A stretch of DNA of 64,000 nucleotides, taken from assembly GCA_018970175.1 (NCBI GenBank), contig JAGWWV010000004.1:1-64000 (forward strand), given 5' to 3'. Every line of letters begins with the position of its first letter. Position 1 is the stretch's first letter. This document shows positions 1-64,000 of the stretch, one piece after another. The stretch is from Acidobacteriota bacterium (GTDB lineage Bacteria; Actinomycetota; Acidimicrobiia; Acidimicrobiales; Ilumatobacteraceae). Made by a program: the position numbers and the translations under genes. The notes beneath the pieces were generated by a model, which was given only the letters and a program-made list of their open reading frames with translations, made no database searches and was not told the DNA's origin.

Positions 1-3000
1 ACCGCAATCGGTGTCGGCCGCTGCGGGCGACACCGAGGTCACTCTCACATGGACCGCACCCGCCTCGACGGGCGGATCGCCGGTGTTGAACTACCTGATC
101 GAACGCTACGACGCGGCGTCGACGTCGTGGTTGGCGTTGTGTGGACAGTCGGGTCAGCCGGCCTGTTCGGCAGCTTTGTCGTTCGTCGTCACCGGTCTCA
201 CGAACGGCACCGCGTACGACTTCCGCGTCTCGGCAGTCAACGCGTCGGGAACCGGCGCGGCACTGCAGACCTCGTCGTCGGTGACACCGGCGGGCCGCCC
301 GGCTGCGCCGACGCTCACCTCGACCTTCGCAAACGATTCGAGCGTCAGCGTGGTGTGGTCGGCAGGGTCGAGCAACGGTTCTGCGATCACGGGCTTCAAG
401 GTTCAGCGCAGCATCGCCGGCGCAGCGTGGTCGACGGTTGCCACCGTTGGTGCGGCGACGACCACCTACACGTTGTCGAATCTCACGAACGGTGTTCCGG
501 TTTCCGTGCGCATCGTGGCGGTCAATGGTGTCGGCGACAGTCCGTTCAGCAGCACCCACGACGTCGTACCGGTTGCCGCAACGGCAACTCCGACGGGCCT
601 CACGGCGACACCGGGTGACTCCTACGTTCTCCTGGAATGGACCGCACCGTCCAACATCGGCGGTACGCCGATCACCGGTTACCTCGTCGAGCAGAACTCG
701 GGTAGCGGTTGGACGACCGTCACCACCACGACCAACCCTGCCACCGGCTACGCGGTCATGGGCTTGACGAACGGAGCGAGCTATCAATTCCGCGTCAGCG
801 CGGTGAACCGCGCAGGCACGTCGTCGGCAAGCGCGCCCTCTGCCCCTGCGATGCCGAATGCGGCTGCGACCATCCTCAATCAGCCTGGTGCCCCCACGTG
901 GGTGTCGGCCACGGGTTCCAATGGCAGCGTTGCGTTGTCGTGGAATGCGCCGTCGACGACCAACGGCGCAACGATCACCGGCTACTGGATCGAACGCCTC
1001 GCCGACGACCGCTCGGGTTGGACCGATGTGGTGGCAAACACCGGCAACACCACAACGACCCGGACTGTCGGCAGCCTCACGAACGGCACGACGTACTTCT
1101 TGCGTCTTCGTGCTCTCACTTCGGACGGCTCGGGCATGGTGTCTGCCGCGATCGCGGCGATTCCCTCGGGAGCACCGGGTGCTCCGACCGGGGTGGTCGG
1201 TGTGTCCGGACCCGAGCGGGTGACCGTGACGTGGTCTGCCCCGTCGAGCGACGGTGGCAGCGGCATTGCTTCGTACCAGGTCCGCTACCGCGTTGCCGGT
1301 ACGAGCACCGAGCTCGGAACCGTCAACGTTGCGGCGCCGAGAACCGCCGCGACGGTGTCGGGTCTCACGAACGGCACGGCGTACGAGTTCGTCGTCGCTG
1401 CGGTGAACGCGAACGGTGCAGGCGCCGACTCGGCCTGGTCGGCCTCGGTGACCCCCGCTGAACTGCCGAATTCGCCGAGCGGACTGACCGCGACCGCGGG
1501 CAATGCTCAGGTGTCGCTGTCGTGGACCGCACCGGCCGGAAATGGTTCGGCGGTGCAGTCGTACAAGGTCGAGATGTCGGCGAATGGCGGTGTCTCGTGG
1601 ACGACGATCGAGGCGGCGAATGCCGCAACGACGTACATCGCGACCGGCTTGACGAACGGCACGACCTACGTGTTCCGCGTCAGCGCGACCAACGCCGTAG
1701 GTACGGGTGTCTACGGCTCGCTCGCTGCGGCAACTCCGGCAACGGTTGCAACCGCACCGACCAACCTCGCGATCGCAACGGGTGACGGCTTCGTCTCGTT
1801 GTCGTGGCTCGCCCCCGTCAGCAACGGTGGACTGCCGACGACGCACTACGTCGTCGAGCAGTGGAACGCCGGAACCAGTACATGGGACCAGATCTGTGGA
1901 GTGACCGGTGAGCCCTCTTGTACGGCAGCGTTGACGCGCGTCGTCACGGGTCTCACCAACGGTGTCACGCACGACTTCCGCGTCGCGGCGGTCAACGCCC
2001 GCGGCACCGGGGCTTATGCGACGCAGTCGGCCGCGGCCAGCATCGGTGCGGTTCCCGGAATCCCGACGGGTCTGACGGCGACGTCCGGCAACGGTCAGGT
2101 GGCACTCGCATGGTCGGCTCCGGCATCGCTCGGTGGTTCGCCGATCGTGGGTTACAAGATCGAGCGGTCGCCCACCGGAACGGGTGACTGGTCGACGGTT
2201 TCTGCGAACACGGGCAGTGCGATCACCGCCTACACGGTTCCGAGTCTTGCCAACGGTACGCAGGTGTTCTTCCGCGTCAGCGCCATCAACGGCGGTGGCA
2301 CGGGCAGCGCGAGCAGCACCGCGAGCGCCACCCCGAACCAGCCCGCAACCGCACCTCAGAATGTGGTCGCCACGGCGGGCAATACGCTGGCGATCATCAC
2401 CTGGGCGGCGCCTTCGAACCTCGGCGGTTCGAATCTTGTGAACTACGTGGTTCAGATGTCATCGAACAACGGAAGCACATGGTCCCAGGTCGCGACAACG
2501 ACGGGTACGACCTCGACCCAAACCGGTCTCACGAACGGCACGAAGTACGTGTTCCGTGTGTACGCAGTGACCGCGGCAGGTGACGGTGTCTCGTCTTCGC
2601 CCGTCATTGCGACTCCGTTCACGGCGGCGGCCGCGCCGACGGGATTGTCGTTGCTGGCCGGCGACGGGCAGATCGTTGCTTCGTGGACGGCTCCCGCCGA
2701 CAACGGTGCGGCGATCACCGAGTACCGCGTGTCGTACAACGTCGACGGTGGTGTCTATTCGAGCGACATCGTCGTCACCGGAACGACCGCGGTCATCACC
2801 GGCCTCTCGAACGGTGCGAACATCAGAGTGCGCGTGACCGCGGTGAACGCCGCGGGACCGGGTGCGGTCGCGACGGCCGGGCCGACGGTGCCGCGCGGTC
2901 TTGCCACTGCGCCACAGTCGATGACGGCGACGGCGGCGAACACCGCCGCCGCGCTGTCGTGGGCGGCGCCGTCCACCAACGGTGGTGCAGCGATCATCGA

Positions 3001-6000
3001 GTACCGCATCGAGTCGTTCGTGTCCGGCGCATGGAGCGAGATCGGTCGCAGTGCGACCACGTCGTACAACGTGACGTCGCTGCAGAACGGCACGGCCTAC
3101 CAGTACCGGGTCTCGGCAGTGACCGCCGCGGGCATCGGCGCGGCGACGGAACCTGTTGTCGTGACGCCGGCAACGACGCCGACGGCCCCCATCTCGCTCG
3201 GTGCGACACCGGGTGATCGTTTCGTCACGGTCACGTGGGCCGCGCCCGCGGACACCGGCGGGTCGACGATCACGACCTACGTCGTCGAGCAATCGACCAA
3301 CGGAACGTTGTGGACGGAATCACTGCGCACAACCGCTCTCACCGCAACGGTGACGGGTCTCACGAACGGCACCTCGTACTCGTTCCGCGTGTATGCGATC
3401 AACGGAGCCGGTGCTGGTGCGGCGGTGACGACCGCGACGACTCACCAGCCGGGAGCAAAGGCTTCCGCGCCGACCGCGCTGGTGGCGACTCCGTCGTCGG
3501 CCCAAATTTCGCTGTCCTGGTCGGCGCCAACCGACACAGGCGGTACCACCCTCACGGGTTACGTCGTCGAACAGTCGACCGACGGTGGTCTCAACTGGAC
3601 CACTGCCACGACCGTGTCGGGCACGTCCGCCACCATCACCGGTCTCGCGAACGGTACTGCGTACTCGTTGCGTGTCAGGGCGACGAATTCGTCTGGTAAC
3701 GGCGCAGCCTCTGTGATCGTCACCGCCACGCCATTCGCACTGCCAGGAGCCCCGGTTGTTGCGGTTCCGGTTGCCGGAGACTCACAGGTGACACTCACGT
3801 GGAGCTCGCCCGCCGGCAACGGATCAAGCATCACCTCGTACGTGGTTCAACAATCGGCTGACAACGTGACCTTCTCGAACGTCGCGAACCCCACCGCGAC
3901 ATCTGCGATCGTGACCGGTCTCACGAACGGCACGAGGTACTGGTTCAGGGTGTTCGCCGTCAACGCGGCGGTGACAAGTGTTGCCACGATCGCCTCGTCG
4001 GGTGCTCCGGCATCCAACACGGTGAACGCCGTCCCCGTCACTGTTGCCGCGGCACCGACCGGGCTGACGGCGACGCCGTCGAACGCTGCGACCAGCTTGA
4101 ATTGGACCGCGCCCACCGACACGGGTGGTGGCACGATCACGTCGTATCGCATCGAGAGATTCGATGGCGCGAGCTGGGTCTTTGTGGTCAATGCCGCCTC
4201 GTCGCCGCGCTCGATCACGGGCCTGATCAACGGCACAACGTACACGTACCGGATTGCGGCGAACACAGCCGCGGGTACCGGTGCCTTCACCGAGGCCGTC
4301 ATCGTCACGCCTGCAACGGTCGCATCAGTTCCGCGGTCGTTGTCGCGAGTTGGAGGCGACCAATTCGTCACGCTCACATGGGCGTCACCATTGACCAACG
4401 GCGGCTCAGCGGTGTCCGCTTACATCGTCGAACAGTCGACAGATGGCACGAACTGGACCGAGAGCTTGCGTACTTCGGCGCTCGAAGCGACGGTCACTGG
4501 TCTCACGAACGGCACGTCGTATCGATTCCGTGTCCGTGCTGTGAATGCGGCGGGTGAGAGCCCGAACGCGACGACGACGGCGGTCGTGCCGAGCGCGGCC
4601 GCCGCAGCCCCGACGGGCCTCACGGCCACTCCGGGCAACGGATCGCTTGGTCTCGCATGGTCTGCGCCGATCGACACGGGTGGTTCGACGATCAGCGGCT
4701 ACTCGATCGAGCGCACGACTGATGGCGGCCTCACCTGGTCGGTTGTCCGCACGGTCTCGTCTGCTGCGACGACATTCACGGGCCTCGTCAACGGCGTGTC
4801 GTACTCGTTCCGTGTTCGCGCCATCAACGCGATCGGAACGGGTGCGGCTTCGACGTTCGTGACCGCGGCGCCCTACACCACACCGGGCGCCCCGCGCTCG
4901 GTGAGCGTTGCTCCGGCCGACACGCAGGCGGTTCTCACATGGATCGTTCCCGCATCGAACGGTGGAGCGACAATCACGTCGTACGTCGTGCAGCAGTCGA
5001 CCGACAACGTGAACTGGACCCTCGCCGACAATCCGACGTCGAATTCGACGACGATTGCCGACCTGCAGAACGGTGTGCAGTATTGGTTCCGCGTCTATGC
5101 GGTCAATGCGGCAGTCGCCGATGTGAACTCGGTGGAGTCGTCGGGTGCGGTCGCCTCGGCGACCGTGACTGTGGTGCCACGGACAACCGCATCGGCTCCG
5201 CTCAACCTGGTTCCGACCGCGGGTGACCGCCGGGTGACTCTTGCGTGGAACACGCCCACGAACAACGGTGGTGCCGCCCTCACGGGTTACCTCGTGCAGT
5301 CGTCGTCGACGGGTGGTCGCACGTGGACCACGGCCGGAACAGTGTCGGCATCGACTCTGTCCTTTGCGGTGACCGGCTTGACGAATGGCGTGGCCTACGC
5401 GTTCCGCGTGTCTGCGCTGAACGCGGCAGGCACCGGTGCCGCGTCCACGTGGGTGACGTCGTCGCCGGTCGCGCCGCCGATTGCGCCGCGGTCCGTCGAG
5501 GTTGCGGCGACCGAGGAAACGGTCGCGGCGCTCCAGTGGACGCCGCCGACGGATGACGGTGGAGCAGCAGTCGTCGGATACAAGGTGCAAACTTCGGTTG
5601 ACGGGGGAGCCACCTGGGTCGACACCGCGCAGCTCGGACCGAACGTCTTCGAGGCGGGCGTCCAAACCGCGTCGTTTGATGCCACGATCACAACCTCGTC
5701 GCGCCTGGTCACCCTCGGCCGGATCCGTTACCTCGTGGTCGATGACGCGGGACTGAACAATGCAACGTCTCTGCAGGTCGGTGGCCTGTCGGCGGGCAAG
5801 ATCTACAGCTTCCGCGTCGCGGCGTACTCGCTGGTCGGGCAAAGCCCGTGGATCGACACGTCACTGCGCGTCGGCACGACTCCGTCGGCTCCGCGTAACA
5901 TCAGCTACACATCGGACACCTCGTCGGTGACCCTTTCGTGGGATGCGCCGACGACACCCGCCGGTGCGGCCCTCACGTACAAGATCGAGCGTTCGACCGA

Positions 6001-7027
6001 TGGCGGCGCAACGTGGACTGTCGTGACGACGGTCGAGAGGACCAGCTACGCGAACACAGGACTCGAGTCGGGCACGACGTACCGGTACCGCGTGACTCCC
6101 TTGAACGGTGACCTGAACGGTGAGGCTGTCACGATCGAGACGAAGACGAAGACGGTTGAGAAGCAAGCTTTGGCACCGGCGCCCGAGCCGGTCGTGCCGA
6201 CTCCGACTCCAGCGCCGACACCCGCTGTGCCGGTCGCCGCGCCCGAGCCGGTCGTGCCGGCTCCGGCGCCCACACCGGCTCCCGAAGCCGCCGTCGCGGT
6301 TCCGGTACTCCAGCCGCGGCTGTCGGTGAGCGTCGATCTCACGGCAACACGGACTGCCGAGGGAACGGCGGCGCGCGTGTCGGGATCGTTCGTGAAGGCT
6401 CGGTCGAAGGTGACGGTCACCCTCGAAGCTTTGACGGGTGATCTTGCAGGTTCTGGTCGTGACGTCGTGTTGTCGACCCGCGCCAACAACTTCGGCAAAT
6501 TCGGCGCCCGACTCGACCTCTCATCCGACTTGCCGTCGGGCCGTTACGTCCTCACGTTGAGGGCGGTCAACCCCGATGGCAAGGCGATCACAAAGACTGT
6601 CCGCTTTACGATCAAGGCAAAGGACACCGTGCCTGCCGGAAGCGAAGGCGGATCGGCATCCGATGGGGCGACGACCGGTGGTGACGAGGCAAACCCGGCC
6701 ACAGAGTCCGGTGACACCGCCTCGGGTGGCTCTGCGGAGGAAGACGGAAAGACCGATGGCGCTGGCGACACAACCAGTGGAGACGGCGAGACAGCCGCAC
6801 CGCCGACCACGGACGTGCCGACGACCCTGCCCGGCGACGCGTCTGCGACGACGATTCCCGAGGCGTCGGACCAACCGGACACCCAAGTGGTCACGCGAGT
6901 CGTCTACAAGGATCGTGCCGCAACGGCGTCGGTCGTTCTGGCACTCATCGGTCTGATCGTGGGGCTCGTGCTCGGCTGGATCCTGCGCGGTCGGCGCAAG
7001 AAGGACGAGGAGGAAACGGCCCGCTGA
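1..7027 (+). CDS. Giant cell-surface fibronectin type III repeat protein (about 21 FnIII-like domains), Pro-rich linker, Ser/Thr/Gly/Asp-rich stalk, C-terminal TM helix and basic tail; 5' end outside window
   Basis: Open frame 11..7027 (2338 aa) with no clear start in window; repeated W-x-x-P...GLTNGT-x-Y-x-F-R-V-x-A-V-N motifs; C-term VVLALIGLIVGLVLGWILRGRRKKDEEETAR. Confidence 0.93.
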   Translation, partial: PQSVSAAAGDTEVTLTWTAPASTGGSPVLNYLIERYDAASTSWLALCGQSGQPACSAALSFVVTGLTNGTAYDFRVSAVNASGTGAALQTSSSVTPAGRPAAPTLTSTFANDSSVSVVWSAGSSNGSAITGFKVQRSIAGAAWSTVATVGAATTTYTLSNLTNGVPVSVRIVAVNGVGDSPFSSTHDVVPVAATATPTGLTATPGDSYVLLEWTAPSNIGGTPITGYLVEQNSGSGWTTVTTTTNPATGYAVMGLTNGASYQFRVSAVNRAGTSSASAPSAPAMPNAAATILNQPGAPTWVSATGSNGSVALSWNAPSTTNGATITGYWIERLADDRSGWTDVVANTGNTTTTRTVGSLTNGTTYFLRLRALTSDGSGMVSAAIAAIPSGAPGAPTGVVGVSGPERVTVTWSAPSSDGGSGIASYQVRYRVAGTSTELGTVNVAAPRTAATVSGLTNGTAYEFVVAAVNANGAGADSAWSASVTPAELPNSPSGLTATAGNAQVSLSWTAPAGNGSAVQSYKVEMSANGGVSWTTIEAANAATTYIATGLTNGTTYVFRVSATNAVGTGVYGSLAAATPATVATAPTNLAIATGDGFVSLSWLAPVSNGGLPTTHYVVEQWNAGTSTWDQICGVTGEPSCTAALTRVVTGLTNGVTHDFRVAAVNARGTGAYATQSAAASIGAVPGIPTGLTATSGNGQVALAWSAPASLGGSPIVGYKIERSPTGTGDWSTVSANTGSAITAYTVPSLANGTQVFFRVSAINGGGTGSASSTASATPNQPATAPQNVVATAGNTLAIITWAAPSNLGGSNLVNYVVQMSSNNGSTWSQVATTTGTTSTQTGLTNGTKYVFRVYAVTAAGDGVSSSPVIATPFTAAAAPTGLSLLAGDGQIVASWTAPADNGAAITEYRVSYNVDGGVYSSDIVVTGTTAVITGLSNGANIRVRVTAVNAAGPGAVATAGPTVPRGLATAPQSMTATAANTAAALSWAAPSTNGGAAIIEYRIESFVSGAWSEIGRSATTSYNVTSLQNGTAYQYRVSAVTAAGIGAATEPVVVTPATTPTAPISLGATPGDRFVTVTWAAPADTGGSTITTYVVEQSTNGTLWTESLRTTALTATVTGLTNGTSYSFRVYAINGAGAGAAVTTATTHQPGAKASAPTALVATPSSAQISLSWSAPTDTGGTTLTGYVVEQSTDGGLNWTTATTVSGTSATITGLANGTAYSLRVRATNSSGNGAASVIVTATPFALPGAPVVAVPVAGDSQVTLTWSSPAGNGSSITSYVVQQSADNVTFSNVANPTATSAIVTGLTNGTRYWFRVFAVNAAVTSVATIASSGAPASNTVNAVPVTVAAAPTGLTATPSNAATSLNWTAPTDTGGGTITSYRIERFDGASWVFVVNAASSPRSITGLINGTTYTYRIAANTAAGTGAFTEAVIVTPATVASVPRSLSRVGGDQFVTLTWASPLTNGGSAVSAYIVEQSTDGTNWTESLRTSALEATVTGLTNGTSYRFRVRAVNAAGESPNATTTAVVPSAAAAAPTGLTATPGNGSLGLAWSAPIDTGGSTISGYSIERTTDGGLTWSVVRTVSSAATTFTGLVNGVSYSFRVRAINAIGTGAASTFVTAAPYTTPGAPRSVSVAPADTQAVLTWIVPASNGGATITSYVVQQSTDNVNWTLADNPTSNSTTIADLQNGVQYWFRVYAVNAAVADVNSVESSGAVASATVTVVPRTTASAPLNLVPTAGDRRVTLAWNTPTNNGGAALTGYLVQSSSTGGRTWTTAGTVSASTLSFAVTGLTNGVAYAFRVSALNAAGTGAASTWVTSSPVAPPIAPRSVEVAATEETVAALQWTPPTDDGGAAVVGYKVQTSVDGGATWVDTAQLGPNVFEAGVQTASFDATITTSSRLVTLGRIRYLVVDDAGLNNATSLQVGGLSAGKIYSFRVAAYSLVGQSPWIDTSLRVGTTPSAPRNISYTSDTSSVTLSWDAPTTPAGAALTYKIERSTDGGATWTVVTTVERTSYANTGLESGTTYRYRVTPLNGDLNGEAVTIETKTKTVEKQALAPAPEPVVPTPTPAPTPAVPVAAPEPVVPAPAPTPAPEAAVAVPVLQPRLSVSVDLTATRTAEGTAARVSGSFVKARSKVTVTLEALTGDLAGSGRDVVLSTRANNFGKFGARLDLSSDLPSGRYVLTLRAVNPDGKAITKTVRFTIKAKDTVPAGSEGGSASDGATTGGDEANPATESGDTASGGSAEEDGKTDGAGDTTSGDGETAAPPTTDVPTTLPGDASATTIPEASDQPDTQVVTRVVYKDRAATASVVLALIGLIVGLVLGWILRGRRKKDEEETAR

Positions 7028-7053
7028 GGTGTTGCTCGGCGGACGGGGTAGGG

Positions 7054-7659
7054 CTAGATCTTCGTGGTTTTGTCGCGGAGGAACCGGAAGTATTCCTCGT
7101 CGGTCACGGCTTCGTCGCCGAGAAGCGTGTTGTAGTACAGCAACTGGTTGACGATGAGAATGAAAAGTACGCGTTCGTCAAAGACCTGACCCTCGGGCAA
7201 ACGGGCGACGACACTTGCCGACCAATCCTTCATCACCTTGAAACGCGCCTGGGCGATGTCCTTCAGTCGTGCCTCGAGGGTGGGGTTCGTCGCGGCAACG
7301 GCGAGGATCTGCAGGCGAAGTTTCAAGTCCGGGTTGGTGTACGCCTCGCTCGGTTTCGGTGCCAGACCGAGAATCTGGTCGACGGTGAGCGGACCGCTCG
7401 CCGGCAACAGCATCGTCATTCGCTGCGCCGTGCGGTCGAGAATCTCTTCGTAGAGGTCACCGAGTACTTGTGCGAGGAGACCGTCGCGGTCGCCGAAGTA
7501 GCGGTAGATGATCGACACCGAGTAGTGCGCATTGGCCGCAACCTCGGCAACGCGCAATCCGAGGATTCCGTTTTTCTCGACCTCGGCTCGCGCGCTTGTC
7601 AGAATCAGTTCGCGCGGGTCGCCCGCGGCTTCGCGGTCAGATTTGCGGGGGCGACCCAT
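7054..7659 (-). CDS. TetR/AcrR family transcriptional regulator
   Basis: N-terminal HTH (LILTSARAEVEKNGILGLRVAEVAANAHYSVSIIYRYFGDRDGLL) typical of TetR. Confidence 0.9.
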   Translation of the reverse strand: MGRPRKSDREAAGDPRELILTSARAEVEKNGILGLRVAEVAANAHYSVSIIYRYFGDRDGLLAQVLGDLYEEILDRTAQRMTMLLPASGPLTVDQILGLAPKPSEAYTNPDLKLRLQILAVAATNPTLEARLKDIAQARFKVMKDWSASVVARLPEGQVFDERVLFILIVNQLLYYNTLLGDEAVTDEEYFRFLRDKTTKI

Positions 7660-7706
7660 GGCTCGGAAACCTAGACCTGGCCGCGGGAGCGAGGGAGAGA
7701 AAAATC

Positions 7707-7737
7707 TTTCGTTTTGTTGACCGTACGCAACGAAAAG
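7707..7737. promoter_or_regulatory. Imperfect inverted repeat upstream of the TetR gene; candidate operator
   Basis: TTTCGTTTTGTTGACCGTACGCAACGAAAAG; arms TTTTGTTG / CAACgAAAA around CGTACG. Confidence 0.4.
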
Positions 7738-7762
7738 TATCTCAGTGGCGCTGTGTGGCCTG

Positions 7763-8800
7763 CTAGTCGAGGTTCGGCCAACGTCGCTTTTGGCGACGCC
7801 GCTGACCCGCGACGCCCGTCTTGCGGTGTTCGTAAAGCGCCCACTGGCGTCGCCAGCCCGTGTAGTCGGGTCCGGTCAGGGGAGTTGAGGACCCTTGAGC
7901 AGCGCGACGTCGTGCGGTCCAGAAGTCCGTTGATGACTCGTCACCCAACAGTGTGACCGCACGTTCGATGCGATCGCTGAAGCGACGCGTGTTTTCACCG
8001 TCGTCAGGGAACAACGGCGCGCCGAACACCACGCGGGTGTGGCCACGCTTCGGTCTCTTCATTCCCTTGCCGAAGATCGCACCGGTGCCGTCGATGAAGA
8101 CCGGCACGACGGGCGCACCGGTTTTGGCACTGAGATAGGCGGCACCGGCCTTGAACTCTTGGCCCCAACCGTCGGGGGACCGGCCTCCCTCTGGATAGAT
8201 CACGAGGCTCCAGTCGCGTGCCAGGAGATGACGCAGTTCGTCGGACGACTTTCGACTCGTCGTCTCGCGGTCGATGGGAATGGCATTCAGTGCGAGCGCA
8301 GCGAGGGTGCCCTTCACCCGCTTGTCGAAGAAGTAGTCGGCGGCGGCCGCGACGACCAGACGGTCGCGCCATGGCTTTGGCACCGCGGTCACCATGAGCG
8401 GTGTGTCGAGATGCGAATGATGGTTCGGAGCGAAGATGACGCCTCCGATCGACTCGTTGTTGGCCAAGTCGGTGAGCCGGTCGACGCCCTCGACGGTTGG
8501 TCGTGCGAGAAACTGGACCATCGCATTGACGGGGCCGGCAACGAGCAGTCTGCGCACAAAACGTGAGCCGGGTCCGCGGGCGAAGTCGGTGTCGAAGTTT
8601 GCTCCGAGTGTCGACTCCTTTGTGGGCACCTCAACGCCACGCGGAACGCTTGGTGCCCGATAGGGGAATCCCTTCGTTCGCCACATCTTCACCGGCTTGG
8701 CGGCGAGGCCCTCGAGTCCTTCGGCCAGTCCCGCGGCGCGTTGCAGAACGCGGCGCGACATGTCGCTGCGCGTTTTCTGTTTCGGGTAGTCGCGGGCCAT
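7763..8800 (-). CDS. 1-acyl-sn-glycerol-3-phosphate acyltransferase (PlsC-like)
   Basis: NHHSHLDTPL (HX4D) and YPEGGRSPDG motifs. Confidence 0.9.
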   Translation of the reverse strand: MARDYPKQKTRSDMSRRVLQRAAGLAEGLEGLAAKPVKMWRTKGFPYRAPSVPRGVEVPTKESTLGANFDTDFARGPGSRFVRRLLVAGPVNAMVQFLARPTVEGVDRLTDLANNESIGGVIFAPNHHSHLDTPLMVTAVPKPWRDRLVVAAAADYFFDKRVKGTLAALALNAIPIDRETTSRKSSDELRHLLARDWSLVIYPEGGRSPDGWGQEFKAGAAYLSAKTGAPVVPVFIDGTGAIFGKGMKRPKRGHTRVVFGAPLFPDDGENTRRFSDRIERAVTLLGDESSTDFWTARRRAAQGSSTPLTGPDYTGWRRQWALYEHRKTGVAGQRRRQKRRWPNLD

Positions 8801-8813
8801 CGTCGGGGTCCTC

Positions 8814-10400
8814 TTACTTCACGTCCGCGACCATGATCGGCGGGGTGTGAAGGTGGGTGATCGTGGGGTTGCGACCGACGACGTCGCTCGCGATCTCGAG
8901 CGCGTCGTTCAGCGTGGAGGCCGGAGTGAAACCGAGTCGGCGGACGGTCGGTGCATCGCCACCGACGATGATGACGCGACCGCAGTGCTGGAGTCCGTGG
9001 CTGCCCCAGTACCACATGTAGAACGGGTGCACGCCGTGGTAGGCGTAGCTGGTGCGGTACAGATGGCGGTACCAGTCGTCTTCTGCGAACTGCTTTTCGA
9101 AGCGCGCTTCGAGTTCGCTCGGAACCGTGGTCTCGGTGAGTACTTGTTCGAAGAAGTCGATGTAGCTCGGGTGATGGACCGGGTGGAACTCGTTCGGCGT
9201 GGGGTGGGTCATGATGACGACGCCACCCTCGCGCACCAGCGGCTTGCCGCGGTAGAGATTGAAGAAGTAACCGAGACCCGTGCACATGACGAGGATCGGG
9301 TTCATGATCGAGTTGACGTTGTAGGGGCAGATGAACGGGATGCCCATCGTCAAAATGTCGGTCTGGCCCTGCACCTCGACGAGCTGTTGCTTCCAGACGT
9401 TCTCGGTCGTCACCTTGTGGACCGCCTCGACCTCGCCGCACTGGATGCTCGTCATGTTGTGCGGCGCTTCGATCCCGTGGAAGATGTTGCGCGCCATGCG
9501 CGACGGCGTGCGGTTGAGTCCGGCCTGCGCGGCGATGAACTTGGCGCGATCGCGGCCGTTCCATTCCCACTCGCGCTTGGCAAGGAAGTCGAAGGGCTTC
9601 GGGAACGTGTCGTTGTTGACGGTCGTTTCGATCTGGAAGATCTTCGGACCGTGCTTGCGCATCACCTCACCCATGCGCCAGTTGCTCTTGTGCAACTCGC
9701 TTTTGTGGGCATCCATGAACGACCGGCTGTTCTGCATGGTGTGGGTGTTGTGGTGGTGACGTAGCGAGCGGTACGACGCGAGTCCCGTCGCGGTGCTCTT
9801 CCAGCCTCCGTCCATCGCGACCAGGTTGATGTTGACGTACACCAACAGGTCGCTTTCGGCTGCGCGCTTGTTGATTTCCACCTCTTCGCCGTGGGGTGTC
9901 TCGCCCAGCAGCACGAGATTGTCGGGATCTTCCGCATCGTGCTGGTACAGCATTCCGCGCGGCGCGAATGCGTCGTAGATGCGATCGCCCAATTGATGGC
10001 GAAGTTCGTCTTCGGTCATCCGGCGGTGCAGGGCGAGGGCTGCGATGATGTGAACGTCGTCGACGCCGGCCTCGGCCGCCATGTCGAGAACGGCCTCGAT
10101 GATGCGTTGGCGGATGTCGGGGCGCGTCATCTTGGGTAGCGGCAGACTGATGTCGTCGAATGCGATGCTCAACTTCATGCCGGGGAACAGAAGCGTCGGC
10201 AGGGGGTCCATGTCGATCGGGTTCAGCAGCGAATGTCGGATCGCACCGTCGATGTCATCGATCACCCTGTGCGGCTCGGGTGCGTAGATGACGCGGGACC
10301 TGTCGGCGGGCAGCTTTTCGAGTGTGAAGTTCTCGCCCCGCCAGAAGAGAATCGGGGGAGTCGAGCGGTCGACTTCGAGGACGAAACCTGGGCGTGGCAT
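8814..10400 (-). CDS. Lactate racemase LarA-like / DUF2088 domain protein
   Basis: FPGMKLSIAFDDISLPLPKM, ALHRRMTEDELRHQLG and GGWKSTATGLASYRSLRHHHN resemble the LarA N-terminal domain; start at MPRPGFVLEVDRS, overlapping the upstream gene's end. Confidence 0.75.
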   Translation of the reverse strand: MPRPGFVLEVDRSTPPILFWRGENFTLEKLPADRSRVIYAPEPHRVIDDIDGAIRHSLLNPIDMDPLPTLLFPGMKLSIAFDDISLPLPKMTRPDIRQRIIEAVLDMAAEAGVDDVHIIAALALHRRMTEDELRHQLGDRIYDAFAPRGMLYQHDAEDPDNLVLLGETPHGEEVEINKRAAESDLLVYVNINLVAMDGGWKSTATGLASYRSLRHHHNTHTMQNSRSFMDAHKSELHKSNWRMGEVMRKHGPKIFQIETTVNNDTFPKPFDFLAKREWEWNGRDRAKFIAAQAGLNRTPSRMARNIFHGIEAPHNMTSIQCGEVEAVHKVTTENVWKQQLVEVQGQTDILTMGIPFICPYNVNSIMNPILVMCTGLGYFFNLYRGKPLVREGGVVIMTHPTPNEFHPVHHPSYIDFFEQVLTETTVPSELEARFEKQFAEDDWYRHLYRTSYAYHGVHPFYMWYWGSHGLQHCGRVIIVGGDAPTVRRLGFTPASTLNDALEIASDVVGRNPTITHLHTPPIMVADVK

Positions 10401-11623
10401 CAGTGCTGCCCCTCTTTCTTCAATCTGACGTCTTTTTTCGATCGTTCGCCGCGCAGGTCGAAAGCGACCTTGATGGCTCCTCGTGGTCCCGCCTCGGCGG
10501 CGTGACGCAGTGCATGCGCATAGTCGGCGAGCGGATAGGTGGCGGACAACAGTCTCTCTGAGCGGACGATGGCGGAAAGTTCGATCGCCAAGTCGAAGGT
10601 TCGCCGACGCGAGCCGTCGGGAAGAGTCTCGGTTCCGTAGGTGTACGAGCCCTTCAGTTCCGTCTCGCGGTGCCACAGACCCGTCAGGTCGACGTCGACC
10701 CGGGCGGGCATGCCCATCAACACGACGCGGCCGCGCGGACGAGTGATGCGGATCGAGGTGGCGATGCTGTCGCTGTTGCCGACCGCGTCGATGGTGGCGT
10801 GCGCCCCCGACGACAGGTAGTCGCCGACGATGTGGCATCCCACGACGTGACGCACGGTGCGGGCGAGTTCGCTCGACTTCACGACGGTGGTGGCGCCGAG
10901 CTCGCGCGCGGCGCGCATTTGGGCGGGGTAGCGCGCACCGACCACGACGTGTGCATGTGGTGCAAACGCGCGCAGACCCGCGATTGCGGCAAGCCCCATC
11001 GTGCCCGCACCCTGTACCGCGATGACCGCTGAAGCGACACCACGCACCGATTCGATGGCCTGCAGAGCGGAGTGGATGCCTCCGGCGAGCGGTTCGATGA
11101 GAACCGCGCGTTCGTCGCTCATGTCGTCCGGAATTCGGTGAATCTGTGACTCGTGGGCGACAAGTTCCGTTGCCCAACCTCCACCGGTCGAGTTGCAGAA
11201 ACCGATTTGGATGCCCGGCTCGAGCGGGGGGAGAGCGAGATGGGCGTAGTCATCGCCGTCGCCCGGAGCAGCACCGTCGAACGGAAGGGCATGGCCACGT
11301 GCCGCGTGACCGAGCACTGGTTCGATGACGACGCGTTCGCCCGACTCGAGCTCTCCGACAACCTCGTGGCCAGGAACGAAGGGGAAGCTGACCCAGTTCT
11401 CGAAGTACGTCGATGCGTGTCCCTCGACCGTTGCGAGGTCGCTTCCGCAGATTCCGGTGAGGCGCGGATACACGCGGAGCCATCCGGTGCCCGGTAGTTC
11501 CGGGGCATCGTCGTCGCCCAGAGTGAGCGGGCCGATTTTCGCCGCCGAGCCGGTGTCGATGCCCGACACGAGTCGCGCGAGCATGAAGCGCCCCGTGTTG
11601 CGGTCGATGCGCAACGCCCTCAT
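10400..11623 (-). CDS. Zinc-type alcohol dehydrogenase / threonine dehydrogenase-like (MDR family)
   Basis: GICGSDLATVEGH, PFVPGHEVVGE, GAGTMGLAAIAGLRA Rossmann segment. Confidence 0.88.
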   Translation of the reverse strand: MRALRIDRNTGRFMLARLVSGIDTGSAAKIGPLTLGDDDAPELPGTGWLRVYPRLTGICGSDLATVEGHASTYFENWVSFPFVPGHEVVGELESGERVVIEPVLGHAARGHALPFDGAAPGDGDDYAHLALPPLEPGIQIGFCNSTGGGWATELVAHESQIHRIPDDMSDERAVLIEPLAGGIHSALQAIESVRGVASAVIAVQGAGTMGLAAIAGLRAFAPHAHVVVGARYPAQMRAARELGATTVVKSSELARTVRHVVGCHIVGDYLSSGAHATIDAVGNSDSIATSIRITRPRGRVVLMGMPARVDVDLTGLWHRETELKGSYTYGTETLPDGSRRRTFDLAIELSAIVRSERLLSATYPLADYAHALRHAAEAGPRGAIKVAFDLRGERSKKDVRLKKEGQH

Positions 11624-13956
11624 CGCTGTCTCTCGTTCATCATCGGCGCGAGGGGCAGCAGTTTCTTCGGTGCGCCGGCCGCTTTTTCCCACTCTTCGAC
11701 CAGCCAACCGCGCTTGCGTGCGATTGCTGCGAGTCGTGTTTCGGGGTTGACGGCGACGGGGTGACCCACGGCCTCGAGAAGCGGAAGGTCGGAGGTGGAG
11801 TCGGCATAGGCAACGCACTCTTCGAGCGAAAAACCGTTGGCGTCGCAGTAGTCGGACAGCACCTGCGCGCGCGTTTCACCCGTCGGCGGCACCTTGCTCA
11901 ACTGTCCGCTGTACGTACCGTCCGGGCGGATCGACATCTCTGCGGCGACGATTTCGTCGAACAGCGGGCGAAGCGACTCGACGTTGAAAGACAGTGCGCC
12001 GGTGATGAGAATCGTCTTGTGGCCGAGCGCGCGGTGTTCGCGCACGCGGCGGATGGCCGCGGGGAACGACTTGGCGACGATGATGTGGGTCATCATCTCG
12101 ATGGCATCACGTTCGATCTGTTCGACCGGAGCATTTTCATAGCGACGGTAGAAGTACCGCAGGAAGTCGCCGCGGTCCTTGCGGTCCATGCTGAGAAGCG
12201 ACGGAGCCTCGCGAAGGGTGCGCAGGACGTAGCGCATGCGTTCGGGGCCGTTCAGGTGACGAGTGGCCAACCACGAATAGCTTTCGACGACGTTCGACGC
12301 GATGAGCGTGTTCTCCAGGTCGAAAGCCGCAACCTGGCGGGCGGGGGAGAGCACGTTTGCGCGCAGTCGGGCGCTGCGGTCGGTCTTTGTTTTCCCCGGC
12401 GTCATCTTCACGCGGGCGTGTTCGACAACCGACGGTAGGTGGATGTTCTGGACGTAGTGATCCCAGGAAACGGCGCGCGGGTCGAAACAGAACGCGGACT
12501 GGTCGGCGGCGTCGAGTTCGTCCCACAGTCCGAGCAGGTTGTCGACCGAGTAGATCGCCTCGCACTCGGTGTAGAGACCGTAGAGCTCGACGTATTCGAG
12601 GGCACGTTCGATCTCGATTCGGCGTTCTTCGAGCTTTGCGCTCCATGTTGCCTGGGTTCCGCGCAGTGGCAGCGACTGCAGCAGGCGTTCGCCGCGCGTC
12701 ACCAGCGTTTGGGCACGGTTGAGCTGTTTCTGCACCCGGCCACGACCGGGGAAGTTCCAGTCGGGAACCACGATGGGCTGACCTTCGGCATCGTGCACGG
12801 GATGCGCGGTGAACCAGTCACGTACGTTGTCGACGAGTTGGCTGTAACGAAGGGGGTTCGTGCTGCCCGAAGCGACCTGCGTGATGAACGGTGCGCTCGG
12901 TCCCTTCGCGGCAACGGCAATGATCGCGGCAACGACGATGTCGACGGGGATGACGTCGATCGTTCCCTCGGGAACGCCGGGAAACTCGCGCAACAGTCCG
13001 CGCGCATAGGAGATGATGACGGGCTCGGCCATGCGAAATCCACGAATCCAACCCGGCCGCGGTTCGGCGAGGGCCGACTCGATGATCGACGGGCGAACGA
13101 TGTTGACCGGGAGGTCGCCCTTCGTTTCGAACACGGCCTGTTCGGCGAGCGCCTTGGTGAATGCGTACGCGTCGGGCCACCCGACGCTGGCGGCTCGGGA
13201 ACGGCCGGCCTGCACGAGTTCGTTCTGCACCCACCGGTCGCGCAACTGTTCGGTCTTTGCCGCAAGAGCGGGGGCGCCGGCGGCGCCGAGTTCGCGGCGG
13301 GCATCCGCACGGAATCGTTCGAGGGCGTGCGGTGTGCGACTTGCGGCTTCGATGTCGCCACGCAGGCGCCGTGCCGAATCGACTTCCGCGCGCCAGTCGA
13401 GACCGATGTCGAACGGGCCCTCGGATACAAGCAGTTCCGGCGCGTGGCCGCGTCGGTTGCCCGCCACGTAGCAAGTGCTGACAGCAACGAGGTGCGGCTT
13501 CGTCGATGACCCGGCGTGGAGTTCGTTGAGTACGGCTGCCAGGCGAACGGGTCCGAGCAGGTTGACCTCGACGGCGGAATCGAGGGGGGAGTCGAAGGCG
13601 ACGGCTGCGGCAGAGTGAATGACGATGTCGCACGTCGCGAGTTGTGCGCGACCCGCATCGGAGAGTCCGAGACCATCGACGGAGATGTCGCCGTCGATTG
13701 CGTGGACGCGCCGCGCACACATCGCGTCGAATTCCTCTGCGGTGCCGACGAGTTCCTCGCGCAAGCGATCGAAGGCGTCGTTGTTCAGGATCTCGCGCTT
13801 CACGCGGCCCGCGGCGCCGCGTCGGCCGCCGCGCACGATGAGAAACAGTTCGCATTCGGGTGCACTGCGCAGGAGGCGTTCCACGAGCGCGGTGCCGACG
13901 AAACCCGTCGACCCCGTGATGGCAATGCGCCGCCCCGCCAATGACTCCGCAATCAT
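11620..13956 (-). CDS. Fusion protein: N-terminal SDR/fatty acyl-CoA reductase-like (NAD_binding_4) plus C-terminal HAD-IB family hydrolase
   Basis: N-term GRRIAITGSTGFVGTALVERLLRS and YAFTKALAEQ; C-term FDLENTLIASNVVESY...TILITGA...YADSTSDLPLLEAVG. Confidence 0.88.
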   Translation of the reverse strand: MIAESLAGRRIAITGSTGFVGTALVERLLRSAPECELFLIVRGGRRGAAGRVKREILNNDAFDRLREELVGTAEEFDAMCARRVHAIDGDISVDGLGLSDAGRAQLATCDIVIHSAAAVAFDSPLDSAVEVNLLGPVRLAAVLNELHAGSSTKPHLVAVSTCYVAGNRRGHAPELLVSEGPFDIGLDWRAEVDSARRLRGDIEAASRTPHALERFRADARRELGAAGAPALAAKTEQLRDRWVQNELVQAGRSRAASVGWPDAYAFTKALAEQAVFETKGDLPVNIVRPSIIESALAEPRPGWIRGFRMAEPVIISYARGLLREFPGVPEGTIDVIPVDIVVAAIIAVAAKGPSAPFITQVASGSTNPLRYSQLVDNVRDWFTAHPVHDAEGQPIVVPDWNFPGRGRVQKQLNRAQTLVTRGERLLQSLPLRGTQATWSAKLEERRIEIERALEYVELYGLYTECEAIYSVDNLLGLWDELDAADQSAFCFDPRAVSWDHYVQNIHLPSVVEHARVKMTPGKTKTDRSARLRANVLSPARQVAAFDLENTLIASNVVESYSWLATRHLNGPERMRYVLRTLREAPSLLSMDRKDRGDFLRYFYRRYENAPVEQIERDAIEMMTHIIVAKSFPAAIRRVREHRALGHKTILITGALSFNVESLRPLFDEIVAAEMSIRPDGTYSGQLSKVPPTGETRAQVLSDYCDANGFSLEECVAYADSTSDLPLLEAVGHPVAVNPETRLAAIARKRGWLVEEWEKAAGAPKKLLPLAPMMNERQR

Positions 13957-13977
13957 CGAGATAGTTCTAGCAGATCT

Positions 13978-13995
13978 CTCTACCAATTGGTAGAG
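13978..13995. promoter_or_regulatory. Perfect 18-bp palindrome CTCTACCAATTGGTAGAG; probable TetR operator between divergent genes
   Basis: Exact self-complementarity; lies between the start codons of the 13956 (-) and 14017 (+) genes. Confidence 0.75.
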
Positions 13996-14016
13996 GAACT
14001 TTGGTACCCTCCCGGC

Positions 14017-14607
14017 ATGTCCCGAAAACCCACCCGGGAGCGGATTTTGGAAGAGGCGCTGGACCGATTCGGCTCGGCCGGCATCGATGCCACCAGCCTC
14101 GATGACATTGCCCGCGGGGTCGGGGTGGCCAAGCAGACCTTGCTCTATTGGTTTGCTTCGAAGGAAGAACTGGTGGTCGCGGTGCTGCAACGCGTGGCCG
14201 ACGAACTCACCCTCGAGGTTGGCGCCGCCGTGCGCGGGGCGCCGCACGGCTTTGCGCGTGTCGAAGCCGCAGTCACGGCGGTGTTCCGTCCGGCGGTGCG
14301 CCGGCCCGCATTGCTCGGCCTCGTGCGCGAGCTCAACCGCTTGAGCCCCGACCTGGCCGACGCGGTGGTGTTGCGAATGAAGCCGCTCGTCGAACTTGCG
14401 GTCGCCTACATCGAAGGCGAGATGGATGCCGGTCGCCTGCGTCGAGCTGATGCGCGGCTCGTCATGGCCTTCGCGTACTCGACTGTCGTGGGTGTTGCCA
14501 CCGAACCCGTTGCCCTGCGCGCGGTTGGATGGGAGCCGAGCGTTGCGTCGTTGCGGCGACTGCGCGCCGAGCTACTTGCGTTCTTGCGCGCCGCGCTTGC
14601 TCCGTGA
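14017..14607 (+). CDS. TetR/AcrR family transcriptional regulator
   Basis: RERILEEALDRFGSAGIDATSLDDIARGVGVAKQTLLYWFASKEELV HTH. Confidence 0.92.
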   Translation: MSRKPTRERILEEALDRFGSAGIDATSLDDIARGVGVAKQTLLYWFASKEELVVAVLQRVADELTLEVGAAVRGAPHGFARVEAAVTAVFRPAVRRPALLGLVRELNRLSPDLADAVVLRMKPLVELAVAYIEGEMDAGRLRRADARLVMAFAYSTVVGVATEPVALRAVGWEPSVASLRRLRAELLAFLRAALAP

Positions 14608-15618
14608 CCGACGGTCGAGCGCGAGTTCGACGAGCCGGTCGATGAGTCGGTCGTAAGGGAGCCCGGTCGCCTCCCACATCTTCGGGTACATCGAGATCGG
14701 CGTGAAGCCGGGGATGGTGTTCACCTCGTTGCACAGAAATCCGCGACCCTTTTCCTCGTAGAAGAAGTCGACACGCGCCATGCCCTCGCAGCGCAGTTCG
14801 GTGTAGACGCGGGCCGCGAGTTCGCGCACGATGCGGGTTTTGTCGGCGTCGAGAACCGCGGGAATGGTCAACTGCGCGGTGGAGTTCACGTACTTGTCGT
14901 CGTAGTCGTAGAACTCGGCACCCGCGACGATTTCGCCGGGTAGGGAGACCTCGGGTGTCACGTTGCCCAGCACGGCGACCTCGATCTCGCGGCCCGTGAT
15001 TGCTTCCTCGCAGAGCACCCATTCGTCGAACACGAACGCATGATGAATCGCCGCGAGCGCTTCGTCGCGGGTCTTTGCCTTCCGCACTCCGACGGATGAT
15101 CCCATGTTGGCGGGTTTCACGAACATCGGCAGGCCGACCGAGGCGATGATTTCGTCGATGTCGGCCGCAGCGAAGTGCGGTTCCTGGACGACCCGAAAGT
15201 GTGGCTGGGGCAAACCTGCCGCGGCGACGATCTGTTTCGCCATCGCCTTGTCCATGCACAGTGCGCTCGACAAGACGCCCGCGCCGACATACGGCACATT
15301 GGCAACCTCGAGCATTCCCTGGACGGTTCCGTCTTCGCCGAGCGGTCCGTGGAGAAGAGGCATGACCACGGTGTGTGCGCGTGGAATGTCGGACAACGTG
15401 ACCACGTCGCCCGATGGAGAAAGCCGACCCGATGACGTTGCCGCAGGTGAACAAACGGCACGGTGCCACACGCCGTCGCGGTCGATCCCGATGGCCACGA
15501 TGTCGTACTTCGCGGGGTTGGCCGCGGCGATGACATGTGCGGCGGTGACACAACTGACGTCGTGTTCGGCGGATTCTCCGCCGAACAGCACGACGAGGTT
15601 CAGTCGTGAACTGCTCAT
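14572..15618 (-). CDS. ddl: D-alanine--D-alanine ligase
   Basis: VVLFGGESAEHDVSCVTA, VKPANMGSSVGVRKA, CNEVNTIPGFTPISMYPKMWEATG. Confidence 0.95.
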   Translation of the reverse strand: MSSSRLNLVVLFGGESAEHDVSCVTAAHVIAAANPAKYDIVAIGIDRDGVWHRAVCSPAATSSGRLSPSGDVVTLSDIPRAHTVVMPLLHGPLGEDGTVQGMLEVANVPYVGAGVLSSALCMDKAMAKQIVAAAGLPQPHFRVVQEPHFAAADIDEIIASVGLPMFVKPANMGSSVGVRKAKTRDEALAAIHHAFVFDEWVLCEEAITGREIEVAVLGNVTPEVSLPGEIVAGAEFYDYDDKYVNSTAQLTIPAVLDADKTRIVRELAARVYTELRCEGMARVDFFYEEKGRGFLCNEVNTIPGFTPISMYPKMWEATGLPYDRLIDRLVELALDRRSRSKRGAQERK

Positions 15619-15657
15619 GGCCCCGACGGTACTAGCCGTCGGCGGTAGCGTCACGGT

Positions 15658-16977
15658 ATGCGGATTCCCGTCGGCGAGGCTGCGCGTGCAGTGGGCGGCA
15701 GAGTCGTGGGGAACGCCACCGACGTGTGTGATGCGGTGTCGTACGACTCACGTGCCCTCGCGGTCGGCAACTTGTTCGTCGCAATCGTCGCCGCCCGCGA
15801 CGGACACGACTTTGTCGACGACGCGGTGTGCGCTGGGTCCGGCGCGGTGCTCGTCTCACGTGAGATTCCCGGGTGTCGGGTTCCGCAGATCGTCGTCGAC
15901 GACACGTCGGTGGCCCTGACCGCGCTCGGGCGTTGGGCTCGCGCACGTATCGACGCCCGGGTCGCCGGCCGTGTCATTGGCATCACCGGGTCGGTGGGCA
16001 AGACCACCACCAAGGATTTCGTTGCCGCAGCGCTGCGCGCCAGGTACGTCGTCGGGGCAAGCGAAAAGTCGCTGAACAACGACCAGGGAATGCCGGTGAC
16101 GTTGTTGAATGCGCCCGATGACGCCGAGGCGCTGGTTCTCGAGATGGGAATGCGCGGATTCGGTGAAATTGCCCGTCTCGCCGAGCTCGCTCGTCCCGAC
16201 ATCGGCATCGTGACGCGGGTCGGCGAGTCGCACAGCGAACGTGTGGGCGGCATCGAGGGGGTTGCACGTGCCAAGAGCGAATTGGTGGCATCGTTACCGG
16301 CCAACGGTGTCGCGATCCTGAATGCCGACGATCCACGCGTGCTCGCGATGCGCGGGCTGACCGACGGCAAGTGTCTCACCTTCGGCGCTGCGAACGATGC
16401 CGACATGCGCGTCGGCAATGTCGCGGCTCGAGGTGCCGACGGGACGTCGTTCTCCTACGACTCGCGTTGGGGTGGCGGAACGTGCACGCTCGGCGTGCCG
16501 GGGGCGCACATGGTCTCGAACGCGGCGGCGGCGCTCCTTGCTGCTGCAGTGTGCGGAGTCGACCTTGCCGCTGCCGCCGATGCACTGGCCCGCACCGAGT
16601 TGTCACCGATGCGCATGGCGGTGCACCGCGTCGGTGCGCTGACGGTCGTCGATGACACCTACAACGCAAGCCCCACATCCACGATGGCAGCACTCGAGAC
16701 CCTCGCCGGGATTCCCGCCTCGCGGCGCATTGCGATTCTCGGCACGATGGCCGAGATCGACGAACCCGAGCGTCGTCACCGCGACGTCGCGTTGCGTGCG
16801 CAGGATCTGGGCATCGACGTGGTTGCGTTTGCGACCGACCTCTACGGGACTCGTCGGGTCGATTCGTACGACGAGGCGCTTGCCGTGGTCAGGGCACTTC
16901 CCGAAGATGGTGCGGTCTTGCTGAAGGGGTCACGCGTCGTCGGGCTCGACCACGTAGTGCGACTGATCAGGGGCTGA
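15658..16977 (+). CDS. murF: UDP-N-acetylmuramoyl-tripeptide--D-alanyl-D-alanine ligase
   Basis: ITGSVGKTTTKDFVAAAL, VVDDTYNASPTSTMAAL, LKGSRVVGLDHVV. Confidence 0.95.
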   Translation: MRIPVGEAARAVGGRVVGNATDVCDAVSYDSRALAVGNLFVAIVAARDGHDFVDDAVCAGSGAVLVSREIPGCRVPQIVVDDTSVALTALGRWARARIDARVAGRVIGITGSVGKTTTKDFVAAALRARYVVGASEKSLNNDQGMPVTLLNAPDDAEALVLEMGMRGFGEIARLAELARPDIGIVTRVGESHSERVGGIEGVARAKSELVASLPANGVAILNADDPRVLAMRGLTDGKCLTFGAANDADMRVGNVAARGADGTSFSYDSRWGGGTCTLGVPGAHMVSNAAAALLAAAVCGVDLAAAADALARTELSPMRMAVHRVGALTVVDDTYNASPTSTMAALETLAGIPASRRIAILGTMAEIDEPERRHRDVALRAQDLGIDVVAFATDLYGTRRVDSYDEALAVVRALPEDGAVLLKGSRVVGLDHVVRLIRG

Positions 16978-18189
16978 GCCCTCGAGCAACTTCACGTTGC
17001 ACCACCACGCAAGGAACAACGCCCACAACGCGCCACCGACGAGAACCCACCGGGCGCCGACCGCATCGATCACGGGTCCGAACAAGAGGTTGCCGATCGG
17101 AACCGTTCCACCAAAGGCCATGAACCACAGCGACATGACGCGACCCCGTTCGTTTGGCGCGAGGCGCGACTGCAGCACGGTCATCATCGCGGTGGTTGTG
17201 CCGAAGTAAGCGATGCCGAGTGGAAAGGCGACGACGAAGGCGAGGAGGGGTGTGTTGGCGATTCCGAACAATGCGAGGAACAGTGCGAAGGACGCAAAAC
17301 CGCCGCGGATGATGAGCCGCTTGTCGACCGACACGAGGATGGTGCCGATGGCCAGGCCGCCGAGCGCGGCGCCGAGTCCCCACGTCGCGTACAGCCAGCG
17401 GTAGGTGGACCCGGTCTCGTCGATACCGAAGTTCAACCGTGCGACAGCCGGAAAGAGACCGACATAGGGGAGAGAGAGGAACGAAAAAGTTGCGAGTGAG
17501 AGGAGCAGTCGGCCGATGACGCGGCGTTCGCGGGCGATCCGGAGGCCGGTGGTCAGCTGGCGCCACCCCTCGTCCGAACCCACGGGCGCAAGGTGCGGAA
17601 TGGTCACGCGCAGGAGCGCGAAGATGACGAACAGGTACGTGAGTGAATTGATGAAGAACACCTGCGACGTGCCGACACCCCAGTTGGCGAGCAGCGCGAC
17701 GATGATGGGTCCGATCACCCGTGAGCCGTTGATCACCGTCGAGTTGAGGGAGATCGCACCGGGCAGGTCCTCGGGCGGAACGAGGCTGGGAAGCGAGGCC
17801 GACCACGCGGGGGCGTTCAGTGCGTTGCCGATTCCCACCCCCAACTGGGCGAGGAAGATGAGGGCGATGTGCGAATCGTTCGCCGTCAGCGGGAACAACA
17901 GGAATGCAAACGACATCTGGACGAGTTGGGTGCAGATCAACCATTTGCGTCGGTCGAACCGATCGGCGATGACGCCGGCAGGAATCGAGAGAACGAGCAG
18001 CGGTCCAAGCTGGGCGAAGATGAAAATGCCGACGAGCGATGCCCGGCCCGTGCGGTTGTAGATGTACGCCGGCAGGACGACGTTCTGCATCCACGTGCCG
18101 ATGTTCGACATGAACGAGCCGACGAACATCAGTCGGAACGCGCGTGACTGAAGCGCGGCACGCACGGTGCCGCGCCGAACCTCGGACAT
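16930..18189 (-). CDS. MFS transporter (MFS_3/EntS-like)
   Basis: Multiple TM segments; IPAGVIADRFDRRKWLI, LAPNERGRVMSLW; start [19 protein letters not shown]. Confidence 0.88.
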   Translation of the reverse strand: MSEVRRGTVRAALQSRAFRLMFVGSFMSNIGTWMQNVVLPAYIYNRTGRASLVGIFIFAQLGPLLVLSIPAGVIADRFDRRKWLICTQLVQMSFAFLLFPLTANDSHIALIFLAQLGVGIGNALNAPAWSASLPSLVPPEDLPGAISLNSTVINGSRVIGPIIVALLANWGVGTSQVFFINSLTYLFVIFALLRVTIPHLAPVGSDEGWRQLTTGLRIARERRVIGRLLLSLATFSFLSLPYVGLFPAVARLNFGIDETGSTYRWLYATWGLGAALGGLAIGTILVSVDKRLIIRGGFASFALFLALFGIANTPLLAFVVAFPLGIAYFGTTTAMMTVLQSRLAPNERGRVMSLWFMAFGGTVPIGNLLFGPVIDAVGARWVLVGGALWALFLAWWCNVKLLEGSAPDQSHYVVEPDDA

Positions 18190-19235
18190 CAGTCGGCGAG
18201 AATCTCTGCGAACATCGACAGGGTCTGGGGAGGACCGCTGAGCAGGAACGTGGTGATGCAGGTCTCGCGCCACTTCTGCAGTTCGTCCTTGATCTTCGCA
18301 ACCGGTCCCACCAGCGCGACGTCCTCGACCATCGACAGCGGAATGGCGGCGGCTGCTTCGGCCTTCTTGCCCGCGAGGTAAAGATCCTGCACCTTGAGTG
18401 CGACGTCCTCGTATCCCATGCGGGCGAAGACCTCGAAGTGGAAGTTCGCACCGCGTGCACCCATTCCGCCCGCGTAGAGAGCAAGGAACGGCCGGACGAA
18501 GTCGGCGCACTTGTCGGCATCGTCACCAGGGATGATGAAGAGACCCGATGCGACCTCGAAACGATCGGCCTTGCCTGTCTCGCCGCTCTTCGCGAAACCC
18601 TCGTTCAGGCACTTGCGATAGAAGGGGTCTTCCTTCGGCGAGAAGAACAACGGCAACCAGCCGTCGCAGATTTCGGCGGCGAGTGCGACGTTCTTCGGTC
18701 CTTCTGCACCGAGGAAAATCGGAATCTCCTTGCGCAGCGGGTGGATGGTGCTCTTCAGCGGCTTGCCGAGGCCCGCACCGCCGGGGTACGGCATGTCGTA
18801 GAACTCGCCGTGGTGGTTGATCGGCGTTTCGCGTCGAATGATGTCGCGCACGATGCCGATGTATTCGCGCGTGCGGGCAAGCGGCTTCGGGTAGGGCTGG
18901 CCGTACCAACCCTCGACAACCTGAGGCCCGGATGCCCCGAGGCCGAGAATGAACCGACCGTTGCTGAGATGGTCGATCGTCATCGCGGCCATCGCCGTGG
19001 CGGCGGGCGTGCGCGCGCTCATCTGAACGATGCCGGTTCCGAGGCGCACGCGCTCGGTGTGTGCACCCCACCACGCGAGTGGTGTGAGCGCGTCGCTGCC
19101 GTAGGCCTCGGCGGTCCACACCGAGTCGAAACCGAGTCGGTCGGCTTCCTTGATGCCTTCGAGAGCGCCGGCCGGCGGGCCGCTGCCCCAGTAACCGGTG
19201 TTGTAGCCGAGCTTCAGATTTTTCTTGGGGGACAT
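18189..19235 (-). CDS. LLM-class F420-dependent oxidoreductase (luciferase-like)
   Basis: [54 protein letters not shown]. Confidence 0.9.
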
Positions 19236-19263
19236 TCCCGAGACGTTACGACAGTCGTCGAGA

Positions 19264-20478
19264 TCAGGTCGGATCGAACTCGACGGGTAGCGACGTCGGC
19301 CCGAAGATGCCCGCCGTGGCGATTTTGTACCGCGGCTCGCCGCCCCGACGAAGGTTCGGCATGCGGCGGGCGAGCAGGGGCAGGGCCTCTTGCAGTTCGG
19401 CTCTGGCGAGGGCTGCACCGAGGCAGTAGTGGATACCCGAGCCGAACGTCAGTTGCGGCTGGTCGGTTGCGCGACCAACCGGGTCGAACGTGTTGGGTTC
19501 GGCGAACACCGAACCGTCGCGGTTCGCGGCGGCGAGCAGCGGAAAGACGATCGTTCCGGCGGGGAAGAGAACGCCCCTGTACTCGATGTCGCACGACGCG
19601 ACGCGTCCGGTGCCCCGCACCGCGCCGTTCACGCGCATGGTCTCTTCCACGAACTTCGCTGCCGTCGACGGATCGTCGGCGAGTTGCTTCCACTTGTCCG
19701 GATGATCGATCAGAAGGTCGACGGCGAGGCCGAGTTGGTTGCGGGTGGTGTCGGTGCCACCGACGATGACCGCCTCGACCAGCATCACGAGTTCCTCGGT
19801 CGTGAGGCGTTCGCCGGACTCCTCGGATGCGATGAGGTCGGTGAGGAGGTCGTCGCGGGGCTTGCTGCGGCGGTCGGCGATGAGTCTGCGTGTGTACGCA
19901 TCGAGTTCGTCCTGTGCCGCCGCGATGAGAGGCATGTCTTCTTTGAAGTTGTTGTCGAACACCCGCAGGACATCGGTCGCCCAACGGCTGAACAGTTCCC
20001 AGTCTTCCTTTGGCGCACCGAGGAGCTCGCAGATGATCGGAATCGGGTACGGCTCGCAAATGTCGGCGGCGACGTCTGCGCGACCCGACGCTGCGACGGC
20101 GTCGACGAGACCGTTCATGACGTCTCGCATGAACGGCCGCAACTGGTCGGCGCGTCGGGGCGAGAACGCGGGGGCGACGAGGCGCCGCAGGCGCACATGG
20201 GTGTCGCCCTCGGCCGACAGAATCGACTCGCGGCGACGCATCTTGAATTCCGGGGTCACGTCGGCCGCCATCTCGATGACGAGCGGTACCGCACTGTGCC
20301 AACGCTTGTCGCGCAGCACTGCGACGACGTCGTCGTAGCGGAGAATCGAATAGCCGATGTCGCCGCGCGCGATCCACGACGACTTTGCGGCGTCGAGCCC
20401 GGCGGTCAGGCGTTCGTTGCGATCGTCGGAGATGACGAGATACGGCAGGTCGAGCGTGCCGACCGGGGTGGGGGACAT
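19264..20478 (-). CDS. Cytochrome P450
   Basis: I-helix VGGTDTTRNQ, ExxR EETMR, heme region FGSGIHYCLGAALARAEL. Confidence 0.95.
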   Translation of the reverse strand: MSPTPVGTLDLPYLVISDDRNERLTAGLDAAKSSWIARGDIGYSILRYDDVVAVLRDKRWHSAVPLVIEMAADVTPEFKMRRRESILSAEGDTHVRLRRLVAPAFSPRRADQLRPFMRDVMNGLVDAVAASGRADVAADICEPYPIPIICELLGAPKEDWELFSRWATDVLRVFDNNFKEDMPLIAAAQDELDAYTRRLIADRRSKPRDDLLTDLIASEESGERLTTEELVMLVEAVIVGGTDTTRNQLGLAVDLLIDHPDKWKQLADDPSTAAKFVEETMRVNGAVRGTGRVASCDIEYRGVLFPAGTIVFPLLAAANRDGSVFAEPNTFDPVGRATDQPQLTFGSGIHYCLGAALARAELQEALPLLARRMPNLRRGGEPRYKIATAGIFGPTSLPVEFDPT

Positions 20479-20483
20479 GGCGT

Positions 20484-21623
20484 TCAGGCTACGGCGGACG
20501 TGGGTGTGACGAACGGAAGCCCGAGCGCCTCGGCGACGGGTGCGTTCGTCACCGCACCGCCCGCCACGTTCAGGCCGTGTGCCAGTGCCTCGTCGGTGGT
20601 CACTGCGTCGCGCGCACCCTTCTGCGCCACGCTGATGACGTAGGGCAGTGTGGCGTTCGTGAGCGCGTAGGTGCTGGTGTGCGGCACGGCACCCGGCATG
20701 TTGCCCACCGCGTAGTGCACCACGTCGTGGAGAACGTACGTGGGTTTCGAGTGGGTCGTCTCCTTCGTCGTTTCGATGCAGCCACCCTGGTCGACCGCGA
20801 CGTCGACGATGACCGCCCCCGGCTTCATCGTCTGCACCATTTGCTCGGTGACGACGACCGGAGCGCGACCCCCGGCGACGAGGACCGCGCCGATGACGAG
20901 GTCGGCCTCGGCAACCGAGCGTTCAATTGCGCCGCGATTCGATGCGAGGGTCATGATGCGTCCCTTGTGAATCTGGTCGACGTAACGAAGCCTGTCGATG
21001 TTCTTGTCGAGCAGGATCACCTCGGCCTCCATGCCTGCAGCAATCCAGGCGGCATTCCAGCCGACGTTGCCCGCCCCGAGCACGACGACACGTGCCGGGC
21101 GCACACCGGGCGCACCACCCATCAACACTCCGCGACCTCCGTGCGTGCGCTCGAGGAAGTGCGCGCCCATCTGCGGGGCGAGACGACCGGCGACCTCGCT
21201 CATCGGTGCGAGCAGCGGTAACTGCGCGTTCTTCGTCTGCACGGTTTCATAGGCAAACGCGGTCGTGCCCGAAGCGACGAGTGCCTTGGCAACCTCGGGA
21301 TACGCGGCAAGGTGAAGGTAGGTGAAGAGAACAAGGTCGGGTCGCATGAAACCGAATTCCTCGCTCTTGGGTTCTTTCACCTTCACCACCATGTCGCAGG
21401 CCCAGGCATCGGCTGCGTTCGGAACGATGTCGGCGCCCGCGGCGACGTAATCCGCGTCGGTGATCGACGCTCCGGCACCGGCGTTCGTTTCGACGTAGAC
21501 GTTGATGCCAAGGCGCTCGAGTTCCCGGACTCCGTCGGGGGTGAGTGCAACTCGGCCCTCGGACTCTTTGATCTCGCGCGGAACACCGACGGTGCGAACA
21601 CCCGAACCAAAGGACGTGCTCAT
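20484..21623 (-). CDS. ald: Alanine dehydrogenase
   Basis: [58 protein letters not shown]. Confidence 0.93.
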
Positions 21624-21664
21624 GACCTATTTATACACACGAATCGCTGTGGCAGGATGACGGA

Positions 21665-23092
21665 ATGCAGGCGTTCAGGAACTTCATCAACGGTCAATTT
21701 GTCGATGCAAAGAACGGTGAGACGACCGATGTCATCAATCCGTCGAACGGCAAGGTGTACGGAAAGGCCGCGCTGTCGCGCGAAGCCGACGTCGACGCCG
21801 CAATGCGCGCCGCAGAAGCAGGATTCGAGGTGTGGCGCGACTCCACGCCGTCCGAGCGGTCGCTGGCTCTGTTCCGCATTGCCGACGCGGTGGAGGCGAG
21901 GGCAAAGGACTTGATTGCTGCCGAGGTCGAGAACACCGGCAAGCCGATCAGCCTGACAACCAGCGAGGAAATTCCGCCGATGGTCGACCAGATCCGTTTC
22001 TTCGCCGGCGCAGCCCGACACCTCGAGGGCAAGAGCACCGGTGAATACATGCGGAACATGACGTCGATGATCCGTCGTGAACCCATCGGCGTGTGCGCGC
22101 AGGTCGCACCGTGGAACTACCCGATGATGATGGCGGTGTGGAAGTTCGCTCCGGCGATCGCCGCGGGCAACAGCATCGTGCTGAAGCCGTCGGACACGAC
22201 ACCCGCAACGACGACGATCCTCGCCGAGATCGCAGCCGAGTTCCTTCCTCCCGGCGTGTTCAACGTCATTTGCGGTGACCGCGACACGGGTCGAGCGATG
22301 GTGTCCCATGCGACTCCGAGCTTGGTCTCGGTGACGGGCAGCGTTCGCGCAGGCATGGAAGTCGCCCAGGCCGCAGCGGCGAGCCTGAAGCGCGTGCATC
22401 TCGAACTTGGAGGAAAGGCGCCGGTTGTCGTGTTCGACGACGCCGACCTCGAGGCGGCCGCTGCGGCAATTGCGACCGCCGGCCTGTTCAACGCGGGACA
22501 AGACTGCACCGCGGCAACGCGTGTGCTCGCGGCTCCGCGTGTGTATTCCGATTTCGTCGCCGCACTCACCGAGGCGGTGGCGGGTTCGAAGACCGGCCAA
22601 CCCGACGATGCCGACGTGCTCTACGGTCCGCTGAACAACGAGAACCAGTTGGCACGCGTCGCCGGTTTCGTCGACCGCACTCCGTCGCACGCCCGCGTCA
22701 CGACCGGTGGCGGCAAGGTTGCCGGCGACGGCTACTTCTATTCACCGACGGTCGTCGCCGACTTGAAGCAGAACGACGAGATGATCCAGAACGAGATCTT
22801 CGGGCCGGTGCTCACGGTGCAGCAGTTCAGCGACGAAGAAGAAGCGGTGCGTTGGGCCAACGGCGTCGAGTACGGACTTGCATCGTCGGTGTGGACCAAG
22901 GACTTCGGTCGGGCGATGCGGATGGCCAAGCGCCTCGACTTCGGCTGCGTGTGGATCAACACCCACATTCCGGTCGTTGCGGAGATGCCGCACGGTGGGT
23001 TCAAGAAGTCGGGTTACGGCAAGGATCTGTCGGCATACTCGCTCGAGGACTACACGCGCGTGAAGCACGTGATGGCGAACCTCGACAGCTGA
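21665..23092 (+). CDS. Aldehyde dehydrogenase, aminobutyraldehyde/betaine-aldehyde type
   Basis: [59 protein letters not shown]. Confidence 0.92.
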
Positions 23093-23163
23093 ACGCCGTA
23101 TCCCCGAACCCGGCGTTCAGTGAACGCCGTATCCCCGAACCCGGCGTTCAGTGAACGCCGTAT
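23090..23163. repeat. 31-bp tandem repeat (2 full copies plus 12 bp), each unit a 9-bp-arm palindrome TGAACGCCG-N12-CGGCGTTCA
   Basis: TGAACGCCGTATCCCCGAACCCGGCGTTCAG at 23090-23120 and 23121-23151, third partial copy from 23152. Confidence 0.95.
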
Positions 23164-23630
23164 GTATACGTCTGCTTGGCGATGTCCAGGTAGACGAACG
23201 TCTCGGTGGCAAGGACACCACGGACGCCTCGGATTGCGTTGGTGACCGCAAGCAGTTCGGCCTCGTCGCGCACGATGACCTCGGCGAGAAAGTCGAATTT
23301 GCCCGCTGTGACGACGAGATACTCGATGGCGTCTACGCCGCGCAGGGTGTCGGCGATGCCATCGGTTGGCCCGGTGGTGGAGATGCCGATGAGCGCCATT
23401 CGCCGTAGGCCCACCATGAGAGGATTCGTCACGGCCGCGACCTGGATGACCCCGGTGGAGATGAGGCGTTGGACGCGTTGGCGCACTGCAGCCTCGGACA
23501 AACCCACCGCGGCACCGAGTTGCGTGTAGGGGAGTCGACCGTCGGCCTGGAGCTGTTCGATGATGCGTTGGTCGGTTGCGTCGAGACGCACCGGACCGTT
23601 CTGCGGAGGAGTCGCTGACGAGTCGGTCAT
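23148..23630 (-). CDS. Lrp/AsnC family transcriptional regulator
   Basis: [51 protein letters not shown] plus RAM-like domain; start [12 protein letters not shown] chosen. Confidence 0.92.
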
Positions 23631-23667
23631 CGCTGGTGATCGTACGCCCGGTGTTACGCTCGATCCA

Positions 23668-24861
23668 ATGTCTGGGGAGGAAGGACACGGCGTGAACGGT
23701 GCTGCTTCTGCCGTCGCGGGTGACGTCATCCAGCTCGACCAGGTTCGCAAGCAATACGGCTCGTTCGTTGCGGTCGACAACGCCGACTTCTCCATCGGGC
23801 GTGGAGAATTCTTCGCCATGTTGGGCCCGTCGGGCTGCGGCAAGACAACCACCCTCAAGATGATCGCCGGGTTCGAACAGCCCTCGTCGGGCCGAGTGCT
23901 TCTCGAAGGCGTCGACGTCTCGTCAGTGCCGCCTTACAAGCGCAACGTGAACACGGTGTTCCAGCAGTACGCGTTGTTCCCGCACATGACCGTTGCCGAC
24001 AACATCGCATTCGGACCCCGCAGCAAGAAAATCGCCGACGCAGAAATCAAGAAACGTGTCGGTGACATGCTCGACGTCGTTCGCCTGTCCGAGTTCGCCA
24101 ACCGTCGCCCGTCGCAGCTGTCGGGTGGCCAGCAACAGCGTGTCGCGCTCGCCCGGGCGCTGGTCAATTATCCGAGTGCACTGCTTCTCGACGAACCGCT
24201 TGCCGCACTCGACCTGAAACTGCGCGAGGCCATGCAGATCGAGCTGAAGCGCATCCAGCGCGAGGTCGAAATCACGTTCGTCTTCGTCACCCACGACCAG
24301 GGCGAAGCGTTGACGATGAGCGATCGCATCGCTGTCATGAGCCAGGGTGTCGTGGAACAGATCGGCTCGGCGACCGACATCTACAAGCGACCGCAGTCGT
24401 TGTTCGTCGCGGGCTTCATCGGCTCCGCGAACCTTCTGCCGGCAGTGGTGGTGCAGGGTGATTCGAACGGTGCCGCTTTCGACTTCTGGGGTGGCGGGCG
24501 CATCACGGTGAAGTCCGACCATGTCAATGCCGACGTTGCACTGACCGCAGGCGAGCAGGTCACCGTCATGCTGCGGCCGGAACACCTGCACGTGAGTGGA
24601 ACCCAGCCATCTGGTGAGTCGCTGTCGGCAACGGTCACCGACATCGTTTTCCAGGGTGCATCGGTGCGAATCGTCGCCCAGCTGTCCAATGGCACCGAAG
24701 TGACCGCCTTGGTTGGCGGCGATGCCGACCTGCCGTTCCTTCGCCCCGACTCCACCATCTGGCTGTCGTGGAACCCCGACGCACCGTTCGTCCTCGACGG
24801 TTGGCCCAGCGTCGCGGGCGCGACGACCACCAACGTCGACTCGGTCGAGGCGTCGCTGTAG
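23668..24861 (+). CDS. potA: ABC transporter ATP-binding protein, spermidine/putrescine type
   Basis: Walker [29 protein letters not shown]-like C-terminus; followed by potD/B/C-like genes. Confidence 0.92.
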
Positions 24862-24937
24862 TGGGCATTGCGCAATCGTCCGACAACCTAGAGTTTCCTC
24901 AATCCCGCATCCCCGAATTCATTGGAAAGGCAGAACC

Positions 24938-26068
24938 ATGGCAGGCAAGTTGAACCGTCGTCAGTTCCTCATTCGTTCGGGTGTTGCGGGCGCAGGTGCG
25001 CTCTCGTTGCCGGCACTTCTCGCCGCGTGCGGCGGCGACGATGGTGGCTCGGGCGGTGGCAACTCGCTGTTCTTCGAGAACTGGCCGCTCTACATCGACG
25101 AAGAAACCGTCAAGTTGTTTCAGGAAGCCAGCGGTGTGTCGTTGAAGTACACCGAGGCCTACAACGACAACAACGAGTACTTCGCCAAGGTGCAGCCGTC
25201 GTTGTCGAAGGGCGACAAGATCGAAGCCGACATCATCGCGCCGACGTTCTGGATGGCCGCTCGTTTCGTGCAACTGGGCTGGGCCCAGAAGCTGCCTGTC
25301 GACAAGATCCCGAACATCGCGAATCTGCGCGACGACCTGAAGGGTCAACCATGGGACAAGGGCCAGGAATACAACCTGCCGTGGCAGACCGGTGTCGCCG
25401 GAATCGCCTACAACGTCAAGGCGACGGGCCGCGAACTGAAGAGCGTCGAGGATCTCTTCGACCCGGCGTTCAAGGGCAAGATCGCGATGCTCACGGAAAT
25501 GCGCGACACCATGGGCCTCGTCCTCATGGGACTCGGCAAGAAAATCTCGGAGATCGCAACCTTCGACGAAGCCGCCGCGGCGTTCGAGAAGGTCGAGAAG
25601 GCCAAGAACGACGGCCAGATCCGCGCCTTCACCGGCAACGAATACACCAAGGACCTCAGTTCCGGAAACTTCGCCGCCTGCGTGGCGTGGTCGGGTGACG
25701 TGTTGCAGCTCACCAAGGACAACCCCGACGTGAAGTTCATCATCCCCGAAGAGGGTGGCACCAGCTGGTTCGACACGATGATCTGGGTGAAGGGTTCCGA
25801 GAATGGCGACGCCGTCGCCAAGTGGATGGACTACGTGTACGACCCGGTCAACGCCGCGCGCATCACTGCATCGGTTCAGTACATCTCGCCGGTCAAGGGT
25901 GTCCGGGACGAACTTGTGAAGCTGGGCGGCGACGCCGCGGCCCTTGCCGAGGACCCGCTGTTGTTCCCCGACGAGGCAACCGTTGCGCGCCTGCAGAGCT
26001 GGGGCGCCCTCGCCGAAGAAGAAGAGGCCAAGTTCGACGAGGCCTTCGCCGCTATCACCGGCGCGTGA
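24938..26068 (+). CDS. potD: Extracellular polyamine-type substrate-binding lipoprotein
   Basis: Twin-Arg/lipobox N-terminus MAGKLNRRQFLIRSGVAGAGALSLPALLAACGG; SBP fold sequence LFFENWPLYIDEETVKLFQEASGV. Confidence 0.9.
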   Translation: MAGKLNRRQFLIRSGVAGAGALSLPALLAACGGDDGGSGGGNSLFFENWPLYIDEETVKLFQEASGVSLKYTEAYNDNNEYFAKVQPSLSKGDKIEADIIAPTFWMAARFVQLGWAQKLPVDKIPNIANLRDDLKGQPWDKGQEYNLPWQTGVAGIAYNVKATGRELKSVEDLFDPAFKGKIAMLTEMRDTMGLVLMGLGKKISEIATFDEAAAAFEKVEKAKNDGQIRAFTGNEYTKDLSSGNFAACVAWSGDVLQLTKDNPDVKFIIPEEGGTSWFDTMIWVKGSENGDAVAKWMDYVYDPVNAARITASVQYISPVKGVRDELVKLGGDAAALAEDPLLFPDEATVARLQSWGALAEEEEAKFDEAFAAITGA

Positions 26069-26087
26069 CGGGAATCAAAGAAGTCTC

Positions 26088-27155
26088 GTGAACCCGACCG
26101 CCGGCATTGCACGGGTTGCGGCGCGACCCGAGCGTGTCGGCCTCGGGGTGATGTTCGCGCTCGCGATCGGGGCGGTCGCGCTCGGCGCAAAGTGGGTGAG
26201 TGGTCCGGCTTCGGCCGTCGTTGCCGTGTTCATGCTTGTTGCGGTCATCGGCCTCATCTGGGTGGCCCTCGTCGGTGGCCTGGAGACACGTCGAACATTG
26301 GCGCCGTACGGCCTGTTGAAGCCGGGAATCCTGTGGCTCAGCCTCTTTTTTCTCGCGCCACTGTGGTCGATGGTCGTCATGTCGCTGTCCAGCAAGGAGA
26401 GCCGGTTCGACTTCTTTCCGTCGTTTTCGTGGGAATGGGACAACTACAGGATCGCGCTGACCGACTTTCGGCCGCAGTTCCTGCGCAGCTTCGGTTATGC
26501 CGGCGTCGCCACTCTGTTGACGATCCTCATCGGGTTCCCGCTCGCGTACGTCATCGCCTTTCGAGGGGGCAAGTACCGCAACATCCTTCTCGGGCTCGTG
26601 GTCATCCCGTTCTTCACGTCGTATCTCATCAGGACGCTCGCATGGGGCAACATTCTCGCCGACGAGGGGCCCGTCGTGTCGATCATCGACAACCTCGGCC
26701 TGACCGGTGTGCTCGAATCACTGAACATCATGGACAACGGGAAACTGTTGAACACCCCGGCGGCCGTCATCGGCGGCCTCACGTACAACTTCCTGCCCTT
26801 CATGGTGTTGCCGATCTACGTGAGCTTGGAAAAGATCGACGCGCGGCTCGTCGACGCCGCGATGGATCTCTACTCCTCGGCGACGGCCGCCTTCCGCAAG
26901 ATCGTGGTGCCCCTCGCCCTGCCCGGAATCTTCGCCGGAAGTCTTCTCGTCTTCATCCCCGCTGCGGGCGACTTCGTGAACGCCCAGTTCCTTGGCAATC
27001 CGCAGACGACGATGATCGGCAATTCGATCCAAGACCAGTTCCTGCGTCAGTTGAACTATCCGGTCGCGTCGGCCATGTCGTTCGTCTTGATGTTCATCAT
27101 CACGATCGCCGTCCTGATCTACACCAAGTTCATGGGGACAGAGGATCTGGCGTGA
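26088..27155 (+). CDS. potB: ABC transporter permease, polyamine type, with extra N-terminal TM region
   Basis: EAA-like loop DAAMDLYSSATAAFRKIVVPLALPGIFAG; GTG start at 26088. Confidence 0.88.
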   Translation: MNPTAGIARVAARPERVGLGVMFALAIGAVALGAKWVSGPASAVVAVFMLVAVIGLIWVALVGGLETRRTLAPYGLLKPGILWLSLFFLAPLWSMVVMSLSSKESRFDFFPSFSWEWDNYRIALTDFRPQFLRSFGYAGVATLLTILIGFPLAYVIAFRGGKYRNILLGLVVIPFFTSYLIRTLAWGNILADEGPVVSIIDNLGLTGVLESLNIMDNGKLLNTPAAVIGGLTYNFLPFMVLPIYVSLEKIDARLVDAAMDLYSSATAAFRKIVVPLALPGIFAGSLLVFIPAAGDFVNAQFLGNPQTTMIGNSIQDQFLRQLNYPVASAMSFVLMFIITIAVLIYTKFMGTEDLA

Positions 27156-27171
27156 GACAGATTCTCGATCG

Positions 27172-27999
27172 ATGGGGCCTCGCATGACGGCGTTTTCGCG
27201 GCGGCAGCGCTTTGGGCAACGGGTGATCAATGGAATCGCCGGACTCGGCCTGTTCTACATCTTCCTGCCGATCCTGGTGATCGTTCTCTTTTCGTTCAAC
27301 GCACCGAAGGGCAAGTTCAACATCAAGTGGCAGGGCTTCACGCTCGACAACTGGGCGAACCCCTTCGCGCAAGAGCAGTTGACCAGCGCGTTGTGGGTGA
27401 GCCTGCGTATCGCTCTCATCTCAACGTTCTGCGCGACGATCCTCGGCTCGTTGATTGCACTCGCGCTCAGCCGCTACAAGTTCAAGGGCAGCGGCGGCAT
27501 CAACCTCTTCCTCGTTCTGCCGTTGACCTCGCCTGAGATCGTGCTCGGTTCGTCACTCGCCACCCTGTTCATCAACCGCGGAGTCAGCTTCGGCTACGTC
27601 ACCGTCATCATCGCGCACATCATGTTTCAGATCTCCTTCGTAGCGGTCACCGTTCGTGCACGCATCCGCGGATTCGACTGGACCCTCGAACAGGCAGCGA
27701 TGGACCTCGGTGCAACCCCGTCGCGAGCGTTCTGGAAGATCACCTTTCCGCTGATCCTGCCCGGCATCCTCGCCGCCGCTTTGCTGTCGTTCGCCCTGTC
27801 GATCGACGACTTCATCATCACCTTCTTCAACGCGGGATCGCTCGTCACGTTCCCGCTGCAGATCTTCGGCGCCTCGCGCGTGGCGATTCCGCCGCAGATC
27901 AACGTTCTCGCCACGATGCTTCTGATCGCCAGCGTCAGCTTGATGGTGGCAGGAACCGTGCTCGGCAACCGCCGTCAGCGCAAGCTCGCCGGCAACTAG
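27172..27999 (+). CDS. potC: ABC transporter permease, polyamine type (start may be 27184)
   Basis: EQAAMDLGATPSRAFWKITFPLILPGILAAALLSFALSIDDFIITFF. Confidence 0.92.
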   Translation: MGPRMTAFSRRQRFGQRVINGIAGLGLFYIFLPILVIVLFSFNAPKGKFNIKWQGFTLDNWANPFAQEQLTSALWVSLRIALISTFCATILGSLIALALSRYKFKGSGGINLFLVLPLTSPEIVLGSSLATLFINRGVSFGYVTVIIAHIMFQISFVAVTVRARIRGFDWTLEQAAMDLGATPSRAFWKITFPLILPGILAAALLSFALSIDDFIITFFNAGSLVTFPLQIFGASRVAIPPQINVLATMLLIASVSLMVAGTVLGNRRQRKLAGN

Positions 28000-28012
28000 A
28001 AAAAGAAACAGA

Positions 28013-28930
28013 ATGCCCCCATCTCCCGCCATATCCGTTGGTCCCGTGTCGGCCCCTTCGTGGGTCGCCGACGCCGTCGTCGCAGGAGGGGGAGAGATCG
28101 TCGACGTCGCGCGGGCAAAGGGTCTCGTGTGGGCGTCACCCACTGCAGCCCATGAACTGGGCGACGTGCTCGACGCGAACCCAAACATCGAATGGGTGCA
28201 GTTGCCCTGGGCCGGAGTCGAACGCTTCGTGCACCTCGTTGATGAGTCGCGCCTGTGGACCTGCGGTAAGGGTGTGTATGCCGAACCCGTCGCAGAACAC
28301 GCGCTCTCGCTGTTGCTCGCCGGCATGCGCAACGTCGCAGACTACGCACGACAACATGAATGGACCGGTCCCGTCGGCCGCAACCTTCTTGGCGCGAACG
28401 TCACCATCCTCGGCGGCGGCGGCATCACTACCTCGCTTGTGCGGCTGTTGAAGCCCTTCAATTGTCACATCACGGTCGTGCGCAACATGCCCGAATACTT
28501 TCCCGGCGCCGACACGGTGATGACGAGCGTGAACCTCGTCGACGCGCTCGTCGGCGCCGACGCGGTCATCGTTGCTCTGGCGCTCACGCCAGACACCGAC
28601 GGAATGCTGAGCAAGGGCGAGTTCGAACACATGGAACGCCACGCATGGTTGGTCAACGTGGGCCGCGGGCGCCACATCGTCACCGACGACCTCGTATGGG
28701 CGCTGCGCGAGGGTGTCATCGGTGGTGCCGCCCTCGACGTCACCGACCCCGAGCCACTTCCCGCCGGGCACCCGCTGTGGTCGATGCCGAACTGCATCAT
28801 CACGCCCCATGTCGGCAACACCCCGGAGATGGCGGTGCCGCTCCTCTCGGAGAGAATCAGCGAAAACGTGCGGCGCTACGCCGCGGGTGCCGAGCTCATT
28901 GGTGCGATTCATCCGGAACTCGGCTATTGA
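28013..28930 (+). CDS. D-isomer-specific 2-hydroxyacid dehydrogenase family protein
   Basis: LGANVTILGGGGITTSLVRLL, LVNVGRGRHIVTDDLVWALREGVIGGAALDVTDPEPLP. Confidence 0.9.
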   Translation: MPPSPAISVGPVSAPSWVADAVVAGGGEIVDVARAKGLVWASPTAAHELGDVLDANPNIEWVQLPWAGVERFVHLVDESRLWTCGKGVYAEPVAEHALSLLLAGMRNVADYARQHEWTGPVGRNLLGANVTILGGGGITTSLVRLLKPFNCHITVVRNMPEYFPGADTVMTSVNLVDALVGADAVIVALALTPDTDGMLSKGEFEHMERHAWLVNVGRGRHIVTDDLVWALREGVIGGAALDVTDPEPLPAGHPLWSMPNCIITPHVGNTPEMAVPLLSERISENVRRYAAGAELIGAIHPELGY

Positions 28931-28937
28931 TGATCGG

Positions 28938-29522
28938 GTGAATCGGCCCCGCGACCACTACGACGTCCTTGGGGTTCCACGTTCAGCGAGCGCAAAGGCA
29001 ATCAAGACCGCCTACCGACGCCGCATGCGCGAGTTGCATCCCGACACCGCGACGCGCGCAGTCGACACCGAACAAATCGCGGCGGTTTCCCGTGCATGGT
29101 CGGTTCTGTCGGACCCGAAGAAGCGCAGTGCCTACGACGCCGATCACGACGTCCCGGAACCCGTTGTGCGACCCACGCCGCCACCTCGTTTCGACGTTGC
29201 GCCTGCTCGCTTTCCGTGGCGGTTCGTGCTCACACTCATCGGAATCGGTAGCGCCGCCATCCTGCTTGTCGCCGCATTCACGAAGCCCAGCGAACCCGGT
29301 GGTCCCGACAACCTTCTTCAGTCCGGATCGTGCGTGGCGATCGCACCCGCCGGCACCGTGAGCGAAGTCCGTTGCGACGGCCCGCACGACGCGGTCGTGC
29401 GCAGCCTCATCGCATTCGACGCCGCCTGCCCCTCGGATACCGAACCTTTCCTCGATCGCCAGGGGATGGGCCGCGCCTGCGTCGTGCGTTCGGTGTCATC
29501 CCCGGTCGTAACGCAGGGCTGA
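28938..29522 (+). CDS. J-domain (DnaJ-like) protein with a TM segment
   Basis: HYDVLGVPRSASAKAIKTAYRRRMRELHPDT...WSVLSDPKKRSAYDAD (HPD present); TM FVLTLIGIGSAAILLVAAF; GTG start. Confidence 0.88.
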   Translation: MNRPRDHYDVLGVPRSASAKAIKTAYRRRMRELHPDTATRAVDTEQIAAVSRAWSVLSDPKKRSAYDADHDVPEPVVRPTPPPRFDVAPARFPWRFVLTLIGIGSAAILLVAAFTKPSEPGGPDNLLQSGSCVAIAPAGTVSEVRCDGPHDAVVRSLIAFDAACPSDTEPFLDRQGMGRACVVRSVSSPVVTQG

Positions 29523-29551
29523 ACCGCTAGCCTTCGGGCTTCACCCGCAAG

Positions 29552-29627
29552 GGGCGATTAGCTCAGTTGGCAGAGCGCCACGTTCACACCGTGGAGGTCA
29601 TCGGTTCGAGCCCGGTATCGCCCACCA
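29552..29627 (+). tRNA. tRNA-Val(CAC), 3' CCA encoded
   Basis: Cloverleaf: acceptor GGGCGAT/ATCGCCC, anticodon arm CCACG-TTCACAC-CGTGG, T-arm with GGTTCGAGCCC. Confidence 0.95.
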
Positions 29628-29668
29628 GCGCAGGATCGCCCGTGGTGAGGGCGTGCCCAACTAATTTC

Positions 29669-30175
29669 ATGGTCGTGCCACGACTGTGCGAGCGTCCCGG
29701 ATGTTCCGCGTCGGCCACCGTGACGTACGGATTCGACACCGCCGATTTGCTGGTGTGGCTGAGCCCCTTTGAGCCCGAAGAGAAGGCGCGCCCGTACGGG
29801 TCGGGGATCTTGTGTCGCCGGCACGCCGACGCGTTGGTGGTTCCACGTGGATGGCACGTCGACGACAGGCGTGAAGTGGTACCGCGGCTGTTCATGGCAC
29901 CGCCGGTTGAAGAGTCGGTGGTGAGCGCTGCGGTGCCGAGGAAGGTGCGCAGTATTCGTGAGAAGCGGTCGCCTGCGGCAGACCTGTTCGAAACGGCTGC
30001 CGTTGCAGAGACCGCCCCCGAGCCACTGTTGGATGAGACGCAGGCAATGCCGTGGTCGCCCAAGTTGATCGAAGAGATGGGCGATGAACCGACCTCGTCG
30101 GGGGTCGACGATCGCGCGCAGGGTGGATTGTTGGCGCGGGCGTTCGGCAACAAAGACCGTCGCGAACGGAACTGA
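29669..30175 (+). CDS. DUF3499-like conserved actinobacterial protein
   Basis: MVVPRLCERPGCSASATVTYGFD...LCRRHADALVVPRGW, Cys/His pattern. Confidence 0.7.
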   Translation: MVVPRLCERPGCSASATVTYGFDTADLLVWLSPFEPEEKARPYGSGILCRRHADALVVPRGWHVDDRREVVPRLFMAPPVEESVVSAAVPRKVRSIREKRSPAADLFETAAVAETAPEPLLDETQAMPWSPKLIEEMGDEPTSSGVDDRAQGGLLARAFGNKDRRERN

Positions 30176-30180
30176 CGCCG

Positions 30181-30612
30181 ATGCGGACCGAAGCAACGTT
30201 GGAAGCGCCCACCTCGTTGACGCGTCTGCGTCCGTACGTCGTCGACCTTGGCGAGTACCCGAAGTGGATGCCGCTCGTTCATCGTGCAACGGTCGCAGGC
30301 CCGGGCGCGTGGGACGTGGAGCTGCGCGCCAAGGTGGGGCCGTTTGCGCGTTCGAAGCGTTTGCGCATGGAGCGCACCACCGATTCACTGCAGTTGGTGG
30401 TGTTCGAGCGTCGGGAACACGATGGTCGAGATCACGCCCCGTGGCGAATGACCTGCACGATGGTGGAAAAGGGCGAGTCGGTGGTGATGCGTGTCGAGCT
30501 GTACTACGGCGGCACGTTGTGGACGGGTGGAATTCTCGAACGTGTGTTGGCCGATCACATCGAACGCGGTCGCGAGAACTTGCGCGCGTTGGTCAGTCCG
30601 GGCGGGCGCTGA
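30181..30612 (+). CDS. SRPBCC / polyketide cyclase-like family protein
   Basis: LRPYVVDLGEYPKWMPLVHRATV start-domain-like; terminal helix ERVLADHIERGRENLRALV. Confidence 0.7.
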   Translation: MRTEATLEAPTSLTRLRPYVVDLGEYPKWMPLVHRATVAGPGAWDVELRAKVGPFARSKRLRMERTTDSLQLVVFERREHDGRDHAPWRMTCTMVEKGESVVMRVELYYGGTLWTGGILERVLADHIERGRENLRALVSPGGR

Positions 30613-31378
30613 AGCGACCGTCGTCGCGCCGCTCGACGCGGAGCGGAAAATCGAAGACGCTCGACAGCAGGTCGCCGGTGAGGGTTTGTGCGATCGGTCC
30701 GTTTGCAAGGACCTTTCCGCCCTTCAGGGCGAGCAGGTGGGTTGCCTTGGTGGGAATCTCGTCGACGTGATGGGTGACGATCGCGCTGGCGAGCGTGGGG
30801 TCGGATGCAATGGTGTCGTCGATGGCGCGCACGAGCTGCTCGCGACCGCCGAGGTCGAGTCGTCCGCTGGGTTCGTCGAGCAGGACAACGGCGGGGTCGT
30901 TCATGCGTGTCCGGGCCAGGAACACCCGTTGCTGCTCGCCCGAGGAGAGAGTCGAGATTTCGCGGTCGGCAAGGTGGCCGACGCTCAACTGTTCCAGGCA
31001 GGTGACCGCACGCCGGCGGTCGGTTTCGTCGTAGGAGTGCCACCACGTTTCGAGAGCCGCATGTTTGGCCGTCATCACGACTTCGAAGGCGCGCAGTTGC
31101 GGGCGTAGTTCGGTGGCGAAGGCCGCCGACATGTAGGCGACGCGGCGTCGGAGTGTGCGGACGTCAGTGCTGCCGAGGCGTTCACCTGTGACGACAACTT
31201 CGCCCGCGCTCGGGTGCAGGTACAGCGCGGCGATGCGCATGAGCGAGGTTTTTCCCGATCCGTTGGCGCCGAGGATGATCCAGTGTTCGCCCGGGCGTGC
31301 CGTCCAATCGACGTTGTCGAGGATGGTGGTGGTGTCGCGGTTCAGCGAGACGTTGCGAAGTTCGAGGGCAGCCACCAC
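30593..31378 (-). CDS. ABC transporter ATP-binding protein
   Basis: ILGANGSGKTSLMRIAAL, LSSGEQQRVFLARTRMNDPAVVLLDEPSGRLD. Confidence 0.92.
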   Translation of the reverse strand: MVAALELRNVSLNRDTTTILDNVDWTARPGEHWIILGANGSGKTSLMRIAALYLHPSAGEVVVTGERLGSTDVRTLRRRVAYMSAAFATELRPQLRAFEVVMTAKHAALETWWHSYDETDRRRAVTCLEQLSVGHLADREISTLSSGEQQRVFLARTRMNDPAVVLLDEPSGRLDLGGREQLVRAIDDTIASDPTLASAIVTHHVDEIPTKATHLLALKGGKVLANGPIAQTLTGDLLSSVFDFPLRVERRDDGRFSARPD

Positions 31379-31402
31379 CGGGGTGAAGGGTAACGTTCTG
31401 CC

Positions 31403-32383
31403 GTGCCGGAATCAGCCGAGAACCCGCTGCGCGAAGTCCTGGGCGACGTCATGCATGCGGCGGGTGTCGCGGGTGGAATCGACACGCTCGAGCGGTTGAC
31501 GGGCGGAGCATCGCGCGAGACATGGCGCTTCGCAGTTGGTGGTGAAGCCTTCGTCTTGCAGCGGCAACGTCCCGGAACGCCGCGCGACATGCATGTCGAG
31601 GTTGCCGTTCTCGAAGCGGCGCATGCGACGGGCGTTCCCGTTGCCGAAGTGGTGACGAGTTCCCGCGGCATGGCGACGAATCCGTTGGGCGAGCCGTTCA
31701 TGGTGATGCGGGCCGTCGAGGGCGAGACGATTGCCCGCAAGATTCTGCGTGACGACACGTTCGGTTCGGCCCGTCCGCTCATTGCAGGGCAGATCGGTCG
31801 GGCGATGGCGCAGATCCACCGCATCGATCACGCGGCGATCGAGGGTCTCGAGGGCGAAGACCAGGTGGCGCGTTACGTGCAGTTGATGGACGAATCGGGT
31901 CAGGCGCACCCCGCGTTCGAGATCGCGTTCCGTTGGCTCGAAGCGAACCGTCCAGCGCCTCGTGACTGGTGCCTGGTGCACGGTGACTTCCGTTTGGGCA
32001 ACGTCATCGTGGGTGACGACGGTTTACGGGCGGTACTCGACTGGGAGCTGGCCCACATCGGCAACCCCGCGGAAGACCTGGGATGGGTTTGCGTGCGGGC
32101 GTGGCGTTTCGGCGGCGGCAAACCCGTCGCCGGTGTCGGCGACTACGCCGAGTTGTTGGATGCCTACGAAGCCGAATCGGGCGCGCGCATCGACGAGCGC
32201 GAGCTGCGGTGGTGGGAGCTGCTCGGCACCGTGAAGTGGGGCCTCATGTGCATTTCTCAGTCGGCGTACCACCTGAACGGCGTGGTGCGCAGTCACGAAC
32301 TCGCGGCGATCGGGCGGCGGGTGTGCGAAAACGAATACGACACGTTGATGATGATTCGCGAACTGACGGGCGGTGCGAAGTGA
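31403..32383 (+). CDS. Phosphotransferase family protein (APH/ACAD10-like)
   Basis: LVHGDFRLGNVIVGDDGLRAVLDWELAHIGNPAEDLGWVC. Confidence 0.9.
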   Translation: MPESAENPLREVLGDVMHAAGVAGGIDTLERLTGGASRETWRFAVGGEAFVLQRQRPGTPRDMHVEVAVLEAAHATGVPVAEVVTSSRGMATNPLGEPFMVMRAVEGETIARKILRDDTFGSARPLIAGQIGRAMAQIHRIDHAAIEGLEGEDQVARYVQLMDESGQAHPAFEIAFRWLEANRPAPRDWCLVHGDFRLGNVIVGDDGLRAVLDWELAHIGNPAEDLGWVCVRAWRFGGGKPVAGVGDYAELLDAYEAESGARIDERELRWWELLGTVKWGLMCISQSAYHLNGVVRSHELAAIGRRVCENEYDTLMMIRELTGGAK

Positions 32384-32733
32384 GCGCACCCCACGATCGA
32401 CCCACCGCGGCGCAACTGGCCGAGGCCGTTCGGGAGTGGCTGGAGAATCACGTCATGCCGAACGTCTCGGGGGCGTTGCAGTTCCACACTCGCGTCGCGG
32501 TGAACGTGTTGGCGATGGTCGAGCGCGAAATCGAACTCGGTCCCGAACAGGCGCAACGCCATGCGGCGGGGCTCGGCAATCTCGGCTGTGCCGACGATGC
32601 GGACCTCGCACGTCGCATTCGTGCGGGGGAACTCGACGATGACGACGGTCGGATTCGGGCGGATGTCGAAGCGTTCGTCTTCGAATCCGTGGTCGACAAG
32701 TTGCGTGTCGCGAACCCGAAGTACCTGCGCTAG
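32380..32733 (+). CDS. DUF6285-like small protein, translationally coupled to the phosphotransferase
   Basis: AQLAEAVREWLENHVMPNVSGALQFHTRVAVNVLAMVERE; GTG start overlaps the upstream stop. Confidence 0.65.
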   Translation: MSAPHDRPTAAQLAEAVREWLENHVMPNVSGALQFHTRVAVNVLAMVEREIELGPEQAQRHAAGLGNLGCADDADLARRIRAGELDDDDGRIRADVEAFVFESVVDKLRVANPKYLR

Positions 32734-33788
32734 TTGTCGTTGCGGCCGAAACGCACCGGCGTGATGGTCTGCCCCGCGGCCAATTGTCCGCAGGCCGCAT
32801 CGATGTCGGTTCCGCGGTTGCGCCGCACGGTTGCATTCACGCCGAGGCCGACGAGGATGTCGGCGAATTCACGCACGCGCTGGGGCGACGAGCCGCGCGT
32901 CGGCCAACCCGGCGTGGGGTTCAGGGGGATCAGGTTCACGTGCGCGCTCGGACGCAGGCGTTTGCACAGACGCGCAAGTTCGTTGGCGTCGCGCTGTGTG
33001 TCATTGACACGGTCGATGAGCGCCCATTCGAAACTGACGCGACGGCGACGTTCGTTGAGATAGTCGTTGCACGCCGACACGAGGTCGTCGATGGGGTAGC
33101 GCTTGTTGATGGGAACCAGCTCGTTGCGTAGTTCGTCGCGAGCGGCGTGGAGCGACACGGCAAGGTTGACGGGCAGGGGCCATGCGGCAAGTTGGCGGAT
33201 GCCGGGGATGATGCCGACGGTGCTGACGGTGAGGTGCCGCGCGGAGATGCCGATGTCGTCGTGAATACGTTCGACTGCTGCGCGGGTGGCGGCCTCGTTG
33301 GCGAGCGGTTCACCCATCCCCATGAACACGATGTTCGAGACCCGTCGTCCCATGGTCTGCGCGCGCCGTGCGGCTTTGACGACTTGTTCGACGATCTCGC
33401 CCGCAGTGAGGTGGCGATTGAATCCCGCTTGGCCGGTTGCGCAAAAACCACAGGCCATCGCACAGCCCGCCTGCGTGCTGACGCACACCGTGGCGCGGTC
33501 GGGATACAGCATCAGCACGGTCTCGATGGGGTGGCCGCCGTCGCGCAGATGCCAGAGGAACTTCACCGTGTCACCGGTCTCGTCGGTGCTCTCGGTTTTC
33601 CAGACGAGCGACTCGGGAAGCACGTTCGCGAGTTCGTCGCGCAACGCCGCGGGAAGGCTGGTGATGTCGGTCGGTGCGCGAAACTGTTGGTAGAGGGCCT
33701 CCCACACCTGCTTGACGCGGTAAGCGGGTTGGTTGGGCATTGCCGCGGCGATGTCGTCGCGCGATGCGTCGTAGAGACCGATCGTCAT
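32730..33788 (-). CDS. rlmN: 23S rRNA (adenine2503-C2)-methyltransferase, radical SAM
   Basis: CVSTQAGCAMACGFCATGQAGFNRHLTAGEIVEQV, NIVFMGMGEPLAN. Confidence 0.95.
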   Translation of the reverse strand: MTIGLYDASRDDIAAAMPNQPAYRVKQVWEALYQQFRAPTDITSLPAALRDELANVLPESLVWKTESTDETGDTVKFLWHLRDGGHPIETVLMLYPDRATVCVSTQAGCAMACGFCATGQAGFNRHLTAGEIVEQVVKAARRAQTMGRRVSNIVFMGMGEPLANEAATRAAVERIHDDIGISARHLTVSTVGIIPGIRQLAAWPLPVNLAVSLHAARDELRNELVPINKRYPIDDLVSACNDYLNERRRRVSFEWALIDRVNDTQRDANELARLCKRLRPSAHVNLIPLNPTPGWPTRGSSPQRVREFADILVGLGVNATVRRNRGTDIDAACGQLAAGQTITPVRFGRNDN

Positions 33789-33792
33789 GGGG

Positions 33793-34701
33793 TCAGTGGA
33801 TGTCGCCCACGAACGCGCGCTCGCGGTGGGCCGGCGTGAAGCCGAGTTTGCGGTACATGTTGACGGCGGAGTCGTTGCCCGTGTCGACGTAGAGCATGGC
33901 CGTGGTTGCGCCGTGCGCGGCGAGCCAGTTCAACCCGGCAACGGTGAGCCTGGTCCCGAGGCCGTGTCCCGCGACGTCGGGATTCGCGGCGATGACATAG
34001 ATCTCGCCGACGGCGTCGGGGTGCATCTTCGTCCAGCAAAAGCCCGTGATACGCCCGTCGGACTCCGCGATGCGGAAACCTTCGGCGTTGAACCACGGCT
34101 CTCGTGTTCGCGCGGTGAGAGTGTCGATGTCCCAGTCACCTTGTTCGGCGTGTTTGGCGAAGGCCCGGTTGTTCACATCGAGCCATGCAGTGGCGTCGCG
34201 CTTGAAGTCGAACCCCCGGGTGAAGCCGGGCTCCGCGCGCGACGCAAGCTCGGCGTCGAGGGGCAGGGGGCGACGCATCTGGTACAGCTCGCGGCCCGGG
34301 TGGAGGCCGATCTTTTCGGCAAGCTCGAAGTAGATGGACGATGGTTCGAAGACCCACCAATGAACGTGACCGCCACCTTCGGAGCGCACGATGTCGAGTG
34401 TCGCGTCGAGCATGTCGGGGCCGATCGCTGCCATGTCGTAGCGGTGGTGCGGATGCACGACCAGGTCGATGCTCCAGCTGTCGTTGCCGCGTGACACCTG
34501 GGCGTAGGCCACGGGGTGATCGTGGTCGTCTTCCCACCCGATGATGGCGGCGAAGCCCAGCCGGCCACCCTGGCGAAGGTCGAGCCACAGGTGGTCGGAC
34601 AGTGCGCGCTGGCCGTCGGCGCGCTCGGCGGCTTCGAGAAGGCCGTTCACGACCTCGAAACCTTGCGCGTCGATGTTCCGGCGGATCTCGAGTCGCAGCA
34701 C
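33793..34701 (-). CDS. mshD: GNAT acetyltransferase, mycothiol synthase-like
   Basis: Two-domain GNAT; GFCWTKMHPDAVGEIYVIAANPDVAGHGLGTRLTVAGLNWLAAHGATTAMLYVDTGNDSAVNMYRKLGF. Confidence 0.75.
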   Translation of the reverse strand: MLRLEIRRNIDAQGFEVVNGLLEAAERADGQRALSDHLWLDLRQGGRLGFAAIIGWEDDHDHPVAYAQVSRGNDSWSIDLVVHPHHRYDMAAIGPDMLDATLDIVRSEGGGHVHWWVFEPSSIYFELAEKIGLHPGRELYQMRRPLPLDAELASRAEPGFTRGFDFKRDATAWLDVNNRAFAKHAEQGDWDIDTLTARTREPWFNAEGFRIAESDGRITGFCWTKMHPDAVGEIYVIAANPDVAGHGLGTRLTVAGLNWLAAHGATTAMLYVDTGNDSAVNMYRKLGFTPAHRERAFVGDIH

Positions 34702-34750
34702 GTCGTCAGGGTACCGCCGATCGGACCGGTGCTGGGTAGTGTCGCCGCAC

Positions 34751-35392
34751 ATGGGAAAGCCGCGTTCAGCCGCATCGCGAGCGAAGGTTGTCGCCGAGCG
34801 ACTTGCCGGCGAGTTTCCCGAGGCGCGTTGTGAACTCGACCATCACAATCCGTTCGAATTGTTGGCGGCGACGATTCTCTCCGCGCAGTGCACCGACGCC
34901 CGCGTGAACATGGTGACACCCGCGTTGTTCGCCGAGTTTCCGACACCGGACGATCTCGCAAATGCCGATGTGTCGCGCGTCGAACAGTTGGTGAAGTCGA
35001 CGGGCTTCTACGCGTCGAAGGCGAAGAATCTCATCGGCATGGCGCGAGCACTCGTCGAGCGTTTCGACGGTGAGGTTCCGCGCGACCTCGAAGATCTGGT
35101 GACGTTGCCCGGTGTCGGGCGAAAGACGGGCAACGTCGTTCGCAGCGTCGCATTCGATCTGCCCGGTCTGCCCGTCGACACCCATGTCGGGCGCCTGTCG
35201 CGACGGCTCGGACTGACGACCCAGGAAGACCCGGTGAAGGTCGAGCTCGAGTTGAACAAGTTCCTGCCACCCGAGGAGTGGGGACGCTTCAGTCTCCGGC
35301 TGATTCTTCACGGTCGCCGCACATGCGACGCGCGCAAACCGAAATGCCGCGACTGCGTCCTTCTCGACATCTGTCCATCCGGCAAGCCGTGA
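34751..35392 (+). CDS. nth: Endonuclease III
   Basis: LLAATILSAQCTDARVN, LPGVGRKTGNVV, VDTHVGRLSRRLG, C-terminal 4Fe-4S Cys motif CDARKPKCRDCVLLDIC. Confidence 0.95.
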   Translation: MGKPRSAASRAKVVAERLAGEFPEARCELDHHNPFELLAATILSAQCTDARVNMVTPALFAEFPTPDDLANADVSRVEQLVKSTGFYASKAKNLIGMARALVERFDGEVPRDLEDLVTLPGVGRKTGNVVRSVAFDLPGLPVDTHVGRLSRRLGLTTQEDPVKVELELNKFLPPEEWGRFSLRLILHGRRTCDARKPKCRDCVLLDICPSGKP

Positions 35393-35419
35393 ACGCCCTG
35401 ATCTGGGAGACTGCACCAC

Positions 35420-35668
35420 ATGGCCGCATCACGAGGTAAGCAGTCGAACGGCACCCCGCGGGGCGAGACCCTCATGGCGCTGCGCAACGAGCTGGAAGCC
35501 TTCGGCGAGACACTCAACCGTACGCGCGACCGGGCCGTTGAACTCGAGAACCGGCAGGGGGTTCGTCAACAAGAGGACATCCACCGCGCAATCGTCGAGA
35601 TCGCGCGTTCGGTCGATTCGGCCCGCAAGGCCGTTGACCGGGCGCTCAAAATAGCCAAGAACACCTGA
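35420..35668 (+). CDS. Small hypothetical helical protein (82 aa)
   Basis: Complete ORF between nth and hisC; helical heptad-like sequence. Confidence 0.5.
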   Translation: MAASRGKQSNGTPRGETLMALRNELEAFGETLNRTRDRAVELENRQGVRQQEDIHRAIVEIARSVDSARKAVDRALKIAKNT

Positions 35669-35691
35669 GCCGCCCTCGGTAGCGTTGTCGC

Positions 35692-36753
35692 GTGACGCGA
35701 ATCCCCCTGCGCAGTGATCTTCGTGCCCTGTCGGGCTACCACTCGCCGCAGGTCGACGTCCCCGTTCGGTTGAACACGAACGAGGCTCCCTTCTCGCCTC
35801 CCGCCGCGTGGCTCGACGAGGTGGCCGCCGCCGCGCGCGACATCGACTGGAACCGTTACCCCGATCGCGCGGCAACCGAGTTGCGCGAGGGCATCGCGGC
35901 CCTGCACGGCGTGTCGGTCGATCAGGTGTTCGTCGCCAATGGTTCAAACGAGGTGCTGCAGTCGATCCTTCTTGCCTACGCGGGGGCGGGCGGCAACGTC
36001 ACCATGTTTTCGCCGACCTACCAGATGCACGCGCAAATCGCCCGCGTGGTGGGTGCGACCGTCGTCGAGGGCAAGCGCAATGCCGACTTCACGCTCGACC
36101 GCGGCGAAATCGAGCGCGTCGTGGCGGCGTCGAAGCCGGCCGTGTCATTCATCTGTTCGCCCAACAACCCGACGGGAACCGTCGAGCCACGCGACAACGT
36201 CGAGGCGATGCTCGCGGTCGCGCCGGGTGTCGTGGTGGTCGACGAGGCCTATGCGCAGTTCTCCCCGTGGTCGGCACTCGAACTGGTGAACGACGATTCA
36301 CCGCTCGTTGTCACCCGTACGTTTTCGAAGACCTGGTCGATGGCCGCCGCTCGACTCGGCTATCTCGTCGGACCTCGTTGGTTGGTTGCCGACATGGAGG
36401 CCGTCGTTCTTCCGTACCACCTCGACGCGTTCAAGCAGCGTGCAGGTTTGCTCGCGCTCAAGTTCGTCGGTGACATGGAGGCACGCGTGCGTGACATCGT
36501 GGCCGGCCGCGACAAGATCGTCGATGCATTTTCGCGCTTGCCCGTCACTTCGTGGCCGAGCGGTGCGAACTTCGTGCTGTTCCGCCCCGACACACTGGCA
36601 GGCACGACGGTATGGCAGGGTTTGCTCGACCGCGGCGTACTCGTGCGCGACTGCAGCAGTTGGGCCGGTCTCGACAATTGCCTGCGGGTCACGGTTGGTA
36701 CCGACGCAGAGAACGAGGCGTTCATCGCCGCAATGAAAGAGGTGCTCGCATGA
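35692..36753 (+). CDS. hisC: Histidinol-phosphate aminotransferase
   Basis: PLP aminotransferase I fold; SPNNPTGTVEPRDNVE, VTRTFSKTWSMAAARLGYLVG; adjacent to hisB. Confidence 0.92.
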   Translation: MTRIPLRSDLRALSGYHSPQVDVPVRLNTNEAPFSPPAAWLDEVAAAARDIDWNRYPDRAATELREGIAALHGVSVDQVFVANGSNEVLQSILLAYAGAGGNVTMFSPTYQMHAQIARVVGATVVEGKRNADFTLDRGEIERVVAASKPAVSFICSPNNPTGTVEPRDNVEAMLAVAPGVVVVDEAYAQFSPWSALELVNDDSPLVVTRTFSKTWSMAAARLGYLVGPRWLVADMEAVVLPYHLDAFKQRAGLLALKFVGDMEARVRDIVAGRDKIVDAFSRLPVTSWPSGANFVLFRPDTLAGTTVWQGLLDRGVLVRDCSSWAGLDNCLRVTVGTDAENEAFIAAMKEVLA

Positions 36754-37343
36754 GCCGCAGTGCACGGGTCGAACGCACTACCAAGGAAACCAGCATCACG
36801 GTCGACTTGAACCTCGACGGCAGCGGCGTGGCCGAGGTGTCGACGGGCATCCCGTTCTACGACCACATGATCGACCAGGTCGCCCGGCACGGCGGGTTCG
36901 ACCTGACGCTCGTCGCCAAGGGTGACCTGCACATCGACACCCATCACACGGTCGAAGACGTCGCGCTTGCGCTTGGTGAGGCGTTCCGCAAGGCCGCAGG
37001 CGATCGTGCGGGTGTGCGGCGCTTCTCCAGCGGTCGCTACCCGCTCGACGAGGCGGTCATCGACATCGTGCTCGACCTTTCGGGTCGTCCGTTCGTGTAC
37101 TGGGAGGTGCCGATCCCCGAGTGCATTCCGCTCGGTAATCCGCCCTTCGACCCGAACTTGGCCGAGCACGCAATCTCGTCGTTCGCCACCGCGGCCAACA
37201 TCACCCTTCACGTCACGTTGGTGCGGGGCAGCAACGTCCACCACATCGTCGAGGCGGCGTTCAAGGGCCTTGGACGCTCGCTGCGCGATGCCGTGCGCAT
37301 CGAGGGTGGGGGAGTTCCCTCGACGAAGGGCGTCCTTGCATGA
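36750..37343 (+). CDS. hisB: Imidazoleglycerol-phosphate dehydratase
   Basis: GIPFYDHMIDQVARHGGFDL, DTHHTVEDVALALGEA, GSNVHHIVEAAFKGLGRSL. Confidence 0.96.
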   Translation: MSRSARVERTTKETSITVDLNLDGSGVAEVSTGIPFYDHMIDQVARHGGFDLTLVAKGDLHIDTHHTVEDVALALGEAFRKAAGDRAGVRRFSSGRYPLDEAVIDIVLDLSGRPFVYWEVPIPECIPLGNPPFDPNLAEHAISSFATAANITLHVTLVRGSNVHHIVEAAFKGLGRSLRDAVRIEGGGVPSTKGVLA

Positions 37344-37966
37344 CGGCTCCGCTCGTTGCGGTGCTCGACTACGGAATCGGCAACCTCAGTTCGGCACAAA
37401 AAGCCCTCGTGCGCATGGGCGCCGATGCCCGGCTCACTCGTGATGCCGGTCTCGTTGCCGATGCTGCCGGTGTCGTGTTGCCGGGTGTCGGGGCGTTCGG
37501 AGCGTGCATGGATGCCCTGCGCGGTGCGGGTCTCGAACCGGTCGTGCATGCGGCCGTCGATTCGGGTCGACCATTCCTCGGAATCTGTGTGGGGATGCAA
37601 CTGCTCTTCGAGGCCAGCGACGAAGACCCCGCACACACCGGACTCGGCGTGATTCCGGGTCGCGTTGTCGCGATTCCCGACACCGTGCGCAAGCCGCAGA
37701 TGCAGTGGAACGAATTGAACGTGCGAACTGCTGATCCGATTTTCGCGGGATTGCCTGCGGTGCCGTGGGTGTATTTCGTGCATTCGTACGCCGCGCGCCC
37801 CACCGATCCGTCGGTGGTCGTGGCGACGTGTGATTACGGCGCCGAACTGACGGCAGTGGTGCGTCGTGGCAACGTCGTGGCCACTCAGTTCCATCCCGAG
37901 AAGTCGGCGGCCGACGGTCTTGCGATTCTCGGCAACTTCGTTGCGTCGTGCGGTGGTGGCCAATGA
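37340..37966 (+). CDS. hisH: Imidazole glycerol phosphate synthase, glutamine amidotransferase subunit
   Basis: LDYGIGNLSSAQKAL, PFLGICVGMQLLFE, ATQFHPEKSAADG. Confidence 0.96.
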   Translation: MTAPLVAVLDYGIGNLSSAQKALVRMGADARLTRDAGLVADAAGVVLPGVGAFGACMDALRGAGLEPVVHAAVDSGRPFLGICVGMQLLFEASDEDPAHTGLGVIPGRVVAIPDTVRKPQMQWNELNVRTADPIFAGLPAVPWVYFVHSYAARPTDPSVVVATCDYGAELTAVVRRGNVVATQFHPEKSAADGLAILGNFVASCGGGQ

Positions 37967-38697
37967 CCGACTTCGTCGTGTATCCCGCCATCGACCTTCG
38001 CGGCGGCAACGTCGTGCGGCTTCGCCAGGGCGATTACGCCGACGAAACCGTGTACGGCGACGACCCGCTGTCAGTTGCCGAGTCGTTCGTCGCTGCCGGA
38101 GCGACATGGGTGCACATGGTCGACCTCGATGCGGCAAAGGGTGACGCCGCCGAGAACCGGCCGGTCATCGCGCGCGTCGCATCGGCTCTTGCGGGTCGCG
38201 CCCGATTGCAGGTCGGCGGCGGCGTGAGGGGAGTGGCCGATGCCTCGGCCCTTGCTGATGCCGGTGTGTCGCGGGTGGTCATGGGTTCGGCCGCGGTCCG
38301 CGAGCCGTCGCTCGTCACCGATGTCACGACGAAGGTCGGTGTCGCCGTTGCCGTGGGTCTTGACCACCGGGCGGGAATTCTCGCCACCGAGGGATGGACG
38401 CAGTCATCGGGGGTCGGTCTCGCCGATGCACTCGGCAGGTATCCGACGGCGGCGTGCGCCGTTATCACTGACATCTCACGTGACGGCATGTTGTCTGGCC
38501 CCGACATCGACGGGTTGTCGAGCGCGGCGCGCAATGCCCCGATGCCGATCATCGCAAGTGGAGGTGTGGGTACGGTCGACGACATCGTGGCTCTTGCGGC
38601 GATTCCCAACATCGACGGCGTCATCACCGGCAAAGCCATTTACGAGGGGCGCTTCACGCTGGCCGAGGCGCTACGCGCAGTGGGGGGTCGCCGTTGA
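37963..38697 (+). CDS. hisA: Phosphoribosylformimino-5-aminoimidazole carboxamide ribotide isomerase (HisA/PriA)
   Basis: [56 protein letters not shown]. Confidence 0.94.
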
Positions 38698-39458
38698 ACG
38701 TCGCACGTGTCATCCCGTGTCTCGACGTCACCGACGGTCGCGTCGTGAAGGGCGTCAACTTCGTCGGTCTGCGCGACGCGGGTGACCCGGTCGAACTTGC
38801 CGCCCGTTACGACGCCGAGGGCGCCGACGAACTCGTGTTTCTCGACATCACCGCCTCGTCCGACAACCGCCGCACCACCATTGACATGGTCGAACGTGTC
38901 GCAGCCGAGGTCTTCATTCCCTTCACGGTGGGCGGCGGCATTCGCACGCTCGAAGATGCGCGCTCGATGCTGCGCGCCGGCGCCGACAAGGTCAGTGTCA
39001 ACACCTCGGCCGTGCAGCGACCGGAACTGATCACCGACATCGCCGACGTCTTCGGCGCGCAGTGCTGCGTGTGTGCAGTCGACGCCAAGCGGCGTGCCGG
39101 CGGCAGCGGATGGGAGGTCTTTCTGCACGGCGGTCGCACCCCGACCGGCATCGATGCCATCGAATGGGTCGCAGATGCAGTCCGTCGTGGTGCGGGCGAG
39201 ATTCTCCTCACGTCGATGGATCGCGACGGAACTCGCGAGGGTTTCGACATCGAACTCACCCGCGCCGTGTGCGACGCGGTCAACGTTCCGGTCATCGCGA
39301 GCGGTGGCGTGGGCACGCTGGCACACCTCGTCGCCGGCGTCACACGAGGCGGGGCAAGCGGTGTGCTCGCCGCATCGATCTTCCACTTCGGCGAACACAC
39401 CGTCGCACAGGCCAAGGCGGCAATGTCGGCCGCCGGTGTGCGCGTGCGGCCCGCCTAG
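38694..39458 (+). CDS. hisF: Imidazole glycerol phosphate synthase, cyclase subunit
   Basis: [58 protein letters not shown]. Confidence 0.96.
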
Positions 39459-39461
39459 TCG

Positions 39462-39923
39462 CTACTTGTCGCCGGTGGCGACTTCTCTGTTGCCTTCGGT
39501 CCAGAGCGTGTTCAGGATGCGGTACTTGATGCGCCAGCCATCGGGGGTACGTACGAGGTTGTCGAGGTACTCGCCGGCGACGACGTAGTGCGGGCCGTTC
39601 TTTGCCTCTTTGCGGATGTGCTGGGCGAAGAGATAGGCGCGGCTCGTGGCGGTGTCGCCGTCGACGACGATCTCTTGCGAGCCCGTGATGTGCTGGCTGG
39701 CGTCGAGATGTCCGAGCGCGGCGCGGATGCGAGCCCAGATGGCGTCGATGCCCTCGAGCAGCGGACTGCCGAGGTGCGCCGTCGCGTCGGGTGCGAACAC
39801 CTTCGAGAAGAGTTCACGGTCGTTCTTGTCGAGTGCCCAGCAGTAGCGCGAGATCACGTTGCGAATCTCTTGGTGGTCGAGGAGTTCGCGGACTGCCGGG
39901 TCGCTGGTGCTGTGCTGAGCCAT
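39462..39923 (-). CDS. SnoaL-like / NTF2-fold family protein
   Basis: EIRNVISRYCWALDKNDRELFSKVFAPDATAHLG...YLDNLVRTPDGWRIKYRIL. Confidence 0.85.
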   Translation of the reverse strand: MAQHSTSDPAVRELLDHQEIRNVISRYCWALDKNDRELFSKVFAPDATAHLGSPLLEGIDAIWARIRAALGHLDASQHITGSQEIVVDGDTATSRAYLFAQHIRKEAKNGPHYVVAGEYLDNLVRTPDGWRIKYRILNTLWTEGNREVATGDK

Positions 39924-39969
39924 GCCCGAACGCTAGTGCGCGGCGAAAACGGGTTTTTATCGGACACCG

Positions 39970-40317
39970 GTGGCAGATACCGTGCCAGCCGTGAGCGACG
40001 CGCGCGAGAAGCTGCCGATCAAGATGCTGAACGACCGCCTGCTCGTGCGGATTCCCCAGAGCGAGGGTGAACGTCGGTCTTCGGGCGGCATTCTCATCCC
40101 TGCCACGGCGCAGATCTCGAAACGACTGGTCTGGGCCGAAGTCGTCGCACTCGGACAGAACGTGCGCGCCGCCGAAGTCGGCGACAACGTTTTGTTCAGC
40201 CCCGACGACCGCTACGAGGTCGAGGTGGGCGGCGACGACTACATCATGTTGCGCGAACGCGACCTGCACGCAGTGGCGGCGTCGCGAATCGAGGGCAGTA
40301 CGGGGCTGTACCTGTGA
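39970..40317 (+). CDS. GroES/Cpn10-like co-chaperone family protein
   Basis: IKMLNDRLLVRIPQSEGERRSSGGILIPATAQ...GDNVLFSPDDRYEVEVGGDDYIMLRERDLHAV. Confidence 0.85.
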   Translation: MADTVPAVSDAREKLPIKMLNDRLLVRIPQSEGERRSSGGILIPATAQISKRLVWAEVVALGQNVRAAEVGDNVLFSPDDRYEVEVGGDDYIMLRERDLHAVAASRIEGSTGLYL

Positions 40318-40679
40318 GCGGCTCGGAACCCGCCCTCACCCCCGTCGCGCTCGTCGACGAGCAATTGGCCACCGTGAAGTTCAATTCCGACGGCTTGGTT
40401 CCCGTCGTCACGCAGGACGTGGCGACGAAGCAGGTGCTGATGATGGCGTGGATGAACGCCGACACCCTCCGCATGACCCTCACCGAGGGGCGCATGGTCT
40501 ATTGGAGCCGCAGCAGAAAAGAGGTGTGGCGCAAGGGCGACACCAGCGGCGACCGCCAGTTCGTGCGCGAGGCGTTCTACGACTGCGACGGCGACACCCT
40601 GCTGTTTCTCGTCGAACAGGAAGGCCGCGGCGCGTGCCACACCGGTGAAGTGAGCTGCTTCTACCGAAAGTTCGGTTGA
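40314..40679 (+). CDS. hisI: Phosphoribosyl-AMP cyclohydrolase
   Basis: QDVATKQVLMMAWMNADTLRMTLTEGRMVYWSRSRKEVWRKGDTSGD, CHTGEVSCFYRK. Confidence 0.95.
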   Translation: MSGSEPALTPVALVDEQLATVKFNSDGLVPVVTQDVATKQVLMMAWMNADTLRMTLTEGRMVYWSRSRKEVWRKGDTSGDRQFVREAFYDCDGDTLLFLVEQEGRGACHTGEVSCFYRKFG

Positions 40680-42199
40680 TGCGCCCCTCACTCGACGAGT
40701 TCCGCGCCCTCGCCGCCAAGCATCCGATCGTGCCCGTGTGGGCCGAAGTGCTGGCCGACCTCGAAACCCCCGTCTCGGTGTTCGCGAAGGTCGTCGGTAA
40801 CGACAACGGATTCCTCTTCGAATCGGTCGAGCACGGTGAGCGCTGGAGTCGATTCTCCTTCGTCGGGCGTGATCCTTCGGCTCGGCTGGTTCTGCGCGAC
40901 GGGAGTGTCGAGGTCAGTGGCACGTTGCCCGACGGCGTGCCAACCGACCGCGGCATCCTCGCCGCGATGGAGGCCTTGTTGCGCATCTACGAAGCACCGC
41001 TCTTTCCCGACCTGCCTCCGTTGCAGAGTGGTCTCGTCGGGTACGTGGGTTACGACGTCGTGCGCGAAGTCGAAAATCTTCCCGATGCGCCGCCCGACGC
41101 ACGCAACCTGCCCGACGCCGTCGTCAACGTGATCGGGTCACTGGTCGCCTTCGACCACTGGCGTCAGCGCCTCTACGTACTCGAGAGCGTCTCGACCGTT
41201 GGTGCCGACATCGACGCCGCCTACGCCGCGGCGACGTCGCGCATCGAGGAAACCGTCGCGCGACTCGCCCGACCCCTTCCGTACAGTCCGGTCGAGCCGC
41301 CCGTGCAGGGTGAAGAAGTGCCGAGCATCGAGTCCTCGTTGCCGAACGGTGCGTACCAACGTGCGGTGGAAGTCGCGAAGGAGCACGTACGAGCCGGCGA
41401 CATCTTCCAGGTGGTGTTATCACAGCGCTTCGACGTTGCCCTCGAGGCCGAACCGTACGACGTGTATCGCGTGTTGCGTCAGGTGAATCCGAGCCCGTAC
41501 ATGTACTTCGTCCGCGAACCCGAATTATGCATCGTCGGCAGCTCGCCCGAGCCGTTGGTGCAGTTGTCGCACGGCCGCATCACCAGCCGACCCATTGCCG
41601 GCACTCGCCGCCGCGGACGCGACGATGAGCACGACCGACGTCTCGCCGGCGAACTGCGCGAGAACCCCAAAGAGGTGGCCGAGCACGTGATGCTGGTCGA
41701 CCTCGCGCGCAACGACGTCGGACGCGTGGCCGAGTTCGGCTCGGTGAAGGTCGATGAACTGATGACCCTCGAGCGCTACAGCCACGTCATGCACCTCACG
41801 TCGCAGGTGTCGGGTCAATTACGTGAAGGTTTGACCCCGGTCGACCTGCTGCGCGCCACCATGCCGGCCGGAACCGTGAGCGGTGCACCAAAGGTCCGGG
41901 CGATGGAAATCATCGACGCGCTCGAGCCCGTGAAGCGCGGTCCGTATGCAGGGGTCGTGGGGTACATCGACTTCAGCGGCAACCTCGACGTTGCCATCGC
42001 CATCCGCACGATGTTCGTGCGTCCCGACGGCCACGGTGGCTGGATCGCGAGCCTGCAAGCCGGTGCCGGAATCGTCGCCGACAGCGACCCGAACGACGAG
42101 AACCTCGAGTGCCACAACAAGGCTGCCGCTCTACTTGCGGCAATTCCTGCGGCGCGCCGCATGACCGCCCGCCGCCGTGCGGCAGGAACCGAGGTCTGA
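40679..42199 (+). CDS. trpE: Anthranilate synthase component I
   Basis: GDIFQVVLSQRF, SPSPYMYF-like NPSPYMYFVREPELCIVGSSPE, PAGTVSGAPKVRAMEIID. Confidence 0.95.
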   Translation: MRPSLDEFRALAAKHPIVPVWAEVLADLETPVSVFAKVVGNDNGFLFESVEHGERWSRFSFVGRDPSARLVLRDGSVEVSGTLPDGVPTDRGILAAMEALLRIYEAPLFPDLPPLQSGLVGYVGYDVVREVENLPDAPPDARNLPDAVVNVIGSLVAFDHWRQRLYVLESVSTVGADIDAAYAAATSRIEETVARLARPLPYSPVEPPVQGEEVPSIESSLPNGAYQRAVEVAKEHVRAGDIFQVVLSQRFDVALEAEPYDVYRVLRQVNPSPYMYFVREPELCIVGSSPEPLVQLSHGRITSRPIAGTRRRGRDDEHDRRLAGELRENPKEVAEHVMLVDLARNDVGRVAEFGSVKVDELMTLERYSHVMHLTSQVSGQLREGLTPVDLLRATMPAGTVSGAPKVRAMEIIDALEPVKRGPYAGVVGYIDFSGNLDVAIAIRTMFVRPDGHGGWIASLQAGAGIVADSDPNDENLECHNKAAALLAAIPAARRMTARRRAAGTEV

Positions 42200-42985
42200 A
42201 TGTCTCTGGTGCAGTCTCGCGTGAAGCGCGACTTCGTCCGCGTGCAGGGTGACGACGCCGAGTCGTACCTGCAGTCGCAGTTGAGCAACCAGATCGCCGG
42301 CCAGCCCGTGCGTTCGGCACGCTGGTCGTTGCTGCTCGACCCGACGGGCAAGTTTGTCGCGGCCGTTCGGGTGACCCGCTTCGAGGACACCGTCTTCGTG
42401 CTCGACACCGAGCCGGGCTTCGGTGACGCAGTCGTGGCTCGTCTGAACAGATTCAAGATTCGCGTGAAGGCCGAGATCGGAACGCTCGATTGGCAGTGCG
42501 TCGCACTGCGGGGGCCCGGTGCCCGTGCGACGGCAGTCTCGCTCGGGCGCGTCGCGTCCGACGGTCTCGTTGTCGATGCGTGGTGGGGTGGGGACGACGC
42601 AGTCGACCTCGTCGGTGCGACCGTCGCCGACGTGCCCGAAGTCGCGCGGTGTTCCGACGCCGAGTTCGACGCGCTGCGTGTCGCCGCGGGTTGGCCGATT
42701 GCGGGAACCGACTTTGCCGCGGGTTGTATTCCGGCCGAAACCGGGCTGGTGCGCACTGCCGTCAGTTTCACGAAGGGCTGCTATCCGGGCCAGGAACTCG
42801 TCGAGCGCATGGACTCGCGTGCGGTCACCGCACCCTTCACCCTGCGACTCGTCGACGACGGCGGCTACTCGGTCGGCGACGCCATCGGTGATGGTGCGGT
42901 CGTGACATCGGTTGGTGGGGGCAAGGCGATCGTTCGCGCAAAGCGCGACGCTGCCGAACTCGGCGAACCGCTCGGACCCGCCTGA
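42200..42985 (+). CDS. YgfZ/GcvT-domain folate-binding protein
   Basis: KGCYPGQELVERM signature; GcvT-like N-terminus. Confidence 0.9.
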   Translation: MSLVQSRVKRDFVRVQGDDAESYLQSQLSNQIAGQPVRSARWSLLLDPTGKFVAAVRVTRFEDTVFVLDTEPGFGDAVVARLNRFKIRVKAEIGTLDWQCVALRGPGARATAVSLGRVASDGLVVDAWWGGDDAVDLVGATVADVPEVARCSDAEFDALRVAAGWPIAGTDFAAGCIPAETGLVRTAVSFTKGCYPGQELVERMDSRAVTAPFTLRLVDDGGYSVGDAIGDGAVVTSVGGGKAIVRAKRDAAELGEPLGPA

Positions 42986-42993
42986 CGATTCAC

Positions 42994-43854
42994 TCAGTCG
43001 CGACGAACCAGCGTCATCTGTTCGGCGAGCCTCATCCACGCCTGGGCACCGTCGTGATCGCCCGTCGCGCTGAGCGACACCGACACACGTGCGGCGAGCT
43101 CGGCCGACGGAGACGAACGGAAGAGGTTGGCCCCCTCGCGGGCCGCGGCCTCGTGGGCTCCTGCATCTTGCAGCGCGGCGACGAAGGCGAGCGGTGTGAG
43201 CCTGGCCCGCATCCCCTCGATGCCGCGTTCGGCACGCAGCATCTGTACCTGCAGAACGAGAAGCACTGCGGCGAAGGGGAGAAATCCCTGAAGGACCGGC
43301 ATCACGATTGCGCAGGCGACCCCGATCGACGAGACGGCCACGCTGAACCACAGCATCGCTGATCGTCCGCGCCTCGGCGCAAGCCATTCGACCAACAACC
43401 CGAGAATTGACCCGCCGTCGAGGGGGAGGATCGGGATGAGATTGACGACGGCAAGAGCGATGCCGGCCCACCAGATGCTGATCGTCGCATCGCTGAGGGC
43501 GATGTCGGCACGTGAGAACGGATTGGCACCAAGGAGCAACAACACCACGACGGCGGCGGTGAACTGTGCGGTGGCGCCGGCCACTGCGATACCTGCGCGT
43601 TCCCATCGGGTGAGCGGCCGACGCGGCACGTACGAGGCGTATCCGGCGAGGAAATCGAGCGAGATTTCGGCGTATGAACCGGTTGCCCGAGCTGCGGCGG
43701 CGTGGCCGAGTTCGTGGATCAACGTGAACACGGCGATCGAACCCGCCGCCCAGAGTCCCTGCGATCCTCCGTAGAGCAAAACGACGATCACGAGGAACAA
43801 AAGGAAGCCGGGTCGGATCTCCACGCGGAAGCCGAACAGTCGGAAAACGCCCAC
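42994..43854 (-). CDS. M50-family site-2 protease-like membrane protein
   Basis: FTLIHELGHAAAAR (HExxH) and NLIPILPLDGGSIL with multiple TM segments. Confidence 0.9.
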   Translation of the reverse strand: MGVFRLFGFRVEIRPGFLLFLVIVVLLYGGSQGLWAAGSIAVFTLIHELGHAAAARATGSYAEISLDFLAGYASYVPRRPLTRWERAGIAVAGATAQFTAAVVVLLLLGANPFSRADIALSDATISIWWAGIALAVVNLIPILPLDGGSILGLLVEWLAPRRGRSAMLWFSVAVSSIGVACAIVMPVLQGFLPFAAVLLVLQVQMLRAERGIEGMRARLTPLAFVAALQDAGAHEAAAREGANLFRSSPSAELAARVSVSLSATGDHDGAQAWMRLAEQMTLVRRD

Positions 43855-43897
43855 TGCATTGAAGGCTACGGCGGGTCGCGCCGTAGACTTCCGTTCC

Positions 43898-46573
43898 GTG
43901 CCTTTTGTCTACGCCTTCAACCACAAACACCGCCGCGCCCCCAAGGAAATGAAGGACCTCCTCGGTGGCAAGGGAGCCAACCTTGCCGAGATGATGAGTG
44001 TCCTCAAGCTGCCGGTGCCGCACGGTTTCACCGTCACCACCGACGCCTGTCGCGCCTACATGAAAGGCGGATGGCCCAAGGCCCTCGACGCCGAGGTCGC
44101 AAAGAACGTGGCCGCGCTCGAAAAGCAGATGGGCCGCAAGTTGGGTGACGCCGCCGACCCGTTGTTGGTGTCGGTGCGTTCGGGCGCCAAGTTCTCGATG
44201 CCCGGAATGATGGACACCGTCTTGAACCTCGGTCTTAACGACAAGACCGTTGTCGGCCTCGCCAAGAACAGCGACGAGCGTTTCGCGTACGACAGCTACC
44301 GCCGTTTCATCTCGATGTACGGCCGCATCGTTCTCGGTCTCGAAGGTGAAGAGTTCGAACACGAGCTCACCAAGGCACGTCAGGCGGCGGGTGCGGCATC
44401 CGATGCCGACATTCCGGCCGCGGCACTGAAGTCCCTGTGCGAGACGTACAAGAAGATCGTTCAGGTGCACACGGGCAAGCCATTCCCCCAGGACCCGACG
44501 AAGCAGTTGCGTGGCGCCATCGAAGCGGTGTTCCGTTCCTGGAACGGCCCGCGCGCCATTGCGTACCGCGTCCGCGAGAAAATCAGCCACGACCTCGGCA
44601 CCGCAGTCAACGTCCAGGCCATGGTCTTCGGCAACCGCGACAACAACTCGGGCACCGGAGTCGGCTTCACCCGCAACGCGGCCACCGGCGACAACAAGCC
44701 CTACGGTGACTTCCTCGTGAATGCCCAGGGTGAAGACGTTGTCGCGGGTATTCGCAACACCGAAGATCTCGATGCGCTGAAGAAGCACTTCCCGAAGGTC
44801 CACGCCGACTTGCTGGTCATCTTCGACCGTCTCGAGCGTCACTACAAGGACATGTGCGACACCGAGTTCACCATCGAACAGGGCAAGTTGTGGATGCTGC
44901 AGACCCGCGTGGGCAAGCGCACAGGTGCGGCGGCACTGAAGATGGCCGTCGACATGACCAAGGCAAACGGCAAGGGCAAGAAGACCTGGAAGATCTCGCA
45001 GAAGGAAGCGGTGATGCGTGTCACCGCCGACCATCTCGACCAGGTTCTCCATCCGCAGTTTGCGAACAAGGGCGTGGTGTTGACCAAGGGTCTCGCTGCC
45101 TCGCCGGGTGCTGCGGTCGGCAAGGTGTACTTCACCGCCGACGATGCAGCCGATGCTGCCGATGCCGGCGAAGACGTCATCCTGGTGCGCAACGAAACCA
45201 GCCCCGAAGACGTTCACGGCATGATGGTGTCGAAGGGAATTCTCACCGCCCGTGGCGGCCTCGTCAGCCACGCGGCCGTCGTCGCCCGCGGCTGGGGAAC
45301 CCCGGCCGTCGTCGGTGCCGAGGCCGTCCGCATCGAAGGAAAGCAGTTCGCCGTCGGTGGCGTCGTTGTGAAGGAAGGCGACGTCATCTCGATCGACGGC
45401 GGAACCGGCGAAGTGGTCGTCGGTGAGCTGAAGCTCGAGGCCGCCAAGCCGCCGAAGGAATTCGACATCATCCTGAAGTGGGCCGACAAGATCCGCAAGG
45501 GCAAGCTCGCCGTTCGTGCCAACGCCGACACCGGCGAAGATGCCAAGAACGCACGCGAACTCGGCGCCGAGGGAATCGGTCTGTGCCGCACCGAGCACAT
45601 GTTCCTCGCGCCCGACCGTCTGCCCGTCGTGCGCCGCATGATTCTTGCCGACACACCCGAGGCCGAGGCCGCCGCACTCGAAGAGCTGCGCAAGGTGCAA
45701 AAGGAAGACTTCGCCGCGATCTTCCGCGAGATGTCGGGGCTTCCCGTCACAGTGCGTCTTCTCGACCCGCCGCTGCACGAGTTCCTCCCTCGGGTGCAAG
45801 AGCTCGAAATCAAGAAGGCAACCGAAGGTCTCAGCCACGTCGAAGAGAAGTTGCTCGCCGCCGCCGAAAGCTGGTCGGAGTTCAACCCGATGATCGGAAC
45901 CCGCGGTGTGCGCCTCGGCGTCATCAAGCCGGGTCTCTACGCGATGCAGGTGCGTGCTCTCCTCGAGGCGGCCGACCAAGTGGCCGCCGAGGGACACAAG
46001 CCCGTCGCCGAAGTCATGATTCCGCTCACCGTCACGCGCGAGGAGCTCGCTCTTGCCCGTTCGTGGGTCGAGGAAGTTCTGCGCGAAAACGCCACGAAGC
46101 CCGCACCGAAGGCCAAAGGCAAGAAGGTGTCGCGTCCCAAGGTCACCATCGGAACCATGATCGAAACGCCCCGCGCCGCGGTGCGCGCCGACGAACTGGC
46201 CGAGGTGTCCGACTTCTTCAGCTTCGGTACCAACGACCTCACGCAGCTCACTTTCGGTTTCAGCCGCGACGACGTCGAGAGCCGCATGATGCCCGCGTAC
46301 CTTGAGGCGGGCCTGCTGAAGCGCAACCCCTTCGAGACCATCGACCAATCCGGCGTTGGTGAACTGGTGCAGCTGGCTGCACAGCGCGGCCGCAAGGTGA
46401 AGCGCGATCTGAAGCTCGGTGTTTGCGGTGAGCACGGTGGCGACCCCGAGTCGATCGGTCTCTTCTATGCGGCCGGCCTCAACTACGTCAGTTGCTCGCC
46501 GTTCCGCGTGCCGATTGCACGTCTCTCGGCGGCGCAGGCGGTACTCGGCGGCCTCTCGGGCGACACAAAGTAG
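43898..46573 (+). CDS. ppdK: Pyruvate, phosphate dikinase
   Basis: LLGGKGANLAEMM, TARGGLVSHAAVVARGWGTPAVVG, CRTEHMF, SFGTNDLTQLTFGFSRDD; GTG start. Confidence 0.96.
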   Translation: MPFVYAFNHKHRRAPKEMKDLLGGKGANLAEMMSVLKLPVPHGFTVTTDACRAYMKGGWPKALDAEVAKNVAALEKQMGRKLGDAADPLLVSVRSGAKFSMPGMMDTVLNLGLNDKTVVGLAKNSDERFAYDSYRRFISMYGRIVLGLEGEEFEHELTKARQAAGAASDADIPAAALKSLCETYKKIVQVHTGKPFPQDPTKQLRGAIEAVFRSWNGPRAIAYRVREKISHDLGTAVNVQAMVFGNRDNNSGTGVGFTRNAATGDNKPYGDFLVNAQGEDVVAGIRNTEDLDALKKHFPKVHADLLVIFDRLERHYKDMCDTEFTIEQGKLWMLQTRVGKRTGAAALKMAVDMTKANGKGKKTWKISQKEAVMRVTADHLDQVLHPQFANKGVVLTKGLAASPGAAVGKVYFTADDAADAADAGEDVILVRNETSPEDVHGMMVSKGILTARGGLVSHAAVVARGWGTPAVVGAEAVRIEGKQFAVGGVVVKEGDVISIDGGTGEVVVGELKLEAAKPPKEFDIILKWADKIRKGKLAVRANADTGEDAKNARELGAEGIGLCRTEHMFLAPDRLPVVRRMILADTPEAEAAALEELRKVQKEDFAAIFREMSGLPVTVRLLDPPLHEFLPRVQELEIKKATEGLSHVEEKLLAAAESWSEFNPMIGTRGVRLGVIKPGLYAMQVRALLEAADQVAAEGHKPVAEVMIPLTVTREELALARSWVEEVLRENATKPAPKAKGKKVSRPKVTIGTMIETPRAAVRADELAEVSDFFSFGTNDLTQLTFGFSRDDVESRMMPAYLEAGLLKRNPFETIDQSGVGELVQLAAQRGRKVKRDLKLGVCGEHGGDPESIGLFYAAGLNYVSCSPFRVPIARLSAAQAVLGGLSGDTK

Positions 46574-46591
46574 TCGGGTCGAACGGCCTCA

Positions 46592-47578
46592 ATGATCGCC
46601 ACTTCGGAGTCGGGTTCATTCGTTTCGCTCGACGTCGGGGTGGGGGTCTGGGTTTTTCTCAGTGCGCTCATTGCCGCGCTGCTGCTCATCGACCTTCTCG
46701 TCGTTCACCGCAAGTCGCACGTCATCGAGACGCGTCGGGCGGTCATCGAGTCAATCGTGTGGATCTCGGTCGGAATCGGCTTTGCAATCTTCATCTTTGC
46801 ACAGTTCGGTGGTGACGCGACCGGCGAGTACCTGAGTGCCTACCTCATCGAGAAAAGCCTCAGTATCGACAACGTCTTTGTGTGGTCGGTAATCCTCACG
46901 CACTATCGCGTTCCGGAGCAGTACCAGCACAGGGTTCTCTTCTGGGGCATTTTCGGCGCACTCGCCATGAGGCTCGGCTTCATCCTTGCCGGCGTGGCGG
47001 TCATCGAGCGGTTCGAGTTCACGATGGTCCTCTTCGGTGCGTTCCTTTTGTGGACGGGCGCGAAGCTGTTCAAGGGCGACGACGAATTCGACCCGGCCGA
47101 GAGCAAACCGATGAAGCTGTTTCATCGCGTCGTTCCGAGCGTCGACCAGCTCGACGGTCAGAAGTTGATCACCCGGCACCTCGGTCGTCGCGTGGCGACA
47201 CCATTGCTTGCGGTCCTCGTTCTTATCGAGCTGACCGACCTGTTGTTCGCGGTCGACTCGGTGCCGGCGGTTCTCGCTATCAGCCGCGAACAATTCATCG
47301 CCTTCTCGTCGAATGCCTTTGCGATTCTCGGCCTGCGCGCGCTCTACTTCGTCCTCGCCGACATTCGGCACCGGTTCGAGTACCTCGAACAGGGGATCGC
47401 GGCGATCCTTGTCTTTGTCGGCGTGAAGATGTCGATCTCGCCGTGGTGGCACCTGCCGACCTTCATTTCGCTCGCCGTCATCGCGGTCATTCTCTTCGTG
47501 GCAATCATGTGGTCACTGCGCCACACCCGAATTCACGAGCATCCCGCTCCGCAGTGGCCCGACGAATCCACCCACTGA
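46592..47578 (+). CDS. TerC/Alx family integral membrane protein
   Basis: EKSLSIDNVFVWSVI, ELTDLLFAVDSVPAVLAISREQFIAFSSNAFAILGLRALYF. Confidence 0.93.
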   Translation: MIATSESGSFVSLDVGVGVWVFLSALIAALLLIDLLVVHRKSHVIETRRAVIESIVWISVGIGFAIFIFAQFGGDATGEYLSAYLIEKSLSIDNVFVWSVILTHYRVPEQYQHRVLFWGIFGALAMRLGFILAGVAVIERFEFTMVLFGAFLLWTGAKLFKGDDEFDPAESKPMKLFHRVVPSVDQLDGQKLITRHLGRRVATPLLAVLVLIELTDLLFAVDSVPAVLAISREQFIAFSSNAFAILGLRALYFVLADIRHRFEYLEQGIAAILVFVGVKMSISPWWHLPTFISLAVIAVILFVAIMWSLRHTRIHEHPAPQWPDESTH

Positions 47579-47581
47579 GGA

Positions 47582-47628
47582 TTCTCGGCGCACTACGACC
47601 CGCTTTTTGCAACATCTCGCACCGAGAA
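47582..47628. repeat. 47-bp element with inverted terminal TTCTCGGCGC/GCaCCGAGAA (copy A)
   Basis: TTCTCGGCGCACTACGACCCGCTTTTTGCAACATCTCGCACCGAGAA. Confidence 0.8.
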
Positions 47629-47643
47629 ACGCATGGTCTTCCG

Positions 47644-47690
47644 TTCTCGGCGCGAAAGCGCGCAAAACCTGCACCACCCTGCGCCGAGAA
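47644..47690. repeat. 47-bp element with inverted terminal TTCTCGGCGC/GCGCCGAGAA (copy B)
   Basis: TTCTCGGCGCGAAAGCGCGCAAAACCTGCACCACCCTGCGCCGAGAA; same length and termini as copy A. Confidence 0.8.
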
Positions 47691-47724
47691 CCCGTGAAGT
47701 GGGGGGTGGATCTACACTGCGCGC

Positions 47725-49482
47725 ATGGCGATTGCAGCCGATGACATCGAGGCGCTGCGCCAACGGATTTCCATCGTGGAAGTCGTCCAGAGTTACGTCG
47801 CCCTGCGCCGCGTCGGCCGCAACTGGGTCGGCCTGTGTCCGTTCCATGCCGAGAAGTCGGGTTCCTTCAACGTGCGCGAGGAAACAGCCCGGTACCGGTG
47901 CTTCGGGTGCGGGGCGTCGGGCGACATCTTCAAATTCGTCCAGGACATCGAGCACGTCGACTTCGTGGGTGCGGTCGAATCCCTGGCGGGTAAATACGGC
48001 TACCAGCTGACCTACACGTCGGGAACGGAATCAAAGGACCGCCAGCGCCGCAAGAAACTGGTCGAAGCGATGAAGGTCGCTGCCGACTGGTACCACGACC
48101 GGCTGTTGAACGCGCCCGACGCCCGCGCGGCGCGCGACTACCTGCGGACCCGCGGTCTTGCAGGTGATGCGGCCCGGCAGTTCCGCCTCGGATGGGCCCC
48201 CGACGACTGGGACGCGCTGTCACTTGCGCTTGCAAAAGACCACGGCATCACCCAGGACGTGTTGCGTGACTGCGGCCTTGCGTTCATGAACAAACGTGAT
48301 CGGATGCAAGACGCGTTCCGGGCACGCATTCTCTTTCCGATCATTTCCGACACCGGCGATGTGCTCGCTTTCGGGGGCCGCATCCTGCCCGGCAGTACCG
48401 ACCCGGCGAAGTACAAGAACTCCCCGGAGACTCCGATCTATTCGAAGTCGCGAACGCTCTACGGTTTGAACTGGGCCAAAGCCGACATCGTGCGCGCCGA
48501 CCAGGTAATCATCTGCGAGGGCTACACCGACGTCATCGGTTTCCACCGTGCGGGTGTTCCGCGGGCTGTCGCAACCTGCGGTACGGCGCTCACGGAAGAG
48601 CACGTACGCATTCTCAAGCGGTTCGCCAACAAGGTGGTCCTCGCCTTCGATGCCGACGCAGCCGGACAGGGGGCTGCCGAGCGGTTCTACGAGTGGGAAG
48701 CGAAGTACGAGGTGAGTGTCAGCGTCGCGCAGTTTCCGAAAGGCAAGGACCCGGGCGAACTTGCCCAGTCCGACCCCGATGCCCTTCGCGCGGCCATCGA
48801 CGGCGCGCAGCCCTTTCTCGGATTCCGGCTGCAGAGGGTGCTCGATGCCAATCCCGCCCGCACCCCCGAAGAGCGGGCCCGCACCGCCGAACGGGCGATT
48901 GCGGTCATCAACGAGCACCCGAACGTGAACGTCCGCAAGATCTACGCCGGCCAGATTGCGACGCACACTGGCCTTCCGGTCGGCGATGTGGTGCCGCGCG
49001 TCGAACGTCGCGAGCGCAACCCGCGCATCGATGTTGCTGCGTCGGCCGCGCCCTCGGCGCGCGAGAACGCCGAGTTCGCCGCGATCGCGATGCTGTTGCA
49101 GAACTGGGACTCCATCGCGCCGTGGCTCGTCGAGGAACTCTTCCCGACGGACGTGATGCGTCGTGCGTTCGTTGCAGTGGCCGAGTCGGCGGGTGCGGTC
49201 GAGGCCGCCATCGAGGCGGCCGACCCCGAGGCGCGGGAAGTTCTCGAACGAGCCGTGGTCGTCGATATCGATGCGAACGGCCGGGCCGAAGCCTTCAACC
49301 TCTTGTCTGCTGCGGTGCGCCGCGAACTTGCCGCGCGGCGCGGGGTCACCGACCCGAACGTGCTGCGCGCCGATCGCGACGCCCGACTTCATCTCGAGAA
49401 ACTCGAATCACCCGAGGGTGATTCGGCTGCGGCATTCCTCCTCGGATGGTTGCAGTCGTCGGTGGTCGCCGGCGACGCCTGA
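47725..49482 (+). CDS. dnaG: DNA primase
   Basis: N-term zinc ribbon CPFHAEKSGSFNVREETARYRCFGCGASGD; TOPRIM VIICEGYTDVIGFHRAGV. Confidence 0.96.
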   Translation: MAIAADDIEALRQRISIVEVVQSYVALRRVGRNWVGLCPFHAEKSGSFNVREETARYRCFGCGASGDIFKFVQDIEHVDFVGAVESLAGKYGYQLTYTSGTESKDRQRRKKLVEAMKVAADWYHDRLLNAPDARAARDYLRTRGLAGDAARQFRLGWAPDDWDALSLALAKDHGITQDVLRDCGLAFMNKRDRMQDAFRARILFPIISDTGDVLAFGGRILPGSTDPAKYKNSPETPIYSKSRTLYGLNWAKADIVRADQVIICEGYTDVIGFHRAGVPRAVATCGTALTEEHVRILKRFANKVVLAFDADAAGQGAAERFYEWEAKYEVSVSVAQFPKGKDPGELAQSDPDALRAAIDGAQPFLGFRLQRVLDANPARTPEERARTAERAIAVINEHPNVNVRKIYAGQIATHTGLPVGDVVPRVERRERNPRIDVAASAAPSARENAEFAAIAMLLQNWDSIAPWLVEELFPTDVMRRAFVAVAESAGAVEAAIEAADPEAREVLERAVVVDIDANGRAEAFNLLSAAVRRELAARRGVTDPNVLRADRDARLHLEKLESPEGDSAAAFLLGWLQSSVVAGDA

Positions 49483-49543
49483 TGCGTCGTGTCATTCCGC
49501 CCCTGAGTTTCGTTCTAGTGTTGGGTCCCATGGGGGAGCGGTC

Positions 49544-50470
49544 ATGGCTGTAGCTGAACGTGGTTCGGACGCCATGCGTCAGTACCTCAACGAAATCGGC
49601 CAGCACGACCTTCTCACCGCCGAAGACGAGCGGCGCCTCGGGAAGCTGATCAAGGACGGCCAGATCGCGGCGAGAAAACTCGAATCGGGAAACGTGGGCG
49701 CTGCGGACAAACCCGCGCTGCGCCGGGCGGCGAAGGCCGGTGCCGAAGCCAAGGATCAGATGGTCGAGGCGAATCTTCGTCTCGTCGTGTCGATAGCGCG
49801 ACGCTACGACGGCAAGGAGCTGCAGCTTCCCGACCTCATCCAAGAGGGGAACATCGGCCTCATGCGAGCGGCCGACAAGTACGACTTCGAAAAGGGCTTC
49901 AAATTCTCGACGTACGCAACGTGGTGGATTCGCCAGGCAATGACGCGGGCGATGGCCGACCAAGGCCGCAACATTCGCATCCCCACCCACATGATGGAAC
50001 TCGTCAACCGGGTGCAGCGTGCCGAGCGTGAGCTCACCTCCGAGCTGAAAGGTGATCCGGGGCCCGAGGAAGTCGCGCAACGCTGCGATCTTCCCGTCGA
50101 GAAGGTTCTGGAACTGATGCAGTACGCGATTCCGACGATCAGCCTCGACACGCCACTCGGCGACGACGGCGAGGGCGGCGCCTACGGCGACATCATCGCC
50201 GATGCAAACGCCGAGTCACCGATCGGTATCGCCGAACGCAACGCGCTCATCGACGCCGTGAAGTCCGAGCTCGGCATGCTTCCGGAACGCGACCGTGAGA
50301 TTCTGGCCCTGCGGTTCGGCATCACCGACGGCCGGTCGCGCACGCTCGACGAGGTTGCGGCAGAGTTCGGCGTGACCCGCGAACGCATCCGTCAAATCGA
50401 ACAAAAGACACTTGCCCGCCTGCGCCATCCGCACAACTCGGCGCGACTCAGGGCGTTTCTGGACGATTGA
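49544..50470 (+). CDS. RNA polymerase sigma-70 family factor (RpoD/SigB-like, no long N-terminal region)
   Basis: VEANLRLVVSIARRYDGKELQLPDLIQEGNIGLMRAADKYDFEKGFKFSTYATWWIRQAMTRAMADQGRNIRIPTHM; region 4 VTRERIRQIEQKTLARLRHP. Confidence 0.95.
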   Translation: MAVAERGSDAMRQYLNEIGQHDLLTAEDERRLGKLIKDGQIAARKLESGNVGAADKPALRRAAKAGAEAKDQMVEANLRLVVSIARRYDGKELQLPDLIQEGNIGLMRAADKYDFEKGFKFSTYATWWIRQAMTRAMADQGRNIRIPTHMMELVNRVQRAERELTSELKGDPGPEEVAQRCDLPVEKVLELMQYAIPTISLDTPLGDDGEGGAYGDIIADANAESPIGIAERNALIDAVKSELGMLPERDREILALRFGITDGRSRTLDEVAAEFGVTRERIRQIEQKTLARLRHPHNSARLRAFLDD

Positions 50471-50505
50471 TTTCCCGACCCCGCTGCTAGCCTGCCCGAT
50501 GCCCT

Positions 50506-50578
50506 TCGGGGGTAGCTCAGTTGGCAGAGCAACGGACTGTTAATCCGTCGGTCGTGGGTTCGAGCCCCACCCCCCGAG
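50506..50578 (+). tRNA. tRNA-Asn(GTT)
   Basis: Acceptor TCGGGGG/CCCCCGA, anticodon arm ACGGA-CTGTTAA-TCCGT, T-arm GTGGGTTCGAGCCCCAC. Confidence 0.95.
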
Positions 50579-50599
50579 CAACGAAGAGTCCCGTTTCCC

Positions 50600-50672
<73 letters not shown>

Positions 50673-50684
50673 CTGCGCAGTGCG

Positions 50685-51644
50685 TCAACCGATCGCTTGG
50701 GCAATTTCGTGGAAGAGCGGAATGCCGATGGCCAAGTTGAACGGGAAGGTCATGCCGAGCGCCGCGCCGAGAGACAAGCCGACGTCGGCTTCGGGCAGGC
50801 CCACCCGCACGGCCGCCGGTGCGGCGATGTAGCTGGCGCTTGCGGACATTGCGCCAAGCACCGCGGCGCCGCCCACCGACAGGCCGGCAATCGTGCCGCC
50901 GAGAACCCCAACGGCGCCGAAGATGAGAGGCATTCCGGTCGCAAAGACGACGAGTCTCGGGCCAACGGCCTTCAGCGTCCGCAGTCGCTGCGCCGCGAGG
51001 GTTCCGAGATCGAGAAGAAAGAGCACGAGCACCCCCGCGAAGAGATCGCGGAAGAGCGGTTCGACTTTTTCGATGCCTTTCTGATTGGCGAAACATCCGA
51101 TGAGGAGGCCTCCGACCAGGAGCACGATGCTCTTTCCCGTGACGACCTCGTGGATTGCCGACTTTAGATTTTGCCCGCCGAGCGCCCGACTTGCGATCAC
51201 CATCGCGACCACGATCCCGGGGATCTCGAGCAGAGCGACGAGTGCAGGGAGGTAGCCCTCGTCGAGAGTGCCTGCCGCGCGGGTGAACGTTTCTGCGGCC
51301 GAGAACGTGACGGCCGAAACCGAGCCGTAGTGGGCTGCGAGTGACGCCGCATCGGCGACGTTGAGTCCGACGAATCGTCGCGCCACTTCGTAAGCGACGA
51401 AGGGCACCATCAAGCCGATGACGAGGGTGACGAGCGTCGGCGCGGCAATGTCGCCGAGCGCGGCGTCGCGCAGTTCGATGCCGCCCTTCATGCCGATTGC
51501 GAACAACAGATACGTCGACAAGAGCGACGTGACCGCCTCCGGGAACCGCAGGTCGCTGCGGAACAGCGTGGCGACGAGACCGAGGGCAAATGCCAGAACG
51601 GCCGGCGACGCGAGGTTCAGGCTGAGGAGTTCAGAGATCGACAC
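50685..51644 (-). CDS. Sodium-dependent bicarbonate transporter family permease (SbtA-like)
   Basis: LNLASPAVLAFALGLVATLFRSDLRFPEAVTSLLSTYLLFAIGMKGG; C-term ASASYIAAPAAVRVGLPEADVGLSLGAALGMTFPFNLAIGIPLF. Confidence 0.88.
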   Translation of the reverse strand: MSISELLSLNLASPAVLAFALGLVATLFRSDLRFPEAVTSLLSTYLLFAIGMKGGIELRDAALGDIAAPTLVTLVIGLMVPFVAYEVARRFVGLNVADAASLAAHYGSVSAVTFSAAETFTRAAGTLDEGYLPALVALLEIPGIVVAMVIASRALGGQNLKSAIHEVVTGKSIVLLVGGLLIGCFANQKGIEKVEPLFRDLFAGVLVLFLLDLGTLAAQRLRTLKAVGPRLVVFATGMPLIFGAVGVLGGTIAGLSVGGAAVLGAMSASASYIAAPAAVRVGLPEADVGLSLGAALGMTFPFNLAIGIPLFHEIAQAIG

Positions 51645-51666
51645 GAACTCTAAATCTATGACATAT

Positions 51667-51692
51667 AAAACCTGAAATCAAATACAGGTTTT
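51667..51692. promoter_or_regulatory. Inverted repeat AAAACCTG-N10-CAGGTTTT in an AT-rich leader of the SbtA-like gene; operator or hairpin
   Basis: 8-bp perfect arms; a second overlapping pair CCTGAAAT (51671-51678) / ATTTCAGG (51709-51716). Confidence 0.55.
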
Positions 51693-51725
51693 CAGAACCA
51701 CTCCTACTATTTCAGGGATATCGGG

Positions 51726-52127
51726 TCAGAGGTTCTGGGAGCGCTGCGATTCGACCGCGATCTTCAGAATGACACGGCCCTTCTCGATGGGCATGGCGTA
51801 GGGGCCACCCGTGTAACGCATCGCGCAGGCGTCGATGTGCTCGCGGGCGTCCTCGCCGGCCACCTCGGCGACGCAACGTCCCCGCACTTCGGCGTAGGCG
51901 TAGGGGTTGTCGGCCTTCCACATCGCGACGGTCACCATCGGATTGGCCTTGATTGAGTCGTACTTGATGCGCCCGAGGTCGGTGTTGATGAGAAGGTGCT
52001 CGTCGTCGGCGTCGACCCACATCACATGGCTGGCGATGCGGCCGCTCGGCAGCATGAACGACAACGTGCCGAAGTTCTTTCCCTGGGCGAGATCGCGGAT
52101 GGCAGGGTCGAGTTTCTTGAAGGTCAT
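51726..52127 (-). CDS. Pyridoxamine 5'-phosphate oxidase / F420-dependent family protein
   Basis: NFGTLSFMLPSGRIASHVMWVDADDEHLLINTDLGRIKYDSIKANPMVTVAMW. Confidence 0.88.
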   Translation of the reverse strand: MTFKKLDPAIRDLAQGKNFGTLSFMLPSGRIASHVMWVDADDEHLLINTDLGRIKYDSIKANPMVTVAMWKADNPYAYAEVRGRCVAEVAGEDAREHIDACAMRYTGGPYAMPIEKGRVILKIAVESQRSQNL

Positions 52128-52136
52128 GATGCGACG

Positions 52137-53687
52137 CTACTGCGCCGTATCGCTCAATCGCTCGCGAAGCTCGCGTTTCAGAATCTTGCCCGCACCCGAC
52201 AGGGGCAGGGGCTCGGTCTGGATCGTCCACGACTTCGGCACTTTGTAACCGGCGATGGTCTTGCGGGCGTGCGCGTCGAGGTCGGCCTCGGTGGCCGCAC
52301 CCTGAGCGCACACGACGAATGCATGTACCGCCTCGCCCCACACTTCGTGGGGTCTGCCGACGACGGCAACCTGCGTCACGCCGGGAAAGGTCGAGATCGC
52401 ATTTTCGACCTCGAGTGAATAGACGTTCTCGCCACCCGAGACGATCATGTCCTTCACACGGTCGGCAAGGAACACGTAACCCTGGTCGTTCATCCGACCC
52501 GCATCGCCCGAGCGGTACCAGCCGTCGACGAGTGCGTGCGCGGTCGCCTCGGGCTTGTTCCAATAGCCGAGCATCGCCGAGTCGCAACGGATCCACAGTT
52601 CGCCAACCTCGCCGACGGGCAGCGGCTCGGTCGTGTCGGGATCGCGAATCTCGACTTCGACGCCGATGCACGGACGGCCGACCGATTTCAAGATGTTGCC
52701 GCCGGTGCGGTGGTCGTGGGGTGTGAGTGCACACACCGTCGCGGCGAACTCGGTCATGCCGTACGCCTGGAAGAAGTTGAGGTTCGGATACATCGACATG
52801 TACCGGGCAAGCAGCGCGTCGGGCATCGGCGCCGCGCCGTATCCCATCAGCGTCAGCGACTCGAACATCGACGGTTCGAAATCGGGGTGATGCACGATGA
52901 GGCCGAACATCGTCGGCACACCAGCAATTGCGGTGATGCGGTGATCGCGAACCGCGTTCATCACTGCCTTCGGTTCAAAGCCGGGTAGCAGGTAGACCGA
53001 CCCGCCCGTGGGAATGAGAAGGGCCCACGTCATGATGCTGCCGACGTGGAAGAGGGGCATGAAGGCGAGGTACCGCCAGCCGGGTTCGATGAGCATGCCC
53101 ATTTGGCTGCGGTAGGTGATGAGCGCGATCGCCTTCTGCGGGAGGATCACACCCTTCGGCAGGCCCGTGGTGCCGCCGGTGTACATCAGCACCGCGGGCT
53201 GGTCGTCGTCGGGTTCGGCCGGAATCGAACCGACGGGTTGCGCGTCGACGAGATCGTCGTAGCGCAGGTCGTGCGGTGCATCGGCTCCGCCGATGAGAAC
53301 GACGGTCCGAAGGTGGGTCAGGCGAGGACGGATCTCGGCAACGAGCGGTGCGAACGTCGCATCGACGAACAGCACCGTCGTGCCCGAGTCGTTCAGGATG
53401 TAGACGAATTCGTCGGCGGCAAGGCGACTGTTCAGCGGGTTGATGATGGCGGTGCCGCTGAGGCACGCATGCCACAGCTCGATGTACTCGTGGCACGACC
53501 CGGCGAGCACTCCCACGCGATCGGTGGGCGACACGCCGAGGGTGCGCAGCGCGCCGATCAACTGCGTGACGCGGTCGATGTGTTGTCGGTACGTGGCGTC
53601 GTAGCCACTCGCAAGGTCGATGATCGCGCGCTCGTCGGCGAACATCAAACCGCGTTTCAGGATGCGCGAAAAGTTCAGTTCCCCCAC
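52137..53687 (-). CDS. Acyl-CoA synthetase (AMP-dependent ligase)
   Basis: VLMYTGGTTGLPKGVILPQKA, YGMTEFAATVC, YRSGDAGRMNDQGYVFLADRVKDMIVSGGENVYSLEVE; GTG start inferred. Confidence 0.93.
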   Translation of the reverse strand: MGELNFSRILKRGLMFADERAIIDLASGYDATYRQHIDRVTQLIGALRTLGVSPTDRVGVLAGSCHEYIELWHACLSGTAIINPLNSRLAADEFVYILNDSGTTVLFVDATFAPLVAEIRPRLTHLRTVVLIGGADAPHDLRYDDLVDAQPVGSIPAEPDDDQPAVLMYTGGTTGLPKGVILPQKAIALITYRSQMGMLIEPGWRYLAFMPLFHVGSIMTWALLIPTGGSVYLLPGFEPKAVMNAVRDHRITAIAGVPTMFGLIVHHPDFEPSMFESLTLMGYGAAPMPDALLARYMSMYPNLNFFQAYGMTEFAATVCALTPHDHRTGGNILKSVGRPCIGVEVEIRDPDTTEPLPVGEVGELWIRCDSAMLGYWNKPEATAHALVDGWYRSGDAGRMNDQGYVFLADRVKDMIVSGGENVYSLEVENAISTFPGVTQVAVVGRPHEVWGEAVHAFVVCAQGAATEADLDAHARKTIAGYKVPKSWTIQTEPLPLSGAGKILKRELRERLSDTAQ

Positions 53688-53697
53688 GCGAGGCAGG

Positions 53698-54219
53698 TTA
53701 GTCGTCGTCTCCGCCGCGTTCGCCGCCCTCACCCTTGGCCTTGACTCCGTTCCACACGGACTTGGCCCCCGTGTGTCCTGCGTCGTAGACCATGTACGCA
53801 CCGACAGCGCCCGAAACAATCGACGCCGCAAGCAGCGTGGACGGCACCCACTTCGGCAACTTCAACTTCGACAATTTGCCCTTCCGGCGAAGTGCTTCTT
53901 CGGCCGCGGCAACGATGACGATCGCAGCAAACACGCCCGCACCCCCTTGTGCACGACTTCCAGCCTCGGTGTGATCGTGGACGAGTTGACGGACGGCGCC
54001 TTCGCGTGCCCGTTGGAGTCCCTCGCCGGATCCCGCGGCGAGAAGTACACCGATTCCACCGATGCCCGCAGCGATCGCGGCCGCGATGAGCAATTGAGTC
54101 CGATAGCGCTTCCAGCTTGCGACGATTACGAGAAGAAAGGCGAGTGGTACGAGCACCACGGGTATGTGGACGATTAGCGGGTGCGCAGGTATTCCCGCGA
54201 TGTTGTCAAGCGCGAACAT
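53698..54219 (-). CDS. DUF2231-like membrane protein with acidic tail
   Basis: GIPAHPLIVHIPVVLVPLAFLLVI, several TM segments, AYMVYDAGHTGAKSVW; tail GERGGDDD. Confidence 0.65.
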   Translation of the reverse strand: MFALDNIAGIPAHPLIVHIPVVLVPLAFLLVIVASWKRYRTQLLIAAAIAAGIGGIGVLLAAGSGEGLQRAREGAVRQLVHDHTEAGSRAQGGAGVFAAIVIVAAAEEALRRKGKLSKLKLPKWVPSTLLAASIVSGAVGAYMVYDAGHTGAKSVWNGVKAKGEGGERGGDDD

Positions 54220-54799
54220 GGATTCTTTCTTCCCGTTCAGTTTCCGAACCACGCAACGGTGTGCGGGATGTCGGGGTGCGAACCGTGATGAGTCGGGCGG
54301 TGCCGAAGGCGGTGGCGAGTGCGATCACCGCGATGGTCAGTGCGCCGTACCAGCGCGACGTCACGTCGGTGCCCGCAGCGATCGCATGCCATGTCACCAT
54401 GATGAAGGCGAGGTAACTCAGCATGTGGATGGCGCGCCAGGTGCGCTTGGGCATTCGCTTCATCATCCATGACGTCACCTGAACCGCGCCGAGCATCCAG
54501 AAGGCGACGACGCCGAGTGCCACCGAGCCCGGTTCCCAGTCGGATGCGAAGGGAATGAGCAGGTGCGACGCGGTGAAGTGCGTGTAGTTGTCGCCGACGA
54601 GCGCAAGCATGTGGAGAGCGGTCGATGCAACGAGCAACGAGCCCAGCCAGCGATGCAGGTCGAGCAACCATGCCGGCCGGTCCCAACCGCGGAAGAGGCG
54701 AGTCGCCAGGAGAATTCCCCAGGCGCACGTGGCGAGTACGAGAACCCATGCGACCGTGCCCGAAGCCCGCGAGACGTACCACCAAAAGTGACTGTTCAT
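54206..54799 (-). CDS. Ferric-reductase-like transmembrane domain protein
   Basis: WWYVSRASGTVAWVLVLATCAWGILLATRLFR..WLLDLHRWLGSLLVASTALHMLALVGDN..TWRAIHMLSYLAFIMVTWHAIAAG; His pairs in TM helices. Confidence 0.82.
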   Translation of the reverse strand: MNSHFWWYVSRASGTVAWVLVLATCAWGILLATRLFRGWDRPAWLLDLHRWLGSLLVASTALHMLALVGDNYTHFTASHLLIPFASDWEPGSVALGVVAFWMLGAVQVTSWMMKRMPKRTWRAIHMLSYLAFIMVTWHAIAAGTDVTSRWYGALTIAVIALATAFGTARLITVRTPTSRTPLRGSETEREERIHVRA

Positions 54800-55776
54800 C
54801 GTGTGAACCTTTCGAACGACGGAGTTGAGGTCACGTTGCCATCGACGCGTTCGAAGCGACCCGCCAAACCGCGCGATTCGACAATGACGCCGGCCATGTC
54901 GGCACCCGCCACCAGGGTTGCGGTTGCGAACACCTCGGCCCACACGGCGGTCGAGGCGATGACGCTCGACATGCGAAGCGCCGATGGCCGCGATTCATCG
55001 AGCGGTGCGTTCGTTGCGGGGTCGATGACATGGTGGCCGCTGTGCCAACGCTTTGCGAACGTCGACGACGTGGCAATCGCGCCGGACTGCACGACGACCG
55101 TCGTGCCGCCGAGTGCGGGGTGGGAGAGTGCCTCGATGTCGATGGTCCAGCCGTCGGGGTCGGGGCTTTGACCGACACAGCGAATGTCGCCACCGATGTT
55201 GACAAGCGCTCCGAGTGCACCGTCGAGAACGAGACGTTCGGCGACGATGTCGGCGGCCAGGCCCTTGCCGAGCCCGCCCGCGTCGAGCGTCGCACCGTCG
55301 AGGAGCCGGCACCATGTCGTTCTGCCATGCTTCGGATCGTCGACCGACTCCAGCAGCACGCTCCGCTGGGTTGGTGTGCGGTGCGCCGGCTCGGCACCGC
55401 AACTCGGCTGACCGTCACCGGCGAGTGATCGGCCGTATCCGGCGGTGATCAATGCGGGAAGGACGAACGGGTTGAAGAGTCCGTCAGTCGCCTCGTACGC
55501 CGCGAGCAAGTGTCGAATCAAGACCTCGGTATCGGGGGTAATCTGCACAGCTCGACCACGTGCGGTGTTCAGGCGGGCGATGTCGGATGTGGGTGCGAAC
55601 CGACTCCACGCCGCTTCGAGGCTGAACAGCCAGTCCTGTGCCCGCTGGGCGAGGATGTCGGCCTGCCCGGCGCTGGCCGCGTTGATGACGAGGTGTGCGG
55701 TGTTGCCCATCGCGGGGAACCGAATCTCGCGAACGGTTGCGCCGCGGTCGATGCACGAAAGGTCAGCGTGAGCCAC
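54796..55776 (-). CDS. apbE: FAD:protein FMN transferase (ApbE family)
   Basis: FPAMGNTAHLVI, LDAGGLGKGLAADIVAERL, ALVNIGGDIRCVG, HHVIDPATNAPLD. Confidence 0.92.
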   Translation of the reverse strand: MAHADLSCIDRGATVREIRFPAMGNTAHLVINAASAGQADILAQRAQDWLFSLEAAWSRFAPTSDIARLNTARGRAVQITPDTEVLIRHLLAAYEATDGLFNPFVLPALITAGYGRSLAGDGQPSCGAEPAHRTPTQRSVLLESVDDPKHGRTTWCRLLDGATLDAGGLGKGLAADIVAERLVLDGALGALVNIGGDIRCVGQSPDPDGWTIDIEALSHPALGGTTVVVQSGAIATSSTFAKRWHSGHHVIDPATNAPLDESRPSALRMSSVIASTAVWAEVFATATLVAGADMAGVIVESRGLAGRFERVDGNVTSTPSFERFTR

Positions 55777-56368
55777 CGCTCGAACCTCGACTCGGTGCTG
55801 GTGGAAGCGTGAATTGAACGGGCGGTTCGGCCGGAGCAATCGGCGCAACGGTGACCACCGGTGCGGCAGTGGCGACCCGTGCGGGCGGAATGGTCTCGGG
55901 TGCGACGGTCGGGGCCGGCACCTCGGCAGCCGCAACATTGGCAGGTGCTTCGACAACCGTGTCGACGACCGTGTCGACGACGGGCGTGGTTGCCGTGGCA
56001 GCGGGCACCAGAGGTGCAACCGTGGTCTGAGGCGCCAATTCGCGAGCGGTGGATGCGGGTGCACCCGTGGGCAATGTCACGGTCCCTTCGGTCGAGGGGT
56101 ACTGCGTGACGGAACTCTGCGTCGTGTGGACCGGCGCAGTTCCGATGGTGCCGAGTGGAGACAGCGCCGAGGGCGTGTTCGCGGCGTTGGGCGTTGGTTG
56201 CGGCGGGGTCGGATTCTGGGACGCCTGCAGCTTCTCGGCGGCGCCGAATGCGGCGGTCATTCCGAGGATCGCGGTGGCCGAGATGCCGGTGGACAGAATG
56301 CGCGCGGAACGCGCGACGTGGCGCGGACGCTTCGGCACCCTCTTGTCGCTTGGCTCAGTCGTCGTCAT
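55763..56368 (-). CDS. Pro/Thr/Ala-rich hypothetical membrane-anchored or exported protein
   Basis: N-terminal basic region plus hydrophobic ILSTGISATAILGMTAAFGAAEKL, then low-complexity P/T/V/A; start MTTTEPSDKRVPKRP preferred over the longer ORF. Confidence 0.6.
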   Translation of the reverse strand: MTTTEPSDKRVPKRPRHVARSARILSTGISATAILGMTAAFGAAEKLQASQNPTPPQPTPNAANTPSALSPLGTIGTAPVHTTQSSVTQYPSTEGTVTLPTGAPASTARELAPQTTVAPLVPAATATTPVVDTVVDTVVEAPANVAAAEVPAPTVAPETIPPARVATAAPVVTVAPIAPAEPPVQFTLPPAPSRGSSGGSR

Positions 56369-57344
56369 CGTCGTGGTCCCGTTCGCGTTCGTGGCGCTCG
56401 CCGTCTTCGTGGTCGTCGTCTTCGTCCTCGTCGCGTTCACGTGGCGGACGGGGCGGATTCAAGTTGCCGCTCGATGGAGAGCTGACCGCCGCCATGATCT
56501 GGCCGTTCACGAGGCGTGCGGAGAACTCGACTGCATTGGTGGGCGAGGCGAGGGTGATGCGAATCTCGCCACCATCGGTCGCACGTTGATTCGTCACTTT
56601 GTAGGCCGAGCCCTGGGTGACCAGCACCTCTTTGACGGTGAGCTGTGTTCTGTTAACCGTCAACGTGATGGTGGCAATGTCGGCAATCTTGAATTGCTTG
56701 TCGACGGGGCCGGCAACGGTGGTCGAGGGCGACATGGGAGGTGCGACGATCGTTGTTGGTGCCGGCGTCAACGGCGCGGGCGGCGGTCCGGGGCGAAGGC
56801 GATCGTCGCGTCGGTGCGCACCGTCGTCATCGTGTCCGTCGGATTCGCCCGAGGGAACAGTGATGGTTGGAACCGTGGTCGACGGTGCCGCGGAGGGTGA
56901 AGTGGTCGATGTTGACTGGCTGACCGACTGGCTGGCCTGGCTTTGCTTCACCCTCGACGAGTCCTGCCCGGATGCCGAAGCCGAAGCGCTCGCCGACGCC
57001 GTGGTGGCGGTGGAGTTGACGGTCGGCACCGTGGTCGTCGGTGCTGCGTCGAGTACGCCCGATTCGACGATCTTCACGACCGGGTTTGCCAGCGGCGTCT
57101 CGGGCGAGCCGTTGATGACATCGGCAACGCCTTCGGCGGAGAATTCGGCGACGGAGCCGGGGGTGGCCCCGTCGCCCAGCGGCATGATGCCGCTTTGCGT
57201 CCCGACGCCGACCACCGTGGCAAAGGCGGGGGAACCTTTTGCCGACGACTCGGTGTCGAGGATCGAAGAGTTGAGGGCAAGTGCTGCACCGCCAGTGGCG
57301 AGGACACCGACGATCGAGAGGGAAGTGGCAAGGCCCGGTTTCAT
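56355..57344 (-). CDS. Exported hypothetical protein with Asp/Glu/His/Arg-rich C-terminal tail
   Basis: Signal-like MKPGLATSLSIVGVLATGGAALALNSS; C-term PPRPPRERDEDEDDDHEDGERHERERDHDDDDD. Confidence 0.65.
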   Translation of the reverse strand: MKPGLATSLSIVGVLATGGAALALNSSILDTESSAKGSPAFATVVGVGTQSGIMPLGDGATPGSVAEFSAEGVADVINGSPETPLANPVVKIVESGVLDAAPTTTVPTVNSTATTASASASASASGQDSSRVKQSQASQSVSQSTSTTSPSAAPSTTVPTITVPSGESDGHDDDGAHRRDDRLRPGPPPAPLTPAPTTIVAPPMSPSTTVAGPVDKQFKIADIATITLTVNRTQLTVKEVLVTQGSAYKVTNQRATDGGEIRITLASPTNAVEFSARLVNGQIMAAVSSPSSGNLNPPRPPRERDEDEDDDHEDGERHERERDHDDDDD

Positions 57345-57446
57345 GGAAGACACGGTAGAAAACCGATTTCAAGGGAACGGCGAGGAGAAATCCAAGAATC
57401 GTCCAAGATTTTCGAACCCGCACATACGAGCCGTGCTTCGGCGACA

Positions 57447-58124
57447 ATGAAGGCCGTGAAGGTTCTGCTCGTCGAGGATGATCCGTCGATTGCGGCGGTG
57501 GTGCAACGCGGCCTCGGCGACGCGGGTTTCGAGGTGCTGCACGTCGAAACCGGCGCGGCGGCGCTGGCCGCCACCGGCTACGACTTCGTTCTGCTCGACC
57601 TCGGTCTGCCCGACACCGACGGGCTCGACGTATGTCGCGACATCCGCGCAAAGAGCCACGTGCCCGTCATCATCGTCACTGCCCGCAGCGACGAACTCGA
57701 CAGGGTGGTTGGTCTGGAACTCGGTGCAGACGACTACGTCGTCAAACCATTCGGCATGCGCGAACTGATCGCGCGCATTCGTGCGGTGCTCCGCCGTGGT
57801 GGCGGTCCCGACCCGGCACAGGCGTCCACCGACATCACCGTCGGCGATCTCGTGATCAACGAGAAGATGCGCGAGGCGACTCTCGCCGGCGAGACGCTCA
57901 CGCTCACGCCGAAAGAGTTCGACCTGCTTGCGTATCTCGCCGCCGAACCCGAGGTGGTGCACCGCCGTCACGACATTCTCGAACGTGTCTGGGACACCGA
58001 GTGGTACGGCCCGACCAAGACGCTCGACGCCCACGTTGCGGCATTGCGCAAGAAGCTCGGCAACCAGGACTGGATCGAGGCCGTGCGGGGCGTCGGCTTC
58101 CGGTTGAGGGCTCCGCAGGCGTGA
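57447..58124 (+). CDS. OmpR/PhoB-family response regulator
   Basis: VKVLLVEDDPSIAAVV, DFVLLDLGLPDTDGLD, winged helix DAHVAALRKKLG..IEAVRGVGFRL. Confidence 0.95.
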   Translation: MKAVKVLLVEDDPSIAAVVQRGLGDAGFEVLHVETGAAALAATGYDFVLLDLGLPDTDGLDVCRDIRAKSHVPVIIVTARSDELDRVVGLELGADDYVVKPFGMRELIARIRAVLRRGGGPDPAQASTDITVGDLVINEKMREATLAGETLTLTPKEFDLLAYLAAEPEVVHRRHDILERVWDTEWYGPTKTLDAHVAALRKKLGNQDWIEAVRGVGFRLRAPQA

Positions 58125-59554
58125 GACGTCGGCTTATCTTCGCCGTCGTCGGTTTGGTGGCACTCATACTGATCGTCCACGACGTGCCCCTGCGCACGCA
58201 CCTGCGTCGGGTCGAACGTGACCGCGTGATCACCGCCCTCGAGCGTGACGCATCCACACTCGCGGCAAAAGCGCAGAAGTTGCTTGCGCAACCCAACCCT
58301 TCCACCGCGTCGACGGCGTCGGGAATCACCCTCGCCGTGTTGGTCGAGGACTACAACGCGACATCCGAGGCCCTCGTCGTGATCGTCGACCGTGACGGAG
58401 GAGTCCAGGCCGCCACCGACGCGAACGTTGCGCAGGGTCAGTCGTTCCTCAACCGTCCCGAAATTGCCTCGGCGCTATTGGGCAACTCCGCGGTCGGCAC
58501 GCGGCGCAGTGAAACGCTCGGCGAGGACCTGGTGTATTCGTCGGTTCCGGTGCTCACCACCGACGGTGTCATCGGCGCCGTTCGCCTCACGTATCCCGAG
58601 TCAGTGGTCAACGCCCGCGTGGCCGACCGCCTGCGCGGCCTTCTCGTTCTGGCATTCATCTCACTGTCGCTGGCGTTCTTCGCGGCGTTCGTCGTGGCGA
58701 CAAGTGTGGTGAGGCCACTGCGTCGGTTGCGCAGACAGAGCGACACCATCGCAGCCGGTGACCTGTCGGCCCGCGCCACCGTCGAGGGGCCCATCGAGGT
58801 GCGCGAACTCGCGGCCTCGTTCAACGAGATGGCGGCGCGCGTCGAACAAACCCTCGCCGAACAGAGGCGTTTTGCGGGCGACGCCTCGCACCAACTTCGC
58901 ACGCCACTCACCGCCTTGCGACTTCGCGTCGAGCAGGCCCTGGCAACCGTCACCGACAACCCCGACCGACCCGCGACCGCGGTGGCCGACGACCTCGAGG
59001 CGGCAGTCAACGAACTCGAACGCCTCGCTCGGTTGGTCGAGCAACTCCTCGCGCTCGCACGAACCGAAGCACCCGGCGCCGTCACGAGGGTCGACGTCGC
59101 AGAGGTGGTCGATGCACGTGTCGAGATGTGGCGCTCTCTCGCCGAAGAGCGTGGGATCGAGATCACCACGGAAGGGAGCGTCGACTGCGTGGTCGAGGCG
59201 ATGCCGGGTGCGCTCGAGCAGATCATCGACAACTACGTCGACAATGCCCTCGACTACGCACCAGCGGGCACGTCCATCACGATCGGTGTCTCCGGCTCGT
59301 CAGCCGAGGTCACGATCAGTGTCGGTGACCGCGGACCGGGAATGTCGGCAGTGGCGAGGGAGCGAGCGTTCGACAGGTTCTGGCGCGGACCCGAGAGTCA
59401 GAACCGGCCCGGAGGCAGTGGTCTCGGGCTCTCGATCGTGGCGCAACTCGCCGCGGCCTCGGGTGGGCGCGTGGCACTGCGCGAAAACCCGGGTGGTGGA
59501 CTGTTGGCGACGGTGACGCTTCGCCTCGTCAGCCCCGACGGCACTCCGCGATAA
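58121..59554 (+). CDS. Sensor histidine kinase (HAMP, HisKA, HATPase_c)
   Basis: FAGDASHQLRTPLTALRLRVEQAL, QIIDNYVDNALDYAP, VGDRGPGMS, GGSGLGLSIVAQLA; GTG start. Confidence 0.95.
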   Translation: MRRRLIFAVVGLVALILIVHDVPLRTHLRRVERDRVITALERDASTLAAKAQKLLAQPNPSTASTASGITLAVLVEDYNATSEALVVIVDRDGGVQAATDANVAQGQSFLNRPEIASALLGNSAVGTRRSETLGEDLVYSSVPVLTTDGVIGAVRLTYPESVVNARVADRLRGLLVLAFISLSLAFFAAFVVATSVVRPLRRLRRQSDTIAAGDLSARATVEGPIEVRELAASFNEMAARVEQTLAEQRRFAGDASHQLRTPLTALRLRVEQALATVTDNPDRPATAVADDLEAAVNELERLARLVEQLLALARTEAPGAVTRVDVAEVVDARVEMWRSLAEERGIEITTEGSVDCVVEAMPGALEQIIDNYVDNALDYAPAGTSITIGVSGSSAEVTISVGDRGPGMSAVARERAFDRFWRGPESQNRPGGSGLGLSIVAQLAAASGGRVALRENPGGGLLATVTLRLVSPDGTPR

Positions 59555-60941
59555 GTTCGTTGTAACGGTCGATCACGCGGTCGTCGGTCTGCAGTTGCTC
59601 GGTCGTGAATTCGGTGTAGACGCCGGTTGCGATGCACTCCGCATTCGATTCGGGCTCGGAACGCCAGATGTAGGAGATGTCGCCCGCACGCCAGAAGATC
59701 TGCTGGGTGTCGGTTTCGCTCGGCAGGTCGATCTTCGCCTTCGGTCCGGGATCACATGATTCCACGCTGAAGTAATGGTCGTATGCCGTGACCTTCGCGC
59801 CGCGCAGACCGGGTGACTTGGCCCACTCGACGAAGGCCTGGCGCAGCTCGTCAGTCGCTTCATCGTTGTCGCCACGGACGTTCAGCACCGCACAGAAGTC
59901 GTCGTCACCAACGTCGAAGCCGGCGTACGAACCGTTGCCCCACAGGTCGCTGAGGCGCAACGCCTCGGGTGGGTCCCACGCGCGGACCATGAGAAAGAAC
60001 AAGTCGAGTTGGCTCAATTGGCCCGACACCGCGACTTCCGAGTTCTTCGGTCCCTTTGGCTCGTCGATCTCTTCGGGGTTGTCGCCGTCGAAATACTTCG
60101 ACGGAAGAATCGTCTGCTCGAGCGACTTCGGTTGCTTCTTCATGAAGGCATCGAGAAGTGTTTTCTCACCCTTGCGTTCCAATGCCTCGACAAATGTCGG
60201 CCCGAAGACATAGGGCGAGAATTGCTGTGCCGAGAGAACCTCGGGCACCTTGCTGATGGCTGCGCTGTCCTCCTCGTCGCCCTCCATCGCACTGTCGTAC
60301 TGCTCGCGCTCGGCGTCGGAGAAGTTGTCGCTGACGTATTTGTTCTCGATCGACAGCGCATGTCCCTCGATCAGGGCCGTCAGCGCTTCGTCGTGGCTCG
60401 AATCGTGTGCCCGTTCACGCATGCGTTCCAACCCGAAGCGCTGGTCTTGCAAGGCGTGGGTGAGTTCGTGCACCACGGTGGCCCGCAGTGCCGGTGACAA
60501 CTCGTTGCCCTTCACGTCGTCGGGGTTCATGCGAATCACCATCTCGCGGTCTGCCGGCGAGTAGTACGCCAAGATCCCGCTCGCATTCAGCGTGTTCTGA
60601 TCTTTGAACAGGTCGACCTCGCCCGCGGCCAGGCCGAGGGCGCGCAGCAACCGCCCCGTTGCGTCGTAGTACTCGCGGTCCTCTTCGGCGAGATCGGCTT
60701 CGTCGTCGGTCACCAGCTTTTCGAATTCCTTGTCGCCAAGAAAGCGGGTGCGCACCGGATGTTCGAACGGAAAGTCGGCGTGCCGCTCGACGTAGTCGGC
60801 GAGTTTGGCCACCCGCGGGTCCCAGTTGTCGGGCCAGTCGAACGCGAAGGGCTGCCACGAACCCAGGCCCCACGATGCAGCGCCGAGAACCAGAATCGCC
60901 GCCAACACTCCCGTAACGCGACGAGCGACCGTGTTCATCAT
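59529..60941 (-). CDS. Exported/anchored zincin-like putative metalloprotease
   Basis: N-terminal TM; ATVVHELTHALQDQRFG (HExxH) followed by ALTALIEGHALSIENKY. Confidence 0.75.
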   Translation of the reverse strand: MMNTVARRVTGVLAAILVLGAASWGLGSWQPFAFDWPDNWDPRVAKLADYVERHADFPFEHPVRTRFLGDKEFEKLVTDDEADLAEEDREYYDATGRLLRALGLAAGEVDLFKDQNTLNASGILAYYSPADREMVIRMNPDDVKGNELSPALRATVVHELTHALQDQRFGLERMRERAHDSSHDEALTALIEGHALSIENKYVSDNFSDAEREQYDSAMEGDEEDSAAISKVPEVLSAQQFSPYVFGPTFVEALERKGEKTLLDAFMKKQPKSLEQTILPSKYFDGDNPEEIDEPKGPKNSEVAVSGQLSQLDLFFLMVRAWDPPEALRLSDLWGNGSYAGFDVGDDDFCAVLNVRGDNDEATDELRQAFVEWAKSPGLRGAKVTAYDHYFSVESCDPGPKAKIDLPSETDTQQIFWRAGDISYIWRSEPESNAECIATGVYTEFTTEQLQTDDRVIDRYNELIAECRRG

Positions 60942-61504
60942 TCTCCCAACCACGCCGGTGAACGTTCGAGCAGATCGAGGCTGACCTCGCGGCACTTGTC
61001 GAGCACCGTGCACAGGTTTTCGTCGCGCACCGCGTACACGTCGGCCAACGACACGGGTACCTTCGCCACCAGGCTGAGGCTTCGTTCGGGTGCGTCGGTG
61101 ACCGACGGATACGAATCGATGGCCGACACCTCGACCGGCAGGTCGAGGCCGCCGATGCCCGCCAATTCGGTGGCGAGAATCAACAAGTCGGGCGGGTGGG
61201 GTAGCGGCGGCAGGGTCCACGTGAAGAGAAGGTGGAACTCGAAACCCGTCGGCGGCTCTTCGTCGGGGTCATCCATCTTCACCACCGCATCCTCAAAGCC
61301 CAACAGCACTCGGGGGTCGACCTCGAGGGACAGGTGAAGGTCGATGGGGCCGTTGCAGGCCTCTTCGGGGTGCAGATCAACCTCCCACGACTGGCGCAGC
61401 GAGTAGGTCTCGACGAAATGGCGTTCGTCGTGGACGTGGAAGCCGTGGTCGACCGCATGGCTCTTCAGGTCGGACACGAAGCCCGCGACGTCGATGACTG
61501 CCAC
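60938..61504 (-). CDS. Conserved hypothetical protein (188 aa), coupled to the metalloprotease-like gene
   Basis: Complete ORF with GTG start, 4-nt overlap with the 59529-60941 gene. Confidence 0.6.
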   Translation of the reverse strand: MAVIDVAGFVSDLKSHAVDHGFHVHDERHFVETYSLRQSWEVDLHPEEACNGPIDLHLSLEVDPRVLLGFEDAVVKMDDPDEEPPTGFEFHLLFTWTLPPLPHPPDLLILATELAGIGGLDLPVEVSAIDSYPSVTDAPERSLSLVAKVPVSLADVYAVRDENLCTVLDKCREVSLDLLERSPAWLGE

Positions 61505-61526
61505 GCCGTGACACTACCTTTCAGGT

Positions 61527-62315
61527 GTGTCCATCGCCGCCTCGTTCAACCGTGAATCGTCGAATGAGGCCATTCTGTACGCACTGCGCAACGTGGCGAA
61601 CGTTGCACAGCTCACCATTTCCGCGGCGCGGGACTGGTCGTTCACGGGATTGCAAAAGGGGCAGTACGCAGCCGACGTGTTCGTGAACGATGCCGTCATC
61701 TCGGCGCTTCGCGAATTCGGTTGGGGAGTGCTCAGCGAAGAGTCCGGGGCCGAAGGATTCGATGCAAGCCAGCCCGGCGAACTCGGCGATCAACTCGTCG
61801 TCATCGTCGACCCCATCGACGGCAGCACCAATGCAAGTCGCGGTATCGCATGGCATGCCGTCTCGCTGTGCTGCGTCGACCGTGACGGTCCACGCGTTGC
61901 CGTCGTCGCGCAGCTCGCGCCACCGCACACCGAATACGCCGCAATTCGTGGAGTCGGCGCGTGGCGGAACGGCGAAGTGCTGAAGACACCCGAGTCACGA
62001 CCTCTCGACAAGTGCGTCGTTGGAGTTTCCGGCCCGCCGCCCCCAAACCCGGGGTGGTGGCAATTCCGCGCCAACGGCGCCGCTGCTCTCGATCTCTGTC
62101 TCGTCGCCGACGGCGGTCTCGACGGCTATCTCGACTGCGACCAACACGGCGTCTGGGACTACGCCGGCGCCGCGCTCGTCTGCAGCGAAGTCGGCGTCGC
62201 CATCGCCGACGCCCACGGCCGCGATCTCTTTCCCCTCCGCCACGGCGAGCGCCGCACGCCAATCGCCGCAACTTCGACGCAGGTTTTGAACGAACTCATT
62301 GCCCTCCGCCAGTAA
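61527..62315 (+). CDS. Inositol monophosphatase family protein
   Basis: VLSEESGAEG, VIVDPIDGSTNASRGIAWHAVSLCC, GVWDYAGAALVCSEVG. Confidence 0.9.
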   Translation: MSIAASFNRESSNEAILYALRNVANVAQLTISAARDWSFTGLQKGQYAADVFVNDAVISALREFGWGVLSEESGAEGFDASQPGELGDQLVVIVDPIDGSTNASRGIAWHAVSLCCVDRDGPRVAVVAQLAPPHTEYAAIRGVGAWRNGEVLKTPESRPLDKCVVGVSGPPPPNPGWWQFRANGAAALDLCLVADGGLDGYLDCDQHGVWDYAGAALVCSEVGVAIADAHGRDLFPLRHGERRTPIAATSTQVLNELIALRQ

Positions 62316-62368
62316 CCCGAACAATCGGTCCCTTGCCGCCGTGGCTCACATGGGTAAAACTGCGTTCA

Positions 62369-64000
62369 ATGTCATCGATTCGGAAACTTCTCTTCGCTTG
62401 TGTGGTGCTTGTTCCGGGGTTCATCGCGCCGGTTAATCCAGCAGGTGCCAACGGTTCGGGAGGCGGGTCAGGCACGACGACTTCCGAACTCGGCGGAAGG
62501 TTGGCTATTGGTAAAGATCACTCCTGCGCGGTGCTAGAAGGTCGCGTCTACTGCTGGGGTAGCAACGGCAACGGACAGCTGGGTTCGGTGGCCCTGGAGG
62601 CTGGGTCAAGCAGTGTTCCTGTCGAAGTTGACGGGATCTCGACTGCTACAGCCGTGACGGTCGGCTCACTTCACTCCTGTGCCTTGCTTGCGAACGGCGA
62701 CGTCTGGTGTTGGGGCTCGAACAACGGGAAGCAGTTGGGCCGCGCGACAGGAACCCGCGGAGCGCCCGCCAAGGTTGACCAGGTCGCGGGCGCAATTGCA
62801 GTTGGGGCAGGAAACGCTCACACCTGTGTTCTGATCGGATCCACGGGTGGCGTCAAGTGCTGGGGCTCGAATTCGGGCAACTGGTTCATACTTGGTCGGC
62901 CGACGAGCAACGCAAACATCGACCCGGATCCAACGCCTGCCTACGTCGTCGGTCTCGAGACTGGCGCGACAAAATTGTCTGTCGGTTCTTCCACATCCTG
63001 TGTCGTCACCGCAGTCGGTACCGCGCGCTGCTGGGGCTACAACGAGGGAATGTTTGGAGACGGTACGAGAGACAACAATGCCGAGGTGACCGGCCCATCG
63101 ACGGTGCTCCTCTCCCAGGTGGTCGCTGTCTCCGTTGGGTACTCCCACGTATGCGCCATCGTGTCGGGGGGAAAGTTGTGGTGTTGGGGTTCGTATTTCA
63201 TCGGACAGCTGGGTAACGATGTTGACCTGAGCGACGGTGATGCTTGGACTGCACTTGAGAACGGGCGACGACCGATCGAGGTCGTCGATGCACGAGGCAC
63301 CACCTCAAAGTTCTTGAATGCCCAACACATTTCGGCGGGTCTAAACGCCACATGTGCGGTTCGCACAACCGGCGTAGTTTCATGCTGGGGTTCGAACAAC
63401 AATGGCGAGCTGGGAACGGGCGGAGCAAGCGTCGATCCAATCATTGCGCCAGTAAGCGTGCAGGGCCTAACGGGAGCTTCTGTCGTTGGTATCGGGAATT
63501 CCTTCGCATGCGCAATGACAAGTCCTCAACAGGTCAAGTGTTGGGGAATGGCAGGTCTGGCAATCAACACAGGTCAGTTGGGCAATGGAACGACAACCCA
63601 GGCCCTACTGCCGAGCGATGTCTCCGGCGTCGTGCCGCAGACCATCACGTTCGGGGCGCTGACTGACAAATCATCCTCAGATCCCGCCTTCGCCATCAGC
63701 GCGACGGCGAGCTCTGGTGCTGCCGTGTCATTCGCGTCGACGACGCCGTCGGTGTGCACGGTTTCGGGTTCAACGGTGACGCTCGTGTCCGTCGGTACTT
63801 GCACAATTTCTGCATCGCGTGGTGCGTACGGCCTCTACAAGGCCGCCGATGCGGTATCTCGTTCATTTTCGGTGAGCGGCTTGAAGCCGAGTGCCACAAC
63901 GGGAACCGCCAGCGCCGAGACGACGACCGCGACATTGGGTGGCGAAGTGAATGCCAACGGCGCCGACACAACGGTTCGTTTCGAATACGGATTGAGTGCG
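62369..64000 (+). CDS. Exported RCC1-repeat (alpha-tubulin suppressor-like) protein with Ig-like C-terminal segments; truncated by window end
   Basis: Manual translation from ATG 62369: signal MSSIRKLLFACVVLVPGFIAPVNPAGA; seven HxCA...CWGSN repeats; then PQTITFGALTDKSSSDPAF and TTTATLGGEVNANGADTTVRFEYGLSA; not in the ORF list, probably because no stop lies in the window. Confidence 0.88.
   Translation, partial: MSSIRKLLFACVVLVPGFIAPVNPAGANGSGGGSGTTTSELGGRLAIGKDHSCAVLEGRVYCWGSNGNGQLGSVALEAGSSSVPVEVDGISTATAVTVGSLHSCALLANGDVWCWGSNNGKQLGRATGTRGAPAKVDQVAGAIAVGAGNAHTCVLIGSTGGVKCWGSNSGNWFILGRPTSNANIDPDPTPAYVVGLETGATKLSVGSSTSCVVTAVGTARCWGYNEGMFGDGTRDNNAEVTGPSTVLLSQVVAVSVGYSHVCAIVSGGKLWCWGSYFIGQLGNDVDLSDGDAWTALENGRRPIEVVDARGTTSKFLNAQHISAGLNATCAVRTTGVVSCWGSNNNGELGTGGASVDPIIAPVSVQGLTGASVVGIGNSFACAMTSPQQVKCWGMAGLAINTGQLGNGTTTQALLPSDVSGVVPQTITFGALTDKSSSDPAFAISATASSGAAVSFASTTPSVCTVSGSTVTLVSVGTCTISASRGAYGLYKAADAVSRSFSVSGLKPSATTGTASAETTTATLGGEVNANGADTTVRFEYGLSA

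Follow-up and report, generated by a model that had tools for sequence, protein, structure and literature searches.

Nickel-pincer enzymes with an assigned activity have so far been 2-hydroxyacid racemases or epimerases. What, then, does a homologue of LarA do in an operon of lipid-type enzymes, and which lipid would that operon make? The locus lies in a 64,000-nucleotide stretch of an Ilumatobacteraceae genome (class Acidimicrobiia), here referred to as the window. The homologue belongs to a family, LarAH14/15/16, that has been named without an assigned function. Through the cassette described here, one LarA group lacking H174 and K298 gains a near-obligate metabolic setting of fatty alcohols and glycerolipid acylation, and the question of what reaction this group performs therefore becomes testable. 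It is also a concrete candidate for the source of membrane ethers in aerobic Rubrobacter and relatives without known ether-forming enzymes, and a candidate ether route of this kind is relevant to the "lipid divide" that separates bacteria from archaea.

The four minus-strand genes form a real unit (Table 1). The positions, the overlaps of 4 and 1 nt, and the 13-nt gap given in the preliminary description were all verified: the first two genes share ATGA at 11620-11623, the second and third meet in TGATG at 10400, and the gap before the acyltransferase gene (8801-8813) contains a likely ribosome-binding site, agagga. A scan for consensus promoters and terminators gave background-level matches only; touching genes and conserved gene order support the claim of a single operon. 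Pfam and NCBIfam profiles upheld the domain identities of all four genes and, with them, the view of a set of lipid-type enzymes in which the LarA-like protein is the odd member.

Table 1. Coordinates of the four-gene operon, its operator, and the adjacent regulator gene in the window.
Feature	Position	Strand	Remarks
PlsC-type acyltransferase	7763..8800	-	345 aa; last gene of the operon
LarA homologue	8814..10400	-	528 aa
Zinc MDR dehydrogenase	10400..11623	-	407 aa
FAR-HAD fusion	11620..13956	-	778 aa; first gene of the operon
Palindromic operator CTCTACCAATTGGTAGAG	13978..13995		between the TetR gene and the operon
Divergent TetR-family regulator	14017..14607	+	TetR_N, 45 bits

The first protein joins a fatty acyl-CoA reductase (FAR) domain (residues 1 to ~515) to a HAD-IB phosphatase domain (~543-755), with Pfam scores of 187 bits for NAD_binding_4 and 82 bits for HAD, and 103.2 bits against TIGR01490 (cut-off, 98.3). 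Its top solved-structure match is the fatty acyl-CoA reductase 7eoz (residues 2-515, E 1e-60), and it has the features of alcohol-forming FARs, namely, NAD_binding_4 with YxxxK and a C-terminal FAR domain; the Sterile domain scores 33.7 by itself, under its cut-off of 35.4. FAR residues Y264 and K268 and HAD residues D546, D719, and D723 are kept across 47 orthologues. The dehydrogenase (Pfam ADH_N and ADH_zinc_N) is of the sorbitol dehydrogenase/ketose reductase type, its top solved matches being ketose reductase 1e3j and sorbitol dehydrogenases, and its zinc ligands C59, H86/E87, and E177 are retained in 50 orthologues. The PlsC-type protein is AGPAT-like (Acyltransferase PF01553, 72 bits), with an HX4D motif (H127, D132) and an EGGRS motif kept across 40 orthologues.

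The LarA homologue scores 894.4 bits against NF052592, the NCBIfam model for LarAH14/15/16 (cut-off, 740; residues 6-528 on profile positions 1-520). In alignments to the annotated Lactiplantibacillus plantarum and other LarA proteins, D72 corresponds to D83, catalytic H108 to H125, the cofactor lysine Lys184 to K201, and the nickel ligand His200 to H217, and these four residues are invariant or almost so among 58 members. We thus predict a nickel-pincer-nucleotide enzyme. The segment bearing H174 is deleted or replaced by VNxN; R75, which contacts the cofactor phosphate and the substrate carboxylate, is L86 here and aliphatic or Cys in 58/58 members; and K298 aligns to N367. Because three catalytic or substrate-site residues of LarA are missing, lactate-type racemization is unlikely, and the protein is probably not a 2-hydroxyacid racemase. 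The earlier label, a LarA-like enzyme of unknown substrate, was thus right as far as it went but had missed the loss of the H174, R75, and K298 equivalents. Within the replaced loop N190 and N192 are at least 96% conserved; phmmer pairs N192 with N185 of LarA_Sp, while MAFFT against classical LarA places a gap there.

That same loss of H174, R75, and K298 would suit a pseudo-enzyme or moonlighting protein that leaves the cofactor unused, as would two carriers of the LarA homologue, G264 and G295, in which LarC and LarE were not found. We regard this as very improbable given the near invariance of D83, H125, K201, and H217 and the distribution of the cofactor genes. A check on these genes had been proposed with the preliminary description, and larB, larC, and larE are all encoded in the host genome: LarB (244 bits; cut-off, 175) and LarC (above its cut-off) on contig C102, and LarE (282 bits; cut-off, 150) on contig C84. 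Across the class, larC occurs in 19 of 21 LarA-positive genomes versus none of 17 LarA-negative ones, thus tracking the cassette, and several genomes have larBCE right next to it.

The closest sequence and fold matches of the homologue are the single-histidine proteins LarA_Sp and LarA_Bw (PDB 9q2u/9q3k and 9q3j; PMC12611868), with 9q3k as its fold match, and groups 14 to 16 of Desguin 2020 (NF052592). It shares with LarA_Sp and LarA_Bw the Asp, the His base, the cofactor Lys, the nickel His, and, by the phmmer pairing, an Asn-containing loop in place of H174; H458 and Y360 are the counterparts of H401 and Y307 in LarA_Sp. K76 of LarA_Sp (R75 of LarA), however, becomes Leu, Ile, Cys, or Val in the homologue's group, and H306 becomes Pro. 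The genomic setting also differs, with lipid enzymes around the homologue instead of glycolytic genes. Desguin 2020 suggested that groups without H174 and K298, for which no substrate is known, might perform another hydride-mediated reaction, and the homologue may likewise carry out new chemistry, in this case in lipid synthesis.

Single-histidine LarA proteins have been tied to carbohydrate metabolism, and one of them co-purified with a ~316-Da, polyol-like, possibly phosphorylated ligand (PMC12611868). Gluconate epimerases also occur among LarA homologues, and the dehydrogenase of the cassette is nearest to ketose reductase and sorbitol dehydrogenase. LarA and the dehydrogenase could accordingly act on a sugar or polyol phosphate to give an unusual head group or backbone, with the HAD domain as its phosphatase and FAR and PlsC adding the hydrophobic part. 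We consider this unlikely: the conserved genes of the cassette include no glycosyltransferase, sugar kinase, or transporter, and the single-histidine members with a carbohydrate context are only ~20 to 24% identical to the homologue over the fold alignment.

The survey of co-occurrence proposed earlier found the LarA homologue and the FAR-HAD fusion together in 89 and apart in 9 of 397 genomes of the phylum (89/3/6/299, p 4e-77); the refuting outcome named with that proposal, a lack of conserved co-occurrence, thus did not arise. Together with gene order in 58 loci, this rules out a chance neighbourhood. The order FAR-HAD>ADH>LarA>PlsC, on one strand, is found in 33 of the 58 loci and PlsY>FAR-HAD>ADH>LarA in 11, most of the remainder being broken off at contig ends. 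Gene order is maintained down to ~54% LarA identity, and the distances among the four proteins correlate (r 0.69-0.89); the cassette is missing around the distant LarA homologues L068-L085 (~35-41% identity). Departures include further genes between ADH and LarA in Rubrobacter, a LarA located away from FAR in genome G066, and a cassette without the dehydrogenase in G264. No cassette was found on plasmids in PLSDB.

In Rubrobacter cassettes PlsY takes the place of PlsC: its gene immediately precedes that of FAR in 11 Rubrobacteraceae loci, and four of five Rubrobacter genomes encode no other PlsY. Genome G081 lacks PlsY and encodes two PF01553 proteins in all, one of them in the cassette. An acyltransferase and a reductase are also compatible with wax or fatty-alcohol lipids, and many wax synthase/DGAT homologues are known from Acidimicrobiia and Ilumatobacter (PMC10351704). 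It nevertheless seems to us decidedly improbable that the cassette supplies fatty alcohols for wax-ester synthesis or for other neutral storage lipids while LarA catalyses a side reaction. No wax synthase was identified among the recurrent cassette neighbours, the acyltransferases are of the glycerol-phosphate type (with PlsY present as a sole copy, as above), and a storage pathway leaves the near-obligate nickel-pincer linkage unexplained.

Long-chain diols are known from Thermoleophilum, although our literature search found nothing direct on them. LarA could act on 2-hydroxy fatty acids or acyl-CoAs, from which FAR would produce long-chain 1,2-diols that PlsC then acylates into diol-based lipids. 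The chemistry connects, since LarA enzymes isomerize 2-hydroxyacids (PMC7583248) and acyl groups are what FAR reduces. The substitutions at R75 and the loss of H174 and K298 speak against this, PlsY beside FAR in Rubrobacter suggests glycerol-3-phosphate rather than a diol, and the speciality reported for Rubrobacter is ether lipids, not diols. A diol product is in our judgment improbable.

The reading that we prefer, and to which we give an even chance, is that the TetR-regulated cassette yields glycerophospholipid precursors derived from fatty alcohols, most likely of the 1-O-alkyl (ether) type. The sequences show that the genes are inherited together, keep their catalytic motifs intact, and come with an operator of their own and a full cofactor pathway; the lipid product and the LarA reaction are what we infer. 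Mixed ether/ester lipids are described as dominant in Rubrobacterales (Sinninghe Damste 2023, as cited in PMC11150832), and R. radiotolerans and R. indicoceani are among the f25 genomes. The Rubrobacter link favours the ether-type pathway named in the preliminary description, with the product itself still putative. For Acidimicrobiia and Thermoleophilia the literature search returned no lipid data, and for Acidimicrobiia nothing direct on ether lipids. The 2023 work of Sinninghe Damste reportedly refers to a putative 1-O-alkylglycerol phosphate operon. It may already propose part of this scheme; if the operon is the same, that work has anticipated the lipid assignment and the novelty here is confined to the LarA analysis.

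Under the ether proposal, FAR would form the fatty alcohol from an acyl thioester, and PlsC (in the host) or PlsY (in Rubrobacter) would acylate the glycerol-phosphate backbone. The LarA homologue would perform a nickel-pincer hydride step at the C2 carbinol/ketone of the backbone, allowing or accompanying the swap of the acyl ester for an alkyl chain; the sorbitol-dehydrogenase-like enzyme would reduce the 2-keto intermediate, as animal alkyl-DHAP reductase does, and the HAD domain would remove phosphate at some step. The whole route would then resemble the animal pathway (FAR1, GNPAT, AGPS, alkyl-DHAP reductase; PMC9131029), of which the cassette has counterparts in FAR, a glycerolipid acyltransferase, and a ketone-reductase-type enzyme; nothing in the animal pathway matches the LarA homologue or HAD.

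Placing a nickel-pincer enzyme in the AGPS slot is the weakest step of the proposal. That the homologue is itself an ether-forming nickel-pincer-nucleotide alkylglycerol-phosphate synthase, exchanging an acyl ester for a fatty alcohol, we hold to be doubtful. Such a synthase might briefly take a hydride from C2 of an acylglycerol phosphate, a hidden redox step of the kind used by S-adenosylhomocysteine hydrolase, or might work through a covalent C4 adduct, as with FAD in AGPS. If true, this would be the first nickel-pincer enzyme beyond racemases and epimerases and a new bacterial ether-lipid route. Ether lipids could also stem from an undescribed enzyme elsewhere in the genome.

Among known bacterial systems, the Ger/PlsA route gives sn-1 alkyl or alkenyl ethers (PMC11150832), likewise an ether output as proposed here; its marker PF09989 was found in 0 of 16 genomes, with the T. 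maritima control positive. The M. xanthus elb operon (ElbB-ElbE), whose ElbD has a demonstrated ether lipid output, and the MXAN_1674-1676 AGPS operon (PMC9131029) offer a further comparison. Like elb, the cassette encodes a FAR-like reductase, a HAD protein, an acyltransferase, and an NAD(P) oxidoreductase together; it differs in its fused FAR-HAD, in having a LarA homologue and zinc MDR enzyme instead, and in lacking AGPS and the acyl-CoA synthetase and ACP domains of an ElbD-type FAR-ACS-ACP-AGPAT protein. Candidates for AGPS were rejected in three genomes: the sole PF02913 protein of the host (L203) is glycolate-oxidase-like (263 bits versus 70 to AGPS), the three of the Rubrobacter genome G041 are glycolate-oxidase- or D-lactate-dehydrogenase-like, and L223 of G375 is D-2-hydroxyglutarate-dehydrogenase-like. 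No ElbD-size PlsC protein was found in G041, whose PF01553 frames are of 228 and 305 aa.

The divergent TetR protein is probably a local repressor of the operon. The operator, missed in the preliminary description, is a conserved, perfect 18-bp palindrome in the divergent promoter. It has a single match within the window versus 0.02 expected, and its consensus, TCTACCANNTGGTAGA, is present in most divergent promoters of the cassette in Acidimicrobiia. Of 12 genomes, 9 have exactly one such site, located at the operon alone, and a wider regulon therefore gives no clue to the pathway. In 2.13 Mb there were 48 sites for 48 loci, all centred 17 to 88 bp upstream of the FAR start. Most cassette loci carry a TetR orthologue, which is either transcribed divergently from FAR or situated downstream of the PlsC gene.

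Four minus-strand genes make up the cassette, with junctions of a 4-nt overlap, a 1-nt overlap and a 13-nt gap; both the genes and their spacing lie where the preliminary description had placed them. The solved fatty acyl-CoA reductase 7eoz aligns with the whole reductase part (residues 2 to 515) of the fusion between a fatty acyl-CoA reductase (FAR) and a HAD phosphatase-like domain, the nearest matches of the MDR dehydrogenase (ADH) are ketose reductase and sorbitol dehydrogenase, and the LarA homologue scores 894 bits against an NF052592 cut-off of 740. NCBIfam and Desguin (groups 14 to 16) have given this LarA family a name that carries no function. The HAD nucleophile motif reads FDLENT, with Glu replacing the second Asp, here and in close relatives, and FDxDGT in some other cassette members. 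The host draft genome (2.25 Mb, 121 contigs) is ~90% complete; assemblies of Ilumatobacteraceae and other Acidimicrobiia supply LarA relatives at 80 to 96% identity, which would make the host an acidimicrobial actinobacterium, probably of the Ilumatobacteraceae.

Features of the cassette and its surroundings in the window
Feature	Position	Strand	Remarks
Fibronectin-III-like gene	11-7027	+	2338-aa protein
Second TetR-family gene	7054-7659	-	
PlsC	7763-8800	-	domains by Pfam and NCBIfam
LarA homologue	8814-10400	-	NCBIfam NF052592 (LarAH14/15/16)
MDR dehydrogenase	10400-11623	-	domains by Pfam and NCBIfam
FAR-HAD fusion	11620-13956	-	domains by Pfam and NCBIfam
HAD motif I	12318-12332		
CTCTACCAATTGGTAGAG	13978-13995		18-bp perfect palindrome, short intergenic region
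D-Ala-D-Ala ligase and MurF-like genes	14572-16977		
Cytochrome P450 and luciferase-like monooxygenase genes	18189-20478	-	

The LarA family exceeded its cut-off in 86 of 397 genomes of the phylum, and the fusion was detected in 95 to 96 of them. With fragmented copies counted, the co-occurrence check named in the preliminary description found the two together in 89 genomes and apart in 9 (LarA only in 3, FAR-HAD only in 6, neither in 299; Fisher p 4e-77, which overstates independence because the genomes are related). Among 58 loci whose neighborhoods were retrieved and genes called, 33 carry FAR-HAD, ADH, LarA and PlsC in that order on one strand and 11 carry PlsY, FAR-HAD, ADH and LarA; contig ends interrupt most of the others. 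Gene order is kept as far as ~54% LarA identity, and pairwise distances correlate between the four proteins (r 0.69 to 0.89). In several Rubrobacter genomes (Rubrobacteraceae loci L046 to L052), protoglobin, MarR, GAF and MOSC genes lie between the dehydrogenase and LarA genes. A separate LarA clade (L069 to L073, ~40% identity) has a second genomic context: FAR and PlsC are missing, and the adjoining genes encode a class III CoA-transferase and an AMP-binding enzyme. The acidimicrobial cassette, at 73 to 89% LarA identity, also occurs in public assemblies titled Bifidobacterium breve and Acidobacteria (L109, L150 and L123), titles that are probably wrong.

FAR and a TetR gene are divergently arranged in Acidimicrobiia; in many other families the TetR homologue lies 3' of PlsC. 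The consensus of the palindrome, TCTACCANNTGGTAGA, recurs in most divergent promoters, and its exact core, CTACCANNTGGTAG, occurs once in each of 48 loci (2.13 Mb), always centered 17 to 88 bp upstream of the FAR start. Nine of 12 genomes searched whole hold exactly one copy, which is the operon promoter in every case where it could be placed; thus, the TetR protein would most simply be a repressor that acts locally, on this operon only. The second TetR-family gene, which closely follows plsC and is read from the same strand, does not accompany the cassette in other genomes.

Genes for LarB and LarC lie on contig C102 of the host and one for LarE on C84, all over curated cut-offs, so that the cofactor genes sought elsewhere in the genome are all present. 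The same three genes adjoin the cassette in several genomes (L036, L041, L086, L093, L095, L098, L100 and L102), and within the class 19 of the 21 genomes that carry the cassette, and none of the 17 that do not, have larC. Together, these patterns make the LarA homologue very likely a nickel-pincer enzyme. Exceptions to the pattern are G264 (L037, where the cassette also has no dehydrogenase) and G295 (L048): both lack LarC and LarE, yet their LarA homologue keeps all cofactor residues.

Residues were mapped by alignment to annotated LarA of Lactiplantibacillus plantarum and others and across 58 family members (L. plantarum numbering, window protein in brackets). D72 (D83), H108 (H125), K184 (K201) and H200 (H217) are kept; an H174 equivalent is absent, the R75 position holds Leu, Ile, Cys or Val in all 58 members, and K298 aligns with a conserved Asn, N367. 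Characterized enzymes use R75 or its equivalents to bind both the phosphate of the cofactor and the carboxylate of the substrate (PMC12611868; PMC7583248). According to Desguin 2020 (PMC7583248), inversion of a stereocenter may not be the reaction of groups without H174 and K298, which might instead carry out another one mediated by hydride. Given cofactor residues kept and H174, R75 and K298 lost, we consider it quite probable that the protein retains the cofactor and is not a 2-hydroxyacid racemase. The closest solved proteins by sequence and fold (model pLDDT 82.5) are the single-histidine LarA_Sp and LarA_Bw, one of which carried a ~316-Da ligand, thought to be covalently bound, in the substrate site (PMC12611868).

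Glycerolipid synthesis is indicated in three ways. First, unrelated families differ in the acyltransferase that accompanies the cassette, but it remains of the glycerol-phosphate type: PlsC in Acidimicrobiia and others, PlsY in Rubrobacteraceae. Of five Rubrobacter-family genomes checked, four have no PlsY besides that of the cassette (the fifth, G041, has three matches). In G081, PlsY is missing and the cassette holds one of just two PF01553 proteins. Second, the genome family coded f25 is Rubrobacteraceae (100% plasmid matches of G054 to R. radiotolerans and G077 to R. indicoceani), and mixed ether/ester lipids are dominant in Rubrobacterales according to the title of Sinninghe Damste 2023 (cited in PMC11150832). 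Third, none of the markers sought for enzymes already known to form ethers turned up: the Ger/PlsA marker PF09989 was found in 0 of 16 genomes, no PF02913 protein of the host or G041 was an AGPS, and no ElbD-size protein was found in G041. Much like the cassette, the elb operon of Myxococcus xanthus unites FAR, HAD, acyltransferase and oxidoreductase functions (PMC9131029).

We favor alkyl-ether glycerolipid synthesis, a route in which the observed parts list, conservation and active-site losses are joined by inferred substrates, step order and product. FAR would supply a fatty alcohol, PlsC or PlsY would acylate glycerol phosphate, the MDR enzyme would reduce a 2-keto intermediate, and the LarA homologue would, through a hydride step at C2, allow the alkyl chain to take the place of the acyl chain. 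The product is about as likely as not to be an ether or an alkyl glycerolipid closely related to one; that the LarA homologue itself forms the ether is unlikely. The abstract of the 2023 Sinninghe Damste study reportedly mentions that all five Rubrobacter genomes carry a putative operon for 1-O-alkylglycerol phosphate; should this cassette be that operon, the lipid idea is partly published already. Among the papers covered by our literature search, none tied the nickel-pincer enzyme to lipids.

Beyond the operon, the D-Ala-D-Ala ligase and MurF-like genes are recurrent upstream neighbors in conserved order, the ligase gene overlapping the 3' end of the divergent TetR gene. Downstream of and convergent with the operon, the 2338-aa protein comprises repeated fibronectin-III-like units, a C-terminal membrane anchor and a basic tail. 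Elsewhere in the window, a cytochrome P450 gene adjoins one for a luciferase-like monooxygenase.
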